Source: Arenicola marina (taxonomy: Eukaryota > Annelida > Polychaeta > Arenicolidae). From it: DNA of 64,000 nucleotides. A model generated the notes under the pieces. That model saw nothing but the letters and a program-made list of their open reading frames with translations. It was not told the DNA's origin and ran no database searches. The position numbers and the translations under genes are program-made. Positions 1 through 64,000 of the stretch are shown piece by piece; the first letter of the stretch is position 1; each line of letters starts with the position of its first letter. The stretch lies in assembly GCA_964019135.1 (NCBI GenBank), contig OZ025265.1, forward strand, positions 3,409,318 to 3,473,317, written 5' to 3'.

Positions 1-1500
1 TTGAACATCACTCCCTCCCTGTACAGTGGCCGGTATAAAGGTTGAACACCCCTCCCTCCCTGTACAGTGGCCAGTATAAAGGTTTAACATCCCTCCCTCC
101 CTGTACAGTGGCCAGTATAAAGGTTGAACACCCCTCCCTCCCTGTACAGTGGCCAGTATAAAGGTTGAACACCCCTCCCTCCCTGTACAGTGGCCAGTAT
201 AAAGGTTGAACACCCTCCATCCCTGTACAGTGGCCAGTATAAAGGTTGAACACCCTCCATCCCTGTACAGTGGCCAGTATAAAGGTTGAACACCCTCCAT
301 CCCTGTACAGTGGCCAGTATAAAGGTTGAACATCCCTCACTCCCTGTACAGTGGCCAGTATAAAGGTTGAACATCCCTCCCTGCCTGTACAGTGGCCAGT
401 ATCAAGGTTGAACATCCCTCCCTCCCTGTACAGTGGCCAGTATCAAGGTTGAACATCCCTCCCTCCCTGTACAGTGGCCAGTATCAAGGTTGAACATCCC
501 TCCCTCCCTGTACAGTGGCCAGTATAAAGGTTGAACATCCCTCCCTCCCTGTACAGTGGCCAGTATAAAGGTTGAACACCACTCCCTCCCTGTACAGTGG
601 CCAGTATAAAGGTTGAACATCCCTCCCTCCCTGTACAGTGGCCAGTATAAAGGTTGAACACCCCTCCCTCCCTGTACAGTGGCCAGTATAAAGGTTGAAC
701 ATCCCTCCCTCCCTGTACAGTGGCCAGTATAAAGGTTGAACACCCCTCCCTCCCTGTACAGTGGCCAGTATAAAGGTTGAACACCCCTCCCTCCCTGTAC
801 AGTGGCCAGTGTAAAGGTTGAACACCCCTCCCTCCCTGTACAGTGGCCAGTATAAAGGTTGAACACCCCTCCCTCCCTGTACAGGGGCCAGTGTAAAGGT
901 TGAACACCCCTCCCTCCCTGTACAGTGGCCAGTATAAAGGTTGAACACCCCTCCCTCCCTGTACAGTGGCCAGTATAAAGGTTGAACAACCCTCCCTCCC
1001 TGTACAGTGGCCAGTATAAAGGTTGAACACCCCTCCCTCCCTGTACAGTGGCCGGTATAAAGGTTGAACACCCCTCCCTCCCTGTACAGTGGCCAGTATA
1101 AAGGTTGAACACCCCTCCCTCCCTGTACAGTGGCCAGTATAAAGGTTGAACACCCCTCCCTCCCTGTACAGTGGCCAGTATAAAGGTTGAACACCCCTCC
1201 CTCCCTGTACAGTGGCCAGTATAAAGGTTGAACATCCCTCCCTGCCTGTACAGTGGCCAGTATAAAGGTTGAACACCCCTCCCTCCCTGTACAGTGGCCA
1301 GTATAAAGGTTGAACACCCCTCCCTCCCTGTACAGTGGCCAGTATAAAGGTTGAACACCCCTCCCTCCCTTTACAGTGGCCAGTATAAAGGTTGAACATC
1401 CCTCCCTCCCTGTACAGTGGCCAGTATAAAGGTTGAACACCCCTCCCTGCCTGTACAGTGGCCAGTATAAAGGTTGAACACCCCTCCCTGCCTGTACAGT
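1..1500. repeat. 41-bp minisatellite, about 36 copies, truncated by window start
   Basis: Head-to-tail units about 41 bp apart share the core TGTACAGTGGCCAGTATAA followed by AGGTTGAACA and a CCCTCC tail. Each unit holds a TGTACA palindrome, a TGGCCA palindrome and a TATAAAGG string. Some units are 40 bp. Since 41 is not a multiple of three, each long open frame on the minus strand cycles through three units, which gives false ORFs. The last unit breaks at about 1500 into unrelated GC-rich DNA. Confidence 0.97.
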
Positions 1501-2000
1501 GGGTGGGTCGTTGATCTGAGCCACGCCCCGTGCGGTGTGTGACCCCCGGCAGCCTCCCCTGGGGGTGGTCCAGAATTAATGGCGGAAGACGCCGGAGTGT
1601 CCATGGCGACTTATGGGAGTGAGAGGCCACTGGCGGGGGGGCGGTGGTGGTGGTGTCACGGGGTGGTGTCTTGGGAGGGGGGGGGTCAGGTAGTGGGGAC
1701 GATGATGTTTGACTTGGGAGTGGTAATGTTGGTTGTGTGATGGTCGTCGTCATAGTGAAATGTGGTGGTGGTGGTGGAGGTGGTGGTGGTGATGGTGGTG
1801 GTGGTGGCGGTGGTGGTAGTGGTGATGGTCAGGGTGACGGTCGTGGTGATGGCGACGGCGGTGAGGTTGACGTGGTTGGTGCCGGTGGTGCTATTGGTGG
1901 TGCAAAATGTTGCTATCGTAGGGATAGTGGTGGTGATGGTGGTGGTGATTTTGGTCGTGGTGTGGTGGTGGTGGAGGCGGTGGTGGAGGCGAGGGTTATC
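1501..2000. repeat. G- and GGT-rich low-complexity tract
   Basis: About 120 bp of unique GC-rich sequence passes into G-rich DNA from about 1625 and then into imperfect (GGT)n/(GT)n from about 1740 to 1990. The poly-Gly and poly-Val open frames over it are by-products. It ends directly before the candidate ORF at 2003. Confidence 0.85.
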
Positions 2001-2002
2001 AT

Positions 2003-2524
2003 ATGACCGTTACCGTTCGTGCTAGTGCTGTTGACGTGTTAACGTGCGCCGGGTGGACGCTGTTTATTGTCTTGATGTCCATGTATCTGGTGGCGATGAT
2101 GGTGTGTTGTCGGCCTCTGTATTCCAACGATAAGTTGCCTGTAATACACGTGCTACTTATTGCATTGGGTGTGACAGCTCTGGTTTTGATGATAATTGCC
2201 TGGCTGGTTTCTGGGATGAAATGGAAGATTTTGCTGGAGATTGTCTCCAAACAGCTGCCTTCCAAAGAATATAACAGGCGCAGCTTCCCTGTTGCCTATT
2301 CCCTCTCGACCGTGCAAACGGCGCAAATATCATGGCTAACTACCAACAGAAAAGGCTTGGCCAATAATAGGCCGGTCCAATGGCTCCCGACTGCAGCAAC
2401 AAAAAGAGAATATATTCCCCGATGGCACTTCGCTGTTATGCTTCTCCCATTACACTTATTGTGGCAGGCAATACAATTCAGGCTGAGCCTGGTACATTAT
2501 ATAATGCCGGGGCACTTCCCATAG
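2003..2524 (+). CDS. Hypothetical two-TM membrane protein ORF (unrecognised)
   Basis: The ATG-initiated frame of 173 codons ends in TAG. Two hydrophobic stretches of helix length are visible at about residues 14-36 and 46-69, separated by a short polar loop (RPLYSNDKLP) and followed by a positive segment (SGMKWK), as expected for a two-helix membrane segment. The rest (about 75-173) is polar with no motif I know. The real coding part could end earlier at a splice donor, or this could be a chance frame, since nothing else in the neighbourhood supports a gene. No family is assigned. Confidence 0.25.
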   Translation: MTVTVRASAVDVLTCAGWTLFIVLMSMYLVAMMVCCRPLYSNDKLPVIHVLLIALGVTALVLMIIAWLVSGMKWKILLEIVSKQLPSKEYNRRSFPVAYSLSTVQTAQISWLTTNRKGLANNRPVQWLPTAATKREYIPRWHFAVMLLPLHLLWQAIQFRLSLVHYIMPGHFP

Positions 2525-4116
2525 AGACGGCCGAACAAAGGGAACCATGCCGCCTTAAGATGCATGACTCCCAATCAAATGAAGTCCATTCGTTAACTAA
2601 AAGTGGACTATTTATACATGACAAGATGATAAAGACGGATGCTTTGTTAGGGGCAGAGTGGTACATTTCCCCGGCGTGGGCCAGATCCGTCTTGTCTGTG
2701 TGATCCTTGTGATCTTTCTAAGGTCCAAGGCGGGTGTACCAACTTATCGTCGTCAAGTCGGGTGACGGTGACTGCGGCTCTCCCATAATGTTAACCATAA
2801 TTTCCAGTCTTCAGCTTCGGCTTTGTGGCAGGTAGATTTGCTATTCCGCTGAGCGTCGTGTGACAGGAGGTTCTGTGAATGGAAATGTTCTTGTATAGGT
2901 TAAATGCTATGCTGTTGAGTCGATGTATGCTTCTCTCCCCCATAAATGCAATATATAATTGCATACCCGCCTAGCTGAGGGGGACGATAGAGTACTGCAA
3001 TTATAATAGTTTCATGAAGCAGTATTATTTCCACTTTAAATTTAATAGATTTGGTTCCATCTAGTTGACTAAATAATCAGGCATCCTAATATAATTGCGG
3101 AAGTCATTGATCCACGTAAGATATTTTGGAACGTTTTTTTTTGTAAAAATATTATGTAACATATTTTGTTAAGAAAATTTAATTTTACACAACGGGTGGG
3201 AACAAGATTTTATACAGTAAGTCAGCTGAATGCAACTGAATTTAGGAATATTATGTGAAGTTTTGCTGTGTGTTCGCCAGACATACCGTTGTTAAATTAA
3301 TGTATTCAAGCCTACCATGCAAGAAACAGAGCTGCCAAATGTATTTGATATTTTGTCAGTATATTATTAATAGTAATATGCAAGTCCTTTCATTTTACGC
3401 AGTGATGGCCGAGATCTCCATCCATAGCTTTCCAGATCTGTTGCACGGCAAAAACAATTATTGATTCTGTCGTATTGACTCAAGGAGTGCAAATCGTCCT
3501 GTGGGCGCCGTGTGGACATTGACTTTAATCACAATCTCATTTGTTATGATTTGTCGCCTATTATTAATTCAAAACATGGGTTGGGTACATATTTGTTGAT
3601 GACCAGCGGTCGGAGGACCGGATCCCAGATATGAAGGTTGCTGTGGCGGGTGCGATTACAGGAGCGGACAGCTTATACCGGCCTGATGCCAGCATTGATC
3701 GCATTCAATAACATATGGCGTTGATTTGATTTGAGCTGTGTTTTGTATGGCTTCTGGTACGGTTATTGCTTCCGCTACCCAATGCTCAGTCTAATCAGGA
3801 AACAATGTCGCACGATACGTTGGGTCATCCCAGGTCTCCATATTATGTTAAGGCCGCCAATCGCATTGGTGGAGGGCAGCTGTGTCAACCAAACAAAGAC
3901 AATCTTATTCCCACTAGGCTGGCTGAAATAAGACATTGTTCCAGCCGTATCAGCAGCCTTAGGGCAAGTACTATTGCTATCTGTGATCAACCGATGAGAC
4001 TCTGCGTGAGAAACCGTAAGAGCGTAGGATATGCGGTAACGAATTGCCATATCTCCAGTCTGCTTGTTATTAGGTGCATGTTAATGAAAATACGTTTGCA
4101 ATGAACGTAGGAGAAG
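2525..4116. other. Non-coding, no feature recognised
   Basis: Mostly AT-rich unique DNA. It has short open frames under 115 codons with no recognisable protein motif, no tandem repeat and no RNA gene that I can see. Confidence 0.6.
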
Positions 4117-5735
4117 GGGAGACCGGGGCTAGTTCGCCCCCGGGGTAAGTCCGGCCACCTCGATTATTATGTTATTCGATTACGTGATGTTCGACCAGCT
4201 GACAACAGCAGGTCCCTTGATTCGTTCCGCGCGTGCACGGAGAAAAGGGGTTGTCCGTTAAAGTATCTCGCGACTAGAAGCAAATACATGAACTAAAACT
4301 GCTTAAGTCAATTTTTTCGCTCGCATATTTTGTTGAATTTGCTACATATGCGGTGTAGGCAAGACATAGTATATATATACATCATTCAAAAGTACAGTCA
4401 ATTCCGTATTTATAGTGGCATTTAGTTCACCCCTGTAATCAGTTTAGGTTTTGTGTGAAACGAAGTCACAACTAAAGTTACTCGTGGGGCAAGTTCGCCC
4501 TCGGACGATGGGGCAAGTTCGCCCTCGGACGATGGGGCAAGTTCGCCCTCGGACGATGGGGCAAGTTCGCCCTCGGACGATGGGGCAAGTTCGCCCTCGG
4601 ACGATGGGGCAAGTTCGCCCTCGGACGATGGGGCAAGTTCGCCCTCGGACGATGGGGCAAGTTCGCCCTCGGACGATGGGGCAAGTTTGCCCTCGAACGA
4701 TGGGGCACGTTCGTCTTGTGTAGCGACTCCAGCGAGAAAGGCGAAATATGGGTGTAGTGCACGGCCCTTGACTGATTTTTTCTTTACATACACTTTAGGA
4801 ATACGGAAGTCTATAAACTTCGTCTTCTTACTTTGTCTTTGTCAAATGTGTTTTCTACTCGATTTCCTGGAACTAAATATTTTGCGGAAGAAACAAGCAT
4901 TTCTTATCAGCGTTGTTCTTGCCGGCGAACTTGCCCCATTACGGGCGAGAGCTAGAGACTAGTGGCGCCACAGTGCGGCGTACGCGATTAATGCATAACG
5001 CCATCAGGCGAATGCATGGAAACAATTATTGAAGTGTGATATGAGCGATAAAAGAGCGACAGTGGCGACCTGCCGCGGAAAACGGTCGAACACTCTTTTA
5101 GCTGTAAAAACTAAGGGATCGGCGGTTGTTGCGATTGGAAGCGATGGCGGCAAACTCGTTTAAATTCGATTCGACTGAAGAATTAACTGCCTTTTGGGCA
5201 TTGTTCATGATCGCGAGACGGTTTAGCATGGTGGGGGGGGGGGGCAAGGGGTATTTGCGTTCCTCGGGATTGGGCTTTTCAATTCACCGTGAACAGAGAA
5301 TGAGGAAAATAATTCTTCGTGAACTGGGAATGGGGTATATGCCGACCGCCGTGATAAAGTAAGGGATTTTCATTAATTGTTAGGAATTGTAATATTAAAT
5401 AGCCGTGAATCGGGAAATGGTCCATTTAGTATCGTATGTCAGCCCTCCCATTATGTGGCCAAGTTTAAGCACATTCTATCGATGGCTAATTTTCGGCCCA
5501 TGAATAGCCCATAAAGGGTGAACTTGCCCCGCCTGGGGGCACGTTCGCCATTTTTACCTTAGTGTCTTTGGTGTTAAATAATGTTGTTAGTAAACAATCC
5601 ACAACTGTAAAATAATGCCAGTGTCTTAGCCGAGATATGTACCTATTATATCAGACGTATCATGGCTTCCTAGCTAGGAAATAATGGCCTACAGATCAAT
5701 TTTAGTGCCAACTGGCCGAACTAGCCCGGTCTCCC
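4117..5735. mobile_element. Putative non-autonomous DNA transposon with ~22-bp TIRs
   Basis: The left end reads GGGAGACCGGGGCTAGTTCG. The right end, read on the opposite strand, gives GGGAGACCGGGCTAGTTCGG, the same sequence with one base missing. Inside, the motif GGGGCAAGTTCGCC recurs close to both ends in both orientations (array at 4486-4718, inverted copies near 4927 and 5519, direct copy near 5540), as subterminal binding repeats do. No target-site duplication is visible and no transposase is recognised; two short frames near 5041-5163 and 5126-5362 have no known motif. The superfamily is unassigned. Confidence 0.6.
4486..4718. repeat. 24-bp minisatellite, about 9.7 copies
   Basis: Units start every 24 bp at 4486, 4510, 4534 and so on to 4702, with core GGGGCAAGTTCGCCCTCGG. 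The last two units are diverged. The core matches the subterminal motif of the surrounding TIR element, so the array probably arose by local expansion of that motif. A frame of eight-residue repeats (APSSEGEL) on the minus strand follows from the 24-bp period. Confidence 0.95.
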
Positions 5736-7080
5736 ATATATGTGTTGCGAGCCAACCCATGGACATAGAAAATTAGAAGAAAGACCGAGATAAAGAGGGA
5801 GAGAGCTAGAGGGAAAGACAACGGGGAGACTGAAAGGTCCGAGAGAGAAAAGGAGCGAGTGAGAGCGAGGGGAGAGACAGAGAGAGAATTAGGGAGTTCG
5901 AATTACAGTAGCCATGATGGAAATAACATGTTGTCACTATCTTCGACAAAAATTAAAATGATTTCAATTCTTAATATTACGTATAATACAACGTTTGGGA
6001 TGACTGATTACCATGGTTACCATGTGTTTTTAATAGGCTGGTGGCACGACGTGTCGGCTAATCTTGATTCCACTTGCCACCAGGGGCGCGACAGCTGCCC
6101 ACTGACATCTCGTCACGCCCTGCTCACCCCGCACATCCGGGTTCTCTGGGCTGACCGCGGACGCTGTGTAATGTCTTTAAACCGCGGCGGCGGCGTTCCA
6201 ACCCGTCCTTGACTTTCTGGCTAGATGTCAAGGACACCGACGCGTGACCGGTTTGCACAGTGTGATATATAGGGCGCTGTATGCCCCATTCATTGCTAGA
6301 CGGACGCCGTGGTGGGCCACTGGGATCCAAGGCGCAACGGGATAAGGGGCGGCTGCGACATGAGGGATGAGAGTGTGTCGAGGAGCACCCTCTACGGAGA
6401 GATTGTAACCTATGGGTGTTCAAGTGGCTAAAGCATATCTGCTTATAAAACAATCCATATATATCAGTAGTACCATGCCAACAAATATTGGATACGTGTT
6501 CATTAGTGAGCAATTTGAACACGATGAATCGAGCTATCAAACGCAAGCGCCATTTCCTCATGTCATATAATTACGATTACTCGGCTTGTCAGTTGTGATT
6601 TGGCCGATGGCAACACTGTCTGGCCAGCGTACAGATTGGGCATTCAGCTTGTCGTAGTGCGCCACGGGTACTGAATGAAGTTCTTTATGCGCACCATAAC
6701 AAGTTCAAGGTGTCGTCTACCGATATATCGCCACTAGAACGTTAAATGATGCTGATGTACTTTTTTGCTCGCTACGGACCTGCCTGGTTCCATTGTGACA
6801 TTGATGAGATGTTTGCGAGTGCACTGCTCACTGAACACTTAAAGACACCATGCACAGCAGCCGAGAAGCCCCTTTTCGCGAAGATTTATTGAAGTTCCAT
6901 TTAAAAGAATTGCTTTGGTCACGAATAAATAATATTTAGACTGCCAAAACTGACAATACGAGGTAAATAAAGTGCCACATGTAGCTAATTCTCCGGACTT
7001 CGCAGCCCATCAGGCGAACTCATTAACATAAAGAAAATGACGTAAGTGGAGGTAGGGAAATTACGTTCACTCTATGAAAC
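5736..7080. other. Non-coding, no feature recognised
   Basis: It includes a GA-rich stretch near 5770-5890 and a GC-rich stretch near 6080-6360. Open frames here (for example 5859-6212 and the opposite-strand 6124-6561) lack recognisable domains. Confidence 0.5.
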
Positions 7081-7302
7081 ATGGCTGAGTGCGGCTGGAC
7101 CGCTTTTGAACAGTAGGGTGATTTTATGGGAATTGTTGATGAAGAAGGGGACGGAGCTGATGTAGAAGAAAACGAAATCGAGGAGGAGACTGTTGGGCTT
7201 ATTCAACAACACCACCGTACTGTTCAACCCTACCGATTCGAGCCGCCATCGGAGTTGCTAACCAGTCGGCCAGTGCGGCAGCCGAGCCTTCCGATTCTGT
7301 GA
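7081..7302 (+). pseudogene. N-terminal fragment of a P2X7-like-domain type protein, broken by a stop
   Basis: Reading from ATG at 7081 gives 11 residues (MAECGWTAFEQ), a TAG at 7114-7116, then the same frame continues from an ATG at 7126 to TGA at 7300-7302. The second part is very acidic (GDGADVEENEIEEETVG) and then has VQPYRFEPPSELL. An acidic start followed by a QPYRFEP-type motif is what I recall from N-termini of P2X7-like-domain proteins that multiply in marine invertebrate genomes. No zinc-binding C-terminal domain is present within reach. The assignment rests on one short motif, so it stays tentative; the in-frame stop is seen directly. Confidence 0.35.
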
Positions 7303-7420
7303 TAACGATGTCGCTGGTACCGTCGGGTGCCAGCGCCTATGAGCAGCCAGGTATCAGTGCTAGGAAGCACTCGTCTATCGGGCGCCAAGTGTTACCAGTC
7401 TCATTTCGTCAACCAAAGAG

Positions 7421-7657
7421 GCTTCTGTCTCTACAAAATGTATTTTGTCTACAAAAGCAACTTCTGTCTTTACAAAAGTTAATTTTGTCCACGAAAAACA
7501 CTTTTGTAGAGACAGAAGTTCATTTTGTAGACAGCATCAACTTTTGTAAAGGCAAAATGTACATTTCGTCGACGGAATCAACTTTTGTCTCTACAAAAGG
7601 GCATTTTGTCTCTACAAAAGGGCATTTTGTCTCTACAAAAGGGCATTTTGTCTTAAC
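7421..7657. repeat. Nested palindromic tract with 21-bp direct repeats
   Basis: CTTCTGTCTCTACAAAA near 7422 is matched by its reverse complement near 7503-7519, with several internal TTTTGT...ACAAAA mirror pairs. Three direct copies of TCTCTACAAAAGGGCATTTT follow at about 7588-7650. This resembles the core of a fold-back element. No flanking duplication is seen. Confidence 0.7.
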
Positions 7658-7659
7658 TT

Positions 7660-9090
7660 CTTTGAATTAACTTCTGTTCTTGATGACAATCACTACACAT
7701 TGATAAAAGTTCAACATAATCAAAGCGACAGTTTTTGCGTAATCGTTGGAATCATATCGCTGTTAGATCTATTATTAAACTCGTCGATGCGTCAACATAA
7801 TCAGTTATCGTGCCTCACATAGGCTATGTTGCGCTGCATGGGCAAGGCGATGACAACTGCTCGTTTATTTTTTGCATAATCTTAGTCTAAAAAACTTTTG
7901 GAGGCCGCGATTGCTTAACATGCTCTTCTAAAGTTAGCCCGCAACTTGTGGCGCTGTTGCCGAGAACAAGTTGTATTGTACAAGTTACGTGATAGAGCTG
8001 TTCAAAAGTCATCTGATAATTTTGGACAGGATTTAGCCAAATTGGCTATAGTATAGGGGAATTGCCTAACCCAGCTATGCCAGTTTAAAGCAGACACAAC
8101 ATTGACATTGTCACTGACACTGTCAATCGTTATTGACACAAGAACACACCCTGGCGTTTTCCCGTTTCGTAACAGCGCCGCTGACACTGAGACTGTTTCC
8201 GTGAGAGTGGGTGACACCCGACCTTGAACTTGAAGTTTAAGCTTGAATACCTCACTCTAAAATATTGTTGAAACAGCGTTTGGTTTCAGGACACGCTTGC
8301 GAGTCTGAAATCCCGAATTGTTCTTCACTTTGGCATCGATTGCAAACTGTTCATCAGTGAAATGTTCGCTACAAATGTACGTAAATTTTCCCGGCCCCTT
8401 TCATGCCGCCCGCGTACGCTGCACCTGAGCCGTCCACAGTCGTTTCAAGGCTTCATCTGCAGCAAACCTGAACACAGTAACATATCTACTCTATCCAGTG
8501 AGCTTTTGGAGCACCCAAACACGCAGCATGTCTTTACCATGCAGATGCAACTAAATATCCGCGCAAAGCACGCTAAGCAACGACAAAAAAGCACAGACGC
8601 CTACGGATAAGCCGCAAGAGACGCCCATCAACAAACGGCGACCGCGAAGTGTTCACCTCCAATGAAGTCATTTCTGACCTCCTTCCGCATAGAAGATTTT
8701 TGGCGCGTTTTTTTTAAATTGATAAATGCCCAAAACGTGTTTTTTTGCGTAAAACAGTGATTGCTTCTGATATCTCCAATAATTGGATATTAGACTATTT
8801 ATAATAATTCTGATTAATCAGAATTTACTTTATGGCTGCGCGGAGACTTATTGAAGTGCTACATTATGGGAATACGTGTTGGTTTCACTCCTACCCGATG
8901 ATGAGAAGAACGAATGGATTCGTCCAAGTGGAGTCCCACTGACAACGCGGATTGTTTACCGATTAGCGTCAACCGCGAGACGATGTAGCGGCAGTTTACA
9001 CGGGGGTTCACTTGATTCTCAACCACCAACGAAATAAACCACCTCCTCCACACCGCCTCCACTTTGCATCGACACGAGTCAACAGGGTCT
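7660..9090. other. Non-coding, no feature recognised
   Basis: Unique DNA of moderate GC content becoming AT-rich after 8690. Short open frames have no recognisable motif, and no repeat structure stands out by eye. Confidence 0.5.
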
Positions 9091-9094
9091 GGCC

Positions 9095-9530
9095 ATAATT
9101 TCATGAAATGTCTGCTGATAAGAGGTCAGTAAGTTTAAGCAATAATAATACAGTATGCAACTAGATGAGATGTGCTTACGAGCTATTTAAATATCATACA
9201 TATTCATTGTATCATTAGGCCATATTGTTATTAGTATTACAGCATATGCGAGTGGATAATTTCAGAATTGTCTGCTGAAAGGAGTTATTAGGTTTTACAA
9301 TATAATACATGGTGAAATGTGATGACCCGTATTTGCGAGGCATTTATATATCGTCAATAATGATCTTTGTAGCACGTCTTATTATAATTTTTATCTCGGC
9401 ATATGTATTTGGATAATTTCAGAAATATCTACTAAACTGAGTTGAGTTTAAAGAAATAATTCATAGTAAACTATGATGATCCCTAGATCAGTTATTTCCA
9501 TATTTGTACGAGGCGTTTGTCCCCTCACCT
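9095..9530. repeat. Diverged ~160-bp tandem repeat, about 3 copies
   Basis: The phrase TAATTTCAGAA(A/T)TGTCTGCTGA, or a close variant, recurs at about 9098, 9258 and 9413. Each time it is followed by a similar A/T-rich body and preceded by GCATATG-GTGGATAATTTC-like sequence. The copies are well diverged, so the array is old. Confidence 0.55.
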
Positions 9531-9698
9531 TCCCTGCTATGCATGAAGACAACATCTATTTTCATATAGCCTTTCATAAATATCCATAGTGGACTGCATA
9601 ATATGGTATATCTATATATATATTTATCAATTAGTATCCATTAATATTTGCCTGTCTAACATCTGATTGTCACAGATGTGTATTACATTTAATTCTCA

Positions 9699-9905
9699 GT
9701 GGCAATGTGTTTGCCACTATATTTGTCATTAGCGATGTGTTTTCGCCTCACCATTTTGCTTGGCGATATGTTTTTCCATTTGCGATGTGTTTTCCGCCAC
9801 ATGTATATTAGTGGCGATGCGTTTTTTCGCCACATCTTTATTAGTGGCGATGCTCTTTTTCCGCCACATTTTTATCAGTGGCGATGTGGTTTTTTCGCCA
9901 CTGAT
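9699..9905. repeat. Array of about seven small hairpins
   Basis: Every 30-40 bp a GTGGCGA left arm is followed after about ten T-rich bases by TCGCCAC. The clearest unit is at 9874-9905, an 11-bp perfect stem (ATCAGTGGCGA with TCGCCACTGAT). The unit at 9811-9833 has a 7-bp stem. The first unit (9699-9717) has GTGGCAA paired with TTGCCAC, so both sides of one base pair changed together. Units two to four have weaker stems. Confidence 0.8.
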
Positions 9906-10222
9906 AATCTTGAACCTTTTATTCTCGGCAATAAATTGCCATATCCAACAACTTACATAAGTCTTTGTGTTCTTCTATTACAATGCAGGGAACGAGCTGT
10001 GTTTAGTACCCATTTGAGTGCATGGTGTCTTTAAGGTCGCATATATATAACGTCGGTAACCAATCTAATAATGTATCGCATGCCTGAAACTAGATTTACT
10101 TGCATGCCCTGCATACTGTTTATTTGTATGCATGTACCTTACAACAGTTGTACTCCATACCTGCTGCAGAAAATTTACTTGCATGCCCCATTTTCCCCCA
10201 TCTTACCATACGTGAAAACATC

Positions 10223-10658
10223 TCACTTTCTCTCTCGTAAGCTCCGAGATTTTTGCCACTCCGGGTTGTACCAAGGGACTTTGCCTAACTTGCAGAGGCG
10301 CTTTCCCTTAAGGGGCCGATCCCATAAGGCTATTGAATTATTCATAACAAAATAGGTCAGTGCGTCTATATAGGAGTCAGTTATCTTCCGGACCACCACC
10401 ATAAACCCAGTTACAGGAAGAGAGTTTTCGGTCGGCGACATCAAAACACAGTGCATCACAGTAACTAAAAAGTCAAAGTCATAAATGCCGTAGACACACG
10501 TTTCGGCCCATATTTTCTGCGAATTTGCATCGATCACTCCAAAAATCCCTGACGTGAAAAAGCAACACTAGACCATTTTAATGATACTAAACTTACGTTT
10601 GTACTGCGAGGTTATCCTTTTTTAAGACACAAACAATATTTCTCCATGCTGACACTCC
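10223..10658 (-). pseudogene. Inverted gene-segment copy A: two exons with a 48-50-bp intron, unknown family
   Basis: On the minus strand an upstream exon ends at about 10593 with a GTAAGT donor. A short intron ends in TTTTTCACGTCAG near 10545, and a frame of about 107 codons (starting IFGVIDANSQKIWAETCVYG) then runs to a stop at 10223. Joining at these sites keeps one frame (YK-R-IFGV). The upstream exon has a TAA where copy B on the other strand reads Leu, so this copy looks broken. The downstream exon is longer than in copy B and probably shows the original reading frame. I do not recognise the protein. Confidence 0.35.
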
Positions 10659-11040
10659 ATTGGGAGCAGACACACTTTCACAACTAGACTAAATCACAGA
10701 CAATGAAAGGCTCTATAGTTGCCATGGCATCCTCGTGGCTGGTATAAATATAGAGCATGTATTGTTCAAAGCACGTTCGGCGCCATGGCAACCATCATTT
10801 TATGACGCGTGTCTTAGTATTTTGGCGGCAGAGCGTTTTCTGCCAACGGAGTGTCAGCATGGAGAAATATTCTTTGTGTCATTAAAAAGGATAACATCGC
10901 ATTACAAAGGTAAGTTTGGTATCATTAAAATGGTCTAGTGTTGCTTTCTCACGTCAGGGATTTTTAGAGTGATCGAGGCAAATTCGCAGAAAATATGGGC
11001 CGAAACGTGTGTCTACGGCATTTATGACTTTGACTTTAGT
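10464..11040. repeat. Large inverted repeat (arms ~195 bp, spacer ~189 bp)
   Basis: The arm at 10464-10658 is the reverse complement of 10848-11040 with about a dozen differences by hand alignment. Weaker similarity reaches about 14 bp further inward. The outer limits are sharp (ACTAAA at left, TTTAGT at right) and no flanking duplication is seen. Both arms carry the same exon-intron-exon segment, so the structure is an inverted duplication of gene sequence rather than a simple transposon terminus. Confidence 0.9.
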
Positions 11041-11076
11041 GTCCCGTTATTTTATGTTGTAAATTTAACAGCGTAA
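10693..11076 (+). CDS. Inverted gene-segment copy B: spliced two-exon fragment, unknown family
   Basis: The upstream exon is open from 10693 to 10909 and contains LPTECQHGEIFFVSLKRITS near its end. The GT at 10910 (AAAG|GTAAGT) and AG at 10956-10957 (CACGTCAG|GG) define a 48-bp phase-1 intron. The downstream exon starts GIFRVIEANSQKIWAETC and stops at 11074-11076. Identity with copy A begins near 10840 and ends abruptly at 11040, after which this copy runs into unrelated sequence, so its last dozen codons are probably not original. There is no in-frame ATG in the upstream exon, so it is an internal exon or a fragment. Confidence 0.35.
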
Positions 11077-13277
11077 TTTGCGCCGACGTAATTTAGGTAG
11101 GGGTAGAGGGGCTTTAAGAACCCATTAAATACCCCCTGTGCTGAGAGAGACATGGCCAGTCCAGCCAGATGTGACGCTGTGTAGGGGTGCAACAGGACCG
11201 GAGCGAGGGGGGGGGGGCGGGTAGGTAGGGACGGGTCTGGGGGATTGTCTCACGCCCGTGATACAAGTGGTAACTACATGAACACTATTGTCATAACACT
11301 ATGAACTAACTACATGCCAAATTGTCACAGTTTTCCACCCACCCGGATTTAACACGATTGGCCTGCATAATTGATCCGATTTGTCTTACAGATCCAGCAA
11401 CCAGGGTGTGTTTTGTCCTTACAGCTGGCGCCCTCCGTGACTCGCGTGTCCGTGGGTATGAGACCCCCGGCGTGACTCCTAGCTGTGGGCCCTCTATTAT
11501 CGCTCTCCCGCCGACATGGTCGCCCTTTGCGCGCGACACGCCCTAGGAGCACCCCCGGGGGGTTAAATGGTAAAGGTGTGGTGGTTGGGGTGATGGTAGG
11601 CGGGAGTAGGGTATGGGGATAGGGGTATGGGTGGCGGGGAGAATTGTGTTGGTGGAGATGGTGGTTGTGGTAGGAGTGATGGTGGTGGTGGTTGCGGGGA
11701 GAACGTAGGGTATAGGGATGGATAGGGGTTGCGATGTGGGGACGGGCAAAGGCAAGTGCCATAGAGAGGAGGTTGCACAGGAGGCGGACAGTGGCGTGCT
11801 ATAACGATTAAGTGTTGTCTCCGGCCAATTATTATATTGGAGCTTGTATAGCCAGAACCCGTATATAACGGGGTCATCCATCTCCATCATAATGTAGCTA
11901 CGACATCCATATTGCCTGTCCTTTCAACGGGGGCATAAATTATGAATCAGACTCGCGATAGAGCACCCCCCACCCCCCTCCCCCTTTCACCTTCCCGCCC
12001 TATCGCTGAGACGTTCCTGTATGAAGGTCAAGGCTCCGCCAAGGTATGTCCGCCGACTCCCTTCCCCATGTCCGCATTTTAGACAAACCATCTTAAGCGT
12101 CCACACCCCGTTCACCATTCCATCATGGCCAAACGTTGCTAAACTGCCGAATGAGCGAATATATGACACATATAAAATGTCCTGATCTTCGGTGGAGGAA
12201 AAACAATACGCACACATCATGCCAGAGAGGCAGCCACATTGATATGTCGGGGTAAAGGACACAGAATGACAAAAAGGGATGGTGACACAGAATTATACAT
12301 TGCACACCAGGCTCTGCTACCCCCACAATGGCTGAGACATATTACGCTCGCCATCGACCGCCGACACGGCTAAGTGTCGTGGCCAACATCTGCGATGGAA
12401 TCCGTGACGTGGGCGGAGCCTCCTGGCATGGTCGTTACGTTACCGAGGCGATGACGCACGGACCACGTGATGACGTCCACAGCTAGAACAGACACACCCA
12501 TGGCCTCCTGCTGTTGCCAATAATCGAATCGGCCGCCGACACAGGTTCCGTGTACGGCAGGTCATATATATGGCTGTAGGCGAGACAACTACACAGCGAG
12601 TCTCAGCAGCCAGCGGTAAGTTGTTCATCTCCATGGTTAGCGGCACCTGATTCCACTGTACTGGTTGTGGTCAGTCTTGGTGGGCGTCATCATCTCCATA
12701 TGCCCTCCCACCTCCACACCCCTCCCCCCTCCGCCCTTTACCCTCCACAGCCCTTCCCCCTCCACCTTATACATCTCTCCCCCTACCCCATCCGCAGCCC
12801 TCCCCCCTCCCCCCTCCATCCACCACACCCCACTAACCTTCACCCGCCACACCCCTCCCCCCTCCACCTCCACAAACTTTCATCCTCCCGCCTCCAGTCC
12901 CAGCTCTCCTTTTGAAATCCTCCTCCCGTTCTTTGTCCAAGACCTTCTGATACCGATATTCGGCTTTTTTTTTATTTCTTTTTGATTTGCTTTTCCAGAA
13001 GATACATCACAATAAGATCTCAGTTTCATGGAATGTTTAACACACAATACGTACATTATATAATCAATTGCTTGACTCTAGATGACTCTCGGGGTTTCCA
13101 TTTTCCGCCTACTTTTGCTTTTAATCTTGGCGATACATGTTTTTCAAGTTCGTATGTGAATTTAATACAGCCCCAGAGAAAGTTGGCACGGTAGCGCGAT
13201 ATTTACATTGGTATATATGTCTTTTAACAATTATTATTATATGATTGACCAGAACAGAAGCAGCTATGCTTTTCCCA
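11077..13277. other. Non-coding with GT-rich and CT-rich low-complexity tracts
   Basis: It contains a G10 run near 11208, a GGT/GT-rich stretch at about 11570-11720 and a CCT/CCA-rich stretch at about 12705-12900. Between them is unique DNA with no recognisable gene. A GGTAAGT string near 12615 could be a splice donor, but no exon can be argued for. Confidence 0.5.
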
Positions 13278-16200
13278 CTCCGTCCAGTGACGTTACCATT
13301 ACCATCCCGTCGAGTGACATTAACATTACCTCCCCGTCCAGTGACATCACCATTACCACCCCATCCAGTGACATCACCATTACCACCCCGTCCAGTGACA
13401 TCACCATTACCACCCCGCCCAGTGACATCACCATCACCACCCCATCCAGTGACATCACCATTACCGCCCCATCCAGTGACATCACCATTACCACCCCGTC
13501 CAGTGACATCACCATTACCACCCCGTCCAGTGACATCACCATCACCACCCCGTCCAGTGACATCACCATTACCACCCCATCCAGTGACATCACCATTACC
13601 ACCCCATCCAGTGACATCACCATTACCACCCCGTCCAGTGATATCACCATTACCTCCCCATCCAGTGACATCACCATTACCGCCCCATCCAGTGACATCA
13701 CCATTACCACCCCATCCAGTGACATCACCATTACCACCCCGTCCAGTGACATCACCATTACTACCCCTCCTAGTGATATCACCATTACCACCCCATCCAG
13801 TAACATCACCATTACCACCCCGTCCAGTGATATCACCATTACCTCCCCATCCAGTGACATCACCATTACCGCCCCATCCAGTGACATCACCATTACCACC
13901 CCACCCAGTGACATCACCATTACCACCCCGTCCAGTGACATCACCATTACCACCCCATCCAGTGACATCACCATTACCACCCTATCCAGTGACATCACCA
14001 TTACCACCCCATTCAGTGACATCACCATTACCACCCCATCCAGTGACATCACCATAACCACCCCATCCAGTGACATCACCATTACCACCCCATCCAGTGA
14101 CATCACCATTACCACCCCGCCCAGTGACGTCACCATTACCACCCCATCCAGTGACATCACCATTACCACCCCGTCCAGTGACATCACCATTACCACCCCG
14201 TCCAGTGACATCACCATTACCACCCCATCCAGTGACATCACCATTACCACCCCGCCCAGTGACATCACCATTACCACTCCGTCCAGTGACATCACCATTA
14301 CCACCCCATCCAGTGACATCACCATTACCACCCCAGCCAGTGACATCACCATTACCACCCCGTCCAGTGACATCACCATCACCGCCCCATCCAGTGACAT
14401 CACCATTACCACGGCATCCAGTGACATCACCATTACCACCCCGCCCAGTGACATCACCATTACCACCCCGCCCAGTGACATCACCATTACCACCCCATCC
14501 AGTGACATCACCATTACCACCCCATCCAGTGACATCACCATTACCGCCCCATCCAGTGACATCACCATCACCACCCCATCCAGTGACATCACCATTACCA
14601 TCCCGCCCAGTGACATCACCATTACCACCCCGTCCAGTGACATCACCATTACCACCCCATCCAGTGACATCACCATCACCACCCCAGCCAGTGACATCAC
14701 CATTACCACCCCATCCAGTGACATCACCATTACCTCCCCATCCAGTGACATCACCATCACCACCCCATCCAGTGACATCACCATTACCACCCCATCCAGT
14801 GACATCACCATTACCACCCCGCCCAGTGACATCACCATTACCACCCCGTCCAGTGACATCACCATTACCACCCCGTCCAGCGACATCACCATTACCACCC
14901 CATCCAGTGACATCACCATCACCACCCCGTCCAGTGACGTCACCATTACCGCCCCATCCAGTGACATCACCATCACCACCCCATCCAGTGACATCACCAT
15001 TACCACCCCGCCCAGTGACATCACCATTACCACCCCATCCAGTGACATCACCATTACCACCCCATCCAGTGACATCACCATCACCACCCCAGCCAGTGAC
15101 ATCACCATTACCACCCCATCCAGTGACATCACCATTACCTCCCCATCCAGTGACATCACTATCACCACCCCATCCAGTGACATCACCATTACCACCTCAT
15201 CCAGTGACATCACCATTACCACCCCGCCCAGTGACATCACCATTACCACCCCGCCCAGTGACATCACCATGACCACCCCGTCCAGTGACATCACCATTAC
15301 CACCCCGTCCAGTGACATCACCATTACCACCCCGCCCAGTGACATCACCATTACCACCCCATCCAGTGACATCACCATCACCACCCCATCCAGTGACATC
15401 ACCAGCATCACCCCGTCCAGTGACGTCACCATTACCAAACGCCCAGTGACATCACCATTACCACCCCATCCAGTGACATCACCATTACCACCCCGTCCAG
15501 TGACATCACCATTACCACCCCGCCCAGTGACATCACCATTACCACCCCATCCAGTGACATCACCATCACCACCCCATCCAGTGACATCACCATCACCACC
15601 CCGTCCAGTGACATCACCATTACCACCCCAGCCAGTGACATCACCATTACCACCTCATCCAGTGACATCACCATTACCGCCCCGCCCAGTGACATCACCA
15701 TTACCACCCCATCCAGTGACATCACCATTACCACCCCATCCAGTGACATCACCATTACCTCCCCAACCAATGACATCACCATTACCACCCCATCCAGTGA
15801 CATCACCATTACCACCCCATCCAGTGACATCACCATTACCACCCCGCCCAGTGACGTCACCATTACCACCCCATCCAGTGACATCACCATTACCACCTCG
15901 TCCATTGACATCACCATTACCACCCCGCCCAGTGACATCACCATTACCACCCCGCCCAGTGACATCACCATCACCACCTCGTCAAGTGACATCACCACCA
16001 CCCCAGCCAGTGACATCACCATTACCGCCTCATCCAGTGACATCACCATTACCGCCCCATCCAGTGACATCACCATTACCTCCCCATCCAGTGACATCAC
16101 CATGACCACCCCATCCAGTGACATCACCATTACCACCCCATCCAGTGACATCACCATTACCGCCCCATCCAGTGACATCACCATTACCACCCCGTCCAGT

Positions 16201-19200
16201 GACATCACCATTACCACCCCGTCCAGGGACATCACCATTACCACCCCGTCCAGTGACATCACCATTACCACCCCATCCAGTGACATCACCATTACCGCCC
16301 CGCCCAGTGACGTCACCATTACCACCCCGCCCAGTGGCATCACCATTACAACCCCATCCAGTGACATCACCATTACCTCCCCGTCCAGTGACATCACCAT
16401 TACCACCCCGTCCAGTGACATCACCATTACCACCCCGCCCAGTGACGTCACCATTACCACCCCGCCCAGTGACGTCAACATTACCACCCCGTCCAGTGAC
16501 ATCACCATTACACCCCGTCCAGTGACATCACCATTACCACCCCGCCCAGTGACATTACCATTACCACCCCGCCCAGTGACATCACCATTACCACCCCATC
16601 CAGTGACATCACCATTACCACCCCATCCAGTGACATCACCATCACCGCCCCATCCAGTGACATCACCATTACCACCCCGCCCAGTGACATCACCATTACC
16701 ACCCCAGCCAGTGACATCACCATTACCGCCCCGTCCAGTGACATCACCATTACCGCCCCCTCCAGGGACATCACCATTACCACCCCGTCCAGTGACATCA
16801 CCATTACCACACCATCCAGTGACATCACCATGACCACCCCATCCAGTGACATCACCATTACCACCCCGTCCAGTGACATCACCATTACCACCCCATCCAG
16901 TGACATCACCATTACCACCCCATCCCGTGACATCACCATCACCACCCCATCCAGTGACATCACCATTACCACCCCATCCAGTGACATCACCATTACCTCC
17001 CCATCCAGTGACATCACCATTACCACCCCGTCCAGTGACATCACCATCACCACCCCATCCAGTGACATCACCATTATCACCCCATCCAGTGACATCACCA
17101 TTACCACCCCGTCCAGTGACATCACCATTACCACCCCAGCCAGTGACATCACCATTACCACCCCATCCAGTGACATCACCATTACCACCTCGTCCAGTGA
17201 CATTACCATTACCACCCCATCCAGTGACATCACCATTACCGCCCCGTCCAGTGACATCACCATTACCACCCCATCCAGTGACATCACCATCACCACCCCA
17301 TCCAGTGACATCACCATTACCACCCCATCCAGTGACATCACCATTACCACCCCGTCCAGTGACATCACCATTACCACCCCATCCAGTGACATCACCATTA
17401 CCACCCCGCCCAGTGACATCACCATTACCACTCCGTCCAGTGACATCACCATCACCGCCCCAACCAGTGACATCACCATTACCACCCCATCCAGTGACGT
17501 CCCCATTACCACCCCGCCCAGTGACATCACCATTACCACCCCGTCCAGTGACGTCCCCATTACCACCCCATCCAGTGACATCACCATTACCACCCCGTCC
17601 AGTGACATCACCATTACCACCCCATCCAGTGACATCACCACTACCACCCCGCCCAGTGACATCACCATTACCACCCCGTCCAGTGACATCACCATTACCA
17701 CCCCGCCCAGTGACATTACCATCACCTCCCCATCCAGTGACATCACCATTACCGCCCCATCCAGTGACATCACCATTACCGCCGTATCCAGTGACATCAC
17801 CATTACCGCCCCAGCCAGTGACATCACCATTACCACCCCATCCAGTGACATCACCATTACCTCCCCATCCAGTGACATCACTATCACCACCCCATCCAGT
17901 GACATCACCATTACCACCCCATCCAGTGACATCACCATTACCACCCCGCCCAGTGACATCACCATTACCACCCCGCCCAGTGACATCACCATGACCACCC
18001 CGTCCAGTGACATCCCCATTACCACCCCGTCCAGTGACATCACCATTACCACCCCGCCCAGTGACATCACCATTACCACCCCATCCAGTGACATCACCAT
18101 CACCACCCCATCCAGTGACATCACCAGCATCACCCCGTCCAGTGACGTCACCATTACCAAACGCCCAGTGACATCACCATTACCACCCCATCCAGTGACA
18201 TCACCATTACCACCCCGTCCAGTGACATCACCATTACCACCCCGCCCAGTGACATCACCATTACCACCCCATCCAGTGACATCACCATCACCACCCCATC
18301 CAGTGACATCACCATCACCACCCCGTCCAGTGACATCACCATTACCACCCCAGCCAGTGACATCACCATTACCACCTCATCCAGTGACATCACCATTACC
18401 GCCCCGCCCAGTGACATCACCATTACCACCCCATCCAGTGACATCACCATTACCACCCCATCCAGTGACATCACCATTACCTCCCCAACCAATGACATCA
18501 CCATTACCACCCCATCCAGTGACATCACCATTACCACCCCATCCAGTGACATCACCATTACCACCCCGCCCAGTGACGTCACCATTACCACCCCATCCAG
18601 TGACATCACCATTACCACCTCGTCCATTGACATCACCATTACCACCCCGCCCAGTGACATCACCATTACCACCCCGCCCAGTGACATCACCATCACCACC
18701 TCGTCAAGTGACATCACCACCACCCCAGCCAGTGACATCACCATTACCGCCTCATCCAGTGACATCACCATTACCGCCCCATCCAGTGACATCACCATTA
18801 TCTCCCCATCCAGTGACATCGCCATGACCACCCCATCCAGTGACATCACCATTACCACCCCATCCAGTGACATCACCATTACCGCCCCATCCAGTGACAT
18901 CACCATTACCACCCCGTCCAGTGACATCACCATTACCACCCCGTCCAGGGACATCACCATTACCACCCCGTCCAGTGACATCACCATTACCACCCCATCC
19001 AGTGACATCACCATTACCGCCCCGCCCAGTGACGTCACCATTACCACCCCGCCCAGTGGCATCACCATTACAACCCCATCCAGTGACATCACCATTACCT
19101 CCCCGTCCAGTGACATCACCATTACCACCCCGTCCAGTGACATCACCATTACCACCCCGCCCAGTGACGTCACCATTACCACCCCGCCCAGTGACGTCAA

Positions 19201-22200
19201 CATTACCACCCCGTCCAGTGACATCACCATTACACCCCGTCCAGTGACATCACCATTACCACCCCGCCCAGTGACATTACCATTACCACCCCGCCCAGTG
19301 ACATCACCATTACCACCCCATCCAGTGACATCACCATTACCACCCCATCCAGTGACATCACCATCACCGCCCCATCCAGTGACATCACCATTACCACCCC
19401 GCCCAGTGACATCACCATTACCACCCCAGCCAGTGACATCACCATTACCGCCCCGTCCAGTGACATCACCATTACCGCCCCCTCCAGGGACATCACCATT
19501 ACCACCCCGTCCAGTGACATCACCATTACCACACCATCCAGTGACATCACCATGACCACCCCATCCAGTGACATCACCATTACCACCCCGTCCAGTGACA
19601 TCACCATTACCACCCCATCCAGTGACATCACCATTACCACCCCATCCAGTGACATCACCATTACCTCCCCATCCAGTGACATCACCATTACCAGCCCGTC
19701 CAGTGACATCACCATTACCACCCCATCCAGTGACATCACCATTACCACCCCATCCAGTGACATCACCATTACCACCCCATTCAGTGACATCACCATTATC
19801 ACCCCATCCAGTGACATCACCATTACCACCCCGTCCAGTGACATCACCATTACCACCCCAGCCAGTGACATCAGCATTACCACCCCATCCAGTGACATCA
19901 CCATTACCACCTCGTCCAGTGACATTACCATTACCACCCCATCCAGTGACATCACCATTACCGCCCCGTCCAGTGACATCACCATTACCACCCCATCCAG
20001 TGACATCACCATCACCACCCCATCCAGTGACATCACCATTACCACCCCATCCAGTGACATCACCATTACCACCCCGTCCAGTGACATCACCATTACCGCC
20101 CCGTCCAGTGACATCACCATTACCGCCCCCTCCAGGGACATCACCATTACCACCCCGTCCAGTGACATCACCATTACCACACCATCCAGTGACATCACCA
20201 TGACCACCCCATCCAGTGACATCACCATTACCACCCCGTCCAGTGACATCACCATTACCACCCCATCCAGTGACATCACCATTACCACCCCATCCAGTGA
20301 CATCACCATTACCTCCCCATCCAGTGACATCACCATTACCAGCCCGTCCAGTGACATCACCATTACCACCCCATCCAGTGACATCACCATTACCACCCCA
20401 TCCAGTGACATCACCATTACCACCCCATTCAGTGACATCACCATTATCACCCCATCCAGTGACATCACCATTACCACCCCGTCCAGTGACATCACCATTA
20501 CCACCCCAGCCAGTGACATCACCATTACCACCCCATCCAGTGACATCACCATTACCACCTCGTCCAGTGACATTACCATTACCACCCCATCCAGTGACAT
20601 CACCATTACCGCCCCGTCCAGTGACATCACCATTACCACCCCATCCAGTGACATCACCATCACCACCCCATCCAGTGACATCACCATTACCACCCCATCC
20701 AGTGACATCACCATTACCACCCCGTCCAGTGACATCACCATTACCACCCCATCCAGTGACATCACCATTACCACCCCGCCCAGTGACATCACCATTACCA
20801 CTCCGTCCAGTGACATCACCATCACCGCCCCAACCAGTGACATCACCATTACCACCCCATCCAGTGACGTCCCCATTACCACCCCGCCCAGTGACATCAC
20901 CATTACCACCCCGTCCAGTGACGTCCCCATTACCACCCCATCCAGTGACATCACCATTACCACCCCGTCCAGTGACATCACCATTACCACCCCATCCAGT
21001 GACATCACCACTACCACCCCGCCCAGTGACATCACCATTACCACCCCGTCCAGTGACATCACCATTACCACCCCGCCCAGTGACATCACCATTACCACCC
21101 CATCCAGTGACATCACCATTACCACCCCATCCAGTGACATCACCATTACCACCCCATTCAGTGACATCACCATTATCACCCCATCCAGTGACATCACCAT
21201 TACCACCCCGTCCAGTGACATCACCATTACCACCCCAGCCAGTGACATCACCATTACCACCCCATCCAGTGACATCACCATTACCACCTCGTCCAGTGAC
21301 ATTACCATTACCACCCCATCCAGTGACATCACCATTACCGCCCCGTCCAGTGACATCACCATTACCACCCCATCCAGTGACATCACCATCACCACCCCAT
21401 CCAGTGACATCACCATTACCACCCCATCCAGTGACATCACCATTACCACCCCGTCCAGTGACATCACCATTACCACCCCATCCAGTGACATCACCATTAC
21501 CACCCCGCCCAGTGACATCACCATTACCACTCCGTCCAGTGACATCACCATCACCGCCCCAACCAGTGACATCACCATTACCACCCCATCCAGTGACGTC
21601 CCCATTACCACCCCGCCCAGTGACATCACCATTACCACCCCGTCCAGTGACGTCCCCATTACCACCCCATCCAGTGACATCACCATTACCACCCCGTCCA
21701 GTGACATCACCATTACCACCCCATCCAGTGACATCACCACTACCACCCCGCCCAGTGACATCACCATTACCACCCCGTCCAGTGACATCACCATTACCAC
21801 CCCGCCCAGTGACATTACCATCACCTCCCCATCCAGTGACATCACCATTACCGCCCCATCCAGTGACATCTCCATTACCGCCGTATCCAGTGACATCACC
21901 ATTACCGCCCCATCCAGTGACATCACCATTACCTCCCCATCCAGTGACATCACCATGACCACCCCATCCAGTGACATCACCATTACCACCCCATCCAGTG
22001 ACATCACCATTACCACCCCATCCAGTGACATCACCATGACCACCCCATTCAGTGACATCACCATTACCGCCCTATCCAGTGACATCACCATTACCACCCC
22101 ATCCAGTGACATCACCATTACCACCCCGTCCAGTGACATCACCATCACCACCCCATCCAGTGACATCACCATTACCACCCCGTCCAGTGACATCACCATT

Positions 22201-23225
22201 ACCAACCCAGCCAGTGACATCACCATTACCGCCCCGCCCAGTGACATCACCATTACCACCCCATCCAGTGACATCACCATTACCACCCCATCCAGTGACA
22301 TCACCATTACCTCCCCAACCAGTGACATCACAGTTACCACCCCATCCAGTGACATCACCATTACCACCGCATCCAGTGACATCACCATTACCACCCCGCC
22401 CAGTGACGTCACCGTTACCACCCCATCCAGTGACATCACCATGACCACCCCATCCAGTAACATCACCATTACCTCCCCATCCAGTGACATCACCATTACC
22501 GCCCCATCCAGTGACATTACCATCACCACCTCGTCCAGTGACATCACCATTACCGCCCCATCCAGTGACATCACCATTACCACCCCATCCAGTGACATCA
22601 CCATTACCACCCCATCCAGTGACATCACCATTACCACCCCGCCCAGTGACATCACCATTACCGCCCCATCCAGTGACATTACCATCACCACCTCGTCCAG
22701 TGACATCACCATTACCGCCCCATCCAGTGACATCACCATTACCACCCCATCCAGTGACATCACCATTACCACCCCATCCAGTGACATCACCATTACCACC
22801 CCGCCCAGTGACATCACCATTACCACCCCATCTAGTGACATCACCATTACCACCCCATCCAGTGACATCACCATTACCGCCCCATCCAGTGACATCACCA
22901 TTACCTCCCCAGCCAGTGACATCACCATTACCACCCCAGCCAGTGACATCACCATTACCACCCCGCCCAGTGACATCACCATTACCGCCCCATCCAGTGA
23001 CATCACCATTACCACCCCATCCAGTGACATCACCATTACCGCCCCATCCAGTGACATCACCATTACCACCCCAGCCAGTGACATCACCATTACCACCCCA
23101 GCCAGTGACATCACCATTACCACCCCGCCCAGTGACATCACCATTACCGCCCCATCCAGTGACATCACCATGACCACCTCATCCAGTGACATCACCATGA
23201 CGACCCCATCCAGTGACATCACCAT
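13278..23225. repeat. Giant 27-bp minisatellite, about 368 copies
   Basis: Units contain CCAGTGACATCACCATTACC plus an ACCCC(A/G)TCC-type variable part. The consensus unit has about 12 C and only 2 G, so the plus strand is strongly C-rich for 10 kb. As 27 is a multiple of three and the unit lacks stops in several frames, frames of hundreds of codons exist on both strands ((TPSSDITIT)n and (PVTSPLPPH)n on plus, (MSLDGVVMV)n on minus). They switch frame at a few irregular units (near 15440, 15995, 16511, 18160, 18720, 19233). Some units carry TGACGTCA in place of TGACATCA. Confidence 0.99.
15092..20200. repeat. 2,722-bp higher-order duplication inside the 27-bp array
   Basis: Rare variants recur at a fixed offset of 2,722 bp. 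The ACCAAACGCCCAG irregularity is near 15436 and 18158, the TCGTCAAGTGACATCACC irregularity near 15980 and 18702, the TTACACCCCGTCC join near 16508 and 19230, and ATTATCACC at 17073 and 19795. The first copy begins near 15092 and the second near 17814. ATTATCACC recurs again at 20443 and 21172 (648 and 729 bp on, 24 and 27 units), so smaller blocks were duplicated later. Confidence 0.9.
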
Positions 23226-24082
23226 CACATCTTTGCGCCCTTTCCCGGTCCGCTCCGCCTTGTCGATGCGAGACGGAAGACGCCTGGAACATAAACCCTA
23301 GACTATGCTGCCATAAACATTTGCCTCGTCTTTCACTAAATCTGGGTTGCAGCAACAGCTGGAACAACAGCAATGGGAGCCTGAATGCCCCCCCCCCCCA
23401 CCCCCCCGCCACGCCCCCCCCCCCCCCCCATGGCTCCCTCCATCATAACACACTGCAGCCACAGCGGTAGGCGAGCAGTGACCTTTCCGACCACGTGACC
23501 CCCCAGACGGCTTCATAACTCGACATCCTGCGCCCATTAATTTCCGGACGCTCCGACGGGTCACGTGATCTGTTTCTTTTATACGGTTGTCCTGGCTTAC
23601 TTGACTTGAGGTAGGGTTGAATGAAATAATGGTATCCGGCATTATCTTTGCTTCCAGCCCCGCCCCCCCCACTCCCCTACCCACCCCCTTGATCCTCACA
23701 GTGACTCCCATGGGCATTCCCAGACCTAATGACACGACTTACCCAGGTCCAGGGGAGCCTCGCCATCGGTTCCTCCCGTTAGTCTTCCAGTATATCAAAA
23801 CGGAAACACGAACGCAAAAATAATGAACCATGAGAGTCTTGTTTCTCTCACTTTGAACAAGTCATGTATGTTTCTCTCAATATTCTCTAAAGGTTATTTC
23901 AAGGATTCATATGAAGCAATGCGCCTGACATGTGTACATCTGGCTTTCTGTGTGCAATATGGTTTCTTTTTCAAAGTCTTACATGCGAATTGAGTTTGTC
24001 CAGTAGGTCTGAACCCCGAGCCCGCCTTGGAGAAGGTCATTATGGATGGCAGATTTTTCTTCAACTTTAGGTGTAGAAGACC
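23226..24082. other. Unique spacer with C-runs, no gene recognised
   Basis: It holds two C-rich homopolymer clusters near 23388-23430 and 23660. Frames crossing it are extensions of repeat or homopolymer reading and show no domain. Confidence 0.5.
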
Positions 24083-24122
24083 TCTGACATTTTTTTTTTA
24101 TTATTTTTTTTTTTATAAGGAT

Positions 24123-24128
24123 TTTATT
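24123..24128 (-). terminator. Polyadenylation signal AATAAA of the LINE
   Basis: AATAAA on the minus strand lies about 10 bp before the A-rich tail (24090-24114) and about 38 bp after the ORF2 stop. Confidence 0.8.
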
Positions 24129-24165
24129 CACCAAAACATATAAAATCAGTTGACAGAGGTTCGAA

Positions 24166-24550
24166 TTAAAACATGATCGTGCTTATAAAACGAAGAATAC
24201 TTCCAACATCGGTCCAATTTAACAAAATATACACATTTGCTTTTGTCATTAATTCACGCTTGAGAAATGCCTTTGACTTAGTACTCTCTCGGCTAGCACC
24301 GTCTTTAATGTGGAGAAGCCAGCCTTTGTATAAAAGAAATGATAGCACCGATATTACAAAGTTGATCGATTTATTCTGAACGCCGAGAATAATTTCCTTT
24401 AAACTAATTTTAACGCTCAGCAGCTCTGATGTCAGTTTCCAAATTTCTTTCGAGAAATAACAATCATGTAACAAATGCATAGTATTTTCTGGGAGTCCAC
24501 ATCGGTCACGCAAGTCAGATTAAATTTTTCCCCATTTCACAAGGTTTCTT
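24166..24550 (-). pseudogene. LINE ORF2 C-terminal zinc-finger region
   Basis: After the RT frame stops at 24569, KWGKI, a TAA, and SDLRDRCGLPENTMHLLHDC continue the protein in another frame to a TAG/TAA near 24166. The CG..E..MHLLHDC pattern matches the end-of-ORF2 zinc finger of L1-like elements. The position where a first Cys is normally found reads Arg (CGT), one base from TGT. Hence at least one frameshift, one stop and one lost zinc ligand. Confidence 0.75.
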
Positions 24551-24568
24551 CTGCAGGGTTAGATTTGA

Positions 24569-26179
24569 TTAATTACTTAAGTTAAAGGCAGCTATTTTTC
24601 TGTCTGGAATATCCTTAATTTTCCTCTTATATTCATCAGCAAAATTAATATCGAGGCGGTTGAAAAGATTTGATAATTTTACTTCTGTGTTCGGTACTTC
24701 ACTTTTCTTCGCAATAAATATTTCATAATATGCGCGAGTCGAGAGGTCGGCGATCGGGGCGGCTAGCGGGGCAGTTGCATATGGACATGAGGCGTATGAC
24801 ATCTCCGAGTTTATGACGTCTTTATATGGTTTAAGAGCCTGCCGTAGAAGAGATATCTCAGCAAAAATATTCCTCTTGTCTTTCACTCTTTCGTGTATTG
24901 AGAGCTCACATAGTTTCCCCATTGAGAAATCCAAATCTCTTATACGTATGATCCCTACTTCTATGAAGGACTTGAAAAGCAGGCAACAGTTTTTCCCGCA
25001 TATTTTCTTGTACGAAATAAAATAATTTCCCCAGAGAATTTCGTCACGCAGGTTTTCAAATACAATAGGTCGCGTTTCTTCTTTGCTTTGGCTATAGAAT
25101 TTGCATACTTCTTGGTAGAATTTAGGCAGAAGTTTAATTTGTGGTAGGTTTTGCTTGTTGATATTTTTAAATTTCAGAAAAATGAAGTCGTCTCCAAGAC
25201 TATTTAAGTGCGATCGGGCTAGAACGTTCCAATTTTCGTAAACGTTGACGATCCTTTTAACCCATGATGCTTTTATGGTTTGAAAGTGGGAAATTATGTC
25301 AATCATTGCTATGCCGCCTTGTTGTATTTTACGTATTAATTGCTTTTGTTTCAGTCTATCGCTTTTTCCCCAAATGAAATTATATAGGATTTTGTCGATC
25401 TGCGAGATCGTTTGGTCGTTTGGTATAGCTGTATGTGTCGCTACGAATGTTACTTTAGGAACAAGAAGTGTTTTGATAATGGTTACCTTTCCAAATATGG
25501 TATGTTCTCGAGTTCGCCAGTTTTCAATCTCATCTTTTATTTGTTTTATCTTTTTTTCCCAGTTTAGTTCATTGCATTTGGCTAGATTTTGTCCAATGTA
25601 TATTCCAAGGTATCTTATGGGAGTGCTTACAACTTTTATATCATTAATAGTAATATTTTTGTGCTTGTCTTTGCCTAAGTACATTCCAATTGTTTTGCTT
25701 TTGTTTAACAGAGGTCCAGCCCCATTTGAGAAAGCATCGATTTCTTCGAATACAAATTTTATTTGATCTGCATCTTGCAGTAGCAGTGTGCCATCGTCGG
25801 CATATTGAGACAGTTTCACTGTTTTTTCTTTACCATGTTGTTTAATGCGGTAGCCTTTTATTTTTTCATTGCTTTTTATTTCAATAGATAAGATTTCGAC
25901 TACGATGATAAAAAGTAGAGCTGAGAGGGGGCATCCTTGTTTGACACCTCGGTTTACTTGAAAGCTTTCTGACATAAGCCCATTATTTTTTACGTACAGA
26001 TAAGAATTGTTGTATAAAGTCTGAACCCATTTAATGAATTCATTTCCAAAATTGAACTTTTTGAGTACTTTTTCTATAAACAGCCACTCTACCGAATCGA
26101 AAGCTTTCTCAAAATCGAGAAATAATAGCAGACCTTTTTTGTCTTTTGTGTCTTGATGCTGGCTTGATTTCAGCCTTGC
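24569..26179 (-). pseudogene. LINE ORF2 reverse transcriptase, palm and thumb regions
   Basis: The open frame of 536 codons begins after a TAA at 26182-26180. Motif A is FLDFEKAFDSVEW (about 26087-26125), motif B is NRGVKQGCPLSALLF, and the catalytic motif C is QYADDG with YADD at 25793-25804. These are followed by PIRYLGIYIG and the L1-type thumb sequence PNDQTISQIDKILYNFIWG and GGIAMIDI. The fingers (motifs 0-2) are missing, which fits the deletion that also removed the endonuclease end. The palm itself is intact over about 470 residues, so the damage is recent relative to the element's age. Confidence 0.93.
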
Positions 26180-26954
26180 TTACATTGACATTTACTGAGC
26201 GGGAAGCTAATACATAGTCAATACGTGACATCGTTCCATTTATCGACGGTTGTACATATGTGAATTTTTGGTCATTGGGATGCATACATCGCCAAACATC
26301 TTTTAAGTCTAATGCAGATTTAAATTTAGAAAATTGGGAAGAACTTTGGTCGAGATTACCTGATGTCCTATCAATACTGTTGTCGACCGTGTTCAGGTCT
26401 GCTCCTATGATTAGATTATCTAGATTACAAGCATGGCGCTTAATCCAGATCGATAGTTTCTTAAGGAATATCGCTCTACCTTTATCAGGGGCATAAGCTA
26501 CAACCAAGGTATATAGATGGTTTTCATGTTTAATGTTTAACAGGAGCTTTCTCCCTTCATTGCTTCTGTGACACGACTTAATTTTTGGCTTATATTTGTT
26601 ATGGAACAGAATGGACACAGCTCTACTATGACTTGAGTCGCTCACACAGTGCAAAGCTTCTCCGTCCCAGTCGGCGTTAAATTTCTCAGTTATGTCATCA
26701 GTAATAAAAGTTTCCTGAAGGAAAGAGATATGGGCGTTTTGGTCCTTTAGAAACTGTAGTACTGCAGATCTATTTATCGGGTTTCGAAGTCACCTGCAGT
26801 TTAAAGAAACTACCGTTAATTTATCAGATTTGCTCATTGTATTATCGCACAACTGTTTGGTCTTAAATACATTGTCCCTTTGTAGCAAGGAGCTGTTGAT
26901 ATTTATAGCCACGCGGTCTTGAGATACTGTGCTTGCAACTTTCAGCTCTGACAT
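26109..26954 (-). pseudogene. LINE ORF2 start and apurinic-type endonuclease domain, with internal stop
   Basis: The frame starts at ATG 26954 (MSELKVASTVSQDR), passes LTVVSLNCR, hits TGA at 26792-26790 and continues as LRNPINRS. In active L1-type endonucleases this position is normally Gly (LN..GLRN), so GGA to TGA is the likely change. Downstream come HISFLQET, SHSRAVSILFHN, VVAYAPDKGRA, LIIGADLNTVDN and SRIDYVLAS, the expected order of endonuclease motifs with the catalytic Glu and Asp-Asn. The final SDH motif is absent because an internal deletion joins this frame to the RT near 26160-26180. Confidence 0.88.
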
Positions 26955-27169
26955 GCTGACGTGTAGTTTTCACATGTATAAGCTTTACATTTGCATACTC
27001 ACGATTGGCTTCCGACATTTTTCGTTTCATTTTACGAGGTGTAAATATACTCATAATATTAATGCTTTAAACGCATTGGTGACAGTCACTCGTTAATATA
27101 AATATGTAATGGTAGTCCATTGACACTTCCAGGTCGTCGTCGTTAGGTCTTCGGAGGTTGTTATTTGGA

Positions 27170-27406
27170 TTAGCCATAGTCTTTCTCTTGTGGCTCTTCA
27201 TCTGTTCGGCCTTGCTTGGCTGCTCTGGATGGAGAATTATCAGATAGTTTCCTTTTGCTGGAGACGGACCTCTGACGGCTAAGCTCTCGCCGAAGATAGC
27301 CGGTGATCGCAGTTTGAGATGTATCAGCATTGCTGATTGTTGGTGTTGACGCAGAGCGCTCTACGTTGATGTTGTTAGCTCTTCGAGCAGCGGTGAACTC
27401 TCGATG
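27170..27406 (-). pseudogene. Basic C-terminal tail of LINE ORF1, out of frame with the body
   Basis: After the A8 homopolymer another frame reads KHREFTAARRANNINVE and continues for about 78 codons to TAA at 27170-27172. It has normal protein composition, a basic serine-rich stretch (SRQRSVSSKRKLSDNSPSR) and an acidic end. Removing one A from the run would connect it to the repeat region, so it is most likely the true ORF1 end. A -1 slip would not reach this frame. At 27293-27316 it encodes QTAITGYL, close to a PCNA-interacting (PIP) motif but with Leu in the last aromatic position. Confidence 0.7.
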
Positions 27407-30122
27407 TTTTTTTTCTGCCACGCCTTTGGGTCTCTGGGTCGACCACGTCGGCGTCGGAGGGTTTCTCACCCGATGGCGCGGAGTCGGCCACCGCGGCGTG
27501 GGAGGGTTTCTCACCCGATGGCGCGGAGTCGGCCACCTCGGCGTGGGAGGGTTTCTCACCCGATGGCGCGGAGTCAGCCGCTGCGGTGTGGGGGGGTTTC
27601 TCACCCGATGGCGTGGAGTCGGCCACCGCGGCGTGGGAGGGTCTCTCACCCGATGGCGCGGAGTCGGCCACCGCGGTGTGGGAGGGTTTCTCACCCGGTG
27701 GCGCGGAGTCGGCCACCGCGGCGTGGGAGGGTTTCTCACCCGATGGCGCGGAGTCAGCCGCTGCGTTGTGGGGGTGTTTCTCACCCGATAGCGCGGAGTC
27801 GGCCACCGCGGCGTGGGAGGGTTTCTCACCCGATGGCGCGGAGTCGGCCACCGCGGCGTGGGAGGGTTTCTCACCCGATGGCGCGGAGTCGGCCACCGCG
27901 GCGTGGGAGGGTTGCTCACCCGATGGCGCGGAGTCGGCCACCGCGGCGTCGGAGGGTTTCTCACCCGATGGCGCGGAGTCGGCCACCGCGGCGTGGGAGG
28001 GTTTCTCACCCGATGGGGCGGAGTCGGCCACCGCGGCGTGGGAGGGTTTCTCACCCGATGGCGTGGAGTCGGCCACCGCGGCGTGGGAGGGTTTCTCACC
28101 CGATGGCGCGGAGTCGGCCACCTCGGCGTGGGAGGGTTTCTCACCCGATGGCGCGGAGTCAGCCGCTGCGGTGTGGGGGGGTTTCTCACCCGATGGCGTG
28201 GAGTCGGCCACCGCGGCGCGGGAGGGTCTCTCACCCGATGGCGCGGAGTCGGCCACCGCGGCGTGGGAGGGTTTCTCACCCGATGGCGCGGAGTCAGCCG
28301 CTGCGTTGTGGGGGTGTTTCTCACCCGATGGCGCGGAGTCGGCCACCGCGGCGTGGGAGGGTTTCTCACCCGATGGCGCGGAGTCGGCCACCGCGGCGTG
28401 GGAGGGTTTCTCACCCGATGGTGCGGAGTCAGCCACCTCGGCGTGGGAGGGTTTCTCACCCGATGGCGCGGAGTCAGCCACCGCGGCGTGGGAGGGTTTC
28501 TCACCGGATGGCGCGGAGTCGGCCACCGCGGCGTGGGAGGGTTTCTCACCCGATGGCGCGGAGTCAGCCGCTGCGGTGTGGGGGGGTTTCTCACCCGATG
28601 GCGCGGAGTCGGCCACCGCGGCGTGGGAGGGTTTCTCACCGGATGGCGCGGAGTCGGCCACCGCGGCGTGGGAGGGTTTCTCACCGGATGGCGCGGAGTC
28701 GGCCACCGCGGCGTGGGAGGGTTTCTCACCCGATGGCGCGGAGTCAGCCGCTGCGGTGTGGGGGGGTTTCTCACCCGATGGCGCGGAGTCGGCCACCGCG
28801 GCGTGGGAGGGTTTCTCACCGGATGGCGCGGAGTCGGCCACCGCGGCGTGGGAGGGTTTCTCACCGGATGGCGCGGAGTCGGCCACCGCGGCGTGGGAGG
28901 GTTTCTCACCCGATGGCGCGGAGTCAGCCGCTGCGGTGTGGGGGGGTTTCTCACCCGATGGCGCGGAGTCGGCCACCGCGGCGTGGGAGGGTTTCTCACC
29001 CGATGGCGCGGAGTCGGCCACCTCGGCGTGGGAGGGTTTCTCACCCGATGGCGCGGAGTCGGCCACCGCGGCGTGGGAGGGTTTCTCACCCGATGGCGCG
29101 GAGTCGGCCACCTCGGCGTGGGAGGGTTTCTCACCCGATGGTGCGGAGTCAGCCGCCGCGGTGTGGGGGGGTTTCTCACCCGATGGCGCGGAGTCGGCCA
29201 CCGCGGCGTGGGAGGGTTTCTCACCCGATGGTGCGGAGTCAGCCGCTGCGGTGTGGGGGGGTTTCTCCCCCGATGGCGCGGAGTCGGCCATCGCGATGTG
29301 GATAGGCTCCTTGTCGTGTGACGTGACTTCATTTAGTTCTTTTCTAACTTCCATCATTATTTTTCCGAGTAAGTTCATTCCCGGCCAAAATTCGCTTTTT
29401 GTGATGGCTGTGTGGTCTGCCCTGAGTCCACTTCCCCACACTCGATCGGTTGTTGCTTCTGCGATCTGGGTCTTGCAATCCAGGATCGCGCGACGGAAGT
29501 GTTCATTCTGCTTTGCTTTGGTGCGTGTTAGATTTCTCATGACATCTTCTCTTTTGTCATCCCATGATTCTACTAGTTCTTTTGGTAGGTCTCTGCTGCA
29601 TTTTTTGGCATCCCCAGCGTGGCATGCTGCTTTTATGCTCTCTGCCAGTTCTGCTTTTTCAAGATCTGTTGCACGTTTCCATTGGTAGGCGTGTTCTACG
29701 CTCTTAAAACGTTCTCCAAACACATGGATATCGGTGTTGTGGAAGTTTGACAATATCATATTGTGACCTTTAAAAACAGTCACATCATCATCCTTGTTCA
29801 GGGCCGGGCAATCTTTGTCACCAGCTTTGTGTCCATTTTTATCACACGCCTTGCATGGGATAGAGAATTGTCCTTGGTGGTAGGCTTTACATCTCATTCC
29901 CACCACACGTATCTGGCGTGGCACCAGAGGGTCGATGGGGGCCTCGGCGTAGCAATACCGATCTCCATTCTTATAGTCGGTGAGTTTGCCATCGGGATTT
30001 CGGGCTTTGGCATACATGATTGGTGAAGTCAGCTTTACGCCTTTCACTCTGACATTATGGACCCCCCCCCCCCCTTCCCCGTTTACCCCCTCTTTCGGAG
30101 TCGTAAGTGTTTCGGAGGCCAC
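27375..30122 (-). CDS. LINE ORF1: zinc knuckle + NADAR domain + 41x 15-residue repeat
   Basis: The frame of 915 residues starts at ATG 30122. Residues 20-89 resemble the gag-like region preceding the knuckle in L1/Tx1 ORF1 proteins. C90-x2-C93-x4-H98-x6-C105 is a zinc-knuckle variant with a long last spacing. Residues about 117-265 match the NADAR (YbiA-like) family: MILSNF, FKSVEHAYQ (139-147), VWGSGL (228-233) and GMNLLGKIMMEVRKEL. NADAR enzymes act on N-glycosidic bonds of nucleotide-ribose compounds, and some remove ADP-ribose from guanine in DNA. Residues 274-888 are 41 copies of SHAAVADSAPSGEKP-type units. A G13 run at codons 17-21 and an A8 run (27407-27414) are error- or slip-prone; after the A8 the frame leaves the natural tail and stops at 27375. 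It presumably binds element RNA in the RNP, and the catalytic role is inferred. Confidence 0.85.
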   Translation of the reverse strand: MASETLTTPKEGVNGEGGGGVHNVRVKGVKLTSPIMYAKARNPDGKLTDYKNGDRYCYAEAPIDPLVPRQIRVVGMRCKAYHQGQFSIPCKACDKNGHKAGDKDCPALNKDDDVTVFKGHNMILSNFHNTDIHVFGERFKSVEHAYQWKRATDLEKAELAESIKAACHAGDAKKCSRDLPKELVESWDDKREDVMRNLTRTKAKQNEHFRRAILDCKTQIAEATTDRVWGSGLRADHTAITKSEFWPGMNLLGKIMMEVRKELNEVTSHDKEPIHIAMADSAPSGEKPPHTAAADSAPSGEKPSHAAVADSAPSGEKPPHTAAADSAPSGEKPSHAEVADSAPSGEKPSHAAVADSAPSGEKPSHAEVADSAPSGEKPSHAAVADSAPSGEKPPHTAAADSAPSGEKPSHAAVADSAPSGEKPSHAAVADSAPSGEKPSHAAVADSAPSGEKPPHTAAADSAPSGEKPSHAAVADSAPSGEKPSHAAVADSAPSGEKPSHAAVADSAPSGEKPPHTAAADSAPSGEKPSHAAVADSAPSGEKPSHAAVADSAPSGEKPSHAEVADSAPSGEKPSHAAVADSAPSGEKPSHAAVADSAPSGEKHPHNAAADSAPSGEKPSHAAVADSAPSGERPSRAAVADSTPSGEKPPHTAAADSAPSGEKPSHAEVADSAPSGEKPSHAAVADSTPSGEKPSHAAVADSAPSGEKPSHAAVADSAPSGEKPSDAAVADSAPSGEQPSHAAVADSAPSGEKPSHAAVADSAPSGEKPSHAAVADSALSGEKHPHNAAADSAPSGEKPSHAAVADSAPPGEKPSHTAVADSAPSGERPSHAAVADSTPSGEKPPHTAAADSAPSGEKPSHAEVADSAPSGEKPSHAAVADSAPSGEKPSDADVVDPETQRRGRKKTSRVHRCSKS
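27447..29291 (-). repeat. 45-bp coding minisatellite, 41 copies, inside LINE ORF1
   Basis: Every unit is 45 bp and stays in the ORF1 frame; I counted 41 units with no indel and no stop. Variation is mostly at residues 1-5 of the unit (SHAAV, SHAEV, PHTAA, PHNAA), while ADSAPSGEKP is nearly constant. Patterns such as PHT-SHA-SHA-SHA repeat every four units (180 bp), a sign of block duplication. The segment is predicted disordered and rich in Ala, Ser, Pro and charged residues. Confidence 0.97.
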
Positions 30123-30434
30123 ATCGACATCATTGTGGATCCTCCTCCCTCGTCAATAGCCTTTGCCTGATGTACCTCACTTGTACTTGGGCTACCGCCG
30201 GGGTAATTTTTCGGGGTTGCGAGTTGGTAACTCTCAATCCCCGGTCACCGCGTAAGGTCGCGGTGTGTAGAGTGGTCCTTCTGCGAATCTCTCAGCAATG
30301 AAAGGGTTAAGGCAGTCCACGACCGACCACTGTTGCTGTCATAATATACCAGATGACAGCAGTGCAGGCAATGACATTGGCACACCGCATGTGTTTCACA
30401 TGAGCGTTCCCAGACAATTTCATCGGTCTCGAAT

Positions 30435-33400
30435 TCTGACATAACTGATCAAATTTTATCTTCGGATTTGAACAACGCCACTTTCCCAACGATCGTCAGT
30501 TCAACAGCTCGCAGAAGGCCCAGAAGACACACATTTTTTGTAGCATGGTATCTTCCCAGCTGATCTGAGGTCGATATCTGCAGTCTCTCTTTTCAATAAA
30601 TGAGTTCGATTTCAGCATTATGTTGGGTCAGCAAGGACCTATCAGGTAACAGCGTTCGGCTATTGGCGAGTGTCCGCTGCCAGGGCATCCCAAGCGGTCG
30701 GTGCGTGGTGCGAATCCCACCTGTGCAAACTGCCTGTGTGTTTGTGCAGTGTATATATCCCATGCCTATCTTCGCAAAGAGTATGGGTCACTCCCGCACA
30801 CATGGCTCCTCTCTTCATTGACCTTTCCCACTGACGCGATAGGACATACACCGGTTGAACCGTTGTACTTAAATCAACCAATCACAACCCGTCAATGCCT
30901 CATGCCGCGCCGTTCCTTCACATCGCCATCTGGCGAGCGCGCCAGTTATGGCTTCACCATTGATTGAGACAGCCAACCGTCAGGCCGTCTAAAGGACAAT
31001 GCATCCAGGTTCGACCGGTACACAACTGACGGTTGTAATTAGGTGACTGAGTACGTGTGTCATGGAATGTACATACCATATGGAAGAAATAATCTGCCGA
31101 CAGAGGGACGTAAACTTGATTGAATATATTTGTTTTCGGTCGGTTTAGCGGTGGTAATGCATGCCGAGACCTCCGCCATTTAAAACTGTTCAAATGGCAA
31201 TAACCTATTGATGTCGTTGTGGTGTGAACTTAAAGAGCGATAATGCGACATAAATAAAAGGGGGATGACCGACACCATGCTATGTGGGTATGATTTACAT
31301 GATGAAAATACGGCCACAGCTTCCGTTGTCCATTACGTACAAATTGAAAATAGATCTAAAAAATGCATTGAGGCTACATTTTGAAAGGCACGAAGAAAAA
31401 TGTTGCATGAACAGCTTTGTCACATCCAGCTAAACAAGATGGAGATTTCATAACTTAAGGGGTCTTTCCCTTGATAAGCTTTGGTTTTACATGGTTAATA
31501 AATAGATCTGGTTCTAGTCATCTCCAGTGATGAGGCCTTTTCATTAGGACATCGGTAGCCCGTTCAAACCCAAGCCAAACGTGGTCGACAGAGCCTACAT
31601 GACCCGCATCATGCTCCGTGCGGTCATCCAGTCCTGATTAGTCAGGTGGTCCTCCTGGTTAACCACGTGGCCCGGTCACATTTGTTACTGTTCCTTCCGT
31701 CATCATTGTGATATGGTTAACTTCGCTTTCTGAGCATTAACATGCTATGACGGCGGCCCAGCCCGGCACCACCGAGATATCACCCTACACATGGCTCTAA
31801 TATGACGTCCAGGCGCTAATCCATCGACTTCATGTCCGTCTAATAGAAGATAAACGCCCCATTTCCTCATAAATTGCGCTGTTTGTTTACAGCCATCGAA
31901 GGCGTAAGTCCGGATCCAACGTCCCCCAAGCTGTTTGCTTTCTCCAGGACGACTGCCCAGCCCCCCCCCCCCCCCCCCACTCCCCACACACACACTACCA
32001 CCCCTCCGTCCGTCTAATGCCACGGGCTGATATCCCAGCGGGTGCGTGTGTTTAGCTGATATCACCCGTCAGGGACACACCCGCGGCCCCTGGTGGGGGG
32101 TGTGGTGTGGTGAGGGTTTAGTGGGGCGGGCAAACGCGGGAGGGGGATAGCGGAGAGGCGAGGGGTGGGGGGGTTGGAATGGGGAGCGGCATGGGAGTGG
32201 GGGGGGCTGGGCATTGGTTGAAGGGTCTTTAGCGATCGATGGCTCGGTCTCATCAAATCATGCAGCACACTCCCGGGATTTCGGGAAGATTTAGCTCGGC
32301 GACAACTTGTACGGTAAATCCTATTCATTATTGTCTTTTATTATCATTCTGTCTTCGAAGGCAAAGCACGTGGTATCTCCAGGCAGCATCCATGCGTTGA
32401 ATTCTTGTAAATATGTAGATGTTTACGTTATTTTTGACATGTGATGCCGATTTTGCTTCTCTCTCCCACTTAAAGTCTCTGGAGACACATCTGAAGGCCG
32501 CCACGGTATCGTATTGATCAGATGACCTTGGTACTGTTATGTCAGCTGCACCATGATGGCTATGGTGGCCACTTTAACATGCCAGTGTCCGTGCTCCTGC
32601 ATCGCTACACCAACCAGATCATGTTACCCGTCATGGAAGACATTCCGACCGCCCATCACCAATCTTTTGCCTCCTTCACGGTGTCCAGTAGCCATTATAG
32701 GGCATCTTTTATCATGCAAACCTCTCCGTTTATCTAGGTTATTCTTTAATGATGCACTGGGTCATGCCCATCCCGGCTACTGCGGTAATAGAAATGCCAA
32801 TATATGGGATACAGGCGTTTTTAAATGGGGGGCGGGGTCAATGAGACAAAGAGGAAAAGGGAAGGGGTCCACAAAGTGTCCACGCCTGGATCCGTCACTG
32901 GGATATAGTGACGTCATCAGGCTAATTACTAACAATGCCTTGTAAGTCTCAGTCGCAGAAACAGGAGTCAGGGGATTATTCGGGAGGTCTGCATTTGCAT
33001 CATGCATGACATACTTGGATCATAATCGGATGCTAAGCATCAAAGCCTTTCTTGGCGAAGTGATACACATTTTTTTCTGAGCAATGCCTTTAATGATATG
33101 GCCATTTACTTTTGACGAATACCGTAATTGTATTATGCATAATCTGTCAACGAATTAACCATTGTGTCCCCGTAAACAGAAACTTTGTAATAATTACGGT
33201 GCTTGGGAGAATTTTAATATTTGGTTCATCCTTTCATTAAATATTGTAGCCTGCATTAGATCCAGTTACATGGATATATATATGAGGTAGAATAAGGGGT
33301 AAAATAACATTGTGTAAATAGTTGTAAAATGTGTTGTGGGTGTGCATGTGTGGATGGGATGTGGGGGGGCGGGGAGGGGGGTTAAGCCACGCTCCCATAC

Positions 33401-34036
33401 CAATGAAGGAAAGTGGTTTGGTTGAGGGAATGGGACCCGGGTCGAGTAAACCTAGTCTTGAAATACACGACTATTTGACAGTGTGATGGAGATGGATGAC
33501 CGCCCAGGGACCACGGCGTACATTTCCCTGCCGTCAACTGGCTCTCGGGCCCCGTGGCTCAAGGTTCGTTGCAGCGCAAGGACCGATTTGGGATATTGCT
33601 GACATTAAATGTCACCTTTACGCCTTGAGGGTCAAAGCCATTCAAAGGAATTAAGTCTGTTAACGTAAAGCTAATTACCGGACCTCCATGCCTTTCAACC
33701 ATAAATTACTCACTGAGTCCGGTAACGTCAAACTACTTACCGAGATTTTTTACGCTATGTTGTCTTGTACTCCTCCTCCAGATTTCATATCTAACTTAAG
33801 CACCGTAATACATTTGATTTTCCTTTGAACCCCACCGTGAGACCATAACACTAGTTGTCAAATAGATAAAATGCCGATCGAAAAAGAACGACAAAGTAAG
33901 CATACAATTGCTTGCACGAACTAGAACTGATGACGTGCACGAACTACAATTTATGACAATGTCGATGCACGCATTCTGTCGCGATCGAAGTTATCGAGTT
34001 ACGTTACAGACATACAAACCGAACACAGCGGCATAA
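30435..34036. other. Non-coding, no gene recognised
   Basis: Unique DNA with a C-run near 31961-31978, a G/T-rich stretch at about 32090-32215 and G-runs near 33361. Several short frames show no domain. A sequence near 30690-30715 (GTGCGAATCCCAC) resembles a tRNA B box, but no folded tRNA could be built around it. Confidence 0.5.
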
Positions 34037-37000
34037 CACTCGCCAGGGCCGGTATTCCCGCCTCGCCAGGGCCGGTATTCCCGTCTCGCCAGAGCCGGTA
34101 TTCCCGCCTCGCCAGAGCCGGTATTCCCGTCTCGCCAGGGCCGGTATTCCCATCTCGCCAGGGCCGGTATTCCCGTCTCGCCAGGCCGGTATTCCCGCCT
34201 CGCCAGGGCCGGTATTCCCATCTCGCCAGGGCCGGTATTCCCGTCTCGCCAGGGCCGGTATTTCCGTCTCGCCAGGGCCGGTATTCACATCTCGCCAGGG
34301 CCGGTATTCTCATCTCGCCAGGGCCGGAATTCCCGCCTCGCCAGGGCCGGTATTCCCATCTCGCCAAGGCCGGTATTCCTATCTCGCCAGGGCCGGTATT
34401 CCCGTCTCGCCAGAGCCGGTATTCGCGTCTAGCCAGGCCGGTATTCCCATCTCGCCAGGCCTGGTATTCCCGTCTCGCCAGGCCTGGTATTCCCGTCTCG
34501 CCAGGGCCGGTATTCCCATCTCGCCAGGCCGGTATTCCCGTCTCGCCAGAGCCGGTATTCGCGTCTAGCCAGGCCGGTATTCCCGTCTCACCAGGCCTGA
34601 TATTCCCGTCTCGCCAGGCCTGGTATTCCCGTCTCGCCAGGGCCGGTATTCCCATCTCGCCAGGCCGGTATTCCCGTCTCACCAGGCCTGGTATTCCCGT
34701 CTCGCCAGGCCTGGTATTCCCATCTCGCCAGGCCTGGTATTCCCGTCTCGCCAGGCCGGTATTCCCGTCTCGCCACGGCCGGTCTTTCCGTCTCGCCAGG
34801 CCTCGTATTTCCGTCTCGCCAGGCCTGGTATTCCCGTTTCGCCAGAGCCGGGTATTCCCGTCTCGCCAGGGCCGGTATTCCCATCTCCCCAGGGCCAGTA
34901 TTCCCATCTCGCCAGGGCCGGTATTTCCATCTTGCCAGGCCTGGTATTCCCGTCTCGCCAGACCTGGTATTCCCGTCTCACCAGGCCTGGTATTTCCGTC
35001 TCGCCAGGCCTGGTATCCCGTCTCGCCAGGCCGGTATTCCCGTCTCGCCAGGCCGGTATTCCCGTCTCGCCAGGCCTGGTATTCCCGCCTCGCCAGGGCC
35101 GGTATTCCCATCTCGCCAGGCCGGTATTCCCGCCTCGCCAGGGCCGGTATTCCCATCTCGCCAGGCCGGTATTCCCATCTCGCCAGGCCGGTATTCCCGC
35201 CTCGCCAGGCCGGTATTCCCATCTCGCCCGGCCGGTATTCCCATCTCGCCAGGGCCGGTATTCCCATCTCGCCAGGTCGGTATTCCCGCCTCGCCAGGGC
35301 CGGTATTCCCATCTCGCCAGGCCGGTATTCCCATCTCGCCAGGCCGGTATTCCCGCCTCGCCAGGCCGGTATTCCCATCTCGCCAGGCCGGTATTCCCGC
35401 CTCGCCAGGCCGGTATTCCCATCTCGCCAGGGCCGGTATTCCCATCTCGCCAGGGCCGGTATTCCCATCTCGCCAGGCCCGTATTCCCGTCTCGCCAGGC
35501 CTGGTATTCCCGCCTCGCCAGGCCTGGTATTCCCGCCTCGCCAGGGCCGGTATTCCCATCTCGCCAGGCCGGTATTCCCGCCTCGCCAGGCCGGTATTCC
35601 CGCCTCGCCAGGGCCGGTATTCCCATCTCGCCAGGCCGGTATTGCCGCCTCGCCAGGGCCGGTATTCCCGCCTCGCCAGGGCCGGTATTCCCGCCTCGCC
35701 AGGGCCGGTATTCCCATCTCGCCAGGGCCGGTATTCCCATCTCGCCAGGCCGGTATTCCCGCCTCGCCAGGGCGGTATTCCCGCCTCGCCAGGGCCGGTA
35801 TTCCCATCTCGCCAGGCTGGTATTCCCGCCTCGCCAGGCCTGGTATTCCCGCCTCGCCAGGGCCGGTATTCCCGCCTCGCCAGGGCCGGTATTCCCATCT
35901 CGCCAGGCCGGTATTCCCGCCTCGCCAGGGCGGTATTCCCGCCTCGCCAGGGCCGGTATTCCCATCTCGCCAGGCCGGTATTCCCGCCTCGCCAGGCCTG
36001 GTATTCCCGCCTCGCCAGGCCGGTATTCCCGCCTCGCCAGGGCCGGTATTCCCGCCTCGCCAGGGCCGGTATTCCCATCTCGCCAGGCCGGTATTCCCGC
36101 CTCGCCAGGCCGGTATTCCCGCCTCGCCAGGCCGGTATTCCCGCCTCGCCAGGGCCGGTATTCCCATCTCGCCAGGCCGGTATTCCCGCCTCGCCAGGGC
36201 CGGTATTCCCGCCTCGCCAGGGCCGGTATTCCCATCTCGCCAGGGCCGGTATTCCCATCTCGCCAGGCCGGTATTCCCGCCTCGCCAGGGCAGTATTCCC
36301 GCCTCGCCAGGGCCGGTATTCCCATCTCGCCAGGCCGGTATTCCCGCCTCGCCAGGCCTGGTATTCCCGCCTCGCCAGGCCGGTATTCCCGCCTCGCCAG
36401 GGCCGGTATTCCCGCCTCGCCAGGGCCGGTATTCCCATCTCGCCAGGCCGGTATTCCCGCCTCGCCAGGCCGGTATTCCCGCCTCGCCAGGCCGGTATTC
36501 CCATCTCGCCAGGCCGGTATTCCCATCTCGCCAGGCCTGGTATTCCCGCCTCGCCAGGCCGGTATTCCCGTCTCGCCAGGCCGGTATTCCCGCCTCGCCA
36601 GGCCGGTATTCCCGCCTCGCCAGGGCCGGTATTCCCATCTCGCCAGGCCGGTATTCCCGCCTCGTCAGGGCCGGTATTCCCGCCTCGCCAGGGCCGGTAT
36701 TCCCATCTCGCCAGGGCCGGTATTCCCGCCTCGTCAGGGCCGGTATTCCCGCCTCGCCAGGGCCGGTATTCCCATCTCGCCAGGCCGGTATTCCCGCCTC
36801 GCCAGGCCGGTATTCCCGCCTCGCCAGGGCCGGTATTCCCATCTCGCCAGGCCGGTATTCCCGCCTCGCCAGGGCCGGTATTCCCGCCTCGCCAGGGCCG
36901 GTATTCCCATCTCGCCAGGGCCGGTATTCCCATCTCGCCAGGCCGGTATTCCCGCCTCGCCAGGGCAGTATTCCCGCCTCGCCAGGGCCGGTATTCCCAT

Positions 37001-38270
37001 CTCGCCAGGCCGGTATTCCCGCCTCGCCAGGCCTGGTATTCCCGCCTCGCCAGGCCGGTATTCCCGCCTCGCCAGGGCCGGTATTCCCGCCTCGCCAGGG
37101 CCGGTATTCCCATCTCGCCAGGCCGGTATTCCCGCCTCGCCAGGCCGGTATTCCCGCCTCGCCAGGCCGGTATTCCCATCTCGCCAGGCCGGTATTCCCA
37201 TCTCGCCAGGCCTGGTATTCCCGCCTCGCCAGGCCGGTATTCCCGTCTCGCCAGGCCTGGTATTCCCGTCTCGCCAGGCCTGGTATTCCCGCCTCGCCAG
37301 GGCCGGTATTCCCATCTCGCCAGGCCTGGTATTCCGGCCTCGCCAGGCCGGTATTCCCATCTCGCCAGGGCCGGTATTCCCATCTCGCCAGGGCCGGTAT
37401 TCCCGCCTCGGCAGGGCCGGTATTCCCATCTCGCCAGGGCCGGTATTCCCATCTCGCCAGGCCGGTATTCCCGCCTCGCCAGGCCGGTATTCCCGCCTCG
37501 CCAGGCCGGTATTCCCATCTCGCCAGGCCGGTATTCCCATCTCGCCAGGGCCGGTATTCCCATCTCGCCAGGCCGGTATTCCCGCCTCGCCAGGGCCGGT
37601 ATTCCCATCTCGCCAGGCCGGAATTCCCATCTCGCCAGGGCCGGTATTCCCATCTCGCCAGGCCGGTATTCCCGCCTCGCCAGGGCCGGTATTCCCGACT
37701 CGCCAGGGCCGGTATTCCCGCCTCGCCAGGCCGGTATTCCCATCTCGCCAGGCCGGTATTCCCGCCTCGCCAGGGCCGGTATTTCCTTCTCGCCAGGGCC
37801 GGTATTCCCGCCTCGCCAGGCCGGTATTCCCACCTCGCCAGGGCCGGTATTCCCGCCTCGCCAGGGCCGGTATTCCCGCCTCGCCAGGGCTGGTATTCCC
37901 GCCTCGCCAGAGCCGGTATTCCCGCCTCGCCAGGGCCGGTATTCCCGCCTCGCCAGGCCGGTATTCCCATCTCGCCAGGCCTGGTATTCCCGCCTCGCCA
38001 GGGCCGGTATTCCCATCTCGCCAGGGCCGGTATTCCCGCCTCGCCAGGGCCGGTATTCCCGCCTCGCCAGGGCCGATATTCCCATCTCGCCAGGGCCGGT
38101 ATTCCCGCCTCGCCAGGGCCGGTATTCCCGCCTCGCCAGGGCCGGTATTCCCGCCTCGCCAGGGCCGATATTCCCATCTCGCCAGGGCCGGTATTCCCGC
38201 CTCGCCAGGGCCGGTATTCCCGCCTCGCCAGGCCTGGTATTCCCGCCTCGCCAGGGCCGGTATTTCCGTC
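34037..38270. repeat. 22/23-bp minisatellite, about 190 copies
   Basis: Units of form TCGCCAGG(G)CCGGTATTCCC followed by GCC, ATC or GTC alternate between 22 and 23 bp depending on GGCC or GGGCC. Variants with GGCCTGG or AGAGCCGG also occur. Since no frame on the minus strand has a stop, frames of up to 1,429 codons cross the whole array regardless of unit length. Blocks repeat as larger units (for example around the CAGTATTCCCG variant near 36294 and 36966, 672 bp apart). Confidence 0.98.
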
Positions 38271-38289
38271 TCGGTATTCTCGTGCCATG

Positions 38290-39650
38290 TACGATACCGA
38301 GATTTATTGCCGATCAGTTTATGTTATCTGCCATACATGCAGACACACCCCTGTCCATGGCTAACGACTTGTCGAGGGATCATGATGCCAATTGGTTGCC
38401 TCTCCATCCTCCTGACCGGTTTGAGCAATGGCAATACTAATGCAGACATCCTACCCCGAAAGACGTTCTCAGGGGTATTGATTATCGTCCTATTACTATA
38501 TGCAACGCCCAAGATAATAGGTCTTAATAGTCATTCCCAAAGGAGAATACGACGCATGATCTACAACAATTGCGTAGTCGAATATATCTCGAAATAAATC
38601 CAAATCTGTTAAAGGCGCGCAAATAACGCCTTAATGGTGATATCGCGAATATCGAAGAATTCGTACAGCTATAACGGATGGCGGTAAATAGGCAAAAAGA
38701 ATTCCGCAGAGACCGGACAAGGTATATTGTCGCATGACGATTTAAAATCATTGTCCACATTGGCTGGTGTACTGGATGTGCTGGTAGGCTCCGTATAAGG
38801 AAGCATTAAATGGGAGAACATGACACAACTGTCGTCAGAGTGTGTTACATATTGATTATCACCCACAGATAACGGGATAATACCGGCATCTGTATGCAAG
38901 TCTTCACGTTGGTGTCTATCCAACACAAGACAGAAACCCTTCAGTTTTCCATACTTTCAATGCTAACGTTGCCTGGTGAGCATCGATGTGTTTAATCTGG
39001 ATTTGGTGACCTTTCAAGCAGGGAAATCTCTGTTTACTTTACCCATGACAACTGGTGCCATTCGCCCGGCAGATGGCGCCCTTGGCGGCCCCGGTGGCGT
39101 GTGTTTAGCCGGGATCATCCAGCGGAAGCATCCGTGGCCCGGGTGGGAAGGGCGTCCAATGGGAGAAGGCTTTACATCGATCGATGGTAGACCCCCGACG
39201 GTCATGCGGCAAACACAGAAATATTCCAATGATTAGGCTCGGAGTTTATTTGGACAATTGATCAGTTTAGCCTCCTATGTCCCCTTCTCGTGTAGACTTA
39301 TGGCGTACATTACGGTGATTTATTGTCCTGGATAGACTAGGTATGTGATAAATGGTTAATTACTAACGGCAATAGAAGCATCAGCAAACGTCGCATTTAA
39401 TGAAATTAAACATGCCTGCCAAGATACAATGATTTATTGAGCTATTCTTCTCCCATTCGTACATTACACAAAGCAGCTCATATGCTTTAAAATACTCAGG
39501 ATAGGTATTTCATTTTCATTTATTTGGATGAGAATAATACTTATATGGAACTGGGAAGAGCATTTCCTTGGACGTGGTGTACCTCAAACAAAATCTTCTA
39601 CAAGAGCAGAATTAGTAATGTAAGATACATAGAACAAACTCACACCCCAA
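38290..39650. other. Non-coding, no gene recognised
   Basis: Unique DNA. A GC-rich patch near 39057-39190 carries frames on both strands without any recognised domain. Confidence 0.5.
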
Positions 39651-40331
39651 GTATAGCACTGTATGTAGCCCTACGTATAACATTTGTACTATCTCTGGTA
39701 TAACACTGTATGTAGCGCTACGTATAACATTTGTACTATCTCTGGTATAACACTGTATGTAGCGCCACGTATAACATGTGTACTATATCTGGTATAGCAC
39801 TGTATGTAGCGCCACGTATAACATATGTACTATCTCTAGTATAACACTGTATGTAGCGCCACGTATAACATATGTACTATCTCTGGCGTAACACTGTATG
39901 TAGCGCCACGTATAACATATGTACTATCTCTGGTATAACACTGTATGTAGAGCCACGTATAACATATGTACTATATCTGGTATAGCACTGTATGTAGCGC
40001 CACGTATAACATATGTACTATCTCTGGTATAACACTGTATGTAGAGCCACGTATAACATATGTACTATCTCTGGTATAACACTGTATGTAGCGCCACGTA
40101 TAACATATGTACTATCTCTGGTATAACACTGCATGTAGCGCCACGCATAACATATGTACTATCTCTGGTATAACACTGTATGTAGCGCCACGTATAACAT
40201 GTGTACTATCTCTGGTATAACATGTGTACTATCTCTGGTATAACACTGTATGTAGCACCACGTATAACATATGTACTATCTCTGAAATAACACTGTATGT
40301 AGCGCCACGTATAACATATGTACTATCTCTG
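39651..40331. repeat. 47-bp minisatellite, about 14 copies
   Basis: Units contain CGTATAACATATGTACTATC and CACTGTATGTAGCGCCA. Copies near 40199-40240 have a partial internal duplication. The array is AT-rich, unlike the other arrays in the window. Confidence 0.96.
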
Positions 40332-41580
40332 GTTGAACATATGAAACTCTTTCAAGTTCTTCACGTTCGTTCTTCTTGTACGTATGATTCGCATGAAGCG
40401 CCTTGTCGATGTTACATGTAAAGTCAATGTAAGAGTGTGATTGGATATCTCAGTCGTGCCGGAGTCCAGTGTATGCCAGACACGTCACCGCGCCGAGCCA
40501 GTGTGAAGCGACAACGCCAGGCTTCTGACAGATGGGAAGGACAATGTATTCACCATACGACCTTGAGACCATACGGAAGCGAAGAGTGGACGTCGGGATA
40601 GCTGTGGTGAGCCACTGTGCCCTCTGCCAGTATGTGGTAAATACGGGGCACCCACCATTGATCCTGACCGCTCCTCCATCACTGACACGGACTCACAGGG
40701 CGGTCTGGGGCCCACGAGCTGTCCCGGGGAATCTCGTCACCCCTTAATCACGGGGTTTATCCGGACTCTTCCTCAAGGCTGCGCCAAGCCATAATCTGTT
40801 TGGCCGCGGCCTCCATAAATCGTACGTCCTTGACCTCCTCGTCGGCAGAGGTCGTGACGTCATGATGGTTGCCGGGTGGCCTCGGTTTAGTTGGAAACCA
40901 ATATTGGCATATGAGCTCGGTGCTTGGAGGACATCGATAATATACATTTTTTTTTTTTGTATTTAAAAAAAGTTCGACGTCACAAAATTTGTGCTGACGC
41001 GCAGTGTGGGAAATTCAATATACAAGGGCGTGTGGCAATTTCAGAGGTTTTTGGATTGACATGGATGCCACAGAACCATTACGTCACTGTTTTGGAAAGG
41101 ACGCATCTCTTTTTACCAGCTTACCTTTGGGGGGGGGGATATTTCATTTATTTTTTCGCGCATTATTCCGGCTTTGTGATCCTTTTGTTGTTTAGCCAGC
41201 ATTGTGGCAAACTCAAGATCAATTAGGTATTTACTTCGATATCATTGGTTACATATCTATATAAATACTCGTTATTTTAACCGAAATGGCTGTGCATAAT
41301 ACATGCCGCGGCCATGTATGTATGCAGGAAACAGGATCAAACAACATTCGAGTCACCGAATGTTTCATGAGATATTACAATATGCATTCACTGTACATTA
41401 ATTTACACCAGTACGTTCTTGCATTTCAGTTTCGTGATGCATTGATTGCTCCATTTGGACTGTAATTTCCGATTATATACAGCGACCTCCATATTTCATG
41501 GACGCTAGTTTACCAGCCAAACCGTTACAATTCACACGCGACGTTGTGCCAATCGATGGCGGAGTGTCACGGCCACTGCT
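40332..41580. other. Non-coding, no gene recognised
   Basis: Includes a T-run near 40946-40958, a G-run near 41138 and short frames without motifs. Confidence 0.5.
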
Positions 41581-42135
41581 GCCCCGCCAGGGCTGGGGGG
41601 TGCGGAGGGTCTGGGTGGAGGTCGCTAAATGGATGGAGAAGATGAAGGGGCGAGGGGGAGGGGGTTGAGTGAGGGGGAGGATAGTGAAGGGGTGAGTGAG
41701 GGCGAGGATAGTGAAGGGGTGAGAGTGTTAGGATAGTGAAGGGGGTTCCGGAGGTCGTGTGTGGTTTTGGATGTTGTGGGTTGCGGTGGGATGTGGAGTG
41801 CAAAGGAGGGGATTTGAGTCAAGCAGGGGGTCGCGGTTGAGAGTGAAGGCAAGGAGGGGGGTCCGTTGAGAGAGTATAGGCAAGGGGGGGGGGGTGAGGG
41901 TAGGGGGGCCAAAGAGGGGCAACTGTTGGAGGAGGAAGGGCATTGATGGAGGATCGGTTGGGGGAGGGGGGTGGGGGCAATGAGGGGAGGTCCGGTGGGC
42001 GTGGAAGGGCAAGGAGGGGGGTCTGGCGAGGACGGGAGGGCCAGGAGGGGGGAGGGGTCGGGTGGGCCTGGGAAGGCAAGGAGGGGGTCTGGCGAGGACG
42101 GGGGAACAAGGAGGGGGGGAGGGAGCGGGTGGGCC
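41581..42135. repeat. G-rich purine tract, degenerate GGGAGG/GTGAGGG repeats
   Basis: About 550 bp in which the plus strand is dominated by G and A with recurrent GTGAAGGGG, GAGGGGGG and GGCAAGGAGGGG phrases. It is able to form G-quadruplexes on the plus strand. Proline-rich minus frames over it are by-products. Confidence 0.85.
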
Positions 42136-42547
42136 TGTGAGGAGCCGCCGCTGGCGAATCAACAGCCATCGAGCTTCCTCACGGCTGAGTAAACACGGTC
42201 TCCCGGTTGCGTGAGACGCTTGGGATGCTTAGTGCCCCTACCCCCTCTATGGATCGGCGTTCACGGGGCGTGTTTCCGGGGTGACCGATATTTGACCTGG
42301 GGGCTCCGTTTTCGGGAAATCATACTTCTTGACTCAATTTTGGTAACACGAGTTATTTCTATGGGCTGGTGGACTTACAATGTGGACCGTCCAAGTCCGC
42401 GTCGAGAAAATCGCTATCCACAACGCCTGGTCAGGTCGAAGGTCATCGTCTCATCCGGCCTTTTTTAGCTAGTAGGCTGATGCGCGTCAAATTCCCTGCT
42501 TTCTTGACTCGCATAGTACAAAGATATATACATATATATAATGGAAC
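42136..42547. other. Non-coding, no gene recognised
   Basis: Unique sequence between the purine tract and the 27-bp array. Short frames only. Confidence 0.5.
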
Positions 42548-43010
42548 ATCAGCGTGACGTCAACAGTTGTGTTGGTCAGCGTGACGTCAACAGTTATATC
42601 GGTCAGCGTGACGTCAACAGTTGTATCGATCAGAGTGACGCCAACAGTTGTATCGGTCAGCGTGACGTTAGCAGTTGTATCGATCGGTGTGACGTCAACA
42701 GTTGTATCGGTCATTGTGACGTCAGCAGTTGTATCGGTCAGCGTGACGTCAACAGTTGTATCGGTCAGCGTGACGTTAGCAGTTGTATCGATCGGTGTGA
42801 CGTCAACAGTTGTATCGGTCATTGTGACGTCAGCAGTTGTATCGGTCAGCGTGACGTCAACAGTTGTATCGGTCAGCGTGACGTCAACAGTTGTATCGGT
42901 CGGTGTTAAGTCAAGAGTTGCATCTGTCGGTGTGACGTCAACAGTTGTATCGGCCAGCGAGGCGTCAACAGTTGTATCGGTCATGGTGACGTCAACAGTT
43001 GTATTAAGTC
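42548..43010. repeat. 27-bp minisatellite, 17 copies, each with a CRE-like site
   Basis: Units carry GTGACGTCAACAGTTGTATC and GGTCAGC. Most contain the palindrome TGACGTCA, with single-base variants (GACGCCA, GACGTTA, AAGTCAA). A block of five units is duplicated at 135 bp (GATCGGTGTGACGTC near 42679 and 42787 and matching neighbours). The unit is unrelated to the 13-23 kb array apart from length and the GTGACRTCA string. Confidence 0.95.
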
Positions 43011-43557
43011 GCATATAAGTTGCATATAGTTAACATAGTTGAAAATAGCACGATGAATAATTGACAGGCTGCATGAATGATGTTTTTTCTCATATGTAAG
43101 CACGTTGGTTTTGGGCTACCATGTTGTCCCATTTCACAACTCCATTAACACTGTGATCGCAGCTTCTGTTTTCAGTCGCCAAGCCCGACAATGGCTTGAC
43201 CCTCGGTATGGTGGACATTGTACCACAGGCAACACGATCTCCCTTCGGTTCAGGTTTTGTTTCTGCTTCTGGAATTCCTGACTGACGTGGACGTGGAAAT
43301 CTTTTGTTGCTGTCTGAATGCAACCTTCTCTCGCAAAACGTTGACATAGGCATTAATTCCCCCTTATATCTATACCTCCGTCTTACGGTTCGAGTTGGAG
43401 ATGCGTTTTGTCTCAGCACAAGCCTCTCATATCCTGTCTGAGCCTCTCTGCGAGGATAGGATATGGGATTATGAGATGTGAGATATGAGGTATGAATGTT
43501 GATGTTGCCGATAGTCACGTCTATATTTAAGATAAACATCTATCAGTAACTAATATA

Positions 43558-44513
43558 GGGCTATAAAGTCTCGTTCGCTTAGACTTCCGGTTTACTCATT
43601 TTGGGGACAAACAAACGAGGCACGTGTTCGGAACGAGTTTAGAATCTTTGCGCACACTGGTATCCTGACTATCTGTAACGTAGTCGTGACGTGTATGTTA
43701 CGCAAAGAGAGAGACTGGAAACCAGACTACCTGCGCAAAAGCCAGGCGCCGAGGGGTGGGTCCATTGCGGAAGGCCTAGCGATATTGTTGAGAATATTTA
43801 AGAAATATAACTTCACAAAACGGATAAACGACATATTGTTTTTCGTTTGCGCTATCACAATGACGAATATTTGTTACGACGGGACAATACGACGGAGAAA
43901 GTAACGTTTTTTTGCATTTAGTACGAACACGAGGCATTACGACGTCACACGGAGTCTCCCCGGTGACAACGTTGGAGCAGCGCTTCAAACAGAAAACTTA
44001 CAAAAATGAAGAAACGTAGTCTTTTCGTGATCCAAAAATGATACGAAAACATCCAACTGGTCTTATTTTATCTTTACCGTGTGGTTTAATGATGCATCCG
44101 TATGCTGTTACTCCATCCACTGCACATTTTGACAGCGGAATGGTCAAATCGATCACTTGCTCTCGCCATTTTTGTTACCGCGGGGGCACGCGAAACTCTG
44201 TGACGTCACTCGCTGTTTGAGGAACTTGCGAAAGCCCAGGTGCAGGGCTAAATTTAGAACGTTACTATTAGCTTTCGAGTGTTTTGAAGACGGATTTTTC
44301 CTTATATATTCCCGAAGTTCTGCGCTTCATCGCCTCTAAATATTTTAACGTATATCTCCCATAGCCATGTTTAGTGGAATGTTACTCATAGTCTTCAGAA
44401 TAAACCTGGAAAGAAATTGACTTATAGCTGCCTATACTTCAACACGGAGCACGTGTGTTTGTTTGTCCCCAAAACTGAAGTCTCGCGGCCCGATCGCGAG
44501 AACTGTATAGCCC
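43558..44513. mobile_element. 956-bp TIR element flanked by TA, non-autonomous DNA transposon
   Basis: The left end GGGCTATAAAGTCTCG and the right end, read on the opposite strand, GGGCTATACAGTTCTCG are near-identical. The next 50 bp on both sides share GACTTC..GTTT and TTTTGGGGACAAACAAAC, so the imperfect TIR reaches about 70 bp. TA lies directly outside both ends (43556-43557 and 44514-44515), consistent with a TA target duplication as in Tc1/mariner-like or other TA-inserting families. No transposase is present inside. Confidence 0.75.
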
Positions 44514-44515
44514 TA

Positions 44516-47500
44516 TTCGTGGAAGGCCATTGTTTTATAAAAACGCAGCAAGTCATATGGTTTGCCAGGAACGTTACATAATAATGATATAAAACAGTTG
44601 ACTCGATGGTGAGTTGGATACAATAACACGACAAGAACAACTCATTGTTTCGTGGAAATGTGTTTCTTTCTTTACAGTATTCCGACACCATAACAACATC
44701 TGATTAGTTTGTTATCTTTGCGACGCGCACGCGAACCAAGCGATTGTTGCCATGGTAACGTGGATAGATTGGTGTGACGTCACCGCCTATGCGACTAGAA
44801 GGTGATTGGATGGCGTCGTTAAGCCGTGTGTGGAGAGAGATTACCCGCCGTCATCCCGCTCTCGCCCCCTATCACTCCATAGTGTCAGCTAATGAAGACT
44901 GATGCTCTAGGCAAGACGTGGTGGAGGGCTGGGCGGGTCTTTTAATTGCCAAGTTACGTCACGAACGTCCTTGGTGCCATTTCAATTGAGCAACGTGACG
45001 ACGTGGTGAGAATAATGAAAAGACAACAACAAGTTAGGCCCGGACGGTATCGCGCAGGCGCAGCTGGTGATCGTCTTTGGTGGAACGTGAAGAACGGTAT
45101 TCAATGTGTGGTTTATAAACCGCGACAATATTACCAAGGGTTGGTGAATTACTATTACATGGCATGGTATCGTCACGACTATCTACAGCAGAACCGAATA
45201 CCCACTGCCCCACCCCGCCATCCCCTCTCCGTGGTAGACGTCAACGGGTTAATGACATAATGCCATCTGGGTGCTTCAGACAAACACCAGCATCTAACAC
45301 GAATCTGTCAATGTCTGTTCCATTCGTTTTTCTTCGTCTTTTCTCATTCGATAACCACGTGGAATCGGCTGTTTCCATGGCGTCTGCGAGGTTTTCAAAT
45401 CTCTTGGCGACTAACGTATAGACTTTTTCATTATCAAGTGCTGGACAAAACCTAAACTTGATCATGCGCCCGACACCGTAAGTAGACAATCGTTCCCATA
45501 GGGACAATGCACAAAACAATGAAACATGGCGTCAGGCACCAAAAGATGGTTACAGATTAAAAGGACCCGTCCTGCTGCACGCGCCACGTTTTCTGATCAC
45601 TATAACATCACATGGTGTAAAGAAGGCGACCGGCTCACAAGATGTTGAAAGGCTTGCAAACATTTGCGTTGAACGTTGTACGCCAAAGTAAACCCAATGC
45701 ACGGAGACATGCTAACGCCCAGCACAAATGTGGAATAAATTTGAATTTAAAATTAACTCGTAATAATAGTAACACCGCACGTTTTGCATGATTTTAATCA
45801 TTTTATTTGGCCCTTCATCAATCCGTAACAGCCCTTCACTTTCAATAATTGGCGGGCTGCTACAGCTTGATGTCGGGCCAATAAAATTCCCCAACGCCCC
45901 GTTAACTCGCGCTGTTGTTATATTGATGTCGAATTCATTTGTCCGAACATGGAAATGCAACATTCCTGCAGGCGTCGCTGTGACTGCGTACCCAAAACTC
46001 CACTGGTCCACCTACAGCTCAGCCCCTCGACCTATCGACGCAGGTTTCCATGGCGACGGGCACAATGCAGCGCCCATCAAACGTCGACAGGGGAAGCCGG
46101 TGGAGAATTTAATGCGCCTCCCTGGGACATGTTAGAATGCTCTCCACTGCAGGATATCCAATCATCAAACCAGGCGTAAGATCTGAAGAGAACGAAGGAC
46201 AATCCGTACCTGCGGCACAGCTATTACACATTTGCACGCTGGTGAGATAAGCGTAACTAATATCACCCATATCAGCTTGGTTGATGCCGTAACCTTAGCA
46301 ACCGTAAGTGGTTCTTAGTCATGAATTATGCTTTCATATTTGGATGGCATGGTACTCCAATAGAACCCATTCAGGCCTAGCAACAGTGATACTTCTTTTC
46401 TGATTAACCATATTGAATGACATTGTTTCAATTTTACAATAATTGTAAAGACACTGTTCGTCCTTTTGGCACTTACATTGTTATTATAAGGAACGTTGCC
46501 AGGGTGGTTGTCAAAATATAGAGCAATATGGAACTGTGGTTGGTGGATAGACGGTGGGTAGAAAAGCTGTGGTTGAAAAAAAATGGTATTTCTTCTCTCG
46601 CTAACTGACCTTACACGAGTGATTCTCAGGGATCCAGCGTTGTTATAACAGTCCTGTTCATTCATGTAACCACGTGACAAGTACGAGCAACACAAATACA
46701 CTCTCATTACATGTACACTCTACATACAAATACACTAATTACAAGTACACTCTAAATAGAGAAACACCCAATACATACACTTGGTTATAAAACACCGCTT
46801 AAGATCACCTTAGATCGTTAACTGTATACTGCTATTAGAGAATGTAATATTTCGGGTGATATACTACAAACACAAGTGAATGAATAAGGACATAAAAATA
46901 ACATAAGAGGTGGAGGTTAATCGAGCCCCAGTCGCCGACGAACACACATACCGTTTGGCGAATGCTTTCATTCGCCGAGGCTCCTATAACATGTGGTCGG
47001 TCCATTATGAAGCCACTGTGATTAATCTCCATTTAGCCTTGGCTGCATACCACAATACCCCGTGCCCCTCTGGTGCGTAAGGCTGAAATTCTGCATCGCA
47101 ACGGCAAAACTTGGCGCATCAGCCAAATCACATTAAAGCAATAAGCCGACGCGTACCGTGCCCCCCCCCCCCTCTCGGCCCCCCGCCCCCGCCACCCCCA
47201 CCCCCCACACCGACACACCGTTGGGGCAGCTGCGAGCGCCTGTCCTTTGAACACCCCACTTGCCTCCCTCAATCACGCGCCGCTAGTCATCATAAACTCT
47301 CGTCCTTACGAGACTTGGGCTAATTGCTTAGATACATTTTGGATAATCCAGTTGTGAGCCATACATCATCCCACCTCCGCCGGTTTCAATACCGATTGGC
47401 GTTGTCATGGAAACGTCATAGGCCGTCACAACCCAAGACATTTTTAGATTAGAATGAAATGAGCTTTTGACATGACCCGCGAGACGCCAGCGTCTAACAC

Positions 47501-50255
47501 TGACATCTGAGTGACATGTAATCTGGCAGACAGTTCACATTTTTTACATGACGCCTCTGTGTGGAATTGTTCCTTTATGAAATGCCGGTATCCTAAAATT
47601 AAAGAAATCATCGGTGAACTAAAATAGAGAAAGACTAGTGAGAGAATTATATAGATGTAATATCATGCAATGAGACTGACAATCAATCGAACCTCGATTG
47701 TCATACGTCCTTATTTCATAATTTAATAATAAAAACGGATTTAATTAAGTTACTTTCTCAAACGAAGCAAATGTGCCACCAATGGGACATGATTGGAGAT
47801 GGTGTTAGACGTTGAGGTCTTGAGTGAAAGGGGCTGTCCGTCAGTAAAGATCTTGTTAAACTCACGCAAGGATCTATTAGTTTGAACTCCCAGGCTCACG
47901 AGCAAATAGGCCAAATGGAACGAGAATTATTTTCTATGCCAGGATAAATACCGGGACAGTTCTTTCTTGTGATCAAATGATCAGGAACTATGGTAAATCA
48001 CAAGCTGGTTGTAAACGTGTCCAATATGTGTTATTAATATATACGTGTAAAACAATATTAAAATTAAATATATTATGGGGTAACGATGAGCTTGTTAATG
48101 GTTAATCCACTTTTTTCTAAATCGGACTAATTAACTGTGGTGTATCTGTAGCATTTGCAAACAATTATAACATTCACCATTGACATCATGTACCATATTA
48201 TACATTCATTAATAAAGCGACTATTTCTTGATCTAGTCCCGGTGCCGTGGGAACCAAAGGGCGCAGATTAAAGCAATAAAACGGTTATAACGTTGTCTAT
48301 AAGTAAAATATGAATCATTTAATCACAGTAATCACCGATTATCTCTCTCTATAATTCTCGTCGCAATCGCAACATGACAATCTAGAAATATGGGTCATAT
48401 GTTCCAATGTGGCCTGAGGGCTGCTGTCATAGGCACCACTAAAGCCTACGCCCATGTCCTGCAATATAACCACGTGTAAAGCATCTCTCAGGAAAATTGC
48501 TACATTTTTATAAGCTGCATGCCCCTTCCAAACTTAGGTCTTAGATCACCTTTTTTCCGATAAAAAATGCCTATACCTCCAGGTGCAATAATACAGCGCT
48601 GGTTAGTAAATTATTGTTATGATCGTGCTACATATAGGGGGGGGGGGAGGGGTATATCACATTCTCAGGAAGAATTAGCGGCTTCTCATGAGGTTTTGAT
48701 AATTACGGTTTGTTTGGCGAGGTTTTGTATATCGCATGATTTGGAACTCGATTGTATGGAACGAATAATGAACTAACCCCACAATCGCCTGTGCTGCACC
48801 ACTAGTTACCTTCTGCAGCCTTTGACTAGAAATAGCTCGCCCTCTAGATGGGCATGAAGCCGTCGTGTATCACTTGTTTGACGACATGAATACATTCAAC
48901 AATCCCATTCCTTGCCCAAAACTAGCTTTTCGCGATGTCAATATTAAGCAGAACTCATCAGTGTAGGTCGTGTTTCGCCCTGTTATTGGTAACTTGCCAC
49001 TCGAACCCCGCCTAATGAGCCGCTGTTGCAGATTCAACGGTAATTAACATTCAGCCATCTACCAACTTTATCCAAAAATATCAGCAGTTCTCTTTATCGA
49101 TACGTTGTGGCAATATCAGAAATTAAACTACGTCGAAATCAACCTTTTTCAGGTATGGTGGGAAACACATTACACATATTGTCCAATGTTCTCCAGCCCC
49201 ATATGGAGGGTGACATTCGTGAGAGCTAAGAACCAATGCTGGTATTGTACCTCTATTGGCTAAGCCGCCGTTGTACCCAATATCACTGCACTTAAAAAAC
49301 TGTCCCCACTGACCCTCCCCTTAAAACAACATCAATATTTTTTGCGTCGTGGGTCTATGGGAAACCGAAGACGCGTGAGTACCTCCTACCAGAGGGGACC
49401 AGTTGTCCGAAGCATCCCCAGGGGGCGGACAAAGGGGCACAAGGGGGGGGGGGGGGGGCAGAAGGGGCCCGGGGCGGGGGGGGGGGCAGGGGGGGCCAGT
49501 GGGGACGGGCATTGATCCACCTCAAGAGGTTGATTGATCCTCACCGAGCGCCGAATCACGTGGTCCTCTGTAAAACCTTCCCTCACGCCCCCGTGTTCCC
49601 TGCGGGATTAATTCATATCGATTTGACACCCACAGTCCAGTTTTATTTGTAAACTTAGTGCGTTGTTACGGGCTTGCTTGATCCATCGGCATGCGGCCGA
49701 CGTGGTTTTGTGTTTTTCCCTTTTATGTCTTGTCATATTGGAAATCTAAGGGTAGGAATATCCTCGGGAAATGTGTGGCCTGGATGGCCCAAGGCATTAT
49801 GGGAAGGGACATTGAATGAGAAAACGTCATGACAGATAATAGGACTGGATGATTTGTCGACGTTAATACAATGATAATGTCAGTGGATGTAGTGTCACTT
49901 TAGTAACTCGCAATCCTGCTCGCAATCAGTGCGCTTGCTATGTATATGGTGTACAGAGGTTGTTAGTTATCATGACGAAAAGAAACTTTAGTAAATACGA
50001 AAATGTCGCAACTATGTCGGTTCGTTCGTTCTTGCTCGTTTTTGCAAATGTCATGGCCGATAATACCAAGAAAAGTAAAACCGGCGGAGTTGCGAACAGC
50101 GTTTTGACAGTTGGCGCTCCTTATTTTACTATCATGCAGTCCATATGTCATCTTAGAACCCGCGACGCGGAGCATTGTAAAAAAATATGGCAGGTGTGAG
50201 TCATACGTGAGCTATGTCAAAATAACGGTGCGCCCTTCCACTGCAGAACCACCTT
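44516..50255. other. Long non-coding stretch, no gene supported
   Basis: Mostly unique, with AT-rich parts at 47600-48400, a C-run cluster at 47160-47210, a G-run at 48638-48648 and a G-rich stretch at 49440-49500. A minus-strand frame at 45241-45519 (92 codons, MIKFRFCPALDNEKVYTLVAKR near its start) has ordinary protein composition but no family I know and no supporting neighbour exon. Confidence 0.45.
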
Positions 50256-50744
50256 CAATCAGCACTTCCAGCAGTCTCTGTCCCGCCTCCCCAACCAGAA
50301 GGTCAGTCTTCCTGTCAATCAGCACTTCTAGCAGTCTCTGTCCCGCCTCCCCAACCAGAAGGTCAGTCTACCTGTCAATCAGCACTTCCAGCAGTCTCTG
50401 TCCCGCCTCCCCAACCAGAAAGTCATTGTACCTGTCAATCAGCACATCTAGCAGTCTCTGTCCCGCCTCCCCAACCAGAAGGTCAGTCTACCTGTCAATC
50501 AGCACTTCCAGCAGTCTCTGTCCCGCCTCCCCAACCAGAAGGTCAGTCTACCTGTCAATCAGCACTTCCAGCAGTCTCTGTCCCGCCTCCCCAACCAGAA
50601 GGTCAGTCTACCTGTCAATCAGCACGTCCAGTAGTCTCTGTCCCGCCTCCCTAACCAGGTCATTGTACCTGTCAATCAGCACGTCCAGTAGTCTCTGTCC
50701 CGCCTCCCCAACCAGAAGGTCAGTCTACCTGTCAATCAGCACTA
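50256..50744. repeat. 60-bp minisatellite, about 8 copies
   Basis: Units contain CCGCCTCCCCAACCAGAAGG and CTGTCAATCAGCACTTCCAG. One copy near 50641 is 57 bp. The 60-bp period yields a 20-residue repeat frame on plus that is not treated as a gene. Confidence 0.96.
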
Positions 50745-50875
50745 CCGGAAGTCAGTCCCGCCAGCAGTTTACTTGTACAAACAACAATGCGCACTTCCTT
50801 AACGTCGACTTTACCATGTAGGTTACGGTAACTGCCGTTGACCTCATCCCCAGCCACGTGTTTTCTGTCGTGCCT

Positions 50876-51137
50876 GCGCACACTGTATAGAGCGTGTGTA
50901 CGTGATCTGAGCACACTGTAAAGAGCGTGTGTACGCGATCTGAGCACACTGTATAGAGCGTGTGTACGCGAACTGAGCACACTGTATAGAGCGTGTGTAC
51001 GCGATCTGAGCACACTGTATAGAGCGTGTGTACGCGATCTGCACACACTGTATAGAGCGTGTGTACGCGACCTGCGCACACTATAGAGCGTGTGTAAGCG
51101 ATCTGCGCACACTGTATAGAGCGTGTGTACGCGATCT
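50876..51137. repeat. 33-bp minisatellite, about 8 copies
   Basis: Units contain CACTGTATAGAGCGTGTGTA and CGCGATCTG(A/C)G. A copy near 51085 is shortened. It lies 130 bp after the 60-bp array and 160 bp before the assembly gap. Confidence 0.95.
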
Positions 51138-51300
51138 CCCTCTCTTATCGTCCTTTTCTATCTCGTTATACCTCTTTAAAAGCAATCCACTGCACATATA
51201 ATTTTCTCCACCTGCGTGACTGACCAGGCGACAGAACGCGCAGCCCCATTCTATTGTAAGTGGTGAAAGCCCCTTCCCCGCCTCCTCACCCCCCCCCCCC

Positions 51301-51500
51301 NNNNNNNNNNNNNNNNNNNNNNNNNNNNNNNNNNNNNNNNNNNNNNNNNNNNNNNNNNNNNNNNNNNNNNNNNNNNNNNNNNNNNNNNNNNNNNNNNNNN
51401 NNNNNNNNNNNNNNNNNNNNNNNNNNNNNNNNNNNNNNNNNNNNNNNNNNNNNNNNNNNNNNNNNNNNNNNNNNNNNNNNNNNNNNNNNNNNNNNNNNNN
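51301..51500. other. Assembly gap, 200 N
   Basis: Exactly 200 N, a placeholder size used for scaffold joins of unknown length. The left edge ends in C10 and the right edge begins GTGGGGAGGCGGG, so low-complexity sequence probably stopped the assembly. True distance and adjacency across it are unknown. Confidence 0.99.
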
Positions 51501-51575
51501 GTGGGGAGGCGGGAAAGGGCGGGGCACACGGTAATGGTGATGCGGAGGTAGACGGGGTGGCGGTGGCATGAGGGT

Positions 51576-52005
51576 GGGGGAAAGACGCTGGTACTAAGGG
51601 GACATTATGTGCCCTAGGTGGACGGCGAGCGGGACCGTAATCACCGACCTCTCAGCCAGCGACTTGGGGAGTAAAGCTGCGGTCATCACTGCTTGTACAA
51701 CAAGAGGCCGGGCGGACCGGTTGGATCGCTGGCCGACCACGGGGGGCGACTACGGGGCATGGCGACCACGGGGCGGGGCGACCACGGGGTGGGGGAAAGA
51801 CGCTGGTACTAAGGGGACATTATGTGCCCTAGGTGGACGGCGAGCGGGACCGTAATCACCGACCTCTCAGCCAGCGACTTGGGGAGTAAAGCTGCGGTCA
51901 TCACTGCTTGTACAACAAGAGGCCGGGCGGACTGGTTGGATCGCTGGCCGACCACGGGGGGCGACTACGGGGCATGGCGACCACGGGGCGGGGCGACCAC
52001 GGGGT
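51576..52005. repeat. Tandem duplication of a 215-bp unit
   Basis: 51576-51790 repeats at 51791-52005 with one clear difference (ACCGG near 51718 versus ACTGG near 51933). Each copy carries unique sequence followed by the first few 16-bp units of the array that continues to the right. Confidence 0.95.
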
Positions 52006-53425
52006 GGGGCGACCACGGGGTGGGGCGACCACGGGGTGGGGCGACCACGGGGTGGGGCGACCACGGGGTGGGGCGACTACGGGGTGGGGCGACTAATGGG
52101 TGGGGCGACCACGGGGTGAAGCGACCACGGGGTGGGGCGACCACGGGGTGGGGCGACCACGGGGTGGAGCGACCACGGGGTGGGGCGACCACGGGGTGGG
52201 GCGACCACGGGGTGGGGCGACCACGGGGTGGGGCGACCACGGGGTGGAGCGACCACGGGGTGGGGCGACCACGGGGTGGGGCGACCACGGGGTGGGGCGA
52301 CCACGGGGTGGGGCGACTACGGGGTGGGGCGACTAATGGGTGGGGCGACCACGGGGTGAAGCGACCACGGGGTGGGGCGACCACGGGGTGGGGCGACCAC
52401 GGGGTTGGGCGACCACGGGGTGGGGCGACCACGGGGTGGGGCGACCACGGGGTGGGGCGACCACGGGGTGGAGCGACCACGGGGTGGAGCGACCACGGGG
52501 TGGGGCGACCACGGGGTGGAGCGACCACGGGGTGGGGCGACCACGGGGTGGGGCGACCACGGGGTGGGGCGACCACGGGGTGGAGCGACCACGGGGTGGG
52601 GCGACCACGGGGTGGGGCGACCACGGGGTGGGGCGACTACGGGGTGGGGCGACCACGGGGGTGGAGCGACCACGGGGTGGGGCGACCACGGGGTGGGGCG
52701 ACCACGGGGTGGGGCGACCACGGGGTGGGGCGACCACGGGGTGGAGCGACCACGGGGTGGGGCGACCACGGGGTGGGGCGACTACGGGGTGGAGCGACCA
52801 CGGGGTGGGGCGACCACGGGGTGGGGCGACCACGGGGTGGGGCGACCACGGGGTGGGGCGACCACGGGGTGGGGCGACTACGGGGTGGGGGCGACTAATG
52901 GGTGGGGCGACCACGGGGTGAAGCGACCACGGGGTGGGGCGACCACGGGGTGGGGCGACCACGGGGTTGGGCGACCACGGGGTGGGGCGACCACGGGGTG
53001 GGGGCGACCACGGGGTGGGGCGACCACGGGGTGGGGCGACCACGGGGTGGGGCGACCACGGGGTGGAGCGACCACGGGGTGGAGCGACCACGGGGTGGAG
53101 CGACCACGGGGTGGGGCGACCACGGGGTGGGGCGACCACGGGGTGGGGCGACTACGGGGTGGGGCGACCACGGGGTGGGGGCGACCACGGGGTGGGGCGA
53201 ACACGGGGTGGGGCGACCACGGGTGGGGCGACCACGGGGTGGGGCGACCACGGGGTGGGGCGACCACGGGGTGGAGCGACCACGGGGTGGGGCGACCACG
53301 GGGTGGGGCGACCACGGGGTGGGGCGACCACGGGGTGGAGCGACCACGGGGTGGGGCGACCACGGGGTGGGGCGACTATGGGGTGGGGCGACTACGGGGT
53401 GGGGCGACCACGGTGGGGCGAGGAG
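51960..53425. repeat. 16-bp G-rich minisatellite, about 90 copies
   Basis: The unit is GGGGTGGGGCGACCAC. Variants include GACTAC, GACTAATGGG and GGAGCGACC. A rare variant block (CGACTAATGGGTGGGGC then GTGAAGCGACC) occurs near 52090, 52330 and 52893. Two G4 runs per unit make long quadruplex-capable sequence on the plus strand. The repeat frames on both strands are by-products. Confidence 0.97.
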
Positions 53426-55258
53426 GCCTGGCAAGGAATGGGCTTAACTATGGGTGATATGGAAGTGCGAGAGACAAGGGGTGAGAATGATGGTGAGGCT
53501 ACTGAGTCGGGAAGGGGAAGGAGGGGAGAGCGATAATGGCAGGGGAAGGATGAGGGAGGGGTGAGAAGGGGTAAGGACAGAGAGTAAGGGAAAGGTCGGG
53601 GGGGGGGGGGGATCCAATGTGTATGCTGCAGGCAGCTGGAGCTAGCGGTGAGGGAGAGGGAGTTGTGAGAAATGCCCGGGGCGGTCAGGCCAGGAAGGGA
53701 GAGTGAGGGTGGGGTGTGGGGAATGTGATGGAATGGGAAAGAGCGGTTAATACCACTTTCCCAACAGCGGGGAATTATCTCCGTGTTAATGGCGGGGTGG
53801 TGTGGTGGGTGACATCACGGCGGGGGGGGGGGGGGGCATGGCAGGGTGGCAGGGCGGGGTGGTGTGGTATTCGACATCACCCGCTGGGGGTGGGGTTGGG
53901 GGGGGTGGCATAACATGCGTGTAGGGCGGTGTGGTGAGTGGGGGCATGGGGGATGGGGTAGTCCGGGTAGAAGCTCGAGGCATGACGGGATGGCGTTGTG
54001 GGTGGTGGCACCATCGGGTGGTGGGTAGAGGCGTGTTGTGCCGGGAGGGGGGGTGAGTGGTCCACAGCTGCGCTTGCACCGCGTGAAGGCAGCGCCTCAC
54101 CGCTGATATTACCCCGGTGCACCGCACAACTACGGTCTGCTCCAGACAGCAGGAATTCACCTCCCCATAGGAAGCCATTGACGGTGACGGCAGCAGTGGT
54201 TTTAGTACCCTTCATTCAGCCCGGCCGACAAAAGGCCCCTCCCTCCCAGTGTCTCCGCCCCGTGGCCCGCACGCGGCAATCCAGGATAGTTTGGTGGCGG
54301 CCGGCCCGACCTGTTCGCGGGGTGGACCGGGAGGCTGGAGCGGTGGGTACTGGCCAATACCTAGCGGGGACCCAGCCTGCAACGAGCCCGGGCGCCAGAA
54401 TCTATCTTGCTGCACGGGCTGGCGGGTTGGCTGGTGACACACGGACAGACACACTGGCAGGCGGGGCGGAAGGAAGCACGGCTGCCGACCCTGTCCTGCC
54501 CCGCTCCCTGTCTGGTCTGGTTCACCTCCCGCGGGGACCCAGCCACTCAGCACCCGGACCGTCGTACTTGGTGGAAGAGCCGGTCCCGTGCGCGTCGCCG
54601 GTCACTCTTATGGTGTGTCTATAACGGATACTACTACAGCAACGGCTGCGCTTTATAGTCATCATTCCAAGTGAGTTGATAGCAATGGCGACCGGGGGGG
54701 GGGGGCAGAGTATGTATCCTGTCGTACCCCGGCACCACGGTGTACTATAACCAGTTCCTCTGCCACTCTCGCCTTACTCTCTAACTATATATTTACATAT
54801 TTATACACGTGTATATGATATGAATTTAACATGGGCGTTCCCAATACATGTTCGCGGTCGTGATAGAATTTTCCCGATGAGTTCCAACTAAACAGTGAAT
54901 GTTCTCAACCGATCTATATAAATGCATTTAAAACATTGAAATATGTGGGTTGTAGTTACGCCCTGAACACCTTACCCGCCATGGGGACGCTTCTGTATAT
55001 GTGTGTTTTCATTTTAACGTAATTGAGGTCTTTAACCCCTTCGCACTTTGCTGAAGATTACATATGCATGTGTCCTTGCCATGGGTGTTTTTGCAAGGAC
55101 TAACCGTTATCAAGTCTGGAATGTCCACGCAACATGTTCGCGTCTATCCGCAACCTGCACAGCGTGGTTTTGGTGTGTCGCCACCATCCAGGGTTTGATC
55201 TGGCTACGTCCAACGGGGTGTCTAGCTTCCCTAGCATTAGGGCCCCAGAGGGGCTTTT
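53426..55258. other. Non-coding, G-rich then GC-rich, no gene supported
   Basis: 53430-54060 is G-rich with long G-runs near 53600 and 53822. 54060-54650 is GC- and CpG-rich and might be a promoter-like island, but no exon can be defended. The rest is unique DNA. Confidence 0.45.
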
Positions 55259-55417
55259 TCGACACGGCGACACGGCGATTTTTAAAATCGACAACGCGAC
55301 ATTGGGGTTGTCTTAGAATCGACATGCGACATGAGACTTAGCGACACGCGACATGGAACTTTTCTTAAAATCGACACGCGACATGGACCTTTTCTTAAAA
55401 TCGACACGCGACATGGC
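55259..55417. repeat. Short degenerate repeat, ~34-bp units
   Basis: The phrase TCGACACGCGACATGG with CTTTTCTTAAAA recurs three to four times at 55340-55417, with looser copies from 55259. It ends in a C-run. Confidence 0.75.
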
Positions 55418-57780
55418 TACCCCCCCCCCCCTCAGGGGCCCTAGCATTGTGTAGGGATCAATGCCATGGCTGATGATGCCGCGTGATTAACCGCAGCAAA
55501 TGTCTTTCCGATAAACCCCATTGTCGTAGATCACCTGTCTTGATTTTTGCTATCGACGCCAAGCAGATGTCCCCTGAATTATCCGTGTGGGGCTCTCCCT
55601 GACACTGCTGTAGGTAGGTCCTCATGAAAGGCCCTAGGAACGGCCTGACCCCCCCCCCCCCCCTCCCGTCCTCCTTGCCGCCGCCTTGCCGCACCCTGCA
55701 TGCTGCTGGCCGGTCTTCTGTCCTCTGATAGCTTCGTCCGCATTGGTTTTCAAGACGTACTTGAATCGAGAGCCTACTTGAGACATCGTAGCAATGGAAA
55801 CTTTTAAATGTGCCATGCGGCAATGCGGCAATGCGGCAATGTATTTGAATGCTGCAATGTATGTGGATGATAGGGTGTAGTTCCAGCTGCTGTGCCATAT
55901 GTTGCTCGTTTGTGTGGAAAATGATGGCGGTGATGGCGACCTTTCAAAATACCATGTTAGATTTAACAACTTGTCTCAATGTGCAAGTGGATAATGTTAC
56001 GCGTATCTGAGTGGAGGGAAATGTGAGTGTTGTGTGCAGCGCGTCAGTTTTAGTTGAGTGCACACTTTTAGAAGGCCCCAGCGGGAAGGATGGTCGGGGG
56101 TTTACGCTCGACCTAAGCCAACGTAGGCCCTACAAATCATTACATACTGGTCGTGCAGAATAAAGATCCCATGTCTTTCTGTGATATAAACCGATATATG
56201 CTTCCTTACCACTTACATATGAGCTTCAAAGTTACAACAGATGTAATGAAATGTGTGTAACTGGAAGACTGAACTGGGTCAAGACACCTTCTGGGACAAT
56301 GGAATGGAGTTAGATGAAGGTGGCCAGGGCGCGAACCAATTACCTATTGACCTGGGCTTGTCAACTGAGCGTGTGAAAACGCCTCGCAGCGAGAGCAACA
56401 GAACAGGACCAGCTGAGGCTCGAAGCCACGAGAGCAGACCGTTAGGGCCGGGCCAGGGCCGCGCCAGGGCCGGGCCAGGGCCGGGCCAGGGCCGGGCACC
56501 CGCTGTCTCCTGGGAATGATCATCTCACATTGCGGATCAATAGGCCTCCGCGACTTCTTCTTAGTCTAACTTTAGTGTCAAAGCTTCATGACGGATAACG
56601 TCGTTATCATCAAAGTTTCATGGCGCATCATGTCACGTCGTTATCACCAAAGCTTCATAGCCCGTAATGCTATGTATTTGCCGTCAAAGCTTCATGGCAC
56701 ATACTGTTACGTCTTTATCACCAAAGCTTCATGACGCCTGTTGTGGTGCCAGTGTTCAATATATTACATTTGAAAATAATGCCGCTTATTTATTTATTGA
56801 TAAGGCAACGACTGTCTTATAACCGGACTCTCTTTCCTGTCGTGCCGCCGTTGACGTGCTGGACCGGAACAGTAGTCAATGTATCCGTGTATTGATTTCA
56901 AAAGTTCCAGATATCTGTGTTTGCCAATTGTTATCGATAGCTGAGTACCGTCATTAAGAGCCTAGTACCCATTAATAATGAGGCTTATGTTTTATCACAT
57001 TGGTTAATTATTGAGTATATACTTTGATCACAAACGCTACAGCCGGTTATATAGGTTGTTTATGACATCGAAATAGTTAAATTTAGAATTGGATTAGACG
57101 GTTGGGATTTGGATTTTTACTATAATTTACCATTTTGCTTTCGCCATCAGAAAGCGCCTTTCCTACGCGAAGATAGTCGAATCGACAATCTAATCTTTTC
57201 GACTTATTTGTCACAAAGTAATTAGTACCCGACAGTCATTTAACGTTGATTCCTTTGAGACCATTGTTGTTATTTAACTACCTTTGGATCGATTTAGATT
57301 CAAGTTTTGAAGCGCCTTCAAAGTTGGCCCCGTCTGAAATAACAATTCTTTTCTGTTAACGGCATGTTTTTTTATCGGATGGGAATAAATGGCTACTGAC
57401 ATGTCTTTGACATACTGGGTGAAGGCATCGTTTGCTGCTCAGGCCCACCCAATTGGTCCAGATTGCCGTGGACTCCACCTACTTCTCCCACCCTCCCCTG
57501 AAGCCAGGCCCCCCACCCCCTGACCCCCCCCCCCCCACCCCTCAGTGTCAGTGTCACCCACTGTCACCGGGCGCTCTCCCCTCGTCCACCGCTGCACACC
57601 CTCCCCACCACACACGTTAACACCCTACTCTGGCATTAACTATCATCCCGCAAACACATTTTGTTCGACGTTCTGCACAGTCACGTGTACAACTTGGAAA
57701 TATATGTGTGTCGGGGCGGGTTTAGAGGGAGTTATATTACTCCTGCCTTAAAACAGCGTTAGGGCACAACGAGAGGCGAG
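55418..57780. other. Non-coding with small repeats
   Basis: It contains C-runs near 55420 and 55650, GCGGCAAT x3 near 55818, a GGGCCGGGCCAG 12-bp repeat at 56446-56500, and four loose ~44-bp copies around CAAAGCTTCATG at 56577-56740. AT-rich unique DNA follows to 57400, then C-rich DNA. No gene is recognised. Confidence 0.5.
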
Positions 57781-57784
57781 GCCT

Positions 57785-58533
57785 CGGCACCCCGGGCACC
57801 CTGGGCACCCCGGGCACCCTGAGCACCCTGGGCACCCTGCCCACCCTGGGCACCCCGGGCACCCTGGGCACCCTGGCCACCCTGGGCACCCTGGGCACCC
57901 TGGGCACCCTGGCCACCCTGGGCACCCTCGGCACCCCGGGCACCCTGGGCACCCTGGGCACCCTGGCCACCCTGGGCACCCTGGGCACCCCGGGCACCCT
58001 GGCCACCCTGGGCACCCTGGGCACCCTGGCCACCCTGGGCACCCTGGGCACCCTGGGCACCCCGGGCACCCTGGGCACCCTGGGCACCCTGGCCACCCTG
58101 GCCACCCTGGGCACCCTGGGCACCCTGGCCACCCTCGGCACCCCGGGCACCCTGGCCACCCTGGCCACCCTGGGCACCCTGGGCACCCTGGCCACCCTGG
58201 GCACCCTGGGCAACCTGGCCACCCTGGGCACCCTGGCCACCCTCGGCACCCCGGGCACCCCGGGCACCCTGGGCACCCTGGGCACCCTGGCCACCCTGGC
58301 CACCCTGGGCACCCTGGCCACCCTGGGCACCCTGGCCACCCTCGGCACCCCGGGCACCCTGGGCACCCTGGGCACCCTGGGCACCCTGGGCACCCCGGGC
58401 ACCCCGGGCACCCTGGGCACCCTGGGCACCCTGGCCACCCTGGCCACCCTGGGCACCCTGGGCACCCTCGGCACCCTGGGCACCCTGGCCACCCTGGGCA
58501 CCCTGGCCACCCTGGGCACCCTGGGCCTCCCAC
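57785..58533. repeat. 9-bp minisatellite, about 83 copies
   Basis: The unit is GGCACCCTG with GCCACCCTG, GGCACCCCG and GGCACCCTC variants. One minus frame reads Gly-Cys-Pro/Gly-Trp-Pro triplets and so imitates collagen, but Cys and Trp at these positions and the exact 9-bp DNA period argue for a satellite. Confidence 0.97.
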
Positions 58534-58605
58534 TACTGCCGCCGCCATCGTCATTGCAGCCCGTTATGAGTATTCTTTATGAGCAGCTGAAGAGGTTTGG
58601 CCCAG

Positions 58606-59187
58606 GCCGGCGATGGCATGGCACTGCATGAACAGCGCGTATCATGATCGGCGATGGCATGGCACTGCATGAACAGCGCGTATCATGATCGGCGATGGCA
58701 TGGCACTGCATGAACAGCGCTTATCATGATCGGCGATGGCATGGCACTGCATGAACAGCGCGTATCATGATCGGCGATGGCATGGCACTGCATGAACAGC
58801 GCGTATCATGATCGGCGATGGCATGGCACTGCATGACAGCGCTTATCATGATCGGCGATGGCATGGCACTGCATGAACAGCGCTTATCATGATCGGCGAT
58901 GGCATGGCACTGCATGAACAGCGCATATCATGATCGGCGATGGCATGGCACTGCATGAACAGCGCGTATCATGATCGGCGATGGCATGGCACTGCATGAC
59001 AGCGCTTATCATGATCGGCGATGGCATGGCACTGCATGAACAGCGCTTATCATGATCGGCGATGGCATGGCACTGCATGAACAGCGCATATCATGATCGG
59101 CGATGGCACGGCACTGCATGAACAGCGCTTATCATGATCGGCGATGGCACTGCACTGCATGAACAGCGCTTATCATGATCGGCGACT
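58606..59187. repeat. 41-bp minisatellite, about 14 copies
   Basis: Units contain GCATGGCACTGCATGAACAG and CATGATCGGCGATG. The same 1-bp deletion (CATGACAGC) appears at 58831 and 58994, 163 bp apart (four units minus one base), showing block duplication. It is unrelated in sequence to the 41-bp array at the window start. Confidence 0.96.
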
Positions 59188-59204
59188 GCAAGGATCGCGA
59201 TCTT

Positions 59205-60290
59205 ACGTCCCTCTCCCACGGCAAGGACCACCCCCTACGTCCCGTCAGCCCTCTCCCTCAGCAAGGACCACCCCCTACGTCCCGTCAGCCCTCTCCCACG
59301 GCAAGGACCATCCTCTACGTCCCGTCAGCCCTCTCCCACGGCACGGACCACCCCCTACGTCCCGTCAGCCCTCTCTCTCAGCAAGGACCACCCCCTACGT
59401 CCCGTCCGCCCTCTCCCACGGCAAGGACCACCCCCTACGTCCCGTCAGCCCTCTCCCACGGCAAGGACCACCCTCTACGTCCCGTCAGCCCTCTCCCTCA
59501 GCAAGGACCACCCCCTACGCCCCGTCAGCCCTCTCCCTCGGCAAGGACCACCCCCTACGCCCCGTCAGCCCTCCCCCTCAGCAAGGACCACCCCCTACGC
59601 CCCGTCAGCCCTCTCCCTCAGCAAGGACCACCCCCTACGCCCCGTCAGCCCTCTCCCTCGGCAAGGACCACCCCCTACGCCCCGTCAGCCCTCTCCCTCA
59701 GCATGGACCACCCCCTACGCCCCGTCAGCTCTCTCCCGCGGCAAGGACCACCCCCTACGTCTCGTCAGCCCTCTCCCTCAGCAAGGACCACCCCCTACGT
59801 CCCGTCAGCCCTCTCCCTCGGCAAGGACCACCCCCTACGCCCCGTCAGCCCTCTCCCTCAGCAAGGACCACCCCCTACGTCCCGTCAGCCCTCTCCCACG
59901 GCAAGGACCACCTCTACGTCCCGTCAGCCCTCTCCCTCGGTAAGGACCACCCCCTACGCCCCGTCAGCCCTCTCCCTCAGCAAGGACCACCCCCTACGTC
60001 CCGTCAGCCCTCTCCCACGGCAAGGACCACCCCCTACGTCCCGTCAGCCCTCTCCCACGGCAAGGACCACCCCCTACGCCCCGTCAGCCCTCTCCCTCGG
60101 TAAGGACCACCCCCTACGCCCCGTCAGCCCTCTCCCTCAGCAAGGACCACCCCCTACGTCCCGTCAGCCCTCTCCCACGGCAAGGACCACCCCCTACGTC
60201 CCGTCAGCCCTCTCCCACGGCAAGGACCACCCCCTACGTCCCGTCAGCCCTCTCCCTCAGCAAGGACCCCCCCCTACGCCCCGACACTCC
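59205..60290. repeat. 40-bp minisatellite, about 27 copies
   Basis: Units contain GCAAGGACCACCCCCTACGT and CCCGTCAGCCCTCTCCC, with CACG/CTCA/CTCG variants. The array starts within 20 bp of the end of the preceding 41-bp array. Confidence 0.96.
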
Positions 60291-60398
60291 CCTCTTGCCT
60301 CGCGTCCTCCTCTCTCCTTGCAAAGATCACCCTCTACGTCCCGTTCACCCTTCTACTGTCACACCCGAGCATCCCATCACACCCACGTTGCCCTGGCA

Positions 60399-60655
60399 CC
60401 TTCCCTTCCCCCGTCCACCCATCTCCCACCGGCTGACCGCGCCTTGCCTACCACCCCATCCCCTGCCCCCCCCCCCCCCACCAGGGCGCAGGTCGCCGTA
60501 ATGCCTTCCCTTACCCCGTCCACCCATCTCCCACCGGCTGACCGCGCCTTGCCTACCACCCCATCCCCTGGCCCCCCCCACCCACCAGGGCGCAGGTCGC
60601 CGTAACGCCTTCCCTTACCCCGTCCATCCCGGGCTGACCTCGCCCTGCCTGCCGC
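60399..60655. repeat. ~105-bp tandem repeat, 2.5 copies
   Basis: CCTTCCCTT(A/C)CCCCGTCCA begins at 60399, 60504 and 60608, each followed by CACCGGCTGACCGCGCCTTG-like sequence. The last copy is partial. A C10 run sits in the first copy. Confidence 0.9.
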
Positions 60656-63228
60656 ATCACCCCCGACCCCAATACCCCGGTCGCCGCTGATCGAGTTCCT
60701 TCCTCCAGTAGAGGACTTCCTCTGGGGTGACTCTCTTCTCTTCTCTGGTTGGTGGGCGGTGCAGTCACACCGGCCACTCATGTCGCTTCAACAACCCCCC
60801 CCCCCCATCCCCACTCCGCCCATACCCACCATCCCAACACCCATCACCCCACCATCCACGTTATCCCACAATCCACCTCCACCCAGTACCACCCGCCCAC
60901 AACCGCCTTATTTCCTTCATAACCCTATCCCATCCGGACTGTCTGATCGTCCCCATGTCCCCGGCATACACTGCTGAATTCATCTACCCCCACATCCCCC
61001 CTCGGTGCCCCCCCCCCCCACCACCGGCTCTTCACGGAGTTCATGTATCACATCGACTCCATAAGTGGTTTCAGCGTTTAGCAGTATTTTCTCATTTCCC
61101 GACACGAGTCCGATAAATATTCATTCTGTGATTGGACGACTTTCTTTATCGTTGGGAGTTGGCGCCACGTGGAGTGTCTTATAGACATGCAGATGGTGGG
61201 GGTGAAGGGGTGGGAGTTGAGGCGGGGGTGGGCGGGTAGTGAGGGGAGGGGATGTGCTTATATCTACAACGTATTGTGCGGATGATTGAAAGCCAACTAT
61301 GCGTTTTTTACTCTAATTTTATACGGGAAGGTGAACGAGAAGGGACAAAAAATCCAACTTGATTGAAACATTTGAGATGCAATTTGAACAGAGTTTACTC
61401 GAAACATGCAGGACGTTTAAAACATGCGGAAATGCGTTTTACAGAGATAACATAATGAGGAATCATATATGGGGCGGGTGCGTAAAGGTGGAGAACTGTT
61501 GTAGTTATTAATAGGAGTGATCGATGTAGATGTATGGATTCAGACCAAAACTGAAGCCATGATACATCTAACGGGAACTAAGTGCGTACAGGGACAACCG
61601 AACCTCTTACGGTATGATTTAGCCGCTTGGTGTCGCTGCGGTACAGGTACAAGTCACAAGCTGTAGATAGGGCACGTTGGGTGTCATTTAGAATTCCCGT
61701 CGGTACATAATTGTACTTATGGGCCGCCGTAGATAGTCTATACTACTCACAACTACGAGATTGGTTGGGTCACAGATAGAAAATGACGATATGGCGCTCG
61801 TTGTCCATGTGAAATCGCAAGCAACAGATAATGGTGTCACAGGCCAGGGGTAAGTAGTACTTGAGCGATACTGAATCCAGTGTTGGCATTCCCATGTAAG
61901 GGCGCTCGGACTCACTACCAGCCAGATAGACACAGAGAGGACAGACTTGATAGAAAGAGTGTGGGGACAAAACGGCATTTGGAGTGGCTTCAATGGTCAA
62001 CAGGGACAGGTGCCCAGTATTATCGACCAAGCCGTGAGATGACAGAGCGGTTGGTGGCTGGAGGCTGGAGGCTGCGGCCCCGACACATGGGGCATCGGGG
62101 AAAAAATGGAAACACCCCGAGCGGGCGACGCGGCTGTGTCAACGCCGCGGAACTGTGGGGTGCGTGGCCGGCGTGCTAATCAGCTGTCTGCCGCGGGAAT
62201 GGAGGGCAGGGCGGCCGGGGAGGGGGGGGGGATTAATAAACCTGTGGGGCGGGGGGCTGAGGGCGGCACTGAACAATGATGGAAGAGCCCCTAGGGTTAT
62301 TGTACTCTATGACGCCGGGATTGTGTGTAGCGAGAGGGCGTGGGTTCCATAAGACATGACAATATGTGCGTGTGTGTGTGTGTGTGGGGGGGGGGGGGGT
62401 GTCTTCTCTCTACGTACCCCTTTAAGCTAGCCTTTTTTGTCGCAGGCGAACATCGACCGGACCCAGTGCCCCCCACCACCACACACACATAACCCCCAAA
62501 AAAACAATTCTAACAAAGAAAAGAAAATTAAACTGAAGAAGTAACAGAAAGCAATATGGGCAGCAGAATGGGCCTCTAAGGGGTGTAGACGGACATCTGT
62601 GATGCCATAGCATCAAAGCAGACGTACCGAGGAACGTCATTGCGATGTATGTGTCACTGTTGGTGGACTGAATCAATGATGTAGAGAGTCTACTTTTTAA
62701 AATCATTTATCTATTATTACTAGAAACAAAAGCTAAATCGCATTGTTATCACTAGCACCAATGGATGTTTGTGACTGTTACTGCCACAACTGCCACTATT
62801 GCTATAACTATACGGCTATTGTTACTACGACTTCCATCAAGTAAGCCTAGTAAGCGTAGCCATATATGAGCCATGCACCTCAGCCATGCATTTCACAAGT
62901 TTTCGTCTGTTACATAAATTTGGTTGTACACAACATGGACTATTGTATTCATATTTTTACAATAATTATGGACATAAATTAAAAAAAATAAAAAATAACA
63001 CAAAAATCCGGTATTTTGAGAAACAATGTACCTTAAAGGAAGCCGCCAGCCTGGCTTCTAACGCTGCTGTACCGATTCATATAATACCCAAGTGTCTATA
63101 TATCCTGCCGTTCTGTCTGCATCTTACAATCAGCGTGATCATCGCTAATATAAATAGCTGCGATTATAACTCCAATGTTTTTTTACGGAGACAATCGTTG
63201 CAAGAGATATATCAATATGTCTCCAAGG
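60656..63228. other. Non-coding, no gene recognised
   Basis: CCA/CCC-rich stretches to about 61020, then unique DNA. A (GT)n tract next to a G13 run lies near 62370-62400. Nothing RNA-like or protein-like is recognised. Confidence 0.5.
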
Positions 63229-63341
63229 ATGCCATTTGTCCATAAAACACTAAGAAGGGTCTACTGCGCGGCTTGGAACTGCCGCAATTCACTCGCAAAT
63301 CGCGGCCCTCATCTCTCGTATTCCGCGTTTTCCTTGAAGGG
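63229..63341 (+). CDS. Candidate first exon of a THAP-domain protein
   Basis: From ATG 63229 the frame reads MPFVHKTLRR, then VYCAAWNCRNSLANRG and LSYSAFSLK. The THAP zinc finger starts C-x4-C (here CAAWNC) followed about 15 residues later by an SFHKFPL-type motif (here SYSAFSL). A GTACCT right after LKG could be a splice donor, as first THAP exons often end near this point. The second half of the domain (Cys-x2-His) is not seen before the window ends. Alternatives are a chance match or a decayed copy. Confidence 0.33.
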
Positions 63342-64000
63342 TACCTCCACTGTGAACTCCGTGAGATAACGTTCAGTTAGAACACAAGACGGCGCCACAT
63401 GAAGGGTCACAGTGACAAGATACGTCACTTTCTCCGGCAAAATGGCGCCTTAATTTCGTGTTCCTTCCCAGTTGGCCGAAATGATTTAAGGTAATTTAAA
63501 CATGTACACTTTCGGTGCATATCGCGATTAGATTGCCAGCCGCCTTTATGAATGCATCCATGGGCCTGGGTCGTGGCATCAGTGTGTTGTGTAGTCTCGT
63601 CCCAAGCAGCCTTGTTCGGCTGACTGTTCAAAACATCCTATTGTTGATGCCCCGCTGGATCATAACAAATGTATGAAAGCTTTCCACTCAGGTAATGTAT
63701 TGCTGTTAAATACGTGATAACATCCTTTATCCGAGGAACGCTTCTTTTGTGTGTCCGTCGGCTTTGTACATGGACCTTCTATGTTACCTGCCAAAGAATT
63801 ATCTGGATAGAATGCAACACGTCTATAGACCTGGTGCTATTGTCACATCGCCGTGAAGTCCGGGTTGGACTTTATGAAATAATTATTAAACAGCGTGACG
63901 GATATATATAACTGCAGACACGTGTCAATACGATGCATCGCGTTGCAGGGCAGCAGGAAGCGTTGTTATCGCATTATCACCATGACCGGGAGTCTTCAGT
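63342..64000. other. Non-coding to window end
   Basis: Unique DNA. No second THAP exon and no other gene recognised. Confidence 0.45.

What the first reader, a model, noticed from the sequence alone, without database searches (positions are those of the whole stretch)
29320..30122. NADAR hydrolase domain inside a LINE ORF1
The ORF1 protein joins an RNA-binding type zinc knuckle to a NADAR domain with its family motifs (LSNF, SVEHAYQ, WG.GL, G.NLLGKIMMEVR) apparently intact. NADAR enzymes cleave N-glycosidic bonds, and some reverse guanine ADP-ribosylation. A retroelement that carries one could undo an ADP-ribose-based host block on its RNA or target DNA, or process NAD-related nucleotides in its RNP. 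Domain presence is seen; the counter-defence role is inference.
Basis: partly seen in the sequence, partly recalled or inferred. Interest (0 to 1): 0.8.

Follow-up and report, generated by a model that had tools for sequence, protein, structure and literature searches.

The report
NADAR enzyme domain in dead LINE
A broken copy of an animal jumping gene carries, in its RNA-packaging protein, a domain from an enzyme family that can strip ADP-ribose off DNA and RNA; relatives share it, one paper has noted the pairing in passing, and what the domain does for the element is untested.

Summary

The pairing is a family trait: 38 database relatives have the same knuckle and NADAR (3 are NADAR fragments without a Pfam call). 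One further relative shares the N-terminal domains, has two canonical knuckles and no NADAR, so NADAR is an add-on. LINE NADARs form one supported group. The window copy keeps 8 of 11 published ADP-ribose contacts; K50 is R. A derived branch, 16 of 35 complete domains, has lost two contacts (K50 to M, D130 mostly to S), yet stays conserved.

NADAR in Tx1 LINE ORF1s of oyster was already noted in passing (PMC12477816). Counter-defence is plausible but untested; hydrolysis of the known kind is unlikely to be needed throughout the family.

The parts
24082..24091 (.). target-site duplication, copy at the 3' end of the element
   Evidence: CTCTGACATT occurs only here and at 30047 in the 64 kb
24090..24114 (-). 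poly(A) tail; polyadenylation signal AATAAA just upstream at 24128-24123
   Evidence: sequence; the first two bases overlap the duplication
24166..24519 (-). ORF2 C-terminal remnant with a Cys/His cluster like that of L1-type ORF2 ends, in another frame than the RT
   Evidence: no Pfam match; likeness judged by eye
24569..26179 (-). ORF2 reverse transcriptase remnant, N-terminal part missing
   Evidence: PF00078 E=2.7e-21 from profile position 60; closest PDB chains human L1 ORF2p, E=3e-34
26109..26789 (-). ORF2 APE-type endonuclease remnant; in-frame stop near its start
   Evidence: PF03372 E=4.2e-10; L1-type endonucleases, best E=4.2e-14; stop seen
27170..27437 (-). ORF1 C-terminal tail, in a different frame from the NADAR
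   Evidence: KRKLSDNSP resembles the family consensus KRKxSxSP; judged by eye
27438..29295 (.). 45-bp minisatellite, about 41 copies, read in frame as 15-residue repeats after the NADAR
   Evidence: the repeat peptide is in none of the 40 fetched database proteins
29325..29789 (-). NADAR domain
29808..29855 (-). CX2CX4HX6C zinc knuckle
29856..30044 (-). C-terminal part of the second RRM-like domain; all that is left of the ORF1 N-terminus
   Evidence: tblastn homology of relatives begins at 30044-30035; no further remnant upstream
30047..30056 (.). target-site duplication, copy at the truncated 5' end

Best explanation
The window holds a dead, 5'-truncated copy of an L1-superfamily, probably Tx1-like, LINE. 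In its family, ORF1p is an RNA-binding protein built as RRM-like, RRM-like, CCHC knuckle, NADAR, disordered tail. NADAR was added behind the first knuckle. Most likely working (inferred): ORF1p coats the element RNA, and in the branch to which the window belongs the tethered NADAR removes ADP-ribose from guanine bases of the RNA, the cDNA or the nicked target, protecting the template from a host or environmental ADP-ribosyltransferase. In a derived branch the same fold lost two contacts and probably serves as a binder or acts on something else. Shown: the anatomy, the family, the residue pattern. Inferred: RNA coating, hydrolysis, substrate, protection. Anatomy about 0.95; the figure below is for the mechanism.
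Confidence: 0.38

Rival explanations
1. NADAR works as a non-catalytic ligand-binding or protein/RNA-docking module in ORF1p across the family; residual pocket residues serve binding or folding.
For: A whole branch lost K50 and D130 yet its NADAR columns are more conserved on average (0.67) than in the K/R branch (0.54), with E43, W89 and W133 positions at 100% of letters. NADAR stands where P0041 has its second knuckle, an RNA-binding element.
Against: In the K/R branch (19 rows) E43 is kept in 18, D130 in 17, W133 in 18 and E125 as E in 14 or H in 4, the pattern of known hydrolases; H is the published phage-NADAR form (PMC11125620, passages).
Confidence: 0.33
2. NADAR is active on a small molecule or another N-glycosidic linkage (NAD-derived nucleotides, NAD-capped RNA ends, riboflavin-pathway intermediates) rather than on guanine-ADP-ribose.
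For: YbiA-type NADARs are N-glycosidases on riboflavin intermediates (PMC9303266, passages); action on small ADP-ribose derivatives is proposed for phage NADARs (PMC9503650, passages); changed adenosine-side contacts in the window domain.
Against: Fusion to nucleic-acid-binding domains points to a nucleic-acid substrate; [quoted passage not shown]
Confidence: 0.15
3. NADAR fell into this locus by chance: a host NADAR gene or pseudogene beside a LINE, not part of it.
For: The copy is rearranged and lies among minisatellites.
Against: 38 relatives carry the same knuckle-NADAR order; the target-site duplication brackets NADAR and ORF2 together; the printed oyster case.
Confidence: 0.03

Closest known systems
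Tx1 LINEs of Crassostrea gigas with YbiA-family NADAR domains in ORF1 (Repbase families, reported in PMC12477816; passages seen)
   Same: NADAR in the ORF1 protein of an L1-superfamily LINE
Gypsy LTR elements of Ectocarpus with NADAR at the N-terminus of Pol (PMC12477816; passages seen)
   Same: a retroelement that took up a NADAR domain
   Different: other element class and other protein; the paper suggests acquisition from bacteria by horizontal transfer
E. coli YbiA and Phytophthora nicotianae NADAR (2b3w, 8bau)
   Different: fused to RNA-binding domains; K50 is R; Y84 and D86 replaced
DarT1-associated NADAR antitoxins (8bat, E. coli C7)
   Different: YbiA-type glutamate in the last strand instead of aspartate; no partner transferase seen
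NADAR domains in polyproteins of positive-strand RNA viruses of invertebrates (PMC9503650 passages; BFVD hits)
   Same: NADAR joined to an RNA-based replicator
   Different: different replicator and protein; the structural match is at 19-26% identity

Membership tests
NADAR superfamily (PF08719) | profile match above the curated cutoff | tested here: met
   95.2 bits against 35.1, E=6.6e-27
NADAR superfamily (PF08719) | YbiA fold | tested here: met
NADAR superfamily, YbiA subfamily | glutamate in the last strand (E125) | tested here: met
   E222 in the window; E in 30 of 35 LINE domains, H in 4, A in 1
NADAR hydrolases shown to act on guanine-ADP-ribose | E43 and K50 (C7 E88, K95) | tested here: not met
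   E43 kept as E143, K50 is R150 in the window; K95R of C7 kept in-vitro activity but not rescue. So membership of this functional group is not claimed.
NADAR hydrolases shown to act on guanine-ADP-ribose | hydrolysis of guanine-ADP-ribose | not testable with these tools
   needs an enzyme assay
L1-superfamily LINE | APE-type endonuclease and L1-like reverse transcriptase in ORF2 | tested here: met
   best PDB hits are L1 endonucleases and L1 ORF2p (E=3e-34), R2 much weaker (E=5e-11)
L1-superfamily LINE | poly(A)-tailed insertion with target-site duplication | tested here: met
Tx1 clade | RT phylogeny with reference Tx1 elements | not testable with these tools
   no Repbase or Tx1 reference sequences at hand
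RRM/CCHC-type LINE ORF1 | RRM domain(s) followed by CCHC knuckle(s) | tested here: inconclusive
   CCHC met in 39 of 39 rows but spacing is X6, not X4, at the last step; RRM-like folds matched only modestly

The most novel reading that the evidence does not exclude
A LINE lineage has carried an enzymatic eraser of guanine ADP-ribosylation inside its RNA-coating protein as counter-defence: it clears ADP-ribose that host transferases (for example N2-guanine-specific ones such as clam CARP-1) put on element RNA or on the DNA being primed, and one branch later turned the same domain into a non-hydrolytic sensor or docking module. This would be an ADP-ribose arms race at the level of a non-LTR retrotransposon.
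Probability: 0.2. Interest if true: 0.85.

Novelty: new member of a known kind. Interest (0 to 1): 0.5.

Why it matters
If the domain is active, a retrotransposon carries in cis the only enzyme family so far found to reverse guanosine ADP-ribosylation on RNA (PMC11833690, passages). That would point to nucleic-acid ADP-ribosylation as a barrier to retrotransposons in invertebrates, where guanine-specific DNA ADP-ribosyltransferase activity is known from six edible clams (PMC11209040, passages) and the role of animal NADARs is unknown (PMC11125620, passages). The split into a contact-keeping and a contact-losing branch gives a built-in comparison for testing whether catalysis or binding is what the element needs.

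Tried and rejected
Rejected: that the ORF1 of this copy is intact, or that its start is at 30122. Homology begins at 30044, the duplication places the element's end at 30046, and a relaxed search upstream found no further remnant, only one gapped low-identity extension of the P0008 match. A first reading of MASETLTT as a decayed ORF1 start was dropped on that ground.

Rejected: E258 as the catalytic glutamate. I counted it first; the last-strand glutamate named in PMC11543638 is E222 here, recounted.

Controls against the reading: the first target-site control compared the wrong stretch at the 3' end (longest shared word 6) and its random pairs were inflated by tandem repeats (588 of 20,000 pairs shared 8 or more bases, 345 shared 10 or more). 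Repeated with the right stretch and annotated repeats left out: 10 shared bases, reached by 11 of 40,000 random draws.

Bias to note: the 80 viral loci were the best 80 of 119 found by peptide patterns that required E at position 143 and K, M or R at 150, so 78 of 78 E and K there are partly built in; 78 of 78 D at 226 are not. The tree used 39 of those 78 viral domains (every second one) and left out LINE fragments P0024, P0036, P0037, P0038 and NADAR-less P0041; quick method, no bootstrap; host animal NADARs other than the triple-NADAR protein P0040, and the Ectocarpus Gypsy NADARs, are absent. Residue counts use 39 rows with fragments; those use 35 rows.

No result: a search with the NADAR part alone scored 23 candidates, none at E 1e-12 or better. 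In the phage collection the ORF1 piece matched 441 records, all below 60% identity, none covering 80% of the query, as expected of distant NADARs. Rfam at gathering thresholds: no match in the window. ARAGORN's two tRNA-Leu calls lie inside the 45-bp minisatellite and are taken as artefacts. dN/dS was not computed. Which organism the window comes from was not established.

Literature: searches; in the listings seen (20 of 104, 15 of 15, 15 of 33, 2 of 2, 12 of 16) only PMC12477816 links NADAR with a LINE. Subscription journals and Repbase are not held.

Full report
What is there. On the minus strand, 29789-29325 encodes a NADAR domain: Pfam PF08719, E=6.6e-27, 95.2 bits against a cutoff of 35.1. 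A CX2CX4HX6C knuckle precedes it at 29855-29808. The reading frame runs on through a 45-bp minisatellite of about 41 copies (27438-29295), which being a multiple of three stays open. Downstream lie an APE-type endonuclease (26109-26789, PF03372) and a reverse transcriptase (24569-26179, PF00078). The RT matches human L1 ORF2p best (E=3e-34) and R2 proteins far less (E=5e-11); the endonuclease matches L1-type endonucleases.

The copy is a dead insertion. Relatives' homology begins at 30044-30035. CTCTGACATT occurs twice in the 64 kb, at 30047-30056 and 24082-24091, that is, at the 5' limit of homology and directly after a poly(A) tail (24114-24090) with AATAAA at 24128-24123. A 10-base match is reached by 11 of 40,000 random non-repeat draws; a first, mis-aimed control is told under Tried and rejected. 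So the element starts at 30046, and the first 26 residues of the reported ORF (30122-30047) are flanking DNA. No remnant of the missing N-terminus was found upstream. Further lesions: the likely C-terminal tail of ORF1 is in another frame after the minisatellite, an in-frame stop sits near the endonuclease start, and about 340-360 residues are missing between endonuclease and RT (the gap is estimated from positions in L1 ORF2p). The minisatellite peptide is in none of 40 fetched database proteins, so it looks private to this copy or its near kin.

The family. Two searches gave 40 proteins. 38 of them, with the window, share the knuckle (39 of 39) and a NADAR; 35 of the 38 carry a precomputed Pfam NADAR, the other three (P0024, P0036, P0037) are fragments. 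AlphaFold2 of P0002 (455 aa, pLDDT 84.4) shows two RRM-like domains, knuckle, NADAR and a disordered tail; Foldseek finds YbiA, 8bau and tandem-RRM proteins, the latter with low TM-scores. P0040 is a different, triple-NADAR protein. P0041 shares about 180 N-terminal residues with family members (best E=5e-29), has two canonical CCHC knuckles and no NADAR. In the alignment its first knuckle falls on the family's knuckle, so NADAR sits where P0041 has its second. NADAR is thus an added module; whether P0041 shows the state before the gain or after a loss is open.

Tree. With 35 complete LINE NADARs, 39 of 78 viral domains and P0040's three, the LINE domains form one group (SH-aLRT 98), with the P0040 domains and one viral domain as neighbours. 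One acquisition is the simplest reading, but host animal NADARs are hardly sampled.

Pocket. PMC11543638 section 12 names the contacts in the P. nicotianae NADAR-ADP-ribose structure. In the alignment (chain index minus 2 gives the paper's numbers; my reading, supported by the spacing) the window is identical at 8 of 11: E43, K75, R79, W89, R93, E125, D130, W133. K50 is R150; Y84 and D86 are E and V. In C7 NADAR the K-to-R mutant kept in-vitro hydrolysis but not rescue. Across 35 complete LINE domains: E43 position E in 34 (Q in P0005); K50 position K 13, R 4, M 15, V 1, I 1, gap 1; E125 position E 30, H 4, A 1; D130 position D 17, S 13, N 2, H 1, A 1, G 1; W133 position W 34, F 1. The M rows and P0039 (gap) form one branch of 16 (SH-aLRT 99), none with D at the D130 position. 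That branch is no relic: mean column majority is 0.67 there against 0.54 in the other 19. In 78 viral NADARs D is 78 of 78 at that position and K 78 of 78 at K50, the latter partly built in by the search pattern.

Constraint. Over 31 family proteins NADAR columns have mean majority 0.55, near the second RRM-like domain (0.58) and above the first (0.49) and the tail (0.36). That argues for selection on NADAR at protein level. dN/dS could not be computed.

How it may work. Established elsewhere: NADARs remove ADP-ribose from N2 of guanine in DNA (PMC11543638) and were the only hydrolase family found to do so on guanosine RNA (PMC11833690); clams show N2-guanine DNA ADP-ribosylation, purified as CARP-1 (PMC11209040); that NADARs erase such marks is an assumption by its authors (PMC11543638, figure 6 legend). 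[quoted passage not shown] Human L1 RNPs are restricted by ZAP/PARP13 (PMC4441479, abstract), though through its zinc fingers, so this is background only. From this I infer an ORF1p-tethered eraser in the K/R branch (0.38), with a binding-only module as a close rival (0.33).

Novelty. PMC12477816 (passages) states that ORF1 proteins of several Tx1 LINE families of Crassostrea gigas appear to contain YbiA-family NADAR domains, besides Ectocarpus Gypsy elements, and suggests a role in processing RNA intermediates. The searches listed no other paper linking NADAR with LINEs. New here, as far as those searches show: the P0041 comparison, the two-branch residue split, the fold match, and the anatomy of this copy. 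I file it as a new member of a known kind.

Noticed in passing
window 13275-23225: A 27-bp minisatellite of about 369 copies, nearly 10 kb, directly beyond the 3' side of the LINE; with 34039-38273 (23/45-bp units) and others, a large share of the window is tandem repeat.
   Followed up: no
window 29066-29252: Two ARAGORN tRNA-Leu calls fall inside the 45-bp minisatellite and are probably artefacts.
   Followed up: partly
window 50108-50818: An open frame over a 60-bp tandem repeat scores against Pfam THSD1_D2 (E=1.1e-7 for the whole, no single stretch significant); probably a repeat effect.
   Followed up: no
P0015, P0016, P0018, P0033 (relatives): Four LINE NADARs carry H at the E125 position, the residue published as typical of phage NADARs.
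   Followed up: partly
P0040 (relative): A 691-aa protein with three NADAR domains (Pfam E=5e-90) in which the E43-equivalent is A, A and R and the D130-equivalent is N, E and N in my alignment, so likely non-catalytic.
   Followed up: partly
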